Shown here: positions 1-64,000 of the stretch, piece by piece
Layout of the letters: every line of letters begins with the position of its first letter
Position numbering within the stretch: position 1 is the first letter of the stretch
DNA from: Glandiceps talaboti
Lineage: Eukaryota; Hemichordata; Enteropneusta; Spengelidae
Assembly (NCBI RefSeq): GCF_964340395.1
Contig: NC_135566.1
Span: 4,909,501 to 4,973,500, forward strand
Length of the DNA stretch: 64,000 nucleotides
Direction of reading: 5' to 3'
Notes under the pieces: generated by a model
Database searches by the model: none
What the model saw: the letters and a program-made list of their open reading frames with translations, nothing else
Told to the model about the DNA's origin: nothing
Position numbers and translations under genes: made by a program

Positions 1-1484
1 TAAAAGCCAAACATGACAATCTGTTATCTTTTATTAAAAAAAACTTCTTTTTTTTAGAAATGTAAATACCATATATTTCCTTTTAAATGTTTAGCAACCT
101 AACTATTTTAACTTGCATAAATTGAAGTCTCCTAAATACATCATATTCTTGTGCAGTGTAAACAGCTGATTTTTTTGTTCCGTGTAATATGCCTACAGCG
201 CTAACATTAGAATTTAAAAAGTCTGTATTTTTTTCACCAATTTTTAGGAGAGATTTTTCTGTATTTCATTCACAAGACGAGAACTCAACATTGAGAAGAC
301 GAATAGTTTTAGCTATGTTGTTCTGTTTTGTAGTACCCCTATGTGGTATGGATATTCTGTGTAAGAATTCAGTAACTTGTATGAGTTTCAACTTCTGGCA
401 GTACTTGTATTGTGTGTTTCTCTGTATATTTTGGACACTAAAAACTGTACTTTTGTTTGTGATGTCAAAGTTGTAAAACGTCAAAGTTCAAATATATAGA
501 CTGTCTGCAATATGTAAACAAATATTAATTCAACTCATTGCATTACATAATTTAGCTGCATTTGAATGTTGCCATGGTAATCTTTTATAGCTAATTGAAC
601 AATCTTTCAAGTTCTGAGAATACGTTTGCAAATTAGAAAATTTAGTCCACATTATTTTGAAGCAATATCTTTCAAAGGAACCGTGTTAAGTTCATGAATA
701 TTTGTGCCAAACAATTGCCAAGTGGTGTTACTGTAGTCACAGACAAGGAAGTCTATGCTGTAGTACACATCAATATACTTTAACAACTCATTTAAATAAG
801 CTATACATGGTCATTACAATGGACCCTAGCAGCCTGTCGACAAAGGTAGTAGAGCGCCCTCAACCACCTGTTGACAAGTCTGTTGCTAGACTTGAATGGT
901 CTTGGTGCCCTCACCAGCTTGATAAAGGTGTTGTGAAAGTCTATACTGTCGATTAAGCTGTTTTTCTAGCATTCTGACAAATTAGAACAGGGCATCGACT
1001 TACTTTAACAGCTATGGAAATATATACTCAGAGAACTGGAACACTGTTATGTATAGCAATGGCAGTATGAAGAGAGACTTATACCTCCATGGTATAGCTC
1101 ACCATAATATCAGCATTACTTTAATTGTAAATTAGTCAGTAAAAGAAGTCATGGACAGAAGCCTCCATATTTGAATCTGTCTAATTTCTAGTCCCTTTGT
1201 CTCACTTTGTATGCATGCTACTTTGTACAAATTATTTGAAATGTTTACATGGATTTGATTTTGTCAGTACTATTTAAATCGTGTTCGAATATTTTCAGAA
1301 ATTTTACCGAGTTGAGATTGAGTAGATTGCAAATTCTATAACTGAATGAAATATATGTACACTGGTATATACAATAGACCATAGAGGTAAAGTTACCAAT
1401 GGGTAATCGCACGCGAAGAAAGAAAATAATAATAGAGTCTTATCTTACATTCAAAGCTGGAGAATTATCCAAACACGATGCATG

Positions 1485-1747
1485 TTGGCCACTAGAGGGC
1501 ATCACTTATTGAAAAACTCTAATGTGAATGGACCTGATGCTGCACAAGGTGGCCACTAGAGGTCGTCACTATTGGAAAGGTCCATGTCACATGAATCTAC
1601 CATGTGAATGTTGGCCACAAGAGGGCATCATTTAATGGAAAGGTTTATTTCATATCAATCTGCTTGATGTATGTTGGCCTCTAGAGGGCATGGTTAATTA
1701 GAAAGGTCCATTTCATTTGAATGTACCTGATGACCTAAAGGGCATCA
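1485..1747 (+). repeat. Tandem array of CTCF-like motifs, period about 63 bp
   Basis: Five diverged units each carry a motif of the form TGGCCACTAGAGGGCATC. The clearest copies start near 1485, 1551, 1611 and 1674, and a degenerate copy starts near 1731. The spacers are also related, with GGAAAGGTCCAT-like and ATGAATCTACC-like segments, so this is a true tandem repeat. The repeated core fits the bilaterian CTCF binding consensus, all in the same orientation. That CTCF binds here is inference. Confidence 0.75.
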
Positions 1748-2180
1748 TTTATTTGGAAAGCTCCATTGTGTATGAATCTACCAAATACAGGATTATCTAG
1801 GACTACACATGTAGTGTGAAATTGATAGGTGAAATAATGGTTATTTTGAAACTGTTGGGAAAGGATAGGAGAAAGAAAATTGAGTGGTTCTCAAAACACT
1901 TCACAATTTGAACATTATGAGATACTAGAAATAACAGCAATATGGCATCTTATAATCTTTTCTATGTTTACTAGATACCAGGAGTATTTATCCGTAGAAC
2001 ACTGTGCCTTTTGTAAGATAGATGTTGTTTCTTCTGAATGTTTTCATATTTATATGTCAAAACCATAGATGTAAACAATTATGATATTTCAAATCATTGA
2101 TTTATTGATGTACAAAATCTTCCAAGTTTATAGAAATCATTATTTAATAGTTTGGTTTAAGATTGGTCTATTTAAATGTT

Positions 2181-3165
2181 AAAGAGGCACAAACTGAGTT
2201 TAAAAATATTTTTTATGATGGTGAAAATACTTAATAGGGAACTTGCAAACCGCCATGTTGAATGTTGCATCATGGGAAATGTGATAATAAATACTAATCA
2301 AATAGTATTGTAAACAATAATGTTACATTGTTTTTAATCACAAATGATCAATTCATAGTTGCCCTGATCATTGTGGGAGGTTTATTTTTATCGGTAACTC
2401 CTGATTGGGCATTACGATAACCACAGAAAATCCCATAGTCCTTTGCATCTGAGCATGCTCAGTCTGGATTGCAAGTTCCCTATTGTATAAAACCTTAATC
2501 ACTATCCTGGTATAGTGTTAATGTTGATGTATGTATTCTATGACAAATCAAAATCATCTTTGGCGTTACTAGCATGGTTGATAACATAATAGGGACTTCC
2601 TTGGCATTTTACTGTATTATTATGCATACTAAATTCTATCATGGAATTATTTATATGTAGGAACTACCAGGTTGAGTTCTGTCAATTAAGAGGTGGTGGT
2701 TGCACAATGTCACACATAAATGAACTTCCAACACTCCTTCCCCGAAGCAAATGTTCACAAGTGCGACATCGACACATTTATATATGATGTAAACCATGAT
2801 GAAAATTGTAGCAGTCACAACACTATGATCAATGCAATGTAAAATCATAGTAAACACATTAAAAACTAACCAGAGACCAAGCATTGCATATCACATTAGC
2901 AGTACATTTTAATCAACTTATCAACATCTCAGTAGTAAATACAGAACCTGTTATCATTGAAGGTGTGAAAGTTTTCTAAAATGAAGTCCAACAATCACAC
3001 TGATGCTAGAGCCCCTTCCCTCTTTGTTCATTGAGCTTGTGTGACATTGTGCAGTTGTCCCTAAGTATGGTTCAGTAAGAAGAATACTTTTTGTAACAGG
3101 TACCTTTTAATTTGCAGTAATATCTCTCAAAATGTAATTTATATACTCAGTTTGTGCCCCTGTAA
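2181..3165. mobile_element. TIR element containing a second TIR element
   Basis: An outer inverted repeat is seen as GGCACAAACTGAGT at about 2186-2199 and its complement within ACTCAGTTTGTGCCCC at about 3145-3160. Inside it, AATAGGGAACTTGCAA at about 2231 is matched by its exact complement near 2470-2485, marking a roughly 255-bp inner element. No transposase-like reading frame is seen, so both look non-autonomous. Confidence 0.55.
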
Positions 3166-3247
3166 TAACCCTTGTAGTAAATTTCTTCCTAGATTTCAAA
3201 CCTTTATGTGCCAATCATTATATGTACATGTATTTAAACAGGGAAGG

Positions 3248-3355
3248 TAGACTGTAAGATGCGTCTTGTCACTATGCCCTCACTGGCCAGCTCTATTGTG
3301 AAAGGGGTTGACCAATGTGTGAGGGCGCCCTCATCACGCTGTACCTTACAGACTA
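3248..3355. mobile_element. 108-bp Mutator-like MITE with perfect 9-bp target duplication
   Basis: The element starts TAGACTGTAAGAT and ends CTTACAGACTA, an imperfect inverted pair. It is flanked on both sides by the identical 9-mer CAGGGAAGG (3239-3247 and 3356-3364). The interior includes GTGAGGGCGCC. Nine-base duplications are typical of the Mutator superfamily. Related copies are at 37892-37985, 42513-42614, 48644-48736 and 53892-53987. Confidence 0.85.
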
Positions 3356-4378
3356 CAGGGAAGGATACCTTGTGAATTTTCTATGTCATGGAACTTCAGT
3401 GAATGTATTGTTAACTGCTTGTATTGCTATACAAATGCAGACATCAGACCATGGACAATGGAACCTGTTATAAACAGGGAAAGTAAACAACTAAATTGGA
3501 TTAATAATACTTGACACAGCATGTATTGGAAGTACAGAGAGACAAATCAAGTATTTAATACATTCCATCATTTGATAACAGTTTTATGGCCACTTTACAT
3601 AATAATAGTTCATGTTCACAAACAAATTTCCAGTTCCTGACAGAGGCTATAAAACTGTTATTATCAAACCATGGTGTGTATTACAATACAAGTCTCTGCT
3701 GTTGCAATATGCTGAGCCAGTTCATTTGTTTAATAATATCCAAATATGATAAAACATAGTAAATTCACAATGTATCCCTCATATTTTTTCAACAGAAATA
3801 TTACATAATCCAAATATATGTAATCATTGAGTCAAATCTAATCAGAAATGAAATCAATCGATGTAATCATTTATTATCAGTACTGTTTATTATAACAATT
3901 TTTCAAATCAATTTTTTATTTTCAAATCAAATCAATCTCAGGTAAAATGAAATCATATAGTATTTACTGATCATTTTTTGGATAATTTATTGAATCAGAA
4001 GAATCACAAATATGTATATTGACAAGAATAATTTTAAATTTTTTATCAGGAATTTTAGCAGATGTTGCTTGCCAATATGCTAATGTACTGTTTGAATTTT
4101 AAATGTACATGCATGTATCTGGTATTTATAGTGATGAGTTTTTTCTGTCTTTATTGGACTAATTTGAGTGTATTTCAAATGATAAACATATCGGATAGAT
4201 TATTAAATAAATGGGAAAGTGTGCTATGTGTAAATCAAGGTGCTAATGTGATTTTTAATCAGATACCAAAGACTAAGCCGTGATTTTCATCAGTCAGTTT
4301 CAAACAATTATTTATGTATGTTGTGGACAGTCTTAATAAATATTGAAGTACAGTACACCTGGTCTTATGTAATGTTGT

Positions 4379-5303
4379 TGAGTACACCTGACTGTGTGAT
4401 GATGTCATTACAGTATACCAGACTGTGTGTGATGTCATTATAGTATACCTGACTGTGTGTGATGTCATTACAGTATACCTGACTGTGTGATGATGTCATT
4501 ACAGTATACCTGACTGTGTGATGTCATTACAGTATACCTGACTGTGTGATGTCATTACAGTACACCTGACTGTGATGATGTCATTACAGTATACCTGACT
4601 GTGTGATGATGTCATTACAGTATACCTGACTGTGTGATGTCATTACAGTATACCTGACTGTGTGATGATGTCATTACAGTATACCTGACTGTGTGATGAT
4701 GTCATTACAGTACACCTGACTGTGTGATGTCATTACAGTATACCTGACTGTGTGATGATGTCATTACAGTATACCAGACTGTGTGATGATGTCATTACAG
4801 TATACCTGACTGTGTGATGATGTCATTACAGTATACCAGACTGTGTGATGATGTCATTACAGTATACCTGACTGAGTGTGATGTCATTACAGTACACCTG
4901 ACTGTGTGTGATGATGTCATTACAGTATACCTGACTGTGATGATGTCATTACAGTACCCCTGACTGTGTGATGATGTCATTACAGTATACCTGACTGTGT
5001 GATGATGTCATTACAGTATACCTGACTGTGTGATGATGTCATTACAGTATACCTGACTGTGTGATGTCATTATAGTATACCTGACTGTGTGTGATGTCAT
5101 TACAGTATACCTAACTGTGTGATGATGTCATTACAGTACACCTGACTGTGTGATGATGTCATTACAGTATACCTGACTGTGTGATGATGTCATTACAGTA
5201 CACCTAACTGTGTGATGATGTCATTACAGTACACCTGACTGTGTGATGCTGTCATTACAGTATACCTAACTGTGTGATGCTGTCATTACAGTACATCGGA
5301 CTG
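4379..5303 (+). repeat. 31-bp minisatellite, about 30 copies
   Basis: The unit is roughly CAGTATACCTGACTGTGTGA followed by TGATGTCATTA, with small length changes (28-33 bp) from variable TG and TGA runs. Each unit has a TGATGTCA, one base from the palindromic CRE/ATF site TGACGTCA. Open frames across this region are by-products of the repeat. Confidence 0.95.
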
Positions 5304-5875
5304 TATGCCAATATTAGTATAGTACTCTTTGTGTGGGTTTTAAATGATAAAAGTAACTAATCCTACAAAGGCAAACATTTCCGGGAAATCTTTGCTATTT
5401 CAAAAAATGTTTTAATTCTGAGAGTAAGAATTTTCATATATAACTATGAAGCTGGAATCCATGAACATTCAATCTTGTAATTGTAAGAGATTTTAATGGC
5501 CACTAGACAGCATGAAGTCAAACCATACTAATGAGTGTCACCCAGCAGTCATTCAATTATTCAAACATTCAGTGTATTTTAATGTTCTCTTCAAAGCATA
5601 TTCCAAATACACAATAGAATTATCTGACTTCTATGTCTAACAGCCAATTGAAAGGTATTTGTATTAGGTAATGACAATGATACTGTGCCATGACACCAAA
5701 TCTGCATTATTAGACAGTCGGTCAGTGGTTGGTTGGTTCATCAGATGGTCAGTGCAAAGTTATAATGAGAACTGGTAGTAAAGGTAGTCTATTTTACAGG
5801 TGTGATGAAAACTCCAAGAAAACCTGCTATAAGTAACCATAATACTACTCCTTCCATGCCTACCCCCATCTAAGG

Positions 5876-6026
5876 CGCTGTTACTTCCATATAAGGCATT
5901 GTTACTACCAAATATGGTGCTGTTACTTCCATATATGTGTGCTGTTACTTCCATATATGTGTGCTGTTACTTCCATATAAGGTGCTGTTACTTCCAAATA
6001 TGGTGCTGTTACTTCCATAATAGGCT
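5876..6026 (+). repeat. Short minisatellite, period about 22 bp
   Basis: About six copies of GCTGTTACTTCCATATAAGG, alternating with variants carrying ATATGTGT or AAATATGGT. Tandem structure is visible directly. Confidence 0.9.
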
Positions 6027-6449
6027 TGCTTGCATTGCATCCATTACGGGTCAGTTACCACACTTCCTTCTATACCAAACTCATTGTCATTTCTTCTATA
6101 TGGCGGAGTGTGTATTCAAAGTTCTGTCATTTTTGAACCAAAGTATAAGGTGAAAATGAACGATGATTTGAACCTCTGCCAACGTTTTGAACTATTTAGA
6201 AGTAATAAGAGATAGTGTAAAAAATGAATCAAGTTTATAAGCTATTTCTCCACACTATTTTCACGTGATCATAATTCTTGGTGAGGCATATCTGTCAGAA
6301 GATGCAGTCATGTGATCGTAATCTCTGGAAGTAGATTCCTGTGACATTTGCTAATGTATTCCAACAGTTGCGAAATTTAATTTTCTCTTCACTCTCTTTA
6401 CTTCTTCTTTAGCTGGTTACATATCATCTGAACATGATACATTTTATAT

Positions 6450-6786
6450 CTAGTGTGCTGCACACTCTTTATCCATATTATCCCTTTTGTTTTTCTTTTT
6501 CTTCTTCTTACAATTGTTTCCATGATGTGACTTTATCGTCTCATCAAACTTGGAATTGTCTTTGCTTTGTACATTGTTAAGTTCAATCTCCTCACTCCCT
6601 TCATGTTTGTGTTTTTTCTTTTTGTTGCGTTTGCGTTTCTGCGACATTTCACTTTGTCCATTGACTATTGTTTCACAGTGTCCCTTGGTTTTCTTACTTT
6701 CGTCGTACAAACTTTCTCTTTGCCCCATTTCAAAGACATCTGCCTGTGTCACTCTTGCTTCCAGTAATCGTTCATCCTCCCTGTCA
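6450..6786 (-). CDS. CUSTOS: CUSTOS last coding exon
   Basis: Acceptor TTTACAG|TGACAGG; stop codon at 6450-6452 on the minus strand. The frame reads SDREDERLLEARVTQADVFE, then two lysine clusters (KRKRNKKKKHKHE and CKKKKKKNKR) fitting a nuclear/nucleolar localisation tail, as in the human protein. Confidence 0.92.
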
Positions 6787-6837
6787 CTGTAAATCAAAGG
6801 AGTACTTCATATAGGCAAATTGTAGGGTGCAGTCAGA

Positions 6838-6887
<50 letters not shown>

Positions 6888-9800
6888 GGGGTGGTGACAC
6901 TTTGAGGAAAAACGATGGGTTTTAAATACTTTTAACTTTTCAATGGCTGTGTATTTGCTATTTATTATCTTCTTTACCAATGGATATCATATCAACTTGC
7001 TACTCAGGGTTCATGTGAACTTTGAAAAAAAAAGGTTCTCTTGAGCTGTGTACTTACCTGTCACTGCTACTACACTGTGCTATTTCCCTTTTCCTTGTTT
7101 TATTCCATTCCCTTTCCCAGTTCTGTGGATCACTGTGTGTAGTATTGGTCATGTCAGATGTTGAAAATAACATAAACCCTGTACATGTTGAGGAGAATAT
7201 GTAACTCTTAACTTTGCAATGAAATTTATGATGCTATCTCAAATTAGGTCAAGAATTCTAGATTTTTTCTTAGTTAAAGGGGAACTCTACTCCAGGAAAT
7301 AAAGGCATTCTCATAAACTATGGCTTCTGGGGAGTCATTTCATGATTTTACATCACCTATAATTACTTGTGATTTCAGAGAAATGTCAAGTTGATCCAGT
7401 GCCTTTATAGGGTATCTTTGCTATGGGCCATTGCATCATTGAGAGTCTGCAAAAATAATTACTCATTGTTAACAATGAATATTCATCCTGGGTGTTTTAC
7501 ACTGAAGTGAATAACCACATAGGCACTTAGGAGTCATGAATATTCAATGTTGAACCATGACTAATTATTTCTGCCAAGTAATAACTAAAATAGTATAAAT
7601 TGATTCCTACACTACAACATCGGATATAATGTCACCTTTTCTCATAGGTATTTTCCAATTTTGAGAACATCATACGTAATTGAGAATGCTTTATGGACTT
7701 TGGACTGTTACAAGCAGATTTTTTATTTCATGAATACTAGTACTTTTAATTGGAGGAATGAGGTGAATTACAACCAACCCAGAGTAAGTATTGAGTTTCA
7801 ATTAGGGGACACAATGGTTTTTTTTACATCTCACACAACAAATTCTGCAACATATTACACCATCAAAATACAGGCACTGATAGTGTGCATGCACATGAAC
7901 TTTCACATATTATCTCACTGTGAACACAAATAAACAGTTTTGTGTTTGATTCTTCCTTGTTTCATCTGACAGTGATGTTTATTTGTGTTCACAGTGAGAT
8001 AAAACTCATCACTTTATATGCTTGCATGTTATCAGTGTTTGTATTTTGTTTTATGTAATTAGTAAGAAAAATCCTTGTGTGAGACATCATGACACCTAGT
8101 TCAAACTCTATAGTCACTCTGGTTTGGTTGTACAATATGTATTTGTTAGGTTTCTTTTCATTATTTAAAGGAGGATGTCACATTACCTGTAGTACTATTG
8201 TTATCATTTATTTGTCTTTGTTTAGGCTTCTTTTTTCTCTTGTCTTCATCAGTAATTTCTATAATAGAACTATACAAACAATAATTAGAATCACAACAAA
8301 GAGATCGCAGTAAAAATGATGTCATCACTAGAAGTTTTCCTATGAACCCTGCAGGAATGATGTCATCACTAGAAGTTTTCCTATGAACCCTGCAGGAATG
8401 ATGTCATCACTAGAAGTTTTCCCAAAAACCCCTGCAGGAATGTCATCACTAGGTTTTCCCATAAACCCTTGCAGGAATGATGGCATCACTAGAAGTTTTC
8501 CCATAAACCTTTGCAGGAATGATGTCATCACTAGAGGTTTTCCCATACACCCTTGCAGAAAATTCACAAATTACTTCAATATGGCTTCTTCACAAGATTT
8601 CAGAGTTGACTATTAGTTACCAAGGTGTTACTTTATCACCTACAATCTTGTGTAAGTTGATAGCAATGATCGATACAAGAGTACTAAAGGTAGAAATAAG
8701 TCTGACTGGACTTTTCCTTTAAGTTGATAGTAGTAATCAATACAAGTGTACTAAAGGCAGAAATAAGTCTGACTGTCTATTGTTTGTCTGAGCACAATTA
8801 CCTGTCTAACACTGCTGCAAGTTTTTTGGCAACATGAACTTTGAACCCTTTGGTTGCCTGGATACTTCTGTAATCACCTGTCTCTTCCTCCTCATCATCT
8901 TGTCTTCTGTAATGAGAAATGATGGTCAAAAGTGTAAAGTGCTTATGGCTTTTTAGTTTCATTTATAATGGTGCGCTCAATGTCTGATCTTTCAGTCTAA
9001 ATGTGTTCCTAGTAGATTAACAATAAATGAATAAATTTATGTTGCTTTTCTATCTGAAATTTCTTCTGGAATACTTATCAAAAAAATTATTTTTCAGCAT
9101 TTCTTTATATTTTATAATAGTTTTTTTTTTCTATTCATAGTCTCAAACAAATCTGCCATTCAGATTATGTTTGTATAAGCCAGTAAACATAAATACATTA
9201 AAGGTACACACTAGCTGTAACAGCAGTATCATTTTTTAGATCAGACAAATACAGAACCGGTATATTCACTGAAAATTGTTAAAATACCAATAATTAGAAG
9301 ATGTACATATTGATTAGGAGTTGATTTTATCCATAATTAATATTTTAACATGTTGAAATCATGATTACATTGGGATGCTGAATTTAGGGTGTGGACCCAA
9401 AAATCAATTTCATTAGATTTATTGCACCGTATGTATATATACAGGTACACAAAAACTGTTTACTCACAGATGATGCAGTACTGTTCAGGATGTGTAATAT
9501 TTTGATTACGTCATTATATCTAACAGAGGGGTTTCAAGAAATGTTTCAGTTGCAGCTAGTGCAGCTCTAACAACCTTACATAGAATTGCTACCTGTCAAT
9601 ATTTAAAATTGGCCTTGGTGATTGCTATACATTATGTGTGTGTTATTACATGTATGGAAGTACACCAACCTTAGGCTTGGTTTTTGAGAATGTGAAGGCA
9701 TCTTGGAATTCTTGGGATCTGTAAATTATAGAAGATGTAAATCAGGTATTGGAACTGTGTGATAATAACAACTTCCTCTCAGTGATATGTAGGGGTGGCC

Positions 9801-11158
9801 CTATTCCTCTAAAATGATAAATTGTTTGGTCAATAAAAAATTAACATAAAGTCCCTGCTCTAATATTAATGTGTCTGTTTGCCAATGGAAGTGGAATTCT
9901 TACTTCAATGAGAACCTTTGAAGGTACGCTATTAAATATTCATAAAACAAACATTTTGATTTATTCACTTTAATATCTGAACTCTATTGATGACATAATA
10001 GCAGCAGTCATTGCTTGGTCTTATGTTTTAAGTATTGTTTTGCTTTGTGTTTTACTTGATTCACAGACACATCAGCCTAGACTGTCGACAGTCGCTCGCG
10101 CCTTTTTTTCCTACGTTTTATCTAAACTCTGATCTGGCGCAACAGTAGTCTAATCGCAAACTGATATCGAGGGCCGAAGGCCCGAGCTCAGGCCTTCGGC
10201 CCTCGACCACTCGGACCTTCGGCCCTCGATATCGATTATACTAGTGTTGCGCTGGATCGGAGTTTAGATAAAACGTAGGGCAAAAAAGGCGCGAGCGACT
10301 GTCGACAGTCTAACCTCAGCCCTACTATCCAAACTCATCTCTAACCAACTCAGTTTATAAGCTACAGCATTGATACTAAACTAACTGTTGTATTGTGGAT
10401 TTTTCTATTTGCTTTTTAGCATGTAGATATTCAGACCCCCTCCCCTTCCTTCCCAGGCCTTGCATGGTGACCATACCCATGTGAAATCATCTGAATACTA
10501 TGTGATATCATTACGGGTAAAGACTCCCCCCCCCCGCCCCCCCCCCTCAAATTTTTTTTTTATTAAATCAAACCAAAAGTTGACCAGACATTAGGGTTCT
10601 CCCCATACTGGTCAGCACTGTTTGTACCAGCCAGCACTCAGAAATGTGTCAATTACAGGAGCTTAAACACTGATCCCATCAAAAAATTGTAGCTTTTGGT
10701 GTTGAGTTACCTAATGGATATTATTAAAGGTGCATGAATAGCTGTAACCGACCAGACTGGGGAGACCCTGTGCTGGCAAGGCGAATACCGCGACTGACTA
10801 AATATGAGTCTGGACTGAGACTTAAAACGTCATTTCGACGTCTGAGCTGTGTAAATAACGCAGACCTGGGCTCGATCCCAGGGCATCCCTGGATCCATGA
10901 TGTATGATGTTGCCAGACTAGTGCACAGTGTAGAACACGAGACTTTGAACAACACAGGCATCATCCGGGAGCATCTCCCGTTGCATTGATAACACATTTG
11001 ATGTTATTTGTATCGATGTGTTATCTCTAGCATTCATTCGATCATTTTCATTGTTTACCCTCTTTTTGATGAAACAAGGTTTGATCGACAACAGCATCTT
11101 GTAGGCGAAGCTTTTCTTCTTCGTCAGAGCTCGAGTCCGAACTGATGAGCGCTGCCAT
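6450..11158 (-). CDS. CUSTOS: CUSTOS homologue (lysine-rich nuclear protein), multi-exon gene
   Basis: Six coding exons are supported, read right to left: 11059-11158, 9670-9718, 8802-8906, 8187-8269, 7058-7132 and 6450-6786. The start MAALISSDSSSDEEEKLRLQ resembles the Ser/Asp/Glu-rich start of human CUSTOS (C12orf43). Exon 2 gives NSKMPSHSQKPSLR, exon 3 gives FKVHVAKKLAAVLDS (human has FRAHVAKKLGALLDS), and the end SSSDSDREDERLLEARVTQA is followed by a KKKKKK-rich tail. Phases join cleanly (1, 2, 2) through exon 4, and exons 5-6 join in phase 2. Exon 4 ends in phase 1 while the 7058 exon needs phase 2, so one short exon, probably the conserved GFRLF segment, is still missing between 7133 and 8186. 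In vertebrates CUSTOS is a nuclear protein linked to Wnt signalling; that role here is inferred. Confidence 0.9.
6841..6885 (+). repeat. (TG)n microsatellite
   Basis: About 22 uninterrupted TG units in the intron before the last CUSTOS coding exon. Confidence 0.98.
7058..7132 (-). CDS. CUSTOS: CUSTOS coding exon (penultimate, 75 bp)
   Basis: A strong donor GACAG|GTAAGT and an ACACAG acceptor. Encodes DPQNWEREWNKTRKREIAQC then SSSD, matching the human RRKRQPSSSSSEDSDEEW region once joined to the next exon. It enters and leaves in phase 2, which exposes the missing exon upstream. Confidence 0.82.
7277..7600. mobile_element. Long-TIR element copy 1 (truncated)
   Basis: Starts TTAAAGGGGAACTCTACTCC and contains GTCATTTCATGATTTTACAT and CCTTTATAGGGTATCTTTGC, blocks shared with copies at 14771-15112, 17411-17590 and 42790-43150. 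The right inverted arm is missing or decayed here. It lies in a CUSTOS intron. Confidence 0.7.
7910..8002. repeat. Perfect 27-bp inverted repeat with 39-bp loop
   Basis: Positions 7910-7936 and 7976-8002 are exact reverse complements (TTATCTCACTGTGAACACAA at the left edge). Intronic in CUSTOS, so the transcript could fold a 27-bp stem. It may be a foldback-element remnant. Confidence 0.85.
8187..8269 (-). CDS. CUSTOS: CUSTOS coding exon 4
   Basis: Acceptor GTATAG|TTCTATT, donor ACAG|GTAATG. The frame inherited from exon 3 gives SSIIEITDEDKRKKKPKQRQ, similar to the human LDSFITISEAAKEPAKAK segment. It leaves in phase 1. A second AG lies 10 bp further on but would put a stop in frame. Confidence 0.8.
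8316..8560 (+). repeat. 41-bp minisatellite, about 6 copies
   Basis: Units contain ATGATGTCATCACTAGAAG, then TTTTCCCATAAACCCTTGCA, then GGA. The flanking 8560-8722 sequence and a single-copy relative at about 54957-55172 share the unit, so the array grew from one segment of a dispersed element. Confidence 0.9.
8802..8906 (-). CDS. CUSTOS: CUSTOS coding exon 3 (most conserved segment)
   Basis: Acceptor CATTACAG|AAGACA and donor GACAG|GTAATT. Encodes RQDDEEEETGDYRSIQATKG followed by FKVHVAKKLAAVLDS, the best-conserved CUSTOS stretch seen in this gene. Phase 2 in and out. Confidence 0.92.
9670..9718 (-). CDS. CUSTOS: CUSTOS coding exon 2 (49 bp)
   Basis: Acceptor TTTACAG|ATCCC and donor CTAAG|GTTGGT. 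The frame set by exon 1 reads DPKNSKMPSHSQKPSLR, matching the human NSQLSTSQPSLRHK region. It leaves in phase 2, as exon 3 needs. Confidence 0.87.
10078..10312. mobile_element. 235-bp near-palindromic foldback MITE
   Basis: The ends are TAGACTGTCGACAGTCGCTC and its exact complement. Complementarity runs nearly to the centre, where GGCCTTCGGCCCTCG-like blocks repeat. Flanking 9-mers ACATCAGCC and ACCTCAGCC differ by one base, an old 9-bp target duplication. It is CpG- and GC-rich in an AT-rich setting and lies in CUSTOS intron 1. Confidence 0.9.
10735..10905 (+). repeat. Possible tRNA-derived SINE fragment
   Basis: Contains CTGGGCTCGATCCCAG (10866-10881), which has the paired stem and loop of a tRNA T-arm and resembles the Pol III B box GGTTCGANTCC. 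A convincing A box or full cloverleaf was not found. A similar CCTGGGATTGAATCCCTGG is at about 12787. Confidence 0.3.
11059..11158 (-). CDS. CUSTOS: CUSTOS coding exon 1 (start codon)
   Basis: The ATG is at 11158-11156 (minus) in the context CCAAGATGGC, followed by 33 codons and a GAGG|GTAAAC donor in phase 1. A longer frame in another register overlaps it, but the Ser/Asp/Glu-rich frame is the one that matches the family and splices on. Confidence 0.9.
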
Positions 11159-11661
11159 CTTGGGGTCAAAATATGGGTCATTTACACCTCGTGCCCATCT
11201 GAAGATAATCACGACACATAGATTATGATTAGAATAAATGTTTCAATCAAATCTTGATCGTAGCAGAATTATACTATTATTCTATTATAAACTAAATAAT
11301 GTTCGAATTTTTATTTATGTATGAGCAGACATTTTATATCTCGAAAATAATAACTATTGCGGTGTACGTCAGTAGACGCCGGGGGCGCTATAGCGTATAG
11401 GCGCAAATTTAGTTTCTGAGTCGACGAGTGTCCAAGTGAGAAAGGCCGGTGCCAGCTGGGACGAAGCAGGACTGTAGCTGAAGCAGTAGAAACCGCCCTT
11501 TCCCACTGTCGCTCGAAAACGTGATCGTTCCGTTGCCAGATTAACAATAAGGTGTTGTCAGACGCGGTAAATGTCGACGTGGCAAGGCTAATTTCTAATC
11601 GACAACCTGCAAGTTTGACTTCGACTAGTCGACTGATCATCACAGACGCTCTCTACTAACC
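11159..11661. promoter_or_regulatory. Shared intergenic/promoter region of CUSTOS and SLC35E4
   Basis: The 503 bp between two divergent start codons must hold both 5' ends. The SLC35E4-proximal half (11350-11640) is clearly richer in CpG than its surroundings. GTACGTCAGT (CRE-like half site) and GCCGGGGGCGCTATAG (part of a CTCF-like core) are visible near 11358 and 11378. No TATA box is obvious at a sensible distance from either start. Confidence 0.55.
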
Positions 11662-12199
11662 ATGGGTGAAATACAAGCATTGGGACATGTTTCTGTAATT
11701 GGCTGGTTATTTTTGAACATCGGCATCTTCAACATCAACAAATGGATATTTGTACACTACGCTTTCAACTATCCGATCATCCTTACAACGTTACATATGT
11801 TAACAATGTTCATAACACAGACGATCGTTATTCGCTTCACATCTGTCGGTGCAGCATACGGTGAGGGCGATGACCGTATGAAAATCCCCCCACACCTGGT
11901 GCGAAAAGTATTCATCTTAAGTATTGCTTTCTGTTCCAGTATAGCATGCGGCAATATTGCTCTAAAATATCTCTACGTGTCTTTCGTCAAGATGATTATG
12001 GCCACAACGCCCGCAGTGACAGTATTTTTGTCGAGGTTTATCTTTGACTATCACCATGACAAGTATGTATATTATGCTATGGGTCCATTGGTCTTAGGTG
12101 GAATATTTTCTACACTTGGTGAAGTGAATTTCCACTTGATTGGATTTTTAGCTGCCATCGTTTCTACAATGTTGAGAAGTACAAAGAGTATTCTTCAAG
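11662..12199 (+). CDS. SLC35E4: SLC35E4 coding exon 1
   Basis: ATG in the context ACCATGGG, a strong start. It runs 179 codons plus one base to the donor TTCAAG|GTATGT. It carries the first half of the transporter, about five hydrophobic segments. Confidence 0.92.
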
Positions 12200-14593
12200 G
12201 TATGTGTTTGTCATTTTTTGTACTTTGGAATTTTATTTGGAGGTTATAAAAAAAAGTATATTATTATAAAGTACATTCTTTTAAGAAAATTACAAGATAA
12301 ATTAAAAGTGATGGCAAAGATGAAACACTATCGTGAGAACATGTTCTCAAGAAAAGCAAACAGAAAACTGAAAATGCCTAAAATAAGTGTTGATAGTCAA
12401 TATACTTATGTAGGTGTTGTCAGCATGTAGTTTGACACTTTTCTTTGAATTCTTTGGCAGAAGTGTCATTTCATGTGTCATATGATTGGTAGGTAAACAG
12501 GTGTCAAAGGTCAAACAGTAAAAGGAATGACATGACCTATCATACACAAGTGTTGAAAAGTTGGTGATAAGACAGCCTTATAAAAAGTAGTAAAATCATG
12601 GACATGTGTCGTTAATATTTTTTAACAGTAGATGGAGGTAAGACCCATTGTTGCACACTTTGGATATTATGATATTAGGGACGGGATTCGGGTACAAGAA
12701 ACAGATGTTGGGTAGAGTTAAGAAAATGTTGGTCCAAAGAGGAAAGAGAAGAGAAGCTCCACTGATAAAATTACGCTAATGCAAGAACCTGGGATTGAAT
12801 CCCTGGTCTTTAAAAAAAGAGAGAAAAAAGAGAGAAAAATCCCAAACATATACATGTAAAGGAAACCTATACATTTAAGTGACCTTGACTTTCAGGGTAT
12901 CTTATCTTCCACCCACAGGAATACAGGCAATGAAAATTGAAAATTTGAATTTCAAATGTTAAAATTACACTTTTACATTTATCATACATACATACATCTA
13001 TTTCTCTGTAAACTTGACATTAATTGATATTTGAGCCTGAATATTTTTAATCTAGTTGTCAATACAATTAGCTAATTGGTTTTTATTTGTGTCATTACAG
13101 TAATATGAGTCAGTTGGCCTAACATTCAAATTGATTAATTATTCATAATAAATGAATGATATTCATATTGGTGGTGCATCTCACTGTACTGTTATATAAT
13201 AATCTTTTTGTTGAGAGTTAGCTCTTTTGCTAAGCATGGATGTAGTCTGGACTGTAGTCATGATGCCACACTATCAGCTACCACTCACATCTTTAGTATT
13301 CTGTGGGTCTGTGCTTGCGAGATCAAAAGATTTGGGCCATGCCTTGAACTTGTGATTAGAAGTTCAAACAGAAGGTCATTATGTAGACTAAAATCAAACC
13401 AGTAGAATAATTTCTGCTTCTGGTGATAAAAATTGATTGTTGTTAATATAGACATACTCGTTAATTATTTGTACTTGATAAAATACCAGACAGAACCACA
13501 GATGTGCTATTTCTCTGAGTCTTTATGATTGAATTACCTGGGTCGGATTTACCAAATGCTCCTCCCAGATAAACACACATATTCCGTTGCACATGCGCAA
13601 ACCTACTTCCGTAGTGTGGGCACATAGCCTGGTTGCACCTTGGGCTTTAAGAGTTTAGTCTGGTTATAGACTCACTGTTGTTGGCTCATTGCTTCCAGCC
13701 ACCCCAGGCAAATACTGGATACACCTGACCCATAAGTTAACCACATGACCCCGAGTGAAATTATAAGGTAACTCTGAGAATGACGAGGCTACATTTTCTG
13801 ATAGAAATGAACCATTTGACATGATTTTTGGGACATTTAATAAGTAGAGTTGATAAAAATGAAATATTAGTCGTTTTGTCCAGTAAGAGAGTGCACTGAC
13901 ACACTGTGACAATTGCTATCTTGGATTTCAAGCACATATGAACTGCTTTGGAGACTGAAAGAAGTGAGTGGTGAAGATGTGTAAACGGTGACTAAGATGA
14001 GGGTTGAACAAAATAAGTAGACTCCCTAACTTAGTACTGGTTTGTATCATACATGTAGATCATTAGTGGACACCACCATTCTTTATGTTCATTTCAGGAG
14101 AAACTTTGATAAAACAAAATGCTCAGTAAATACTTTTTCTCTTTCTTGTTTCTTTAAAGGTGTCCTATTAAAAGAAGAGAGGCTGGATTCAGTGCGACTG
14201 CTATACCATATGTCGTTTCCTAGTTTGATCATCTTGACGATTTGTTCAGCCATCTTTGAGTACAATGCATTCTGGGATACCAACTTCCGCAATGACTTCA
14301 AACTATGGTCAATGATCATTTTGAGCTGTATATGTTCAGTAGGTTACAATGCCATGAATTTTTTTGTGACGTTTCTCACATCAGCTGTAACGATACAAGT
14401 CCTAGGAAATGTCAGCATCATTTTAAATATATTTATTTCTGTTGCCATTTTCCACAATGAGGTCTCGTTCATGAGTGTTGTTGGTATTATTTTTACAGTG
14501 GTCGGTATCTTTATGTATGATACAGCTGGTGAAATCGGTCGGTTTATGCGACACAGAATTAGCAGATCATGGGGACCAGATTCAAAGAATTAA
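11662..14593 (+). CDS. SLC35E4: SLC35E4-like nucleotide-sugar/triose-phosphate-family transporter
   Basis: Two coding exons, 11662-12199 and 14160-14593, join in phase 1 to give 323 residues (human SLC35E4 is about 350). The chain is strongly hydrophobic with about nine to ten likely membrane segments, as in the drug/metabolite transporter superfamily, TPT branch. Diagnostic similarity to human SLC35E4 includes CGNIALKYLYVSF, MATTPAVTVFLSR, the junction LLKEERLDSVRLLYHMSFPS (human LLQEERLDAVTLLYATSLPS) and VLGNVSIILN. Family members exchange phosphorylated sugars or nucleotide sugars across Golgi/ER membranes; the SLC35E4 substrate is unknown. Candidate polyadenylation signals AATAAA are at 14641 and 17288. 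It is head-to-head with CUSTOS. Confidence 0.92.
12200..14159 (+). other. SLC35E4 intron (1,960 bp)
   Basis: GTATGT donor and a pyrimidine-rich TTTCTTTAAAG acceptor. No exon is seen inside. Contains a T-arm-like CCTGGGATTGAATCCCTGG at about 12787, a possible SINE remnant, but otherwise nothing recognisable. Confidence 0.8.
14160..14593 (+). CDS. SLC35E4: SLC35E4 coding exon 2
   Basis: Acceptor CTTTAAAG|GTGTCC. With the phase-1 base of exon 1 it reads GVLLKEERLDSVRLLYHMSF, the best family match. The second half has about five hydrophobic segments and ends in a basic cytoplasmic tail (RFMRHRISRSWGPDSKN) before TAA. Confidence 0.92.
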
Positions 14594-14770
14594 AAAACAA
14601 TTTAAAAAAACACCGCTGATAAAAATGACAACAATATAGGAATAAACATAACAAGCAAAATAACAACAACATTGAAAGTAAGAAAAAATGATAATAATAT
14701 TAAGAAAATATGAAGATAGCGTAAAGTTTATTAGTAACAGTAAAATGCCAAGCATACCAACCTATCACTT

Positions 14771-15112
14771 GTAGAGGAACACCACTCCAGGAAATTTTCA
14801 TAAACTATGGGTTCTGGAGAGCCATTTCATGATTTTACATGACCTACAATTATTGCGGTTTTTACACTGAAGGTATAGATAGTTAAAGACTTGTGAATAT
14901 TCAGTGTCACTGTGCAACTTGAATACATTATTTCTGCTGACTCCCATAATGCAATATCCCATGGCAAAGATACTCTATAAAAGCACAAGATCATTCTCTG
15001 AAATTGCAAGTAATTGTAGGTGTCATAGGTGATGTCAAATCATGAAATGACTCTCCAGAACCTGTAGTTTATGAAAATCTCTATATTTCCTTGAGTGATA
15101 TTCTCCTTTAAT
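14771..15112. mobile_element. Long-TIR element copy 2, about 340 bp
   Basis: The left arm (ACTCCAGGAAATTTTCATAA onward) and right arm (ending near TGATATTCTCCTTTA) are inverted versions of each other over roughly 100 bp or more. No coding capacity. Confidence 0.8.
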
Positions 15113-15223
15113 ATTTCAAAGCACTGTGACTATCTAGATTTTTGAAACTGTCATATTTAGATTACAGTATTTAGACTGTAATTTCTGAATGAAGAAAATA
15201 TCACATCTTTATTTGACTTAATG

Positions 15224-15631
15224 TAGAGTGTGCCTCAGATATAAACTCTAAACATTTGCTGTTACTTTGTTCAAGAAAAGTCGAATCTATTCTCAATTAA
15301 AATCGATAAAAAGAAATCAGGGGTCACCTTCAAATTTTGGAAACAGTGGTCAAAATGATGTCAAATTGAGTCATTTTAGAATCCAATATGGCCGCTATTT
15401 TGGAATCCAATATGGCCACTATTTTAGTATCCAATATGGCCGACACCATCTACTGTGTTAACTCTCATTGGGAAAATAAGATGTTGACGAATTCCTTGAA
15501 AACAAGAGAGTGAATCACAAGATTTCTTTTATAATTTCAAAAGGACCAGGAGCAAGCCTTCATATGGCAAAGTTTAGGGAGAATTAAAGAACTTTGATTT
15601 TCAGGAAAATGTATCTGCGAGGCACATTCTA
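15224..15631. mobile_element. TIR element carrying three YY1-like motifs
   Basis: Ends are TAGAGTGTGCCTCAGATA and TATCTGCGAGGCACATTCTA, an inverted pair. Inside, CCAATATGGCC with flanks recurs three times at 24-bp spacing (about 15383, 15407, 15431). A single-motif relative lies inverted at 62210-62553. Confidence 0.75.
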
Positions 15632-16837
15632 CCAAAATGTGACAATACATTGTCTAAATTGTAAAGTGTGTGATCTTACATAGTATAGGACATACAAATG
15701 AAGTGTTGAAAGATTTGGAATTCACGACCACAGGTATAGTTTGTTGATTATGTAAGCAATGGGCAAACGCAATACATGGTTAATTTTACAATGATTATGA
15801 AAATACGTTGGCTTAGGGGGTATGGCAGTTAGGGTAGACAGATATTGTATATTGCTGAAATACTTGTACATGTATTTTAAGTACAATAGGGACTAAGATG
15901 AAAAGATTTAATTTATATTTACCATGAGTGATGCATGATTTCCTTATTGACTGGTTATTTACCTAGGTAACATACTACATTTGTGTCATCAAGGGACTGG
16001 TTATGTTTTTGCTGCAAGTTTCAGAACCCCCAGTAACAGAACTAGGTAAAAATTAAATAGTTTGATGGTACCATAAATGTTGCTTGGGAACTCTGGAAAA
16101 GGACTAGAGGACTCAGGTTGACTTTACCTCCTTATCACCCTTTAAAACACTGTCTGGGTGTCTTGAAAGTGAGTCACATGATGATGTGATAATGTCACTA
16201 TGTTTACGTCAATGCTCCAACAGCATGAAACTAAAGTTGGTGGTAAGAACGGAATACTGTTGTAAAGAAATCCATGTGACTGTAAGGTGGAAATGATTGA
16301 GATGATCATATATAGTGACTAGACTAGTACAACACTAGTGATATCAGTTTTGTAAGTGATTAAAAAGGACCCCATAATCAAGACATTTTTGACCAATTCT
16401 GGAATTTGAAATGATGCGATGGTATTAATTGAGTTAATTGTTGAAACCCTCCAGTTTTACAATTTTCCTGTCATCAGGATCAATTACTGTACACGTTGTG
16501 GCTTTATGTAAAATGTTTTAAAGTGGAAGGCTTTTTTAGTTTTATATTCAAAAGTATATGAATAATTATTTTACAAGTGTGATGATATTTGTAAACTGAT
16601 GTTAAATATTTTTTTTATTCTGTCAAATTATTCTAAATGTCAAATATTTATATTGTTCACTATTTTGAGTGTAAGGTTGAGGAAAGTCTTGGCACTAATA
16701 TTTATTATAATTTGTATATTGAAACTCATTAATATGTATTGTAATTTGCATATTGAATATTCATGAGCTATATGTAGTCTTATTTTCACACAAAATGATC
16801 ACAACAGTGGGGGGGGGGGGGTTGTCACATACCCAAT

Positions 16838-16985
16838 AGGTGTGAGTATACATAAGTATACCCAATAGGTGTGAGTATGTCGAGCTGTATAGCCAAGTCA
16901 CTGTACATTAAGCCAAGTCACTGTACATCAAGCCAGGTATCCAAGTCACCCTGTGTACATCAAGCCAGGTAGAGGTACTTTGTAT
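16838..16985 (+). repeat. Short degenerate tandem repeats
   Basis: AAGCCAAGTCACTGTACATC-type units and two copies of CCCAATAGGTGTGAGTAT directly after a 13-base G run. Confidence 0.7.
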
Positions 16986-17410
16986 TTCTCCAAGAACTCA
17001 TAAATATATAGAAAGTTCCAGCTACTGTGGCTTCAAGATAAAATTGAGGTTTTCACAAGTAAAGTATATTGTTATAAATCATTTCTTTGTATTTTCATGG
17101 ACTATGCTACTGTAACATTGGGATTTACTTGAATTCAAAGTCACTGCCAGTGATTTAATAGTTACAGATATTGTTACTAATATGTAATCTATTGTTGATA
17201 GTTTCATGTATCTTGTATTTGTGCTTTGCCATGTATATATATTCCATGTATTAGAAAGACTTTCAGACAACCTCAAACATCCAAAATAATAAAATTTATA
17301 AACAGTATTTTTGTGTCAGAGTGTGTTTTAGATACTTGACATTATAAACTTGTAGAAGTGTGACCAAAAATGTTCATAATTTTGTAAATGGAAGGAACAT
17401 CAAGCCAGAT

Positions 17411-17590
17411 GAATATTTATGAGAGATCTTTTACACTGAAGGGTATAGGCAATCAGAACTCATGAATATTCAGTGTGCAACTTGAATATATTATTGCTGA
17501 CTCCCATGATGCAATAGTTGCTTGTAAAGATATCCTATAAAGGTACAAGATCAACTGATGCTTCTGTGAAATCGCAAGTAGTTGATTTTA
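17411..17590. mobile_element. Long-TIR element copy 3 (right half only)
   Basis: Shares TTTTACACTGAAGGGTATAG, CATGAATATTCAGTGTGCAA and the TGCAATAG...CTATAAA block with copies 2 and 4; the left half is absent. Confidence 0.65.
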
Positions 17591-18149
17591 TATATAATAA
17601 TATCCAGTATAATAAGATATCTCTTTTTGCCTGGCGTGGCCATCCCCTTTCAAATTGTTGACATGTACACAATTTTGTCAACTCATATACAAGCTGTATG
17701 TTTATCTTTAACCCAATCTGATTAAAATCTGAATCGGATGTGGTTTGTTTTCCATTTTGTTCCGAGAGTTGAAGAGGTTATCAGTAGTCAACAACAAAAC
17801 ACACAATACAAAATAAAGGTAAATAAAGGAATCAAGTGGTATTCATACATCGGATTTTAATCCTGATCTTTGGCCCACTTACTTTCACCAATTGTACATG
17901 TGTTTCTTTCACATTCTGGTGGAATCAAGTTCAATTACATTATCACCCAAACCATAAGTACAAAACACCTATCCTAGGATATATACCAGATTTCTCAGGT
18001 CCTCATCACCCTACCACTCATCACACATACAAACATCTGACTGCTGGACAAAATAGGTACATGCTGCATAAAACAAAGACATGCTACATGAAACGGACAC
18101 AAGCTGAATAAAATAGACAAGTTACACAAAATACATGCAGATGGTGTAG

Positions 18150-18760
18150 ACACATGCTACATGAAACCAACACATGCTGTGCAAAACAGACACTGCTACA
18201 TGAAATCAATACATGCTGCACAAAACAGACACCGCTACATGAAACCAACACATGCTGTGCAAAACAGACACTGCTACATGAAATCGACACATGCTGTGCA
18301 AAACAGACACTGCTACATGAAATCGACACATGCTGTGCAAAACAGACACTGCTACATGAAATCGACACATGCTGTGCAAAACAGACACTGCTACATGAAA
18401 CCGACACATGCTGTGCAAAACACACTGCTGCATGAAATCGACACATGCTGTGCAAAACACACACTGCTACATGAAACCGACACATGCTGTGCAAAACAGA
18501 CACTGCTACATGAAATCGACACATGCTGTGCAAAACGGACACTGCTACATGAAACCAACACATGCTGTACAAAACAGACACTGCTACATGAAATCGACAC
18601 ATGCTGTGCAAAACAGACACTGCTACATGAAACTGACACATGCTGTACAAAACAGACACTGCTACATGAAATCGACACATGCTGTGCAAAACACACTGCT
18701 ACATGAAATCGACACATGTTGTGCAAAACAGACACTGCTCCATGAGAGACAAGCTGCACA
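18150..18760 (+). repeat. 39-bp minisatellite, about 15 copies
   Basis: The unit is ACACATGCTGTGCAAAACAG, then ACACTGCTACATGAAATCG. Because 39 is divisible by three, several frames stay open for hundreds of bases on both strands, which explains the long Cys/His-rich open frames here. Edge copies (18060-18150 and 18760-18850) are degenerate. Confidence 0.95.
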
Positions 18761-19209
18761 AAACAGAGACATGGTACACAAAACAGACATGCTACACTAA
18801 AGCAACACATATTACAAAAAACAGACACATTACATAACATTTGCTGAATGAAACAGATGCTGACATATGAAACAATAAACAATATCAGAAGAATGACAAA
18901 GAACACATTTTTTATTCACTATGACTCAATAGATAAACATTATTCATCTGTCAATGATAATATTATCATCCAATCCCTAAGAAAAGGTTGAATGACTACA
19001 GAAATGAAGATTACAATATAACTGTCTTACACAAAATATACAAGATACAGAAAAAAAGTGTTTAAATATGTACATGAAAAGACGCCTAATAGAATATTAA
19101 TTGACACATGATGTGTATGAACATGAATGATATAAGTGTTTGAAATATTGCAAATAAAATGCAGAGAAAAGATGTGTGATGTGGTGAACAATTTATGTTA
19201 AAAATCACA

Positions 19210-19520
19210 AGTGCAGCAGGTGTTTTTTGAATACAGAATTGCCTGTTGCATGAGGCATGTGTCTGTTGCATGCAGTAGAGTTGGTTTTGTACAGCATATC
19301 TGTTTCATGCATGTGTCTATTTCATGCAATAGCGTTTTGTGTAATGTGTCAGTTTCATGCAGTAGTGTTTGTTTCATTCAGCACATGTCTGTTATATTAT
19401 GTGCAGCATGTGTTTATTTAATTCAACAGTTTTTTGTGTAACAGGTGCTGGTTTCAGTGTCTATTTCATTCAACATACAGTGCATAATGTGTTATTTCAT
19501 GCAGCACATGTTTGTTGTAC
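19210..19520 (-). repeat. Decayed inverted relative of the 39-bp minisatellite
   Basis: TTTCATGCAGTAGTGTTTGTTTC and similar pieces are complements of the minisatellite unit (AAACAGACACTGCTACATGAAA), heavily diverged. With 18150-18760 it forms an inverted pair about 450 bp apart. Confidence 0.7.
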
Positions 19521-22485
19521 AGCAGTGCCTTATAAAAGATGTGAAATTACCAACCAACTATGCATATACACACTGACTATCTGTAAGGATTACAAGAAAT
19601 CACAATGTATCATCTCTAGTGACCCCAGTTGAAGAAAACATGCCATGGCTGATGTACAACCACACCACAAAAATAATTGCTATGCATCAAAAAAGCTTTC
19701 AACAAGTCTTGAAGAAGAAGGCTGTATCTTCTCATTTTCAACCACACTGACACTTGTCAATAGCTTCACAAGTTGAAAGTAAATCAATTAACAAATGGTC
19801 TCGTTTTCCCCAAAAAATTGTTTTTTGGAAAAATATGTACAAGAAAAAAAGTTGCCTTTTTTGAGAAACACACAACACTTTCCAATTTATATAATGACTG
19901 TGATAATACACAGAATAATGAAATACACAGAATGTCAATTATCCACTTTTACCAATGAAGTATCATGATAAAAATCTCCTTGAAATACTTAGAATATAAT
20001 TACATATACATAATTCTGTATATCCTATATCTACGATATGATAATGCTTCTGAAAAGCAGAGGGATTTTTTTGTTGACATTTTTTGTCGTGGTAAATCAG
20101 TGCTTGTTTCATGTTAAAAGTTTCATTTGAATACAATGAAGTTAAATCTAGCTGCAATACAGAGCAGCTGGAACCTTACAGCTACTGGTTTACCGTGATA
20201 GACACAGGATTGTGAGTTACCATAAATGTATATATGTTGATCATCAGAAGGGGAACCCTTTGTTGATCATCAGAAGAGGAACCCTTCCAAGTTAAAATCA
20301 TATAATTACAGATGTTACTGAAATATATATCTGTGCAATTCCTCTGTGTTAAGTGTACTTATCAATTACAAGTATAAAGTGTTGCAGCTAGGCAAAATTT
20401 CGTTTTTTTTACTGCTCATACTTCATATTACAAAATGTTGTTGCAGTGTTCAGACACACACTATGCTAGTAACATCATGGTGATACACACAGTTCACAAT
20501 TTGGTTACAATCTAAGTTTCAAGGTATACCAGAACTTTCATCGAAATCACCTGTTCAGAACTTGAGTTGACTGATTTTTGGTAAGATAATCAACTCTTGT
20601 TGAGGCTAACTTACAGTGGCATTGCAGTCAGGCAAGATGGTCAGGGCCATAGTTACTATTACTGGTGATTACCGAATATTCCAATTTGAAATTTTTACCA
20701 AACAAAGTCTCTGTTTACTACTGATGTAAGAGAGAAATCCAACGTGGATAAATGTCTTGTGTGACCCAATATGTAAATTCTAACATAATTTATGATTCTG
20801 GTCATACTTCTTGTTGGCTATTTCTTACAAATAACATGACATTGGTCATTTGCTACTTTTTGATGATCAGTTTTCCATTCATATGAAACACATTCAGACA
20901 ACAAGAATACCGAATCTGACGAGAAAGTTTAATAACATTGTAATATTTGTAAAAGAGTCCCCCTCCACAACGACAACAACAACAAATGGGATAATATGCA
21001 TTTTTAAAGGATGCCCATTACCTCAATTTTCACTTATCAACACTAGGGGGCACTCTTCATTTGAAACGTTTCGGTGATGTTCTTTTGCAGTTTTCCATCC
21101 ATTTCTTGTCTTATCAGTACCAGGGCCACTACTTTATGATACAAATATTTAAAAAACATGGGCCACGATCTCCTATTTGCAATGGTCTGATAACAGCACT
21201 TTTCCATATAGTGAACTTTACAAAATACAACTACTGCAAATATCAGTCATTTATTCCAAATATGATCATCAAGTCAATTTTTTTAACCAGACTTGCCATC
21301 ACATTAGGACAACAATGTTATAATCAAAGTCTTGATTTCCTTTATAGAAATTTTCTTTTGGGGAAAAGATTGACGTTCCAAGAAAGAAGTGTATTTATAT
21401 GCTTACAATGGTACAGTACTGCCAAGAAGGACAACAGCTCACTGATACAACATTTGAATATGAAACAATTTCTTAAAAATACTTTTCACAAATAAAAGAT
21501 AACTACAATAATGGAATTTAAAATAAAATTTTTGAAATTTACACTAACAAGTACTCAACAATTTATCAACAATTTCAATGTAACAACAGTACACTTACAA
21601 TTATTCTGGTTTTATTTTTTTTACAGGAAATTTAGTAAAATGTAAGCCTCAAACATTACAACCCCCTTATAGTTGAAAATGTAGATCTGTGATATTATAT
21701 GTAATATATTACTGCTATATTCCTAGAGACATAACAATGTACACCAGTGATGTTTTACCAGAGACCCTTTGCCGCTATGTTGTTGATCAACCGAGCAAAA
21801 GGTCGACACTGGAAAGCAATGTCTATAGTTTGATTCTACATCAAAATTACAAAATATCTTTTGAATGAAATTTCAATCCACTCGTTTATATGTGGGCACT
21901 ATTTTGACTCATTACCTGAAATACAATATTTACCACCTGGGTGCCTTGGTGCATTATGAAAGTAGCAGTCACATGATTTCTTGGTTGACAGCATGGTCTT
22001 CTTTTCATGTACTACACACACACATTGTTATAGAAGCATGTGAGTATAAGTCAACCTTCTTGTTCTATTTTGACTCTCAAGTATGAGGTAAAATATCGTT
22101 GCAGGTATCGAGAATTACAAACATCACATTACAACGTTATACATTGCATAAATCTGAGGACAGTGAATATTTTCCATTCATTTGACTGATCAATGAACAC
22201 AACATTACAACACTATGTGTGCATAAATCTCAGACATTCCATTTATTAATATTAAATTTGAATACTAGCACATTATGCTTGCATAAAATTAACATAAATA
22301 TTAATGAGCCCACTAAAAATAAAATTGTGTATCAACTGGCCAACACAGCTGCCTTACCAATTATCATTGTTCAGTCAAGTACACTATTACACCATGGAGT
22401 AGATATAATAGAGTTGTAGACAATTACCACCTTTACATAATTAATAGCAATAGAAATCTATATATACATTCTTCTTGTTGACATT

Positions 22486-22631
22486 TTATGCCATGGATAC
22501 CCTATCCTCCGTAGGATTCGGTCTGTCCTGTTCACATGGTAACATGGGAATATTTTCTCTCTCTTCTGCTGAGTCTTCATTCTGTCTCTCAGAGGTTTCT
22601 TCTTGTCTGTCAGGACTTGAAGTCGATTCAG
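22486..22631 (-). CDS. DGCR2: DGCR2 exon 8 (C-terminus)
   Basis: Acceptor CTACATAG|CTGAATC. Encodes a very acidic tail, [20 protein letters not shown] onward, to VSMA and TAA at 22486-22488. The phase from exon 7 fits exactly; the sequence itself is not obviously conserved. Confidence 0.85.
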
Positions 22632-25600
22632 CTATGTAGATAGCAATGAAATATGAGTCAGAAGTTTGTTATTTGAAAACAGCTTGCCCAGATTTCACAT
22701 CAACTTGTCACTTTCTATCCTCAATGTATGTATCAGGAATTTTTTAAGGAAACGGGTGATGTGCAAAATGAAGAGAGAAATCCAACAATCCATAGACATT
22801 TAGTTTTAGATCTTACTCTCTATACTTCAAATTTAGGAGAAATATCAACATTCTAGCACTTCAAGTTCGCAGTCAATTTGTTTTCAACAAATACATATTT
22901 GGTCTAGCAGCTTAGTGATAACGTAAGTAATTTGTCATATGTTGGGTTTACTTGAATGAGTTATATGTTACAGATGTTACATTTTCACCATCATTACTGA
23001 TAAAATTGACTAACTTTATCATATTTGTAAAGAAATTGAATGGTGAGAAAACATGAGAGAATCAATGTGTAAATTTCGGCTACATGTGTAGTCAAACATT
23101 GGCCTACCGGTCTGACTTGTGAAAATGGGCTATTTTAAAAAGTGATGATATATTCCAACCAACATCGCTTCAAAAGAAATGTTACAATTTCCAGTCCCTC
23201 CCTCCTTAACATCTATGAATTTACATCACTTCTAGTATGTGCAACTGCTCAGAAATACCAAACTGAAACTCGTTCCTCATTCATTGTTCAGTGGAGGACC
23301 TTGCCATGAACATACATTGCCTCATGGGAGTTCTGTAGACATGACATTGCCTCATGGGAGTTCTGTAGACATGACATTGCCTCATGGGAGTTCTGTAGAC
23401 ATGACATTGCCTCATGGGAGTTCTGTAGACATGACATTGCCTCATGGGAGTTCTGTAGACATGACATGGCAAGGACTTCCACTGAACAATGAATGAGAAA
23501 AAAGTTTAAACTTGGCAATCATACATAATGTAAGTGATGATGAAACGATTGTCCACAACCCAAAGTTTACGAAATTGTCTTTAATTTTCCAACAGTGGCG
23601 TTCCCCTTTAATGCAAACAACTATAAAAATGACAAACCTGGGTCTGTTGTTGGTGACTGTTGATCAATACTTGATGCAGTTTCTAGCAGTGCAGCATTCT
23701 GATCTGTAGTACTAAGAGGTGTACTAGGAGCACTGCTATTGTCTAGTAACAATGCAGTATCATAGGGTGGTGGTGGCTCCTCACCAGGCGATGGTAGCTT
23801 GTATAAACTGAAAGTCATACAAAACATTACCGTTAGAAGATACAATTTTGGTTCCTGAAACTTTAATTGGCTCAGAGACACTTTGTAGTAATTGAGAGCT
23901 AAGACAGCTAGAATGCCCACCTAGTCTGGCACTGAAGTTGTGACTGAAATCTAGCATTTCACATGATAACATGACATAATTTAACCCCATGATACACAAG
24001 TGCAAGTGTGGCGTACTCAGGCTATTTCCAGAAATGCTTGCAGTTTTCTCTAAGGTGTACTTTTACTTACTACACTCATAAATGTACAGGACAATTAAAA
24101 CACAGCACGCACTTGTGCTAATACCCCATGTAGAATGGGGTTCTCTTATTATTACATATTTACATAACAGTGCTGCTGCACTACAGCTGGCAAAAAATTA
24201 CACTCCCTCGACTACATAAAATGTAATAAATATTGTTAAATGGAACTTTTTTTAAACTCTTTTTGTATTTCATTTTATTACTTTCAGTTGTAAGTAATAT
24301 GACTCTCTGTTGGTTGTTTGTAACATGTAAAGTTTAGAGATTGTGATGTCATAATTATGGTACAAAGATTGTGATGTCATAATTACCAATATGGTGGGGG
24401 TGGTTCTCTGTAGATGCCAGCATCAATGTCATCTAGTTGAGCAGTAGGAGATGTTACAGACCCTGCATTCAGTCTCAATCCACCTGACCTCTGTCTAAAA
24501 CCACTTCCTGTAAACAAACATGATATAAAAATTTGATATAAAATAATATTGATAACTTTATAATTTTAATATTTTTTTAATATTTTAATATTAATATTTT
24601 TATATTATAATTTCAATATTTTTTATTTTTATCATATTTTGATATAAAATGGACTGTCTGTACATGAATGTAGTTTGCAAGTGTTGTGTGTTTATATCAC
24701 CTTTCAATGCCATTGGTCATTGCAATGATACTTCAGGTGTTAACAGGTGCTAATATATAAATCTGGTGTATGTAAAAAAAATTTTTGTTTTTTTTCAATG
24801 AATGCAAAATATATGAATGTGCATCTGTTCATGTAGGAGATGAACACAATTGCACAGTAAATAATGTCTTGAATAGCAGGCAATAGACATCACCCATCAG
24901 ATAAACATAGATGTGTTACTCAGTGGGGAATTCACTGTTTTTTAAGCAAACACATATATTCATTGATTCTGAATACACTCACATCCACTGGGGAATGACT
25001 TGAACAAATTCATGATTTAGGATGGACGTCAAATGTCTGTAGTAAAGTTAAGACTTACTTGACGTGTAATGTATCAATGCCATACGTCTTTGTCGTAGTC
25101 GGTGAACCATGAATAATAGTAAGCCCAGTATCAGGAATGAAGTGGCTGATGTCAAAACCCAACGCATACTGTCACTGAAGTCAAATAATTCCTCTGAAAT
25201 AAGAAAAAATGTTAAAGCTTTTCTGGCTCCAACTGGACTGTTTTTTTATATAAAATGACTTATTCATAATATTGCATACCCTGTACAGTTTTAAATCGCC
25301 TATGTTTGGGTAAATGTATTTGTGTACAATAGCTGTACACATAATATGATACGGTCCTGTCAAATACATGTTGGGGGCCCACACCAAAAAATCAGTTCCA
25401 AATTGAAATGCAGCCACGATTTAAACCTGTTAATGTAGCACTTATGGACACAACTGCATACCACACCTCAAGCATACCAATCATATCCAATGTATATACA
25501 TTGTTTCACTATACCTTTACATTTACTATAGTATACATTGACCAGGAGGGCAGTCAATACAACTGCATATTACACCTCAAGCATACCAATCATATATATA

Positions 25601-28510
25601 CACTGTATCTCACTATACATACATTTAATATATTGACCAGGAGGGCAGTCAATACAACTGCATACCACACCTCAAGCATACCAATCATATATATACATTG
25701 TTTCACTATACATACATTTAATATATTGACCAGGAGGGCAGTCAATACAACTGCATATTACACCTCAAGTATACACACTGCATATCACACCTCAAGCATA
25801 CACATCATATATACATTGTATCTCACTATACATTAAAAGACATGTGAAAACAGTAAAGATGACTGTATAACTTACCCTGATGAAATTCATTATCAACACA
25901 TGTACGTGAACAGCATTTATCTGGGTCTTCAATGAAAGGTATACAGGTTGGCTGTGCACACATGGCTGCACTACACATGATTGTTTCTCCTCTGTAACAG
26001 GTGCAAGTTGTGCACACATCTTGTCCCTGTGGTGTAAACTTCTTCCCATCCTGCACTTTGTTGCCTTTATGGTCAACGCAGGATATGGCTGCATGTGAAT
26101 AATGTTCAAAAACAGTCAGAGAGGCAGTTTTTCATCATTTTAAATTTTGATTTCAAATCTTCAAATGATGGCTTTCTTAGTTTTGAAAGTGAAATTATGA
26201 GCAAATGTTATTTTGAGTGTAGGGTGACTTTTTAATTTCCAAAAAGAGCATCAAATGCGGTATCGTTAGTGTGACATTAGAACTTAGAAGTGAGGGCACA
26301 CAAGGAGGCAAACATGTTGTTTCCCCAACAGCGACAGGAAACCATGATAACATCACTTTGAGTTTCTGCTGTTCAAAAATAATGCCCCTGCTACAATATA
26401 TTCCATGTGATGTTAGAAATAGAAACCTGGGTGCAAGATATGATCAATATTTTACAGGCAGCCAATAAGAATGATTCAATTGAGGTCAATACATCATCAG
26501 TTATCAGAAAGACAAAAGATTGTATAGTTTGGCCACTAGGAGTGCTGTTCAGAAGCAGCTTTTTGATAGAAAGTGCAAGTTATATGTATTATGTCAAAAG
26601 TTTGTTGCATTCTAAACCAGTCAAAACATTCTAATTTTCTTATTTATAACTTTAAGGAACTCACAGAGCTGTTTTAGCTACATAATACAGTATTAAGTGC
26701 TTCATGTACTGGTCTGCTAATGTTATAGTGTATGTGATTTTAGCCCTATTTCTTCCTCAGGTGAACCACTCTCTTGTGACATCTTAATTAATTAATTAAT
26801 TAATTAATTAATTAAGAAATGACTGCTTGGTGGGTAACCGGAACATGGCGTATCACTTATAAAAGAATATCATTCTCTTCTTCACAGAGTAATTTCTATT
26901 CTTCATATCCTTACTAAAGAAGAACCTTACCTCTTTTGCACAGGAAAGCCGATTTGGTATCACATCGTTGCACGTACCATTGATATGGGTCTTCATTCTT
27001 AGCATAGTTAACATTAAATACCAACTGTCCACATAACTGGAGATCTTCTTCAGATGCCAATCGTCCATACCGTGGCACATACTGGAACACTTCCTCATCA
27101 TGTTCTAAATCTCTTTCTACAAACTGTTCCTCTGCTACTTCCCACTGAGCTGTGTCATTCTTTTTAACGTAAAAATACCCCATCCACCACGAGTACTGTT
27201 CATCGCTGATTGAACTCTGTTCCCAATTGTTTGTGACAATGAACTGCAGTTCTTCATCTGTGGCAACGGTTGCTAGGAAACCACCCAATGTACTACACTG
27301 TTCTTGGGCATCCCTGTAAGTCAGCTTTTTTTCAAAATTGTGGTAGCAGCTACGGCCCTCTTCATAAATCTGCCATTCGTCGGGGCACTCACCTGCCAAA
27401 GACAAACATGGTACATTACGTACAATTCTGAAGTTTGTAATAGTCAACCTTGTAAGTTTTCTCTCTACAGCCTGCAAACTCAGTGATTAAAATGTAGTAT
27501 TTTTCATAGGATACCATATGTAGAATCTGATTGGTTGAATAAGTCACATGGCTGCCTATCTTATAATGATTATGTTAAATATTTGGACATAACCTAGTTG
27601 GCTATACATGTATATGGATTAGGAGAATGACCACTGCACAAATAACCTTAAATGTCAACAGGTGATAATATGCTAATTCTATGCCAATTTTTACAAACTA
27701 TGAAGTGTGGAAATAAATGCTAAATCTGAATTTACTGACTGCACAGACTGTGCTGAAGACAATGCTAACTAGGTCAACCATCCAACCTCCTACCAAGGCT
27801 ATCGCTGTAACCAGATCGATGTATATCACTTGTGTTAAGCTGGCATATTGAAACCACAATGCAAGATTCACTATACGCCCCTCCATGCTAATCCTTTCAC
27901 ATTTAGTTTCACTTCAATGCTTTCTCTACAGGAAACATGGTACTTCTGACTTACAAGATATATCTGAGCTGAATAATAACGAACTCATTACATCGGTATA
28001 CACTTACTGCAGTTGTTTACATACTAAACTACATTTTGAAAAATCTTTCTGTTTTTGCTCATTGCTTTTTGCCCATTAACACAGACTGGTTTGAATGAAA
28101 TCTGATTGTTTTGAAATTGACCCACTTTCAATAGCTTTTTTGTATGACTTTCTGACATCTCTGTGTAAACGGTGCATACACAACAAAGAGCTGTATTTTT
28201 ATTAGAAAATGGCATCATATAAATGGGGCCTAAGCTACATGTATTACAAAGATGGACAGGCTCATAATGTAGCTTCCAACACGTTAATTACCTAGCATTC
28301 ATCTATTTGATTGAAACTTTGCTCTCTATAAACAGTACATCAAACAAGAAACCACTCGCTTCCTTACAAATTAACTATAATCATTTCAGTATCTGCCACA
28401 TCATATGTCAGTCTAACATTTAATTACCAGTCAGTTACTGGATGAACTAGATCAATAGGTCTATAGTGAATGTAATGTATTTGACATCGCTTGCAGTGAG
28501 TAATATCATC

Positions 28511-28597
<87 letters not shown>

Positions 28598-31500
28598 ACA
28601 CAAACACATACACAGGAGCTGCTACACAGTGTTTGTGTATGTATGTATGTATATATGTATAAATATAATCTAATATATATATCACTAATGTCCAGTCACA
28701 TGACCAAAAAATGATAATTGAAACAGTTGTTATTGTTTTATACATATATAAAATTAGTTAGTTTTTCAAGTGTAGTGAACAGTTTTGGCTAATTTTCCAA
28801 TGATGTCTATTTGTCAAACAGACTGCCAGCTTATATAAATCTGGATATGATATTTTGTTACTTTCAATCTGTGTGCTGGGCTACTGCTAAGTCCCTGACC
28901 TATAATTCAATTGTATATTTCACTGAAAATAGTATTAACTCAAATGAAAAGACACTCTTCCATTGATATAATTACTACAATGAACTGGGTCACCCAACAA
29001 CATAATATAATACTGGGAAATATAATTACATTATAAAATAACTGCCTTATTTGCTCAAAAGACATTCTCCTTGGCTCCTATTAAAATACATTGAACTGAA
29101 AGCAATAGACATTGATTTTTTTAATTTCAACAGAAATTTGACATTCTATGAGAAATGACCCAACCCTGTAAACTAGCAATTTACATGCATTGTTTTATTT
29201 CAACAGAATATGACTTTCTCTGAGAAATGACCCAACCCTGTAAAACAGCAATGGACATGATTCCGTTATTTCCAGAGAATTGTGTAATCTTAAATTCAGT
29301 TTGATGGTTTTCATAGCTTGTGCTGGTATATGAAAATGCTGTTTCACTTTGATGGATTTTTATATCTAGAAAAAAGAGTGGGCGTATTTCATTTGCAAGG
29401 AAATTTGATTTTCTCTGAGAATGGGTGTGTGTTGTTTTACTTCCATGGATTTTTATTTCTTTGAACTAAATTTGAACTTTCATGGAATTTCATTTCCCAG
29501 ATAGCAGTATATATACTTTCATTTCCTTGGATTTTACTGGCACTAATTCAAGAAAGTAAAGTATGCAAATATTTGTGGAAGGTATTTCTGTATTTGAATG
29601 TCATTTTAGTAGACAACAAACACCAATAAGTATGCTAAAATGATATTCAAATAAAACAAAGAATTCAGAGTGTATTTAACAAAGGTTTGGTGCATGGGTG
29701 ACTGCAATTACATCATTTTTTGAAAGAAAAATATTAAAGAATGATTAAAACGTGTATGTAAACACAAACCAGAATTTTAGCATCCCATGTTTAGATATTG
29801 CAAACTTCCTTTACAACCAATGATATATTAAAATTACAATAGGTAAATGAGTAAAATTAAGTAAACTTTAATTCAATTTAATTTAATTTAATTTAATTTT
29901 TAAAAAATACACAAAAATCAATCATTATACGCTATATTTAGAGTATATCCTATATGTTTGAATTCTAAATTGGCAATATCATTCACATTTGAAGCTTTGC
30001 TTACAATGTACGAAATCATCAAATTACAAATACAATATTTATCAAAACTGAAACTGAGCAAATTTAAAATTAGATGAATATTTATAGAAGTAAAATTGTT
30101 AAAATTGTGGGCATACTGTCTCTGTATTTAATCACATTAATCTACCTATGATATTTCCTCAAAAACTGAATTAACCTGAGTGACATCCAATTAACCATAC
30201 AACCTGGCTACAGCTGTGAATAATTTACCATGGCAATCAGTTATTTTTACTTCATGTAACGGATGCACATTACATAATGTAACCCATGTATAGAAACTAA
30301 ACATTCTAACGCATTTAATTCAATAGACAGACCATCACATGAGAAGTACCATTTATTATATTTTTTGCAAAATTCATAATCATATTATTTCAAGTCCCCT
30401 CTGTATGTATATGAAATAAGTAAGAGTGACCCTATTTTTATGTTTCACATTACATTTTCATGGCAACTATAGGTTAGTCAGTCGATTTAAAAAAAAAAAA
30501 ATAAGTTAAAAAAAATCATCTTCATGTTTCTGTGTCTCTCCTTTTCCTCCTCTCTATCTTCCTTTTATTGAATTCCTGTAACAACCCCCTTTCCCAGCTT
30601 CTCTACACAATTGGCATGTTCTAAGCCCCTTACTTGAATGACTTCAGTCTAGAAATAAATGCTGTTGGTGAACAAGTGTTGTACCCACTGCCATGACTGT
30701 ACTAGATAATGTTGACAGTCCAGACACTTGCTTATTCTTGCCAGAGAGGGTGCTGTTTCACAAAACATGAAGGGTGGGTGAAAATAAAAATATTTTTTAA
30801 TATTGATGTCAGAGCTTAAAATTTGGGTCGGTCAGGTAATGAGAAACAGAAAACAAAATAGGGTCAACCCTTATGTCAAAATATTGATTTATACAATGTA
30901 TTAAAAAAATCAAAATCACAATAATTTCACAAATTCTGACTGTGGCAGTGAGTAAAACATAATTCCTACATAAAATCATCAATTTTTCACACCGGAACTT
31001 TCACTGAGAGAAATTTTCAAAATTTTAAGCAATCTGTTATAGAACTTTCTACTTAGTGTTGTGCTACTCAATATTTGCACTACAATACAAAGATATAGTA
31101 CCAGTAAAATAAGCTAGTCTACATATAGTACTAGTAAAATAAACCAGTCTAGTGCTATCCTGCATCACGATCACTCTTTAGAGAGAATTGATACCATGTT
31201 AGAGTCTAGACTAACAATAAACATAATATCATGAAGCTACTAATTTTTCTTATTCACATTATAACTGGAGAGATTGAATGAGAGATTGAATGACTTGGAA
31301 TTGTTTAATTTTGACACTTCAGCAATTAAACTATCTGCATTGTCTTTATTCAATTATAATTCACTCATCTAATTAAAACAAAGTCCTTGTACATTTTGTT
31401 GCAAGAAATTACACTGAAATTAAAACATTGTCAAGTAATTACAAGATGTACTTAATTACTTAATTCATGGTAAAATACAGACAGAGATATAGTTCACAAT

Positions 31501-33518
31501 GACATCGTTATTTTGGAGCATTGGTTTTTCTGATGGGTTTGAAATTTACTTGCTTCGTTAGTGGTCCAGGTGGACCACCAGTTTTTTTTAAATTTGGTGG
31601 TCCACATCAAAATGTTAGTGGTTCATGAAGTAAGTCATTTGTTATCACTGTAGAATTTATCTGTACTTTCCCTGGTACCATATTGTCTTTATCCAATTAT
31701 ATAATTCACTCCCTGGTATCGTTTTTCTTTTTTTTGGATTCTTGCACATATTTACCTTAAATCAAAAGCATTCCTATACATGAGTGTTCCTACATTTTAT
31801 TATTTTCCCCCAATTTTTCATAAATTATGCTAGGGGTATGATCATATCAATCAACAATATTTTTCTTGATTTTGCCCAAAAAATACTTGTGACTTCAGGG
31901 TTTTGTGACTATCCATCTAGCAACTCATAGTGACAAGGCCCCTTAGGCTACCTGTATTTACCTGGCTGAACGAGGACAAATAATACTGTAGAATACAGTG
32001 TACTGTGATATCTAATACTTTGTGTAAATAGTATGTTACAATTACTTATAATAATTTCACAATGTTAAGTCTTAAACTGAACATAACTTCTAACAATATA
32101 TGTCAAATATATTTTTAGACATGAATAAAAATATCTCCAGTTACTATTGTAGTATGATTGTGAGGTCAATTTCCAAATAGGCTTGACAATTCCTAACACA
32201 TCTGAACCACAACAATGCATCGCATTTTGAATTATTGTATTTCCTTTGTCAAATAATAACCACCAGTATACAATCCCTTAAGCTAAATGTTCAGTGTTGT
32301 GCGATCAACTCCATTATAATATACATCATTAGATGGAAATCCAAGAAGTGTATTCTAAGCCTGATTTAACATGTGCATATTTTGTGTAATTCTATAAATA
32401 AGTGAAAATAATGGAAACTGGAATAACTCAACCCAGCCATTTAAATACACAGAGTCGATAAAAACATCATATGACATTTAATATAGCTGGTATGTTTGAC
32501 TGGCAGCTACTCTATAGTGATGAATATATGTTCAGGGAAATACATGGTAAACACACCTACGCTTTCACTAATATTACTAGGCTAAAAAAAAATTTAGTTT
32601 CTGATCACATACCTTTCAAAAACAGACAAGGTCTATATTTAATGATTTTCTTTATTTGTGTAATTTAACAAGTAGAGTCATAACATCTCCATTCTTTCAA
32701 GCTTTTGAAAAATCTGCGATGTTCAGGATATCTTTTCTAAAAGTCCATAAATGGTTTAGGATTTGAAGGAAAAAATAAGGAGGTTTGAGTTCAGGGAACC
32801 TTAGTATTTTTTTCATTTGGCCTTATTAACATAGATTTATATATAATGTTAATGTATTTTCATGTACGTTCATGCCAAATGAACACAATCATCACAATTT
32901 ATACCAAATTGCACATAATTTCAGTGGCCACGGTGTAAATATTGAGTTCATATAATTTTCAGTACACTCGACATAAATACTGAACTCCACGGAATTATGA
33001 CTATGACTTTTACACCCTTCAAAATATTATCTTCCATTTTTCAAGTATACATGTCTTTAAATATTGAACAGATAGAACTATATTATTGACACAATAGCAT
33101 TTGGAGTGAAACAAATTTTTCATAATCTGTTTCACATTGATGCTTTCAATAACAAATTTAATTAGACAGAGTACCACAGCAGTGTCTCAATACACCACCA
33201 AGTTCTATTGAGTACACCAAATAATTACTATCACAAGGAATAACTAATGAAATTAGAAAAATAGATTAGGTAAGCATACACATTGAAGCCATGTCTTCTG
33301 ATGCAAATACAACATTCTGTATAATGACAGAACTCCAAGACATGTAAATGCAAGTGTACGGAGCTCTTGATATTTACATAAGTGTTTGCAGTGTTCTCTG
33401 TGGCTGTGTGTGAATGAATGGGCAGCGAACACCACACGTACCCTGAACTTCTGACACAGGCACAGACAGACACACAGACACACAGACACACAGACACACA
33501 GACACACAGACACACACA

Positions 33519-33560
<42 letters not shown>

Positions 33561-33597
33561 ATGCATACATACATACATACATACATACATACATACA

Positions 33598-33631
<34 letters not shown>

Positions 33632-36600
33632 CATGACAAGGTGATCATATCCACAAAACAAAGATACCACTATCATTCACTCACTTGTGTAATCTCCCAC
33701 ATGCAAATATACTAGTTTTAGTTTGTATCTATCTTTATATTTAGCTGATAGCTTGCTTTCAATAGCAATATTTGCACACTGTATGCATACCTTTATAGGT
33801 GTCACTATGTTGCTCTATATCATTGAGTGTATCTAGTTGTTCTTCTGCTGGTGGCCCATGACTGTCATTACCAATACCATTGGGAGAATCACTTGTTAAT
33901 GGACCACTCTGTGTTAATGCTACACCTGATATAACAAATCTGCTACCTGTAGAGTCAAAACACATATGGAAAGTTGATGTCATTGTTGTAAACACAAAAA
34001 CACCAGCCTCTTTATGGCAGTAAATGTCTCATGATATAGCATGGTAACAGATGCTGTCCAGTCAGATAACCGACAGTTGGTTTCATTTGGTGCACACATT
34101 ATATGCTATTTTCTGTTCAATTTCATGACAGTTTCACTTCTTCATAACACTTTAGAACTATGTATAGTATCGATATTTCTCCTGTGCATGGTTTCAGAAT
34201 CTTAGTGCTGACAGCAGTCATAATAATTATGAATAACTCATATGTAGTTCTCATTCCATTAATCATTATTTTGGTGGGAACATTGGGAGACAAGGGCCTG
34301 GTAGTTCTGAATCTACCAGCTGTGTAAATCACTGTAAAACAACTCAGAGGTCTCTGTGGAGCAATGGTAGTTACACACTCCCCTACTCCAATGCTCCCCA
34401 CTTTTTCATTGTGGAAAAAATACTTTCACTTACACTGTTACAGCAACAGCTGCAAATACATTAGCCTTACAAAAACACTATATTCTAATTTTGATGTATG
34501 TCATAAAACATTGATAAATGTTAGATGCAATGCAATATGGTGTGCAATACAAGGTTACAGGATCCTACATAAATTAAAATAATGATGCATGTCCTGCTGC
34601 GACATATTTAATATTTTTTAACATTACAATTACATTACTAGTCTAGAAACTGTACGTGTGTGGCAGTGTGGGTTCATTTTCTATAATCTCGCTCCCCACC
34701 ATATAGTCAAATTGATTTCTCTAGCAAAACATTCCATTCGTACCACAGACTGCGTCCCTAATCCTGCCATGGCCACTGTCGTTTACACGGACTTGACCTC
34801 TAGAGGGCTAATTAGTTTAATGCTATTGGAGAATTGCTATGTGATGATGTTATCATGTCCTCATGTGACTTATGTTGTACTTTCAGACTGGAGATGAAGT
34901 TTTTAGTAATTCCCATAAAGTTGAAAAAGGGTCATACTAATTGGATATTAAAGAGCAACTGTCTGAATGATAGCAAATTACAATTGTCTCTTTAATAGTG
35001 TGTGATGGATTACTAATGACATACCATTCATCCTTTCCAAAGCTTTGAGATTTTATACTAACAGCTAGATTTTTGGCAGAATTTGTCCATTTGACTAAAG
35101 GTGGAGATTAAGAGAGAGAGAGGTTGTAGAAAATGACTACACATATAGTTACTAGACTACAGCATTATGGGACTACAAATACTAGACTTTAATGCTATAT
35201 GAAGTAGTAGTAGTAATTGTGTGCCCTAATTGATATCTGATACTTGTGTATTTCTCATTGAAGTTGAAGTTGGAGTTGCTTTCATAATAAGTTATACTGT
35301 TTGCATAACAACCATTATACACAAAGGTGGTGTGTGGAAGAGAGCGATGTGTTTACATTCATACATGTATAAATCAGCTGTCAGATCCAGAATCTGATTC
35401 ACACTGGAGGACAATATGTCATTAGTCTCATATTGAGTCTCAGAGTCAGCTTCACATATACGGAAAACCATGATGACACCCAATGAAAGCAAGAACAAGA
35501 AATGATACCATAGGGGCTACAGGAATTGTCCCACTTCACATAATTCAACTTATAATGCTACTTCTAAAGACTTTGAAATAAGATTAAAATCTTTTTAAAT
35601 GGATTGAAATAGTGCATGCTAACAAATACATCAGCTGAACTTTGACCTACCACAAATGTCTAAGCTGTTATATCTATTTTTACATAATTTTTCACATACA
35701 AGCTGAGCGACATCCCCTCTCCCATAAGACTTGAATGGGAAACATTTCCTGTATCCTAAATGGGTATTATTTCTTGTTTGACTATTTTTGTTAGGTGTTG
35801 TCACAATTTTCCATATATGAAACTACATGAAATCAAGTGTGAGACTATCTGATTCTGAGACCAGATTTATAATATATGTACGTACATTCATTCACTTAGC
35901 CAGAATCTCATCATTTACAATCCTGCTACATTCATCAGTGAAAGTGCTGTTACCTATTTAGTAAAACAATAACCTCTAGTACTTATCAAATGAAGGCTTT
36001 AAAATGTTATGTATAGAGTCTTCAGGGGGAATGCTTCCTGTTTGTATAAATGCATGTTATCTGTGCATGGAACCATGGAAGCTATGCAGCTCATGTAACA
36101 ATTTTTTAATTTCAAGGACATGATAAGAACAATATAAAAATGTGAGAAAGTAAAATTACGTATTACGATTTAAATTTTACAAAATCAGTATTTGATCATT
36201 TCTGTTACGTATAATGTATTTAGTCATATAAGAGATATAAGTTCAGGTCTTTCACTTGTTCATGTACATCTGAACGTGTGTAAACAAGCTACTATTTTCA
36301 TGTATGGTAAACAATGGTAATATCGTGAAATGGGGTACATTACATGTAATGGCTGAAATAACAATCTGTGTCGAGAGTGTTGACACAGTGTCAGACTCAC
36401 AGCAAGACTCGATCGTGCATGCGTGCATGTCATTCACTGTACTGTGAAGCTTTATATTGAAATGTGTTTTCTATAACGTTATATTTTTCTTCGCTTTAAC
36501 GCATATCACCAGCAGACAAATCTTCACCAGTATAAAACGTGACAAAATGAATACACAAACACTGTTCACAGAGCCATGACTACGAACGACGTGACCACAT

Positions 36601-36739
36601 ACATAGGGTGAATCACTTTGTGAAATTTCGTAGCAGCCTCAGCATGATTCGTGCCTAATTGAGGTACAGAAATGGTGTTTTCCCTACCTGTCAATACAAA
36701 TACAACTGCTAAAAGCAGTCTCCGTGTTATATCATACAT
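22486..36739 (-). CDS. DGCR2: DGCR2 homologue: C-type lectin/VWC transmembrane protein
   Basis: Eight coding exons, read right to left: 36688-36739, 33791-33946, 26931-27392, 25876-26088, 25059-25193, 24387-24507, 23638-23807, 22486-22631. All phases agree and give 484 residues (human DGCR2 is about 550). Order: signal peptide; a short acidic linker; a C-type lectin-like domain; a VWC domain (CTTCTC, then CC..TC); a transmembrane helix with the near-identical [19 protein letters not shown] (human [19 protein letters not shown]); and a cytoplasmic tail with two PPPPY motifs, as in human DGCR2. DGCR2/IDD is a putative adhesion receptor from the 22q11 deletion region. The LDL-receptor class A module at the human N-terminus was not found. 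The lectin domain lacks EPN/QPD and WND motifs, so calcium-dependent sugar binding is unlikely. The start codon lies 241 bp from that of PXMP2. Confidence 0.95.
23276..23497. mobile_element. TIR element with an internal 30-bp minisatellite
   Basis: The 33-bp ends (23276-23308 and 23465-23497) are inverted copies with two mismatches, sharing CATTCATTGTTCAGTGGA. Between them are five nearly identical 30-bp units (GACATTGCCTCATGGGAGTT plus CTGTAGACAT). Located in a DGCR2 intron. Confidence 0.9.
23638..23807 (-). CDS. DGCR2: DGCR2 exon 7 (second PPPPY)
   Basis: Acceptor GACTTTCAG|TTTATAC, donor CCCAG|GTTTGT. Encodes [20 protein letters not shown] followed by a Ser/Thr-rich tail. Human has a second PPPPY at the same spacing. 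Confidence 0.93.
24387..24507 (-). CDS. DGCR2: DGCR2 exon 6 (first PPPPY)
   Basis: Acceptor GTTTACAG|GAAGTGG, donor TATTG|GTAATT. Cytoplasmic, ending IYREPPPPY, a PPxY motif of the kind bound by WW domains of NEDD4-type ligases. Enters phase 1, leaves phase 2. Confidence 0.93.
25059..25193 (-). CDS. DGCR2: DGCR2 exon 5 (transmembrane segment)
   Basis: Acceptor TTATTTCAG|AGG, donor TCAA|GTAAGT, phase 1-1. Encodes a helix within [19 protein letters not shown] and the stop-transfer HRLRQRR. This is the strongest single match to human DGCR2. Confidence 0.96.
25440..25835 (+). repeat. Tandem repeat, period about 95 bp
   Basis: Three to four units, each with ACCAGGAGGGCAGTCAATAC, AACTGCATATTACACCTCAA and CACTATACATACATTTAATA. 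Sits in a DGCR2 intron. Confidence 0.9.
25876..26088 (-). CDS. DGCR2: DGCR2 exon 4 (VWC domain)
   Basis: Acceptor ACATGCAG|CCATATCC, donor CAGG|GTAAGT, phase 1-1. Ten cysteines in the order C..CTTCTC..C..C..C..CC..C form a von Willebrand factor type C domain, located right after the lectin domain as in DGCR2. Confidence 0.95.
26500..26560 (+). repeat. Dispersed repeat with CTCF-like core, copy 1
   Basis: AGACAAAAGATTGTATAGTTTGGCCACTAGGAGTGCTG-type segment (split here as AGACAAAAGATTGTATAG then TTTGGCCACTAGGAGTGCTG). It matches 43527-43570 (inverted) and 51868-51905. Confidence 0.75.
26784..26815 (+). repeat. (TTAA)n microsatellite
   Basis: Eight TTAA units, in the DGCR2 intron between the lectin and VWC exons. 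Confidence 0.95.
26931..27392 (-). CDS. DGCR2: DGCR2 exon 3 (C-type lectin-like domain)
   Basis: Acceptor TTTGGCAG|GTGAGTGC, donor AAAGAG|GTAAGG, phase 1-1. One exon encodes the whole domain: [68 protein letters not shown], and [17 protein letters not shown]. Human DGCR2 has the parallel [35 protein letters not shown] and SFLCKR. Six cysteines are visible. Confidence 0.96.
28512..28594 (+). repeat. (TA)n microsatellite, about 41 units
   Basis: Uninterrupted TA run in DGCR2 intron 2; open frames reading Tyr-Ile repeats over it are artefacts. Confidence 0.98.
33461..33626 (+). repeat. Compound (ACAG)/(CA)n and (CATA)n microsatellite
   Basis: ACAGACAC units pass into a CA run and then about 16 CATA units. 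Frames over it are spurious. Confidence 0.98.
33791..33946 (-). CDS. DGCR2: DGCR2 exon 2 (acidic linker)
   Basis: CTCTACAG|GTAGCAG acceptor and TAAAG|GTATGC donor, phase 1-1. The translation, rich in Ser, Asp, Glu and Pro ([20 protein letters not shown]), has no cysteines. One N-glycosylation sequon, NDS, is visible. Confidence 0.85.
33947..36687 (-). other. DGCR2 intron 1 (2.7 kb)
   Basis: No LDL-receptor class A module or other cysteine-rich exon was found by eye on the minus strand. A CTCF-like TTGACCTCTAGAGGGCTA is at about 34793. An open frame at 35292-35498 has no good acceptor/donor pair and no family similarity. Confidence 0.6.
36688..36739 (-). CDS. DGCR2: DGCR2 exon 1 (signal peptide)
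   Basis: ATG at 36739-36737 (minus). Encodes [17 protein letters not shown], a typical signal peptide start with basic residues then a hydrophobic run. Donor ACAG|GTAGGG, phase 1. Confidence 0.85.
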
Positions 36740-36980
36740 GATGAAAGTCTGTTAATTCATGCCAATCCTCTCCTCAATTTTCCTCACTTGTTTTGGTAAA
36801 GAGAAAGTATTTTGGTAGGAAATGGCTTCGTAATCGTACTCTCATTTCCTTGCTCACGTCAAAATAAACATGGCCACTTTAGGAACTCGAATCTCGCAAA
36901 CCACGAGATTTTGGCGAGAACGTTTGCTGATCAGCTGACAAAATCACCTGATTTTTGCTGGATTTTTGAGATCTGTAAAA
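36740..36980. promoter_or_regulatory. Bidirectional promoter of DGCR2 and PXMP2
   Basis: Only 241 bp separate the two divergent ATGs, so transcription of both genes must start here or just inside. An inverted pair AATCTCG/CGAGATT (36890-36896 and 36904-36910) followed by GGCGAGAACG resembles split halves of the TCTCGCGAGA element known from TATA-less bidirectional promoters. CAGCTG is at about 36934. No TATA box is obvious. Confidence 0.75.
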
Positions 36981-37096
36981 ATGGCTTCTTCACAGCAAAA
37001 TCCCGATGACAAAGGGGATCAATTTGTCGGAAAACTCATAAAGACGTATCTTAGACACTTACGAGAAAGACCTATTTTGACGAAGGCCATTACCAG
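36981..37096 (+). CDS. PXMP2: PXMP2 exon 1
   Basis: ATG in the context AAAAATGGCT; encodes MASSQQNPDDKGDQFVGKLI and then KTYLRHLRERPILTKAIT, the family N-terminal helix. Donor ACCAG|GTAGGT, phase 2. Confidence 0.92.
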
Positions 37097-40000
37097 GTAG
37101 GTATAAACGTAAAAATCGAGAGAAATTATTATTTTATCCTGCTAGATAACGGGCACATGTTACAGCAGGTCACATAGGGGTCACTCACAGCATGGATGTA
37201 TTATTGACTAATACATCCATACTCACAGCATGTCACAGCTAGTTGCACTACGTTCATTTGTCTCAAGGTCGACACAAATATTTAATTTTGAATGCTTTTC
37301 TGCAGGTGTATCTTCAGGTAGTCATTCAAAGCATCATAGAGATCACGCCCATAGCCTATCACGCCCCCATACATTCCAAGTTTGCCATTTGTTTTGAATT
37401 CTCAAATGAAAGGCGTTATGTATAGGCCTTGCGGAACAACTTCTGTAGAAAATTTTGTTGACTGTAGTCTGTTAAAGTTGTCATTGATGCCAGCTCCATA
37501 ATGGTAATTGAAAGTGAGTGAAATGCTTGTACCTTGTTTAAGATCAAAGTACATAGTGAAGTCACAATTTTATAACACATCAGGCAATTGTGAGTGTGCT
37601 ATTACTTCAGGTTTAGTGCAAGGATGTCATCAGATGTAATGATGGACATCAACCTGAAATGTTGACAATGAATTATATCAATCATTGCTTTATTTATGAG
37701 ATCAATTATTATTTACTTAAATTTTATGAATGTATTTTGTATTTTGACTTTTATCACAGTTCAGTGGTAAGTGCAATAGGAGACATTATAGCACAGAGAA
37801 TCATCACTGGTAGTAATAGTGGCATTGGTATTAATTGGAGGAGTGTAGCAGCAAACAGTATTTTTGGGTAAGAATATCATACAATGATGGCTAGACTGTA
37901 AGATATGTCATGTTGCCACGCTCTCACCATGGAAGGGTTTGACAAATGTGTGAGGGCGCCCCATCATGGCGTACCTTACAGACTAAACAATGACAAGTTA
38001 GCTGTCAGCTAGTTAACATAGACACAAACTAAAACAATTATTGTAACATGTAAATGGGACTTGCTCCCACTGGTCTTCCATTAGGGAGTGTACATTTTTA
38101 ATTTCCAGGGGGAGGCCGGAGGATTTCTAATGAAGCAAGGGATTTTTATTGATGGCCCCCCCTACAAAAACTGGTATAAATTATCTGGCCCCCCCCCCCT
38201 AAGACTTCTTGTTTTTATTTCATGGCCCCCCCCTGAAACCACTAACAAAAATACGCACAGATGAAACACAGATACAGCAACACATAGATTTGCCAGCAGT
38301 TGCTACATGTATTAACTTATTCCATATTTATACTAACTTCAGAATTGAACCAGTGCACAAAGTTGTTGAATCATGGACACTCATAAAATCACAAATAAAG
38401 ACTATTATTAGTTAAATTGGCTGACAGGATGTCTACTTACAACTGAGGGGTGACAATAGACTACTGGTCTGGCTACACCTTTTCTTCGATTTTTAACCCA
38501 TCACTGACATAAATAAATTAGCAAATAAATGAACAAGTATATATATATATATTACTTATTTATCACAGGTTTGGAAAAAATAGTGCAAAATTGCACCATG
38601 AGGAAACTTTTTTCCATGTGAACATATTCAAATTTTAGGATTAATTTGCAGTGGTTGGTCACACAATCATTTATTATTAATTTAAACACTTCATTAATTA
38701 CACATTTTAGAAACATTTTTAATTGCAGTGCAAATGGAAAACATGTTATTTAAGATTGAAATACATATTAAGACCCTTCCTATATTATAGTATTCATATT
38801 ATCTCTACGCAAAATATAAAACACTTCTGGACTATATTTCAAGAGACTTTAGTAAACTGATGCGCTGAGGGGGGGGGGGGGGGGGCAGTACATGTATCAC
38901 TTCAAAGGGTTGAATAATATTTTTATGAATGCATGGCTTGTTATGAATACATTCCTCACCCAGCACCTGTGAATAATTTTGTGTTTAATTCAAACTCACA
39001 AAAGCTATCATATAATACTTGAACCCTACCATGGTGATAGAATGAAAATTTATTGAAACCCATTACAATATTGGTGAGCTCTATATGGAATTTATTAGGG
39101 ATTCATGTATACAAAATGGCTCAAAGTGCAGTTACTGTTCCACTACAGATTGGGTATCGCCATCTATGAACAGAATACCACATCCTATGCCAGATATGCA
39201 CAACCCAGGTCATTATATGGATGTGTTTGAAACACCAAACACAAATCGAACTGTTGATGACTACCACAACCACGTGCTAACTTAAAAAAGCTCTATGTTT
39301 CAAAACAATTAAATGATGAAGTTGCTATTTCTCGTTTTGCTGAGAAATATATTGTCAGTGTGAACAGTGTTAAAAACTACATTGAACTTTTGAGAAATTT
39401 GGAGAGGATGAAAAACATTAGATCCAGACATCGGTTAGAGGTACAGAAGAAAAGAGAAAACAAGAATTATAATGACTATGACTGGTTGCAGTTATTCATA
39501 AGTGGAACTCTAGAAAAACTGAACGTAAAAGAGCTACATAAATATCTAGACAAGCATAAATTGCCAAAATATAGAAAATTAAAAGGAGAAAAAGTAGACA
39601 TAATATCAACGCACATACTTGGAACACCTGAATTTAGGTCAAGAAAAGTGACTGCAAATGAACTTCAAACTACAACTACAGACATCTGATCAGTGATACA
39701 AACAGTAGTGACTCTGAAAGTGAAAATGCTATAATAGGTGTTATAGACAGTGATGATTGTTTTACTGATAACTCTGAAACTTCAAGCACAGCTGATATCT
39801 CACGTCAGACAGTGATTGTGATGAAACAAGTCCTACACAATTTCATGGGAAAGTTACCTTGAGAAGTGGCAGAGTCGCCGGTCAATTTTTGTTTCACTGA
39901 ATACAAATATTGTGATTTAATAGGTTTGTGCACTGTTTTATCATCAATCCATGTTAAATGCTACTTCTGTAGGACATTGTCCACAGTCAAGTGTTGGGTT

Positions 40001-41594
40001 TTGCCTATATTTTATTTTATATACATATCTGGCACTTGTCCATCCTGACATTCAGGTTTAGGTTGTTTTTTTTGTGGCCCCCCCCCCCCTAACAAATAGT
40101 GAAATTTTTGTTTAGCCCCCCCTAATTTTTCTTGAGAAAAATTGGTGGCCCCCCCTGAAAATCCTCCGCCCCCCCCCCCTGGAATTTAAAACTGTACACT
40201 CCCTTAAATAAATAAATAAATAAACATGTCAATATAAGTATTTCCTGGCTGAATGGAGTAAAATATTGGATAATCATTTGTGATAACTGAAAAATACAAA
40301 TTGTTTTTTTTTATCAAAACACTGAAAGTGCAACTTCATTTTTTTGTGTTGATTCTCTTTCCAGTTTTGTGATCACTGGTCCCATGATTCATCATTTCTA
40401 TATCCTTCTTGACAAGCTAATACCCAAGACAACACCCTATGCTGGAATCAAGAAAGTTCTCTTTGACCGACTTGTACTGGCACCGCCATATTTACTTCTA
40501 GTCTTCTACATTGTCAACATCCTGGATGTAAGTGAAACACTGTTGCTAGGCAAAATGTCACATGATATGTTGAGAAAGCCAACTTACAAAATCTGATTTA
40601 AATCTGATGTAGGAATACACCTTTATTTATCATCATTTCTATTGTATATTGTCACCTGTTTGTTATTTTATAGTTCTGAGTTGTCTGCCCATCACAGGCA
40701 TGCATTAGCAATCAGCTGTATAAAACAGGTGTGCATCTATGCACCAATCAGATACCATCATTATGAAATGAGTTGTGCATCTGTGAACAAATCAGATTGT
40801 ACAATTTGTATGAAAACAGGTGTGCATCTGTGCACCAATTGGATATCATCTGTGTGAAAACAGGTGTGCATCTGTGCATCAATCAGATATGTATGAAAAC
40901 AGATGTGCATCTGTGCATCTCAGATCAGCTGAGCTGTAGGAGTCCAACTGAATGAGTGTTTCTATTCTTATAGGGCAAAAGTCACAGTGAAGCTGTAAAG
41001 AAAATCAAGGAGTCTTTTATGACAGCCTTGATAATGAATGTGAAGGTGTGGACAGTCCTACAATATATAAACATTAATTACGTCCCAATGGAGGTAGGTC
41101 ATTGTATATCAGTTGTGTATTATAGTGAAGTTATTGAAGATATTTGGTTTTTGGTGCAGACATTAAACGATACCTTGAATTCATTATATTTTTCAAAAAC
41201 TGAGATGTTAAACAAGTTTTGGTGAAATCAAACCACAACTCAAAAATCAGTCCAAAATTTTGGGAAAATGTGAACAAAAATATCTCATATGACTGGATAT
41301 AAATGGAAAATGTTAATATGGTATGTTTAGTCTACAAGTTTACATAAATGACAAAATAACAAATTACCTTAGTCAACTGAACCAGAGCAATTTTTCCTGA
41401 AGTAGGGACACAAGGAAGAGACAAAATGGAGGCAGCAGGTTGAACCATAGTGTACTAATTTCTACTTTCAATACTTTCATTTTATTTTCATTCATAACAC
41501 AGTTCTTTGTTTTATTCTATTGCAGTATCGTGTTTTATTTGGAAATAGTGTAGCACTTGGGTGGAATATCTACCTTGCAATAAAACGAAGATAA
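36981..41594 (+). CDS. PXMP2: PXMP2 homologue: peroxisomal membrane channel, Mpv17/PMP22 family
   Basis: Five coding exons, 36981-37096, 37760-37867, 40365-40527, 40974-41093 and 41526-41594, with consistent phases (2, 2, 0, 0), give 191 residues (human PXMP2 is 195). The match to human PXMP2 is clear: LRERPILTKAIT, GPMIHHFYILLDKLIP (human GPLSHFFYFFMEHWIP), LFDRLVLAPPYLLLVFYIVN (human LLDRLVFAPAFLMLFFLIMN) and LQYININYVPMEYRVLF (human LQFININYVPLKFRVLF). The family has four membrane spans. Mammalian PXMP2 forms a pore for small solutes in the peroxisomal membrane. A candidate AATAAA signal is at 43585-43590, giving a long 3' untranslated region. Confidence 0.95.
37760..37867 (+). CDS. PXMP2: PXMP2 exon 2
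   Basis: Acceptor TATCACAG|TTCAG, donor TTTTGG|GTAAGA, phase 2-2. Encodes SSVVSAIGDIIAQRIITG and NWRSVAANSIFG, the G(D/N)xxAQ segment typical of Mpv17/PMP22 proteins. Confidence 0.93.
37892..37985. mobile_element. Mutator-like MITE copy 2
   Basis: Starts TAGACTGTAAGATATG, ends CGTACCTTACAGACTA, and has the internal TGTGTGAGGGCGCC shared with 3248-3355. No clean target duplication remains. Confidence 0.8.
38084..40203 (+). mobile_element. Decayed 2.1-kb DNA transposon in PXMP2 intron 2
   Basis: Both ends read GGGAGTGTACA inward, with related TAATTTCCAGGGGG and GGAGGATTT blocks, so they form an imperfect TIR of about 45 bp. Flanking TTA on each side suggests a 3-bp (or TTAA) target duplication. 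GGCCCCCC runs recur beneath both ends. Fragments of a protein are open at 39085-39285 and 39360-39689 in different frames. No DDE transposase motif is recognised, so the superfamily is open. Confidence 0.8.
39085..39689 (+). pseudogene. Frameshifted open frames inside the intronic transposon
   Basis: The first piece has NGSKCSYCSTTDWVSPSMNR and HPMPDMHNPGHYMDVFETP, with a CxxC pair. The second, in another frame, reads FAEKYIVSVNSVKNYIELLR, a possible helix-turn-helix, then WLQLFISGTLEKLNVKELHK and YLDKHKLP, a helix pair that looks like a SAP-type DNA-binding fold. A further acidic SDSESENA piece follows near 39710 after another frame change. The protein family is not recognised with certainty. 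Confidence 0.6.
40365..40527 (+). CDS. PXMP2: PXMP2 exon 3
   Basis: Acceptor CTTTCCAG|TTTTG, donor CTGGAT|GTAAGT, phase 2-0. Carries the GPMIHHFY and DRLVLAPP signatures. Confidence 0.96.
40700..40925 (+). repeat. Degenerate tandem repeat in PXMP2 intron 3
   Basis: About five units of AAAACAGGTGTGCATCTGTG plus CACCAATCAGAT, period roughly 35-55 bp. Short open frames across it are by-products. Confidence 0.85.
40974..41093 (+). CDS. PXMP2: PXMP2 exon 4
   Basis: Acceptor TTCTTATAG|GGC, donor ATGGAG|GTAGGT, phase 0-0. Encodes NVKVWTVLQYININYVPME, the hallmark of the family's C-terminal part. Confidence 0.95.
41526..41594 (+). CDS. PXMP2: PXMP2 exon 5 (C-terminus)
   Basis: Acceptor CTATTGCAG|TATCG. 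Encodes YRVLFGNSVALGWNIYLAIK then RR and TAA. Length and end match the human protein, which finishes with a short lysine-bearing tail. Confidence 0.94.
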   Translation, partial: YRVLFGNSVALGWNIYLAIKRR

Positions 41595-42512
41595 GAAGAG
41601 AGAGAACACGTCAGAAGTATTCTGAATGGGTATGGTTGAGTGTAAATAGTTTATAACGGGGAAACTGATAGAGTAGTAAGAACATATACTAGGGGTAAAG
41701 TTTGGTATATAGACAACATGGATATGGTGTATTATACAGGGGTGAGAAAATCAGTTTTGAAATTGGTGATCCCTGGACAAGTGACTCAACTCACCTGGAA
41801 GACTGTGTTGTTCAGCCGTATTCAGCTTCAAATCTAAGTTTAAGTGCTGGCTGATGGCAAGGCATAGATGTCATATTGTACATACTACACACCTAGTGAT
41901 CCTGCTGTTAAATCATAGATCAAGGGGTCCTTGTGATTTTGTAATGATAATTTTTAAACAGTATGTTTGTAACAGAGGGCAGTTATAATGGTTGCTTGTG
42001 GTTTCAACTGGTGGTCATCAGACCAGTGACACATCAAATCTAGAGATCCTGCTGCCAGAATAAGTGCTCCTAATCATTTTTTTAATGATAATTTATAAAT
42101 TTTATACCTTTTAAAAGAGTACAAAAGTGGTCACTAGTTTCTGAATATTTCAGGTGGTTCTGCATACTAGTAATTACCAACAATTAGTATAGTAGTCCTT
42201 GAATATTAGATTACTGGATTTACTCACGCCTGTTTTATATGACTGCCAAATGTATTAGAGATGGAATGATTTCCACATAATAACGATAAAAGTGTATTTA
42301 TGAATATAGATAAATATGACAATATGAAGGGTTGATGTGCTTTATATACTGTGAAAGAAATTTACCTGACAATTTCTCATGAATAATTTGTATTAAAAGA
42401 AGACGAGAATTTCTCCTTTGCTTTTAGCTTAATTTGTGATATTTGATATGTCATAATATTTGATATATTATTATTTTGAAAATAGAAGAATATATGACAT
42501 AAATATCTTAAT

Positions 42513-42614
42513 TAGCCTGTATGGTACACTGTTTCGGGGCACCCTCACACATTGGTCAACCCCAGGACTCACAGGCCAGTGAGGGCGGTACAACACAATG
42601 TATCTTACAGCCTA
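42513..42614. mobile_element. Mutator-like MITE copy 3
   Basis: TAGCCTGTATGGTAC at the left and GTATCTTACAGCCTA at the right, with CACACATTGGTCAACCCC inside, complementary to the interior of the 3248-3355 copy. No target duplication remains. Confidence 0.75.
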
Positions 42615-42789
42615 CTACAACATGCATTATTGACAAACAAAGTAATCAATACATTTGCTAATTCTTTTTAAAAAACATAAATTTCATATATTTTATGTGT
42701 ACTCATTTTGATATTAAATTGTCACCTACTGTCTGATTAATGTCAGAGATTCAGTTATTGTTGTATGGTATAGAACTGAAATACTTTGT

Positions 42790-43150
42790 AGTCATTTCAT
42801 GATGTTACATCATCTACAATTATTTGCAATTTCAGAGAAGCATCAAGTTGATGTTGTGCCTTTATAGGGTATCTTTTGCTATGGGCCATTGATCCCCGAG
42901 TGCCTATACCCTTCAGTGTAAAACATCTCATGAATATTCATTGTGTGACTTGAATATATTATTTCTGTCAACTCCCATCATGCAATAGCCCACAGCAAAG
43001 GTACCCTATAAAAGCACATTACAAGATCAACTTGGTGTTTTTCTGAAATCGCAAGTGACTGTAGGTGATGCAAAATCATGAAATGACTCTCCAGAACCCA
43101 TAGTTTATGAAAATGACTTCATGTCCAGTAGTGGCATTCTCCTGACATGA
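42790..43150. mobile_element. Long-TIR element copy 4
   Basis: GTCATTTCATGATGTTACAT at the left is matched by the complement of GCAAAATCATGAAATGAC at the right; CCTTTATAGGGTATC pairs with GTACCCTATAAAAG. Arms of roughly 120 bp or more. Confidence 0.8.
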
Positions 43151-43526
43151 CAAGTCTGTGGCAGCCCTGAGTTTGGCAAGGCCTGTCATGGCCCTTACAG
43201 AACTGGTCGGTGCAGCTCTTATATATAGAGGAGGAAGTTTTGCAATTATTCAAATATTATAAAATCCATGAATGTTTGTACTATTATCAATATTCAATGT
43301 GAAATGTATATATTAAAATGACACATTTCAAACTTACTTTTTTTTATATCCTTCACAAAAATGTGATTTTGTTCATTGATTTTGAAAGAAAAAATATATA
43401 GCATAGTTCTCACCTACCTTTCAGTTTGACAGTCAAACTGACTTTTTATTGTATTGTATGCTTATGACATGAACAAATTCCAGGGAGTAACATTTATTTG
43501 CAATTTTCACGAAAGTTCTTCTGACC

Positions 43527-43570
43527 AGCGCCCCCAGTGGCCAAACTGTATAATCTTTTGTCTACAAATT
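43527..43570 (-). repeat. Dispersed repeat with CTCF-like core, copy 2
   Basis: On the minus strand it reads AGACAAAAGATTATACAG then TTTGGCCACTGGGGGCGCTG, a near-ideal CTCF consensus, and lines up with the copy at 26500-26560. Confidence 0.8.
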
Positions 43571-45212
43571 TATCAATTTTCTATAATAAAGGTTTGTAAT
43601 GTAATTATTATTTGCCTGTTTTATTCATAAAATGTGTGTGACTTCACTCTATATTTTAAATATCGACAATATGGAATATGATATACACATGCTACGATTA
43701 TATCAATCATCTCAGACTGTGAAGAGAGAGGTAGAAAACAAATGACTACTTATATAGTAACTAGACTAGGGGCACTAAAATGAAATAATTCTGTAAAAGG
43801 ATTCTTGTAGCTCTTTGTATCGCAGATAGACTAAATTATTGTTTGTTGCAGGCATTCCTTATCACACTGTCACCTACATGTGACATAGTGATAATGAATG
43901 CTAACAACAATGAATCTTACAGTCTTTGTATCGAAAGACGGAAGGGTGTTGGAATACTAGTACGTCTCAAGTTTAAATCGCCACATGTAAAAATATCAAC
44001 CATTTCCGTGAAATCGCTGTTCATTATGTAAAAAAAACCTTCAAGCATAAAATTTTGATGGCATTCAACACAAGAGATGTATATATTGTGAAAAAGAAGA
44101 CAACAGATTCATGTTACAATACCAACTATTACATTTAATTCATATTTGAAGAGATTGCTACATCACATTAAAATGTAATAACACCAGAAAAATGATGAGA
44201 CATCACTTCTGATAACAAAAGCATTATTCAACTTGGGCGACAGAGGGCGCTATGGCAAGCTGCTACCAGTACAGGCAGTTGTTTTACAAATGGTTATTTA
44301 CATATGCAGCAAAGGGTTTACAGAAAGTGTTTGTTTTTTTTAATTCAGTTTATTACTTTGCCCCCAAAACATGCCTCACAATGAATAATTCCTTAACAGG
44401 AATTGTAAATTATTCAACAAATGTGTTGTACCGTTTTACTCGGTTGACCTATATACTGTACATCCTGCAACCCCTTCCGTTTTCCTGCACCGTACCATAA
44501 CACATATCAAAACCCCTCAAATCACCAGTCTGTACTGTGGAAACAATTTTGTCTGGCTATGAAACCTTAAAACAGACATGTTAATTACAACTTCCATATG
44601 TATTATATGTTTTCTAAAAAAAGAAACTTGACTGCAATGAAGGTAAGTTATCAAGTTATTGCTCCTTTCCAACAACTAACAACTACAGATTGTTACTCTA
44701 TAAAACTAAAAAAAACTAAAAAATAGACAATGGTACAAGACAGTATTACAAAGCATTGATAATGTTAAAGTCTACAATTGAGAACTGTCATCATCACTGA
44801 CATGTTATCAGGACTTCTTGAGTAACGGGGTCACATAGAGTCTCTGGAGTCAAAACTACAGTAATAATACTCCACTGCCATCAATTATGCCAACCTAATC
44901 TATAATATTTCCTTTTTTCACTTCAGCTTAATTTTCATAATTTCAGTATATTTTGTTGACATTTTGGTCCTGTATCTGGTAATTAAAAGCTGTACACATT
45001 GTAGGATTGTACTTGAATCTATGCACACTACTTTACTGAAACCAGTACATTTACACCAGACAGTTAAAAGTTCTGACAACCTTGGCTTTACTTGTTACAA
45101 TTTCCCTTCTCCCACTGATTAATTATGAGTGGGCTTAATGTTTTAGTTACTGTTTCAGAGGCAGGTCAAGTGAGGCTGACTACTATTGACTGAGCTATAA
45201 TAGTTACGTTGT

Positions 45213-45213
<1 letters not shown>

Positions 45214-45245
<32 letters not shown>

Positions 45246-45302
45246 CAGGTTGGCATGTGTGTATACCGTTAGTATACGTGTGTATCTGCAGGTTGTTGGC
45301 TG

Positions 45303-45336
<34 letters not shown>

Positions 45337-45372
45337 ACGTGCGTGCATGCGCATGTGTGTGTGTGCATGTGT
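45214..45372 (+). repeat. Two (GT)n microsatellites
   Basis: GT runs at about 45214-45245 and 45304-45336, with a degenerate GTGCATGCG-type extension to about 45372. Confidence 0.95.
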
Positions 45373-45774
45373 GATTCTTACAGCTGGTGAAACCAGCTCA
45401 TGTCTATCCTTGATGTGTTTGTGCATAGACCCCAAAGTCGTTAGTTTGTTTAGGTGAACAGCTGATCTAAATCTTACACAGGAGAAAACCAGCTTTGGTA
45501 CACTATCTTTTATATTCATCAAAAAAAACCTACAAAGTGCACAATAACACTGATTGAATTAAACCATAATTCTTGATATTTCCTGCCTCAAACAGACTTG
45601 GTCCTAAATAACATTATTTTACTTCCCTATGGACAGGAAAAAAAAGAGCTAAAGTTAAGACAAAGAAAGTTGTCTGTATTAAAGTCAATATTTCACGAAT
45701 CAGCCATTAATAATAACAAAGGAAGTAAAAATACTTGGCTACAGTCATTTAAAAATAAACATTGGGAATATTAG

Positions 45775-46075
45775 CATAAACCTAACAGGTCCTTACAACA
45801 ACTGAATAAAATTTGCAATCTAGTATTAAGCCAACAGGTCCTTATGACAACACAAAAATTTGAGTCTGAATAAATTTTGCAATTTAGTATTAAGCCAACA
45901 GATTTTTTAGAGAAAAAACCATGGGTCAACTCTAAATATAATTTGTAATTTAGAATTAAGCCAACAGGACCTTTAGACAACAGAAAACAATGTGTCTGAA
46001 TATAACTTGTAATTTAGTATTAAGCCAATAGGTCCTTTAAACAACAGAAAACCATGATAGTAAGTCTGAATAAAA
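45775..46075 (+). repeat. Tandem repeat, period about 62 bp
   Basis: About four to five units with TAGTATTAAGCCAACAGGTC followed by CTTATGACAACA and GTCTGAATAAA. Confidence 0.9.
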
Positions 46076-46654
46076 TATAATGATATATGTAAGAGTTTGC
46101 CAGATTTGTCACATTGAGATAAAAACTACACCACTACACCAGACTACAGTTATACTTACCACATGCACATGTAATATACACATTAGTTTGCATGTGCTAG
46201 AAGACAGACCCTAAATTGGGTACGTTCTGAAGATTATAGTGTGCCTGACCGCCCACTTGATATTGCATAGACCAGAGATACATATAGATGTGTATATAGA
46301 AGACAGTACGTGTCAGACAACTTTATTTTATTTTGGTACCATCCTTTGTAAATATATCAAATATACAACATTAATGCAATTCCATTTATTTTACATGTAC
46401 GGTGATCAAATGGACTTCTTTGAGGGTGTGATTCAACATGACATCTTTCTAATTTCTAGTACTACCGGCAACGCTTGATTTTGACTGAACTTGAAATTAC
46501 CCAAATTTAGAACATTGCTGATTTTTGATTGGCCAATGGAATGTGTAGTGGCTGTGTGATATTCTACTTATTTTGTCACAATTATTCTGGAAATGCAATG
46601 TACTAATAAAGTTGCATTTCAGGTATGCAAATGAGGATGGGAACCTCACCCTAA

Positions 46655-46830
46655 AAGCAAGGCTGGCGATGTCTGCTTGAAAGTGAAGTTAATGACATTT
46701 GTTTGAGAATAAGGCCGGTGACTGCTGTTTATAAGCAAGGCTGGTGACCTCTGCTTGACAATGAGGCTGGTGACCTCTGTCTGAAAATGAGGCTGGTGAC
46801 CTCTGTCTGAAAGTGAGGCTGGTCACCCTG
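46655..46830 (+). repeat. Tandem repeat, period about 33 bp
   Basis: Five to six units of AATGAGGCTGGTGACCTCTG plus TCTGAA, the left units more diverged. Confidence 0.9.
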
Positions 46831-47752
46831 GCACTGTTCTGTGAAAATTACAACTCACAGTCAAGGCCGACAAATGGTCAATTTCAGCTTTTTGTCAATT
46901 TCATTCTCACTGTATATTAAAAATGCTGTAAATCTTAGTGGGATACAAGTAACTGGATTGAACCTGTTATTCTAGCAATTGTGGTAGTCAGAGCACAGTC
47001 AACTTTATTAGAGTAAAGACAACCCCTCCCCTCAATCACCAGACAATCCCCCCTCCCCCACTCTCACCATCTGACTCATGGAAATATAAGGAAAAATTCA
47101 CAACAATTGCCCTGTAAACAACTACCAGTTCACTAAAAAAACTGTTCTCATTATTGGAGCTGTCAACATCCATGCTTTTTCTGTACTCTGTAGACAATAA
47201 GACTGTAGACTCACTATGTATCAGGAAAGAAACCCCCAAATATAGTAAAAACCACAATAAAAATTTGCATATCTGTGGTTTCCATTGGAAACAAGTATTA
47301 CAACGTGACAGTAAAACTGAACTTACAAACAAGGAATTTGAACAAATTCATTAAAAGTCTAAATCAAAGAATAAAGAACAAAAATGAAGTAGATATGGGG
47401 CAAAACAAAATTCCGGGAGTAAAAATCAAACAATTTTGTTTTCATGTTAAGGAGTATTGCCTTTTTAGACTTTGTTTCAGACAAACAAGATCAAATTTTG
47501 CTTATAATTTATATACATGGCAGTTAAGTTGGGGGGAAAAGAAATGTTGATATGGGAATCAGTTTTAGTAGTATACAGATTTTGTCTTGTAGTATAGACT
47601 TTAAAAATACTTTTAACAAAAAAAAATTTTCAATATTGCACCCAGGCCACTCAAAGTGACATGATAAAGTATGTACACCTCAATAAATAAATACTAAATA
47701 AATAATGTATAAATTAGCAATTTATCTTCTCCATATGTGTATGTTGGTGTTT

Positions 47753-47933
47753 TCACCGTTGTCCAAAACTACTTTGACTGCTAAAGCTATGGCTTCTGCT
47801 CCTGCTGTAATCACGCGACCTTGATCTTGACCTTGACCTGCTGTAATATGGAGTGTAATAGGTGTCATCTGAATCGTAATTGCTGGAACTTTGAGGTGTT
47901 TCACGATGATATGGCACTGGGCGCTTCCTGGCG
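47753..47933 (-). CDS. SRRM2/3/4: SRRM2/3/4 last exon with C-terminal half of eMIC
   Basis: Acceptor GGTTTTCAG|CGCCAGG, TGA at 47753-47755. Encodes SARKRPVPYHRETPQSSS, then an RS tail (YYSRSRSRSRSRDYSRSRSH) ending SSFGQR. The phase joins exactly to the 51502-51747 exon. Confidence 0.94.
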
Positions 47934-50900
47934 CTGAAAACCAAAAGCAAAAACCTTTCAGTACCCAGAGAAAAAAGAAGATTATTGAAAATTGACAGTA
48001 AGGAGCTACAGAAAGTGGTAATTTGATTTCAATTGATGTCAATTTCATAGTTTTGAACATAAAATTTGTCAGTTTCACATATCAATATTACAGTTTTGAA
48101 ACACATACATAATTTCTGACATTTTTTAAATGCTTTTTCTTGATTTCTTCACAATTTAGAGTTCCAACTGTCAACATGCAAGAGTTCCATACCCATCTTG
48201 ACTCTACCCTTTTCCATGATCACAATGATAAAAAATACCACGAAAAATTAAAAGTAAATGGAGAAACCCAGCACCCTTCGGTGGTACAACAATAACAATA
48301 AACCCAGGATTGAAATCATAACAATATAAAATACTGAACATGGAACACTGAACATGCATTGGATAGTGAAAGGGAAGGAGGTGACATGCAGAGGAGGGAA
48401 GAAATAACATGCATACAAATGGTAGATGAGGAAAGAAACAACCAACACCAATTACAACATGCAAGGGTATAAACAAAATCAAGCTGCTATGCAGTGCTAT
48501 TGTGGTATGGTATGATGCTTTACAAATACAGTTGCCACAGGCAGTGCCAAATTTGAAAATCTGATGGACTGACTATGTTAGATTTTATACCAGTAATAGT
48601 GCTAAAATGTGCTTCTAACACAGTCAATCGGTAAGATTTCTGGTAGACTGTAGAATACGTCATGTCGCTCCACCCTCACTGGCCCGCTCTATCCCGATAA
48701 ATGAGGGCGCCCCATCATGGCGTACTTTACAGGCTAGATTTCTGGCTGTAGTGACACAAGTATTCGACACACCGATTTATGATACCGATGCTTGCGTGTA
48801 TGTATGACCAGGTAGGGTGATAAATATGATACTGCCTTGATTAACATGCAATAACCATGCTCATGAGGTGATTTAAGCTTTACTGATCGAATCATGTGAC
48901 AATCCTTATCATTTGACCTCATGTCAAAGGTTAAAGGTCACAGACTCAATCAATGAAGGATGTTGCATTGGACTGGAAGCTGACAGTTGTTAGTTTTTTT
49001 TCTTGCTAAGTTCAAAATCTATCAAATTTGAAATATTGTTTTAAAACAACTAAAAAATGGATATCTATTTGGAAAAGTTGTACAATCTCATATAAACACT
49101 GAACAAAGTTAATTTGTATACAATAATAAAAAGAAGTTTGAAGAATGTATAAATAGAATAAAATTTGAAGAAAACAATTATCAAAATAGGAAAAATGAAT
49201 AAATGAATGAATGAATGTCAAAAAGGACATTCAAACATTTCAGTAGAATTGTATGAATGTGTGTCGAAAGGAGACACAAACATACAATATATAACAAATA
49301 TCACATATAAAAGAACTTAGTAAAGAACAATTAGTTATCACAAATATATTACTCTTTTTTTTTCTTTTTTCTTTTAAAAAGAAGGTATTTGTGCAATACT
49401 TCGGAAGTAGAACAGTTTCTGATGAAGTGAACCATTCAATCTCATATTTTGTTACTTGATAATTTGAAACACTTTTATCAGGGCTTGGTCATATTCAAAG
49501 TGAGAATCCCTCGAGAATCAGTGCAAACAGTCACCATAGTGACGGTTATACAGATGTTTTGAGCCAAGATTAGTTAAGCTAGATAGCATAATTCTGAACG
49601 AATCAAACAATCAAACAGTCCATGCAGAATAGGACTTTGAACTGATACAGTACATAATACTGTAGTATCTATGAAGAGTCATTCTGAATTCACGACATCT
49701 TCAAAAACACAACTTGCAAGGTAGCAAGGTCTGTGAGAGCATAAAGCAACCGTTACTTGCACAACACTGCGACTATATAGTATATGTTAATTACAGGCTG
49801 TGAAAGTGATATATTAAGAACACGTTATCATGTCAATATATATATATAATGAAAAAGAATTAATTATTTTAAATAAATGAGATATGTTAGTGAGTTTCAA
49901 GGCAGCGGAAGACGTTGATTATTTATGATGAGAGGTGAGTCAGTGTTTCTCCAGTGAGTCCTAGAAAAACAATGGTAAATATCAGTACACACTTATCAAA
50001 CGTCCATTTTAAGACATCTACCGCCTATAGTATCTTGGACTGCGTGACGAATGTCTCTCTCGGTAGTAGGGGGAACGGGAACGTCTGTCGTATCTTCGAG
50101 CTGGTGACCTTTGTAGGGAAATAGGTGGACAGAAGAAAGAGACATGTACAAAAAAGGACAAGATCACAAGACGATAGATACAATACAAATCAATTCACAT
50201 CTTCCACAGTTAAAAAATAAACAAATGGTACACTCCTCCTGTAACCATGGCAATGGAGTCATCATTTCATTGTCAATGTCATCGTTTACAGATCATGAAC
50301 TGATCAACTTTAGAATGAATTAAAATACACAGTCATATAAGTTTGGTGTTGGAAAACATTAATTCATAAATGGTTTGAATTTTGATGCAATTTTGAATAC
50401 CAGGTTACAAAGAGGAGCAAAATGATAAAATCCTGTTGAAAAGAGGAAATCACATAAATTCAGTAACAGTTATTAATAAATTGAATCATTGGAGAAATAT
50501 TCAAAACAAATTTTCAATATCATCTTTTTTTCTCAAAATTTTTTCACTATTTTCTTTGCCAAATTTAACATTTGTGCAAATGCACATTTATCATGAAAGT
50601 TTCAATCTTTTTTTTTGAATTTCATATCAAATGCATAATGAGAAGAAAGAAATATCAGATTCAATTTGATTAAGAGAAACTAATATTGGCTGACTAAATC
50701 AAAATAATGAGTCTAACCACAACATCATTGAAAGACATTTGGTTGGAATCATCTTCATTATTTTTTTTTTTTACAAAATATTTTCTCTCTAGATTGCTTT
50801 TGAAATTGTACCGGTAAATTAAATGTTGATTCATTTTACTGAGGTGTGGACATCAAAGAAAACTTCACATTTTACCAGCAAACCTGACAGTTTTGGACTT

Positions 50901-53900
50901 TTCATATTTGTCTATATTTTGTATTTGTATTTCTTCTAAATTGGAGTAATCAACAGATTCACAAAACAGACATATTTTATAGACTAAAGAGGATTAGATT
51001 GGAGAAATGACAAAAAGTCAGATTATTTTTTTTTGTCACTGTGCTGTCATTTGTTCTGTACTTGTATACTGAGTCAAAGGTCTGAGAGTGTCTTGACTTT
51101 GGTATTTGTAATAACTAGAGTTTACTCAGAATACCATTATGCATCACAAAATTATTTGTGTTCAACTTAAAATCCTGCTATGCTTGCCACTAGGCAGAGA
51201 TACCCCTTGTAAATGTCCTGAGTATGTGGGTAACATACTCTAAATATATAATTTTCACAACTTTGTAGACTAGGTAAGCAGCTAGTCAAATCAGTTCAGA
51301 AATTTTGTTGTGTCAATTTTTTTAAAAATAACATAATATGAACTCCAGGTAGTCATGCCATTATGTTGTCATGGTAACAAACATTAATGTGATGCATTGT
51401 GGTATACAGAATTTAAAGTTCGGAAATTCAGCTTTGCTGGAAGTGAAAAGTTTTTGTGTCCATCTCAAATTTACCATATACTATCAAAACAAACTGCTCA
51501 CCTTGTAATTCGTCTAGCTTCTAGATGACTCGGGGAATCGCGTCGTCTTCTGGGAGGAGACCAGCTCTTTCGCCTTCTTGGCGAAGTGGATCGATGCTCA
51601 TCTTTTGATGGACTGTAATTAGAGTAGCTTGGACTAGCCCGACTTCGTGATGGACTGCGTCTACGTGAAGAGTAACTTGGTGAACGCGAGTGCCTTCTAC
51701 GAGGAGAATAACTCCTGGAATATGATCGCCTTCTTGGGCTGTGAGACCTAAGAATGTACGAAAAATAATCAAATAATCAGAACATTACAAACGACTATAT
51801 TCACAGTAGTAATCATGTTATAATGTTTCAACACACCATATTCTGGTTATCACAAACACCAATGGACACTTTTGGCCACTGGGAGTGCTGTTCGGAAGCA
51901 GCGTACGAACCAGGAGTGAGTCATGATAATTGAGTACTATGGCCTCCTTCGACAAAATCATCATTTCTGAGGTTAGTGTTTCAAAGCAAAATTTGGTGGA
52001 ATTCCCAATCAGTCAAAGAATTCTGCCAACTTTATTTCAGATGTCATTCTGTGCATTTTGTTGATGATTTCATGTACTGCCATGCGATTTTAAGTCTCAT
52101 TTTCCTCACATGGAGCACCCTCTCGAGACTTTTTTTTGTAAAATGACTGCAAGGTGAGAAACCCAAATATGGCATATCAAAGCAGTCTACCAAAATCTGA
52201 CAACAAAAACCACCTGAAGTATATAAACCTATCACTTTGAGGTTTGCGACAGTAGTTAGAGTTTACACTAGGCATGCCTACAGTAAGCAAAAGTCATTCG
52301 TACCTTTTGCGTGAAGTACTTTCATTTGACGATGTGCTATCATATCGTCGTCTATAACTCTTTCTATCATGACCTGGACTGCGGCCCCTGAAAAAACAGC
52401 CAATAACCATCACTGTACGTAATCAATGATTTATCAACATGTAATATTTTTTAATGTCTCAAGGTTTTGGAAATGCACTTGGAGAGGGAATTATGGAAAT
52501 TTAAAACCTTATAATATCCCGGATTGTCTACCCCAGTTTAAACCCACAACCTATAGGCACAGAAGCTGAGCTTACACATCTTTTGGAAGGCAGTGTTTTG
52601 CTGCATATTAAATGGTAGCAATTGCATTCTACTTTATACTGAAGCATACCAAACTATCACTTACTATCAGCTGAATTCAAACCTAGTATTCAGGAAAAAT
52701 GCATAAATGGGTTTATTTTAATACGTACATATACATATGCATATACTCCATGTGATGAGAAATCCCTTATTATGCCACCAATGGTGTTAACAATGCTAGA
52801 ATAACAATTTTAAATGCATTGATGACATGCATTGACATTACAATTTTACTAGAATGGTTAAATCTGGGTTTTATACAAGTACTTTCACCTGAATAAAACT
52901 CAGCTTGTGTTACTTTACCCATATCAATGCTTCAGTCATTAGTTGGCAATGAGCAAGGTGCAAGGTAGGTGGTACAGATATGTTAAGTTACTTTTAATAC
53001 CCATATCAATGCTTCGGTCATTAGTATTTCTTTGCAATGAGCAAGGTAGAATGTACAAATATGTTGTGTCATTTCACCCTTGTTGATGTTCTCTACAAAG
53101 GTCAGCATGACACAGCATACCATACTAGCATCTTGCAGGCTATGAGCAAGGAGAAATTGTTGAGAATGGAGTACATACAGAGAATTTGAATTAATACCTT
53201 CTTGGTGAACCATTCTGTGATCTACGTTTCCTATCCCCTGATGGACTGCGTGACTTGGATCTATCAGACTCTGAGGATCTACCTCTACTGCTCCTCCTTC
53301 TACTCCGTGGTGATATGGATTTGTCACGTCTGCTTCTCTTCTCTCGTGATCTCCGTTTTTCTGGACTTCGTGATCTCTCCGAGGAGGAAGATCGGCTCTC
53401 TCTCCGACTCTTTCTTGAGCCCCTAGATTTGCGAGATTTTCTCTCAGGTGATGACCTGGAAAATTACAAATTTATATTATAATTCTGTTGAGGTTAAGGT
53501 TGTTTTCCCGATTGTTGACAATTTCCAAAAAAATAACATCATGACTCTCCATACTACAACAAACTCATAAAACTTTATGGGAATGACTTTTCAAAAGTTC
53601 CACTGTTGTTAAGTTCAAAGTGAACACAAATTGAATCATTGACAATTTTGCACAGACATACCGGCTTCAGAGTTGAGGGAAGGCTTAAATACAGACATTC
53701 TTGATAGTGTGGTGTTTACATGGGATTAAAATAAAACAGTTTTAATATTTCTCTTTTTCGACTTCTTTGCATAGCCAAATAATTGTACTTAAAAATAGAC
53801 CGAGGCAAGGGAGGTTTTTTTAGTCAGTACTGGGTGGACTCTACGGTAGTGCCATTCTCTCAATAGAAATAATTACAAGCAACATTTAGTGTAGTCGGTA

Positions 53901-56900
53901 AGATACAATATGTCATGCCATCCTGTCAACCATTATCCAAAGAGAAGGCCTAAGGCAGTGGAATGACATTTCATAGCTTACAGTCTACATTCAGAGAAAA
54001 GTTGTGGAACAGAGACTAAGTTATGACAAAGTAAGTCCTCTCCAGTATGATTTGATTTGATCTGATTTTACTTGACTTGATTTGATTACCCATACATATA
54101 TACGACATGCAAATTACTCAACACAAGCCTTACTTAAAAATCTGTTCTCTTTACCTTCACCTCCATTGAGATGACCTGGGTTATGCAGTATCCAAGTCTG
54201 GGTTGAATTCAATGTTAAATGATACAAGTAAAATTAAAGAAAATTGTGAGGGTAGAACATGAGAGAAAAATCTAACCATTCCCATTCACCATGAATTACA
54301 ACTATGGTTTATACAAAGCGTTGACTTTTCTGGAAGCATTTATTAGTAATAAGAAGCAAATTGTGAGGGGAGACATGACAGTAATCTAACAAGTCCCGAC
54401 CACCGTGAATTACTACTGTGGTGTCAAATGAGTGAATTTTTTATGTGAAGTTGTCTTTTCTTTAAAGTATTTACTAGTAATAGATACATATTATAAAAAT
54501 TAGGGTTTTTTTCTAAAAATCTTCATGCATTACTGACGGATGAAGTCAACTGTTGATTTCATATTTTCCTTTGAAATTCAATAAACAATTTAGAAAAGTA
54601 TTGGAAGTCTTGATTACAAACTTAATGAATGGACAAATTAGGCTTGAAACTGAATATAACAATATAGAGCATCTGAAAATTAATTTTCTCATCAATTTGT
54701 CCAGAATAATTATGCATGAGTCAAATTAATCTGCTTTAGGTATTAAGCTGAGTTCACTACGACAAAATGCTATGTTGTAGATGTCCGAGCTACGACAAAC
54801 CAATGGCTGGGTTTTTGTTCTTTTAATAAATATTTACCACCTACATAAGAAGAGTATAACTATTTTTTTTTTTGCTTGGGTTATAGTTTTTAGTGGACAG
54901 AATTTGAAAGAAACATGTTCAAGCCCCAGTAGCTGTAACCGTCTGCTATTTTTTCGTTAAAGGAAAAACCCAGTCAAATCTTTTTGTTTGTCTTTACAGA
55001 GATTGTAGTAAATGTGATGTCATTTCCTGTAGGGGTTTTCCCACAAACCTTTGCAGGAATTCCTCAAAATGTCAGAGCACATGCAAGTGTAGATGTGCTT
55101 CTTTACAAGGTTTTGAAGTTGAGTAAGTTACCATGGCAGAAATACTGACGGCTGACTGGAATTTTGCTTGATGAAAAATACACCAAAACTTTAAATGGCT
55201 CAATCCGTAGCTGAATTACCTCTCTACCAGTGATAGTACAGTGTACACTAACACAGTTTGTATATAAGAAATTATGAAACGGGCACAGACTATTTTTTTG
55301 TTCATCAACAAATTGTAAACCAGCTGGATGCTGATAGGGTTTGACCACTAGTTAAACATACATGCTTTAACACATACAACAACATAAATATCAGTAAATT
55401 GAAAATAGGAAGAAAAAAACAAATGAAAAAATAGTTACTGTTACAGCTTCTGGAACTGTAACATTTCATTATCACAACAAACATACCAAACCAGAAACAA
55501 CTTTGTTAATAATACGAGGGTTACAACATCATCAACAATGGCAACATATATAAAGGTCATAAAAATATCAAATGTTAGGGAAAAATATAACGATTATTTA
55601 AAACTGGAGGGACTAAAAATAAAGAGGCATACACACTCACTTCTCAAGTTCAAATGGTACCTATATTATAAACTTCACATAGAGAAAATGTAAAAGTCAC
55701 AATATCTTGATGAAATAAGAAGGTAAAATATGAGAAATAAAAATGGTAGTTTAAAGTCTGGAAATTGTTTGAAGGGGAAGGATACATTGTGAATTTACTA
55801 TGTTTAATAAACCCTTGGATGCTAGGAGATAAAATGAGTCGGTTTCATTCACTTTCACTAATGTCAGTTGACATCAATCCAAACTTCAGCAAAAAGTGGC
55901 ATATAGGCCTTGCAACACCTTCCATTTATCATGTTGTCAACTGTCTCTATGATCATATAATTTGTAAGTGTGTTTACCAATACAAGCAGATAACAATTCC
56001 TTTAATGGCAGTCTCCTACCAAGGGCTGTATGTCCCTTCCACAAAAGTTCTGAGCAATGCCAGCTCTGTACTGATAAGTGAACATGAATGAAACAATACA
56101 TTTTACCTTGTTTATTAAACATCAAAGTTTTTAACATGCAAGATGTATTGACAAAGGTATCCTTTCCCTTCAAAGAATATTACTAGCTCTGTAGCTGGTT
56201 TTCCTGTATTATGTTTCAAGTGCTACAAACAATGAGTAAAAAACATGTGTTACACCAATATATATACCACTTCTGTATACATACTAGTACTACATGCAGT
56301 ACTTTTTGAAAACTGAAAGCAACTGGTTCTACATATCACAACATTTCATGTCTGTAGATATTCTAGTGCTTGCCTAAAATCAGACACCTGGTGGAAACTA
56401 TAAATTATGTCATATCAGTCAAAAAGTGAAAATTCACAACTTTAAGCCATTTTTCTTATTTACTGCAGTTATCTGCTGAGTAACCACTCAGAGTCAATAG
56501 TTACAATAATGAAACTTGAAAGTCAATTGTTCACCAATACTTGATCAGTCAAGTCAGACTGTAGTTGAAGACACTGTTTGCTTATTGCTGATGTGTGGAA
56601 TCCACTGATGCAATGTCTTTCTTTCTAAGGTCACTCCAAGTCTGTTGGTATGGAAATGCTGACGCCAAGGCTGCTGGTATGGGAAATGCTGATTCCAGGA
56701 CTGTTGGTATGGGAAATGCTGATTCCAGGGCTTTTGCTATGGGTATGATGACTCCAGGTATGTTGTTCTGGGAATGCTGACACAAGGCTGTTGCTCTGCT
56801 ATGAAACACTATGTCACCACAGTCACTCACTGGACAGTTTCAACTAATCATAAAATAACAGTTCTTCTTGTAGACTGATGTTACAAATACTAGATTGTAT

Positions 56901-59900
56901 GTGTGCACATGTCGAGTGTTTCATTCCAATATATGGAATCATGTTGACAAATACATGGTTTTCAATAAAATTTACAATCTCATGCTAAGATTTCATGGAC
57001 TCAGTTTAAAATTTGCATCACCTCAGTCTCTTCCATGCTAGGTACAAGATCATTATCAACTGACAAGTTTTACATTTCAAGGTGAATCTTAGTAGAACCA
57101 GGTGTCATTTTGAACTCAATATGCTAATTAGGACTGAAAAACTTTGGGTGCCATAGACTCAGGACAACAAAACGCATTTTGAACTGAATTGAGCAAAGTT
57201 ATCTTTGTACACCGTACAACATGCTATTCCCATAATCAACTCTCTAAACCTAAAAATTTAACTTTATATAAATGTGTAATCTTTTAATTTCATATGGAAT
57301 CTATTTTTGTAATTCCCTATAGTAGCATCTTTTTCTCCTCATGAAAAAACAAATACATTTTCAGTGAAATGTTTTATACCAGTGCAAAGTCTTACTATCA
57401 AATATTTCTATACATTTCATTCAAATTTGAGAAGAAAATATACCTTGACAATAAAGTGTTCTGTGATATATCTTTCAAGAAAACAATCTCCTCTGTTACT
57501 AGCTAGTTTATATTGACACAAGAGTTTGTTGACAGTAACCATTACAGTTGCGAAGGAAAAAAGAAGGTAAAATCTTGTAACATTTATAACATATAACATA
57601 TGTTTGGTCTAAAGTGTTAAACTGTCATATCCTCTGCAAGGTTTGTTATATGAGTGGCACTGGAAAGTCAATCAAATCTACCACAGTTCCCTTGTCAAAC
57701 CTGGAATTTCCCATAAAATGTGTGGTGCTAGGCATGCAAACCTGTGCAAATTTTACCATGTACTGATGTATTTCCCTTGTCTGTCACTGGGAGTTCCCAA
57801 ACCTTAAGCAAAACACAGCTAGCTTTGCCCCACTTTTATCATTTTTCAAGAATCTTCCATCTCGACAAAAACACTACTTTGAATAATCACACATCAATCT
57901 TTCTTTTTTTCTAGTTATATAATTTTATCAAGGAATTTCTATCTCAGAAAAATCTATTCATTATATACACATATGGGGTGATAGATATGAAAAAATGATA
58001 TATATCAAAATGATATAATAATAATACTTTAGGTTTTCAGTCGTGATGAAGATGATGATGATGGTGATGATGACAATGAAGAGGGGTGACAATACATGCA
58101 TCATTTAAATTATAAGTGTGGAGGAGTCAACTAGTCTAAGGTTTCTCTATTTTTTTTTACTGTAGACTCACCCTGCAGAGGAGTAACTATCGGAATATGA
58201 ACTGCTATCTGAATCACTCTCAGAATCTGAAGAATCATACTTCTTGTGACGACGGTGTTTTCTGGGTGGAGACTCACTTGGAGACCTACAAAGAAAAATA
58301 CTACCATCAATATTCCGTGATTGTACTCTTTGGGATAAAACTACTAAAACAAATGTAACTCCTACCATCAATGTGAAAATCAAATTCTTGGCATTTGTAC
58401 AATTATTTCACCTCAAGTGAGAAGGTTATAACAGAACATAAAGATTGGATTCTCTCATGTAAAATACATTTGTGCGAAATGAGTTGGAATCATTGTCAAC
58501 CAAGAAATCTAATCACATGATTATAATTTCCATGACATTTCAGGTAACGAGAATCATACATGGTCGTATGCATGTCTTTAATAGAGAACTGGCAACAAGT
58601 CCTTTTTATATACACATGACATACATATTATGAAGACGGAAGTCAAATAACTTGAGAAAGTCTTTGAGGTACAAAACTATACTCTAGTATTCAAGTCATT
58701 TTTTTTTTGCAAGTGCTTTTCAGTATGATTTTTTAATATCAAGAATGTCTTACGAAATTACGTGAGGGCTCATCACTGTCGTAAGGGATAAGATTGTTTC
58801 ATGTATATTCATGAGTTATGATTCACTCATTACACAAGTCTGTCAAGTATGTCTACCATCAGCTGTAGCCATGGTTATATTCATTCAACAATATGGAGAA
58901 TCCTGTTGTCTTACCTCTTGCGATGATGCTTTCGCTTCCCTTTGTGTCTACGCTTGCTTGGGCTTGATCTATGAATAGTGGAAATATACATATCAGTTTG
59001 TTATGTTGCGATGTTTACACAATTCACAGACTACATGTCACATCCACTGAAACAAGTAGATAGCCCAAGTAAGTTTTCAACTCTCACAAAACATGACTAG
59101 AGAATCCTGGATAGGAGTACCTGTGGTTGACCGAGATAGGGGTGTGCCACAGTGTGACTAATTTCATTAAATTTCATGAGAGAATGTGGGGAAATATGTG
59201 TTTGCACTTTTGCTAAGCAGCATATTCATTTAAAACAACTACCACGTACTATATGAACATCATTTGTACTTTGTTGAGATGATTTCAATGTGATCATATT
59301 TTATAAAGTCATCCAACATCACAAGACTATGATTAGTTAATATACTGAACTTTTCAAAGCCAATCTTTCATCATAAGAGAGATTCCCTTCAGCATATTAA
59401 CAGTCTGTAAATTGACATTCTCTAAAAAAAAAATATAATCCGCACTTGAATTTACCTTGTGGCCCCATCAGACACAGATTGGTTTTCATACAAATAGTCT
59501 GTAATTCACTAAAGGTAAGCAGTTTCTTTCAAGAATAGGGACACATATGGCCAGAAACACTTTCTGACCACTGGAACCCATTATGAGTCATAAATAGTAC
59601 ATATACGGATATCCTATATGCATGGCAGTATCAAGTAAAACAACATCAAAAGAACAAACCTGTGCTTTTTACTCTTTTTGGATGATTCTTCAGATCTAAT
59701 GAAAAGACAAGAAAAAAAAAAGAGAAAATACATACACAAAAAAGGTACTGTTAAGACTTTGCAGTCAGTAAAACATATTTTTTTATGTGTGCAGAAGTGA
59801 GGGATACCCAATCACCATAGAGACATGACACGAAAAGAGAAGCACTCCTATAGCCAAATAGAACTGGACACAAAGAACTCTATCATAGCAACAAACAACA

Positions 59901-61748
59901 CAATATAGCATTAAGATTAGATCTGCTGCCCCCACACTAAGTGCAATGAAGTGATGACATGACAAACCCAAACCTGACCAGCGAGGGCGCTGTTTCACAG
60001 TGGATGAAAAGTTGACCATTTGGAGAGTTCATCCCATTCTAATTATGATATCTTTTATAGTTAGCTGCTATTAGCTTACACTCCATTAACAGAAAAAACA
60101 AAAATGATAACAACAGGACAGTTTGTAAAAAAAAACTAGGCCTTTTTCAAGAGTGATGTATGCCATAGTACGTGTTTAACAACTCTGGCTGAGCAGTGTT
60201 AGTCAATAAGCAAGGCAACAGACAAAAACAAAAAGATAGAAAAACTAAAATATATAAAGTCAACGAAAAATATAAAGATTTATACCTAACATGGTGCTTT
60301 TTTTTAAAGACATGCTAAGACAGAGAGAATGTGATGTTTAAGAAGAGAGGGTGCAGGGAGTACAAGAAAATTGGGAAATCATCACAAGACGCAGAAAGAC
60401 AAGTTATGTTGTTGTTTTTTAAGTCCGAAACAGAAAAGACAAGACGAGGGACAGATAGAAACAAGGAAAAGCTGGGATAATGGAGACGAAAATGATGAAA
60501 GAAAACATGCAGCTGGAAAAATGTGATTGCTACTTTGTTAGAAATGAAAAACTAAAATCAATGGGGTACAAAAAGGCTCCTACGAGATGTCTGCATGTGT
60601 GGTAGGATGTGTATGCAAACTGAAAAAATACTACAATGTATGCACAGATGACCCTTCTTTTAAGGATATCACAACAGTGAATGGTTTACCTTGAAGTAGA
60701 AATAAATGCCTGCTAAAATTTAAAGACTAAGCACAAGAGAAATGAAAAGAGACATCTCGGGGTTATTTCAATTTCATATCAGCTTCGTAACAACCTCTAG
60801 TTGTGTGAAAGGGGGAGGGGGATTTACAGTGACGATATTCACTGACTTGGGGAGGGGGGAGGGGAGGGAGAGAAAGAAGGTTAGGTAAGAGTTATACACA
60901 TATTCCGGTAAGGCAGTATGGAAACAAAAAAAAATAGAATTGTTATCTAGGACAACAATACTTCAAACAAAACTACAGAAAAAACAGATGTCATTTTTTT
61001 TAAACCACTTTCACAGGAATAAAAAAAAAAAGGAAAAACAAACCGAAATACTATTTTGCTGAGCATGCATCTTGTGGAGAGCTCTTATTTGAAATTTACA
61101 GGGCTACTATGTCAAAGCAGCAGTAGTTAGTATTTAACGATACTGACCAAAAATATTTGTCCAAATTTTTGATCTCCATACAAATTGGGAATTTAAGGAA
61201 GGCATTTTACCTTGCTTCCCTAAAAGGTGAAGGCATAGGAAAGAAAGAAAAAGACATCATTTGCTCTACAAACCAAAATCACAATACACTTCTGCTGACA
61301 AGTCAACCTGTACATGTACCTAAGCTAGACAGGAAGCAATTAAAATGTCAGTCATTATTGTGACAAGACTCAAATCCAACACTGTCAGTTAGTAATCCAA
61401 TCTCAGTAGAAACTGTCGTCTTCTTTTTTATTTCTGCTTCTGAGCACTACTCACGAATAAATTCACATAACATTTTCCCTTCTTTTTCCATTTCTGCTTC
61501 TTAACAAGTATCAGCTGATAAAGTCAGTGAAACTGAAAGTTCCACTTCTGAGGTATTTTTCTGAGAAATTTACATTTAACATGAAAGTTTCATTTTGAAA
61601 GTCATTGTACTAACTGTTGATGGACATTGAGTCTCATGGCGTATAGGGAGGGAGGTATACAGTAGATTACTGTAAAGCTTACCGATCACGTTTTCGTTTG
61701 TGAGACTTTTTCTTCTTCTCCTTGCGAGCTGGAGACTCACTATCAGAC
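47753..61748 (-). CDS. SRRM2/3/4: SRRM2/3/4 splicing factor with eMIC domain (3' part of gene)
   Basis: Nine exons are recognised, read right to left: 61683-61748, 59660-59695, 58915-58968, 58172-58285, 53198-53455, 52304-52387, 51502-51747, then either 50018-50108 (own stop) or 47753-47933. The protein is a chain of Arg/Ser, Lys and Ser/Asp/Glu stretches. The diagnostic part is the end: RRRRDSPSHLEARRITS joined to ARKRPVPYHRETPQSSS, which matches the eMIC (enhancer of microexons) of vertebrate SRRM3/SRRM4 (PRRITSARKRPIPYYRPSP). SRRM proteins act in the spliceosome; eMIC is needed to activate neural microexons. The N-terminal cwf21 domain is not seen and should lie beyond 64000. NKTR and PPIG, also RS-rich, lack this ending. 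More exons may be hidden in the long introns. Confidence 0.92.
48644..48736. mobile_element. Mutator-like MITE copy 4 with perfect 9-bp target duplication
   Basis: Starts TAGACTGTAGAATACG, ends CGTACTTTACAGGCTA; GATTTCTGG flanks both sides (48635-48643 and 48737-48745). Lies in the intron that separates the two eMIC exons. Confidence 0.88.
50018..50108 (-). CDS. SRRM2/3/4: SRRM2/3/4 alternative terminal exon (no complete eMIC)
   Basis: Acceptor CCCTACAAAG|GTCACC accepts phase 2 and encodes SPARRYDRRSRSPYYRERHS then SRSPRYYRR and TAG at 50018-50020. It is coding-like (RS, in frame) and so probably real rather than a cryptic exon. Using it cuts the eMIC in half. Whether it is a last exon with its own poly(A) site or a stop-carrying cassette is not clear; no AATAAA is obvious just downstream. 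Confidence 0.82.
51502..51747 (-). CDS. SRRM2/3/4: SRRM2/3/4 exon with N-terminal half of eMIC
   Basis: Acceptor ATTCTTAG|GTCTC, donor ACAAG|GTGAGC, phase 2-2, 246 bp. RS repeats (RSYSRSYSPRRRHSRSPSYS and ASPSYSNYSPSKDE, like SRRM4 SPSYSRYSP) lead into SWSPPRRRRDSPSHLEARRI T. The eMIC signature continues only if this exon is joined to 47753-47933. Confidence 0.94.
51868..51905 (+). repeat. Dispersed repeat with CTCF-like core, copy 3
   Basis: TTTTGGCCACTGGGAGTGCT then GTTCGGAAGCAGC, matching the 26500-26560 copy (GTTCAGAAGCAGC). Confidence 0.75.
52304..52387 (-). CDS. SRRM2/3/4: SRRM2/3/4 exon (84 bp)
   Basis: Acceptor TTTTTCAG|GGGCC, donor AAAAG|GTACGA, phase 2-2. Encodes RGRSPGHDRKSYRRRYDSTS then SNESTSRK. 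Confidence 0.88.
53198..53455 (-). CDS. SRRM2/3/4: SRRM2/3/4 exon (large RS exon)
   Basis: Acceptor TTTTCCAG|GTCATC, donor AGAAG|GTATTA, phase 2-2, 258 bp. Dense RS content: SRKSRGSRKSRRESRSSSSE, ERSRSPEKRRSREKRSRRDK and SDRSKSRSPSGDRKRRS. Confidence 0.92.
53892..53987. mobile_element. Mutator-like MITE copy 5 (old)
   Basis: TAGTCGGTAAGATAC at the left and GCTTACAGTCTA at the right; the flanking 9-mers CATTTAGTG and CATTCAGAG agree at 7 of 9 bases, consistent with an old duplication. Confidence 0.65.
54957..55172. mobile_element. Single-copy relative of the 8316-8722 element
   Basis: Has TTAAAGGAAAAACCCAGTCA at one end and TGACTGGAATTTTGCTTGA at the other (inverted), with TGATGTCATTTCCTG and CACAAACCTTTGCAGGAAT inside, as in the 41-bp minisatellite unit. 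Confidence 0.7.
55768..56173. mobile_element. TIR element, about 406 bp
   Basis: TTGAAGGGGAAGGATAC at 55768-55784 is matched by the complement of GTATCCTTTCCCTTCAA at 56157-56173. A 5' AGGGAAGGATACCTTGTGAA at about 3358 hints at a relative there. Confidence 0.7.
56638..56795 (+). repeat. Tandem repeat, period about 33 bp
   Basis: Four to five units of GGTATGGGAAATGCTGATTC plus CAGGACTGTT, diverged at the edges. Confidence 0.88.
58172..58285 (-). CDS. SRRM2/3/4: SRRM2/3/4 exon (Ser/Asp-rich)
   Basis: Acceptor CTTTGTAG|GTCTCC, donor GCAGG|GTGAGT, phase 2-2. Encodes RSPSESPPRKHRRHKKYDSS then DSESDSDSSSYSDSYSSA. Confidence 0.88.
58915..58968 (-). CDS. SRRM2/3/4: SRRM2/3/4 exon (54 bp)
   Basis: Acceptor ATTCATAG|ATCAAG, donor AAGAG|GTAAGA, phase 2-2. 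Encodes RSSPSKRRHKGKRKHHRK. Confidence 0.85.
59660..59695 (-). CDS. SRRM2/3/4: SRRM2/3/4 exon (36 bp)
   Basis: Acceptor TTCATTAG|ATCTG, donor CACAG|GTTTGT, phase 2-2. Encodes RSEESSKKSKKH. Very short, but phases and composition fit its neighbours. Confidence 0.78.
59696..61682 (-). other. SRRM2/3/4 intron (2.0 kb)
   Basis: No exon recognised. Very purine-rich on the plus strand, with AGGGGG-type and poly-A tracts (60780-61030), hence pyrimidine-rich in the transcript. A CTCF-like TGACCAGCGAGGGCGCTG is at about 59977. Confidence 0.6.
61683..61748 (-). CDS. SRRM2/3/4: SRRM2/3/4 exon (Lys-rich)
   Basis: Acceptor TCCATAG|GTCTGA, donor GATCG|GTAAGC, phase 2-2. Encodes SDSESPARKEKKKKSHKRKR then DR. 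Confidence 0.85.
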
Positions 61749-64000
61749 CTATGGAATACAACAACATTCTTCATTACAATACACTGCTTTGACAAAGGAT
61801 CATGTTACATTTAGAAAAAGAAAAACACAGAAAGAATATCACAGGGGCAAAATAAAAACGGAAAAGTAGCACATGCGTACTTTATACTAAACTGATATAC
61901 CATTTGTCTTATAGTATATAATTCACCATACAAATTGCACATGTTAGTTTACTTCAAAAACAGACACTGTCACAGAGATGGCATCCAGGAAAAATTAACA
62001 AAATATAAAAACGAAAACTAAGTACAACTGATAGACAGAAAGTGACAGCCGCCGTCTTCTCTCAATCTTAAGTTTAATTGGTATGTGTCTGGAGGTTATA
62101 CAGCGTATCCTTACCTAACGCCTGGGAAGGCCAATTATGTAATGTGTCAAGAAATAATTTTGAGTATTAATACAGATATCAGTAAATGTAAGGTAGGCGT
62201 ATGTGAAGGTAGAATGCGCCTCGGGACAATGTCATTTAATCAAAGTTCTGAAAACTTCTCCAAACTTTGCTTCTGGTTCTTTTGAAATAATAAAGCAAAT
62301 TTGGGGTCCACTTATCTTCTTTTTTCAAGGAAACCGGCAATATTTTGTTTTCCTGTTGAGGTTAACACAATATTTGGCGGCCATATTGAATTCTAAAATG
62401 GTAGCATTTTGATAACATTTTGACCTTAATTTCAAAAATTTGTAAGGTGACCCCAACCTTTTTTTCTTGATTTGAACTGAAAATGGGTTTGAGTTTTCTT
62501 GAACAAAGTAACAGCAAAAGTTTAAAGAGAGTATTTCCGAGGCGCATTTCACTTTAATAGATAATGAGACTTGACATTCATACTTAGAAAGGTAGGTAGG
62601 TGATATATATATAATACTCGGAATACAAAAGTACAAAGATACACAACTTCCAGTGTGGAAACACTACTTTTTTTTCATTTAATTAATATAAATTCATGCT
62701 GCTGGGGGTAACTAGACAAAATAACAATACAGCTGTTGAGTGTCTCAAACTTACAATCAGCGAATAAAGAATTTTTAAATTAAGACAGGAACTTTTGTTG
62801 GATTGATTTATAACAACAGATTTCATCAAGATCAAACCGTCAACTCTGGTAATTTGTTCTCTGGGGTTGTGGTGTGTGGCATACAAACATATACATACTC
62901 TGGGGATTGTGTTGATGTACGTGGATATAAAACGGTTATTGCTAAAATGCATATCATAATTACATAGCATTTAGTGCTTTGATTTATAAACATTTATAAT
63001 ATCATACGTGACATTATCTAAGTCAAACTGACTTCAAACATTGCAAATTTCTAGAATTTGTTTTTTTTCCGGATGTATTTTTTTTATTCTGTAAGTTTAA
63101 AAATGAAGAGTTTGAGCATGGAATACTATCCACATTCGAAGGATCCTTGCAGAAAATCCCGAGACAACTAAAATTTTCATCTTATTTCCAATCCCAGAAT
63201 ATCCACACAAACAACAAAGAACAGGTATACCCAAGTTTCTGGTTTGACTGATAATTCCATAACATGAAGGAAGATCCTGACCTTTATGCAAGAAAAGACT
63301 AAATATTCCATGTGGAAATTCAAGTATGAACTGCCTTTAAAATCATACAGCCTTTAATAGTCTCAATTAACACTGAGTTTCTGAAGGTGGCAAGCCTTAA
63401 ATTCATATTCCATGATATTCATTGCTCCTAGTATAGGTCCTGGACAAGGAAGTCTCAATCCTATGTGTGTGCATTTGTTACAAGTTGACACAATTCTGTT
63501 CTAGAAAGTAAAGATACGTTGACACCTTGTACTCCTTTTTACCAATCTGTCTGTTTATGGTATATTTACTTGCTGTGGCAGTATAAATGGACCTATACTA
63601 GGAAGAAACCAGTTAATTTCATGTGTTGTCAAAATATGAAATAATATCCTGGCAAAGGTTTTGATTGACTGCTTTATTTCTTATTCCAAATAAAATGAAG
63701 TCGATATTTTTATCTACTTTGTTTAATCCACTTCAAACATTGTATCAATACACCATTATTTTCCATCTACTAGTATTTAAAGCTTGCCAGCATCAATGTG
63801 TATATTATTATGTTAAGATTCTTTTTTTTTCCTTTTTTTTTAATTTGGTCTATCATGCAAGCTAATGAGTGCAGATGCATGCCATATCCACTACGTTATA
63901 CAACTACACAATGATACCGGTGTTGCATAATAACTACACCATGCTTCCCTTTGTGCACTGAATACAATGTAAGTAAATATACAACATTTGCACCAAAAGA
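61749..64000. other. Right edge, probably intron of SRRM2/3/4
   Basis: No further RS-type or cwf21-like exon was found on the minus strand. Apart from the TIR element at 62210-62553 nothing is recognised. The gene's 5' part should lie to the right of the window. Confidence 0.5.
62210..62553. mobile_element. TIR element with one YY1-like motif
   Basis: TAGAATGCGCCTCGGGA at the left and TATTTCCGAGGCGCATTTC at the right are inverted. On the minus strand the interior matches 15224-15631, including TTAGAATTCAATATGGCCGC. Confidence 0.75.

Follow-up and report, generated by a model that had tools for sequence, protein, structure and literature searches.

A candidate eMIC on/off switch at the 3' end of a hemichordate Srrm234 gene

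The eMIC domain was reportedly introduced in a 2019 paper. At the 3' end of Drosophila melanogaster Srrm234 (CG7971), a proximal exon that halts translation, and that has its own poly(A) site, competes with a distal exon that completes the eMIC (PMC8797185). A single Srrm234 gene giving rise to several isoforms is regarded as the ancestral bilaterian state (reviewed in PMC10551640), and amphioxus Srrm234 is described as the most active of the eMIC proteins tested (PMC12626424). Mouse Srrm4 deprived of its last exon is non-functional, but this protein is also barely made (PMC3464207).

Here we describe the 3' end of a gene of this family in an enteropneust hemichordate, located in a window of 64,000 nucleotides (the whole stretch of DNA analyzed). 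A search of the 590-Mb genome with the Pfam SRRM_C/eMIC profile (PF15230; cut-off 27 bits), accepting E-values up to 1, returned one match, exon A of this locus; the search was run exon by exon, with two candidates inspected, and a diverged copy could escape it. One of 14 control genomes gave a signal, below the cut-off. An SRRM2-like exon with a match to cwf21 (PF08312, 38.8 bits; G000:C19:5006386-5006460, minus strand) lies upstream on this contig in the same orientation, some 49 kb from exon B and about 33 kb outside the window, the linkage consisting of order and strand only. The MYNGIGL... N-terminus aligns with human SRRM2 in the PDB over residues 1-81 (105.8 bits, E 5.3e-30). Pfam found no cwf21 within positions 54002-64000, and a second cwf21 match in the genome, on C12, covers profile positions 11-44. 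Because there is one SRRM_C match in 590 Mb, a same-strand cwf21 exon and a human SRRM2-like N-terminus, the original assignment of the locus, as the 3' end of a non-vertebrate bilaterian's single SRRM2/3/4 (Srrm234) gene, is supported. The vertebrate-type layout, with a dedicated eMIC paralogue and a separate SRRM2, was not what we found: the lone SRRM_C locus is ordered and stranded with the SRRM2-like N-terminus. Pattern searches of viral and genome contig collections, which are not meant for animals, with the 141-residue A+B query gave 26 and 241 matches, none of them confirmed; a PDB search with E-values up to 1 returned no eMIC relative, and Rfam and tRNA scans were empty.

The features of the locus, including three exons upstream of A, are as follows.

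58172..58285, minus strand: upstream RS/acidic exon, 114 nt, phase 2-2
53198..53455, minus strand: upstream RS exon, 258 nt, phase 2-2, with a weak inferred donor (score 2.1)
52304..52387, minus strand: upstream RS exon, 84 nt, phase 2-2
51502..51747, minus strand: exon A, the RS-rich exon (246 nt) that provides the shared donor, in phase 2 at both ends
50018..50108, minus strand: exon C, proximal competing exon, with the RS peptide RSPARRYDRRSRSPYYRERHSSRSPRYYRR and then TAG
50022..50108, minus strand: C read alternatively as a symmetric 87-nt cassette with a weak donor, GGCG/GTAGAT, that contains the TAG
47934..50017, minus strand: 2084 nt between the stop of C and the acceptor of B, free of AATAAA and ATTAAA
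47928..47933, minus strand: six bases lost if a tandem acceptor of B (CAG/CGCCAG/GAAGCG; score 10.2, exon start at 47927) were used
47753..47933, minus strand: exon B, distal last exon, completing the eMIC (SARKRPVPYHR...) and ending in ...SSFGQR and TGA
47004..47009, minus strand: AATAAA, candidate distal poly(A) signal, for a 3'UTR of about 0.75 kb

The coordinates, phases and peptides first proposed for exons A, B and C all proved correct. Exon A contributes the N-terminal portion of the eMIC, through ...SPSHLEARRIT. Joined in phase 2, A and B score 54.8 bits against SRRM_C (E 1.4e-14), and a 34-residue peptide straddling the junction reaches 58.3 bits; exon A alone gives 28.4 bits (profile positions 2-55) and exon B alone 16.6 bits (positions 56-66). 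Fifty-four of the 65 matched profile positions lie in exon A and the last 11 in exon B, which adds about 26 bits. The two exons do rebuild the domain, as had been claimed, while the likeness to SRRM3/SRRM4 described as 'almost residue for residue' was assessed against the Pfam profile only. With textbook values as splice-site weights, the donor of A (CAAG/GTGAGC) falls in the top 0.10% of 4098 minus-strand GTs and the acceptor of B (score 10.9) in the top 0.28% of 3516 minus-strand AGs. Use of the tandem acceptor would remove Ser-Ala from the core of the domain, leaving a peptide of 40.2 bits rather than 54.8. Read-through past the donor of A meets a stop immediately after ...RRITR.

Exon C accepts phase 2 from exon A and encodes 30 RS-rich residues ahead of its TAG. 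This RS-coding frame is beyond chance, as every site that passed our test lies in, or runs into, an exon of this gene. We joined 6867 AG sites on both strands in phase 2 and asked for at least 20 residues with an R+S fraction of at least 0.45; 60 sites passed, 59 of them (three in C) inside the gene's exons, which had themselves been recognized partly through their RS content, and the remaining site, 58300, lies 15 bases ahead of an exon of this gene and reads into it. We rejected the idea that C is a copy of the second half of the eMIC (SPARRY...SPYYRE versus SARKRP..PYHRE), since C alone gives no Pfam hit. The acceptor of C (50108) is only moderate (score 6.6, top 3.95% of 3516 minus-strand AGs), which we counted against a switch, as we did the presence at 50432, 50238, 49960 and 49730 of stronger acceptor-like sites that lack RS coding.

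Joined to C, exon A scores 20.4 bits, under the 27-bit cut-off, but this cut-off gives no clean separation, with A alone (28.4) and A joined to the non-RS site 49960 (28.3 bits) both slightly above it. Because A alone still exceeds the Pfam cut-off, the profile by itself is no proof that an A+C product is inactive. The name 'half-eMIC' originally given to this form is loose: exon A carries most of the matched positions.

At the sequence level, then, the locus has a donor inside the eMIC and a competing, stop-containing proximal exon whose stop overlaps a possible donor. We consider it likely that an eMIC on/off switch operates here in some form; that judgment spans both variants of how C works that are weighed below, an in-frame cassette and a composite last exon. 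In the scheme we propose, the donor of A would be common to both splice outcomes. Splicing to the distal exon B would yield a complete eMIC, the domain that drives neuronal microexon inclusion in other animals; use of the proximal exon C would break it, most likely replacing the SARKRP half by an RS tail and a stop, and the product would be a general, SRRM2-like protein devoid of eMIC activity. By analogy with the fly, the A+C form may be inactive on microexons and the choice tissue-regulated, with neurons using B and an ELAV-type protein as a possible regulator. The original interpretation of the locus as the physical eMIC switch is partly supported, in that the anatomy fits an on/off choice.

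Elav-type motifs (UUUNUUU) are not enriched near C, with 3 seen against 5.2 expected between C and B in mononucleotide shuffles; upstream of C, shuffles of the same kind gave 2.8 expected against 6 seen (P 0.098). Exon B and its 3'UTR hold 9 where 1.8 are expected (P 0.002). We discarded this excess as support for Elav sites, as it is matched in the upstream stretch 58400-64000 (31 versus 10.5); positions 53457-58000 hold 9 versus 6.9.

A separate proximal 3' end after C lacks a canonical signal, as the 2084 nt separating C from B contain neither AATAAA nor ATTAAA (3.2 expected; none in 3.9% of 1000 dinucleotide shuffles). The same absence suits a reading in which C is an 87-nt in-frame cassette spliced from GGCG/GTAGAT, placing 29 RS residues after EARRIT and ahead of the RKRP motif, keeping the tail and 3' end of B and leaving the TAG intronic. 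The A+C87+B frame is indeed open to the stop of B, with the 29 residues lying within the eMIC, and the donor scores 4.1, above the 2.1 of the donor inferred at 53198 for exon 53455-53198. That donor is nonetheless weak (top 9% of GTs), phase 2 is automatic whenever G precedes an in-frame TAG, and the fly counterpart exon stops translation, whether terminal or poison. All five of the other exons measured are phase 2-2, a point of little weight, as four came from a search that demanded it; since this rule was partly built into the search, we lowered our estimate for the cassette, which we consider unlikely. A C exon that ends in its own stop is favored over it. Also unlikely, to about the same degree as the cassette, is a three-state output, in which the eMIC is on, is wedged by the symmetric 29-residue cassette with the full C-terminal tail retained, or is truncated when the weak donor fails and the TAG is read, with no alternative 3' end.

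We give less credence still to a long composite last exon for which C provides an alternative acceptor; C would then share with B the AATAAA at 47009, and the switch would turn on acceptor choice alone, without alternative polyadenylation. No AATAAA or ATTAAA other than the one at 47009-47004 turned up in the stretches scanned between exon C and position 46500, but the composite exon needs a 3'UTR of about 3 kb in which the strong acceptor of B goes unused, and variant hexamers exist after C, such as AATATA at 49350, followed by T-rich sequence. A reading of C as noise or an unused exon, in which the gene would make the eMIC form only or truncate through a retained intron after A, is very improbable: the stronger acceptors nearby are non-coding and read-through of A's donor stops at once, as such a reading would have it, but none of the 6867 AG sites gives such an RS frame away from the gene's exons.

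The locus is closest to fly Srrm234, with which it shares a competing proximal stop exon, distal completion of the eMIC and a single SRRM2/3/4 gene; it differs in that the fly exon has a poly(A) site of its own, whereas here C is followed by no AATAAA or ATTAAA and has a possible in-frame donor. Amphioxus likewise has a non-vertebrate deuterostome Srrm234 carrying an eMIC (PMC12626424). Human SRRM2 is similar in its N-terminal cwf21 region but is without an eMIC (PMC10551640). Vertebrate SRRM3 and SRRM4 resemble the locus in having the eMIC near the C-terminus and, in mouse Srrm4, in needing the last exon (PMC3464207), and differ in being dedicated neural genes under transcriptional control (PMC8797185). 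In mouse Srrm4 the probe for exon 13 begins at coding nucleotide 1521, the third base of codon 507, which falls in the stretch 478-525 conserved with Srrm3 (PMC3464207); should exon 13 itself begin at 1521, mouse Srrm4 possibly has the same phase-2 intron inside its eMIC. Against a shared intron, the last exon is said to encode the conserved region, which would start it before codon 478 (PMC3464207). The same arrangement has already been published for the fruit fly, and the locus adds another instance of it, not a new type of switch. It places an eMIC-splitting phase-2 intron and a competing proximal exon in a hemichordate, and hemichordate and fly together fit a switch that the ancestor of bilaterians already had, in place of which vertebrates use separate genes.

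Direct reading of minus-strand positions 53500–46500, with translation of the proposed exons, bears out the original prediction of three exons sharing phase 2, one of which closes in TAG:

51747–51502, minus: exon A, ending ...RRRRDSPSHLEARRIT plus two bases, phase 2
47933–47753, minus: exon B, starting SARKRPVPYHRETPQSSS, TGA at its end, phase 2
Acceptor 50108, TAG at 50020–50018, minus: exon C, peptide RSPARRYDRRSRSPYYRERHSSRSPRYYRR before the TAG, phase 2

Were the intron after exon A retained, translation would meet a stop one codon further on.

The join of exons A and B (A+B) does encode an eMIC, the C-terminal domain of SRRM3/SRRM4. Compared with the Pfam profile SRRM_C (PF15230; cut-off 27 bits), A+B scores 54.8 bits (E 1.4e-14; residues 28–92, profile 2–66), and the 34 residues spanning the A–B junction score 58.3 bits. 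The join of A and C falls to 20.4 bits, below the cut-off. Because exon A by itself reaches 28.4 bits (profile 2–55) and A joined to the non-RS site at 49960 reaches 28.3, the cut-off alone does not discriminate; it is the junction core that marks the difference between the two joins. Exon B by itself yields 16.6 bits (profile 56–66). The term ‘half-eMIC’ proposed for A+C is loose, since exon A holds 54 of the 65 matched profile positions, the final 11 being worth about 26 bits. Neither the RS exon 53455–53198 of the same gene nor the C peptide alone matches SRRM_C; the eMIC match therefore does not come from RS bias alone.

An exon-by-exon search of the genome (590,416,875 bases, 47 contigs; the window is C19:4909501–4973500) placed SRRM_C at a single site at E up to 1, namely exon A (two candidates examined); among 14 control genomes, one gave a match, below the cut-off. 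On the same strand as the three exons, about 49 kb from exon B, lies a cwf21 match (C19:5006386–5006460) whose exon matches human SRRM2 in PDB (residues 1–81, 105.8 bits). A second cwf21 match, C12:3742883–3742993, covers profile positions 11–44 in a short frame; U2SURP also carries this domain. Given the one SRRM_C site and the same-strand, SRRM2-like cwf21 exon, the sequence points to a gene of the single SRRM2/3/4 type, as had been proposed, one that starts like SRRM2 and ends like SRRM3/4. Going by order and strand, a single transcript would include the two ends.

Exon C resembles the gene's other exons and nothing else within the window. When 6867 AG sites on both strands (final 300 bases per strand excluded) were joined in phase 2, 60 gave an RS peptide (at least 20 residues, R+S at least 0.45), 59 of them inside exons of the SRRM2/3/4 gene; the remaining site, 58300, lies 15 bases ahead of a gene exon and reads into it. 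Exon C accounts for three of the 60 (its own acceptor and two internal AGs). Since the other exons were themselves partly recognised through RS content, this resemblance is what the test shows.

Splice sites were scored with textbook weights. The donor of exon A ranks in the top 0.10%, and the acceptors of C and B score 6.6 (moderate) and 10.9 (strong). Four acceptor-like sites without RS coding outscore C (50432, 50238, 49960, and 49730). That at 49960 (minus), 57 bases past the C stop, is fairly strong (8.6), and its phase suits a 21-residue non-RS tail, making it a possible extra competing acceptor. Exon B has tandem acceptors six bases apart (47927–47933, minus), which could toggle Ser-Ala in the eMIC core; with Ser-Ala removed, the Pfam score is 40.2.

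Most likely, exon A would join B in settings that call for the eMIC and C in all others. Exon C could instead be an 87-nt phase 2-2 cassette (C87) ending at the donor GGCG|GTAGAT at 50022, in which the TAG falls. A+C87+B is open as far as the stop codon of B and carries 29 extra residues inside the eMIC; the donor, at 4.1, is weak but outscores the one inferred for the exon that ends at 53198 (2.1). Its phase 2, however, is automatic once G precedes an in-frame TAG; and although five further exons are phase 2-2, four came from a search requiring that and 53455–53198 was chosen by hand, so the agreement is partly built in and the odds of a cassette are slightly lowered. From the C stop to the B acceptor (2084 nt), AATAAA and ATTAAA are absent where 3.2 are expected. 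This depletion is modest, since 36 of 620 overlapping windows of that length on the minus strand and 17 of 620 on the plus strand are also empty; 3.9% of 1000 dinucleotide shuffles lack both hexamers. The earliest AATAAA found after C, at 47009–47004, lies beyond exon B. Just past the gene's likely 3′ end, a 26-base tandem repeat (46651–46827) contains several acceptor-like sites.

Other features of the window are:

4381–5304: tandem array, 31-base unit, ~30 copies, 91% match (repeat scan)
11629–12246 and 14030–14590, plus: pair of frames from one gene of the triose-phosphate/nucleotide-sugar transporter family (77.3 and 37.7 bits to Pfam TPT)
18148–18745: tandem array, 39-base unit, 15.4 copies, 92% match (repeat scan)
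26917–27486, minus: C-type lectin domain frame (Pfam Lectin_C, 40.6 bits)
39261–39686, plus: 142-residue open frame, no Pfam match at E up to 0.01

The 18148–18745 array is open in several frames, and the 204-residue frames that result on each strand are probably not genes. Elsewhere in the genome, contig C40 carries three copies of COX1 (12741–44951; spacing 15,435 bases, 13 internal TGA codons each), probably a head-to-tail mitochondrial concatemer from assembly. Frames read as ND2, COX1, and COX2 are consecutive (ND2 and COX2 named by inspection; 4341-base stretch, 53% G+C). AGA is missing from the ND2 and COX1 frames and AAA from ND2; in the COX1 frame AAA occurs at three places only, up to the codon before MDLQ..., upstream of the likely start. 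We take this codon pattern to fit an enteropneust hemichordate.

A review describes several isoforms from one Srrm234 gene, the single SRRM2/3/4 gene of non-vertebrates, as the ancestral bilaterian state (PMC10551640), and the eMIC of an amphioxus Srrm234 is reported to be very active (PMC12626424). Work on mouse Srrm4 describes the protein minus its last exon as non-functional, the truncated form also being barely detected, and gives an exon 13 probe at coding nt 1521–1827 and a conserved stretch at codons 478–525 (PMC3464207). Judging from the probe coordinate, the mouse intron would also be phase 2 inside 478–525 if 1521 is the first exon base; against a shared intron, the same paper assigns the conserved region to the last exon (PMC3464207). 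UUUNUUU motifs are not enriched near exon C, so ELAV control of the switch would be by analogy only. Among the matches listed (titles and abstract openings), we found no paper on an Srrm234 switch in a hemichordate or echinoderm; a 2019 paper reportedly compared animals, so one may already be described. The exons and phases agree with the original prediction of an eMIC cut at the decision point, but that arrangement is already in print for Drosophila Srrm234 (PMC8797185). This is therefore not a new kind of switch but a further example of a principle known from the fly, of value for its probably ambulacrarian host.
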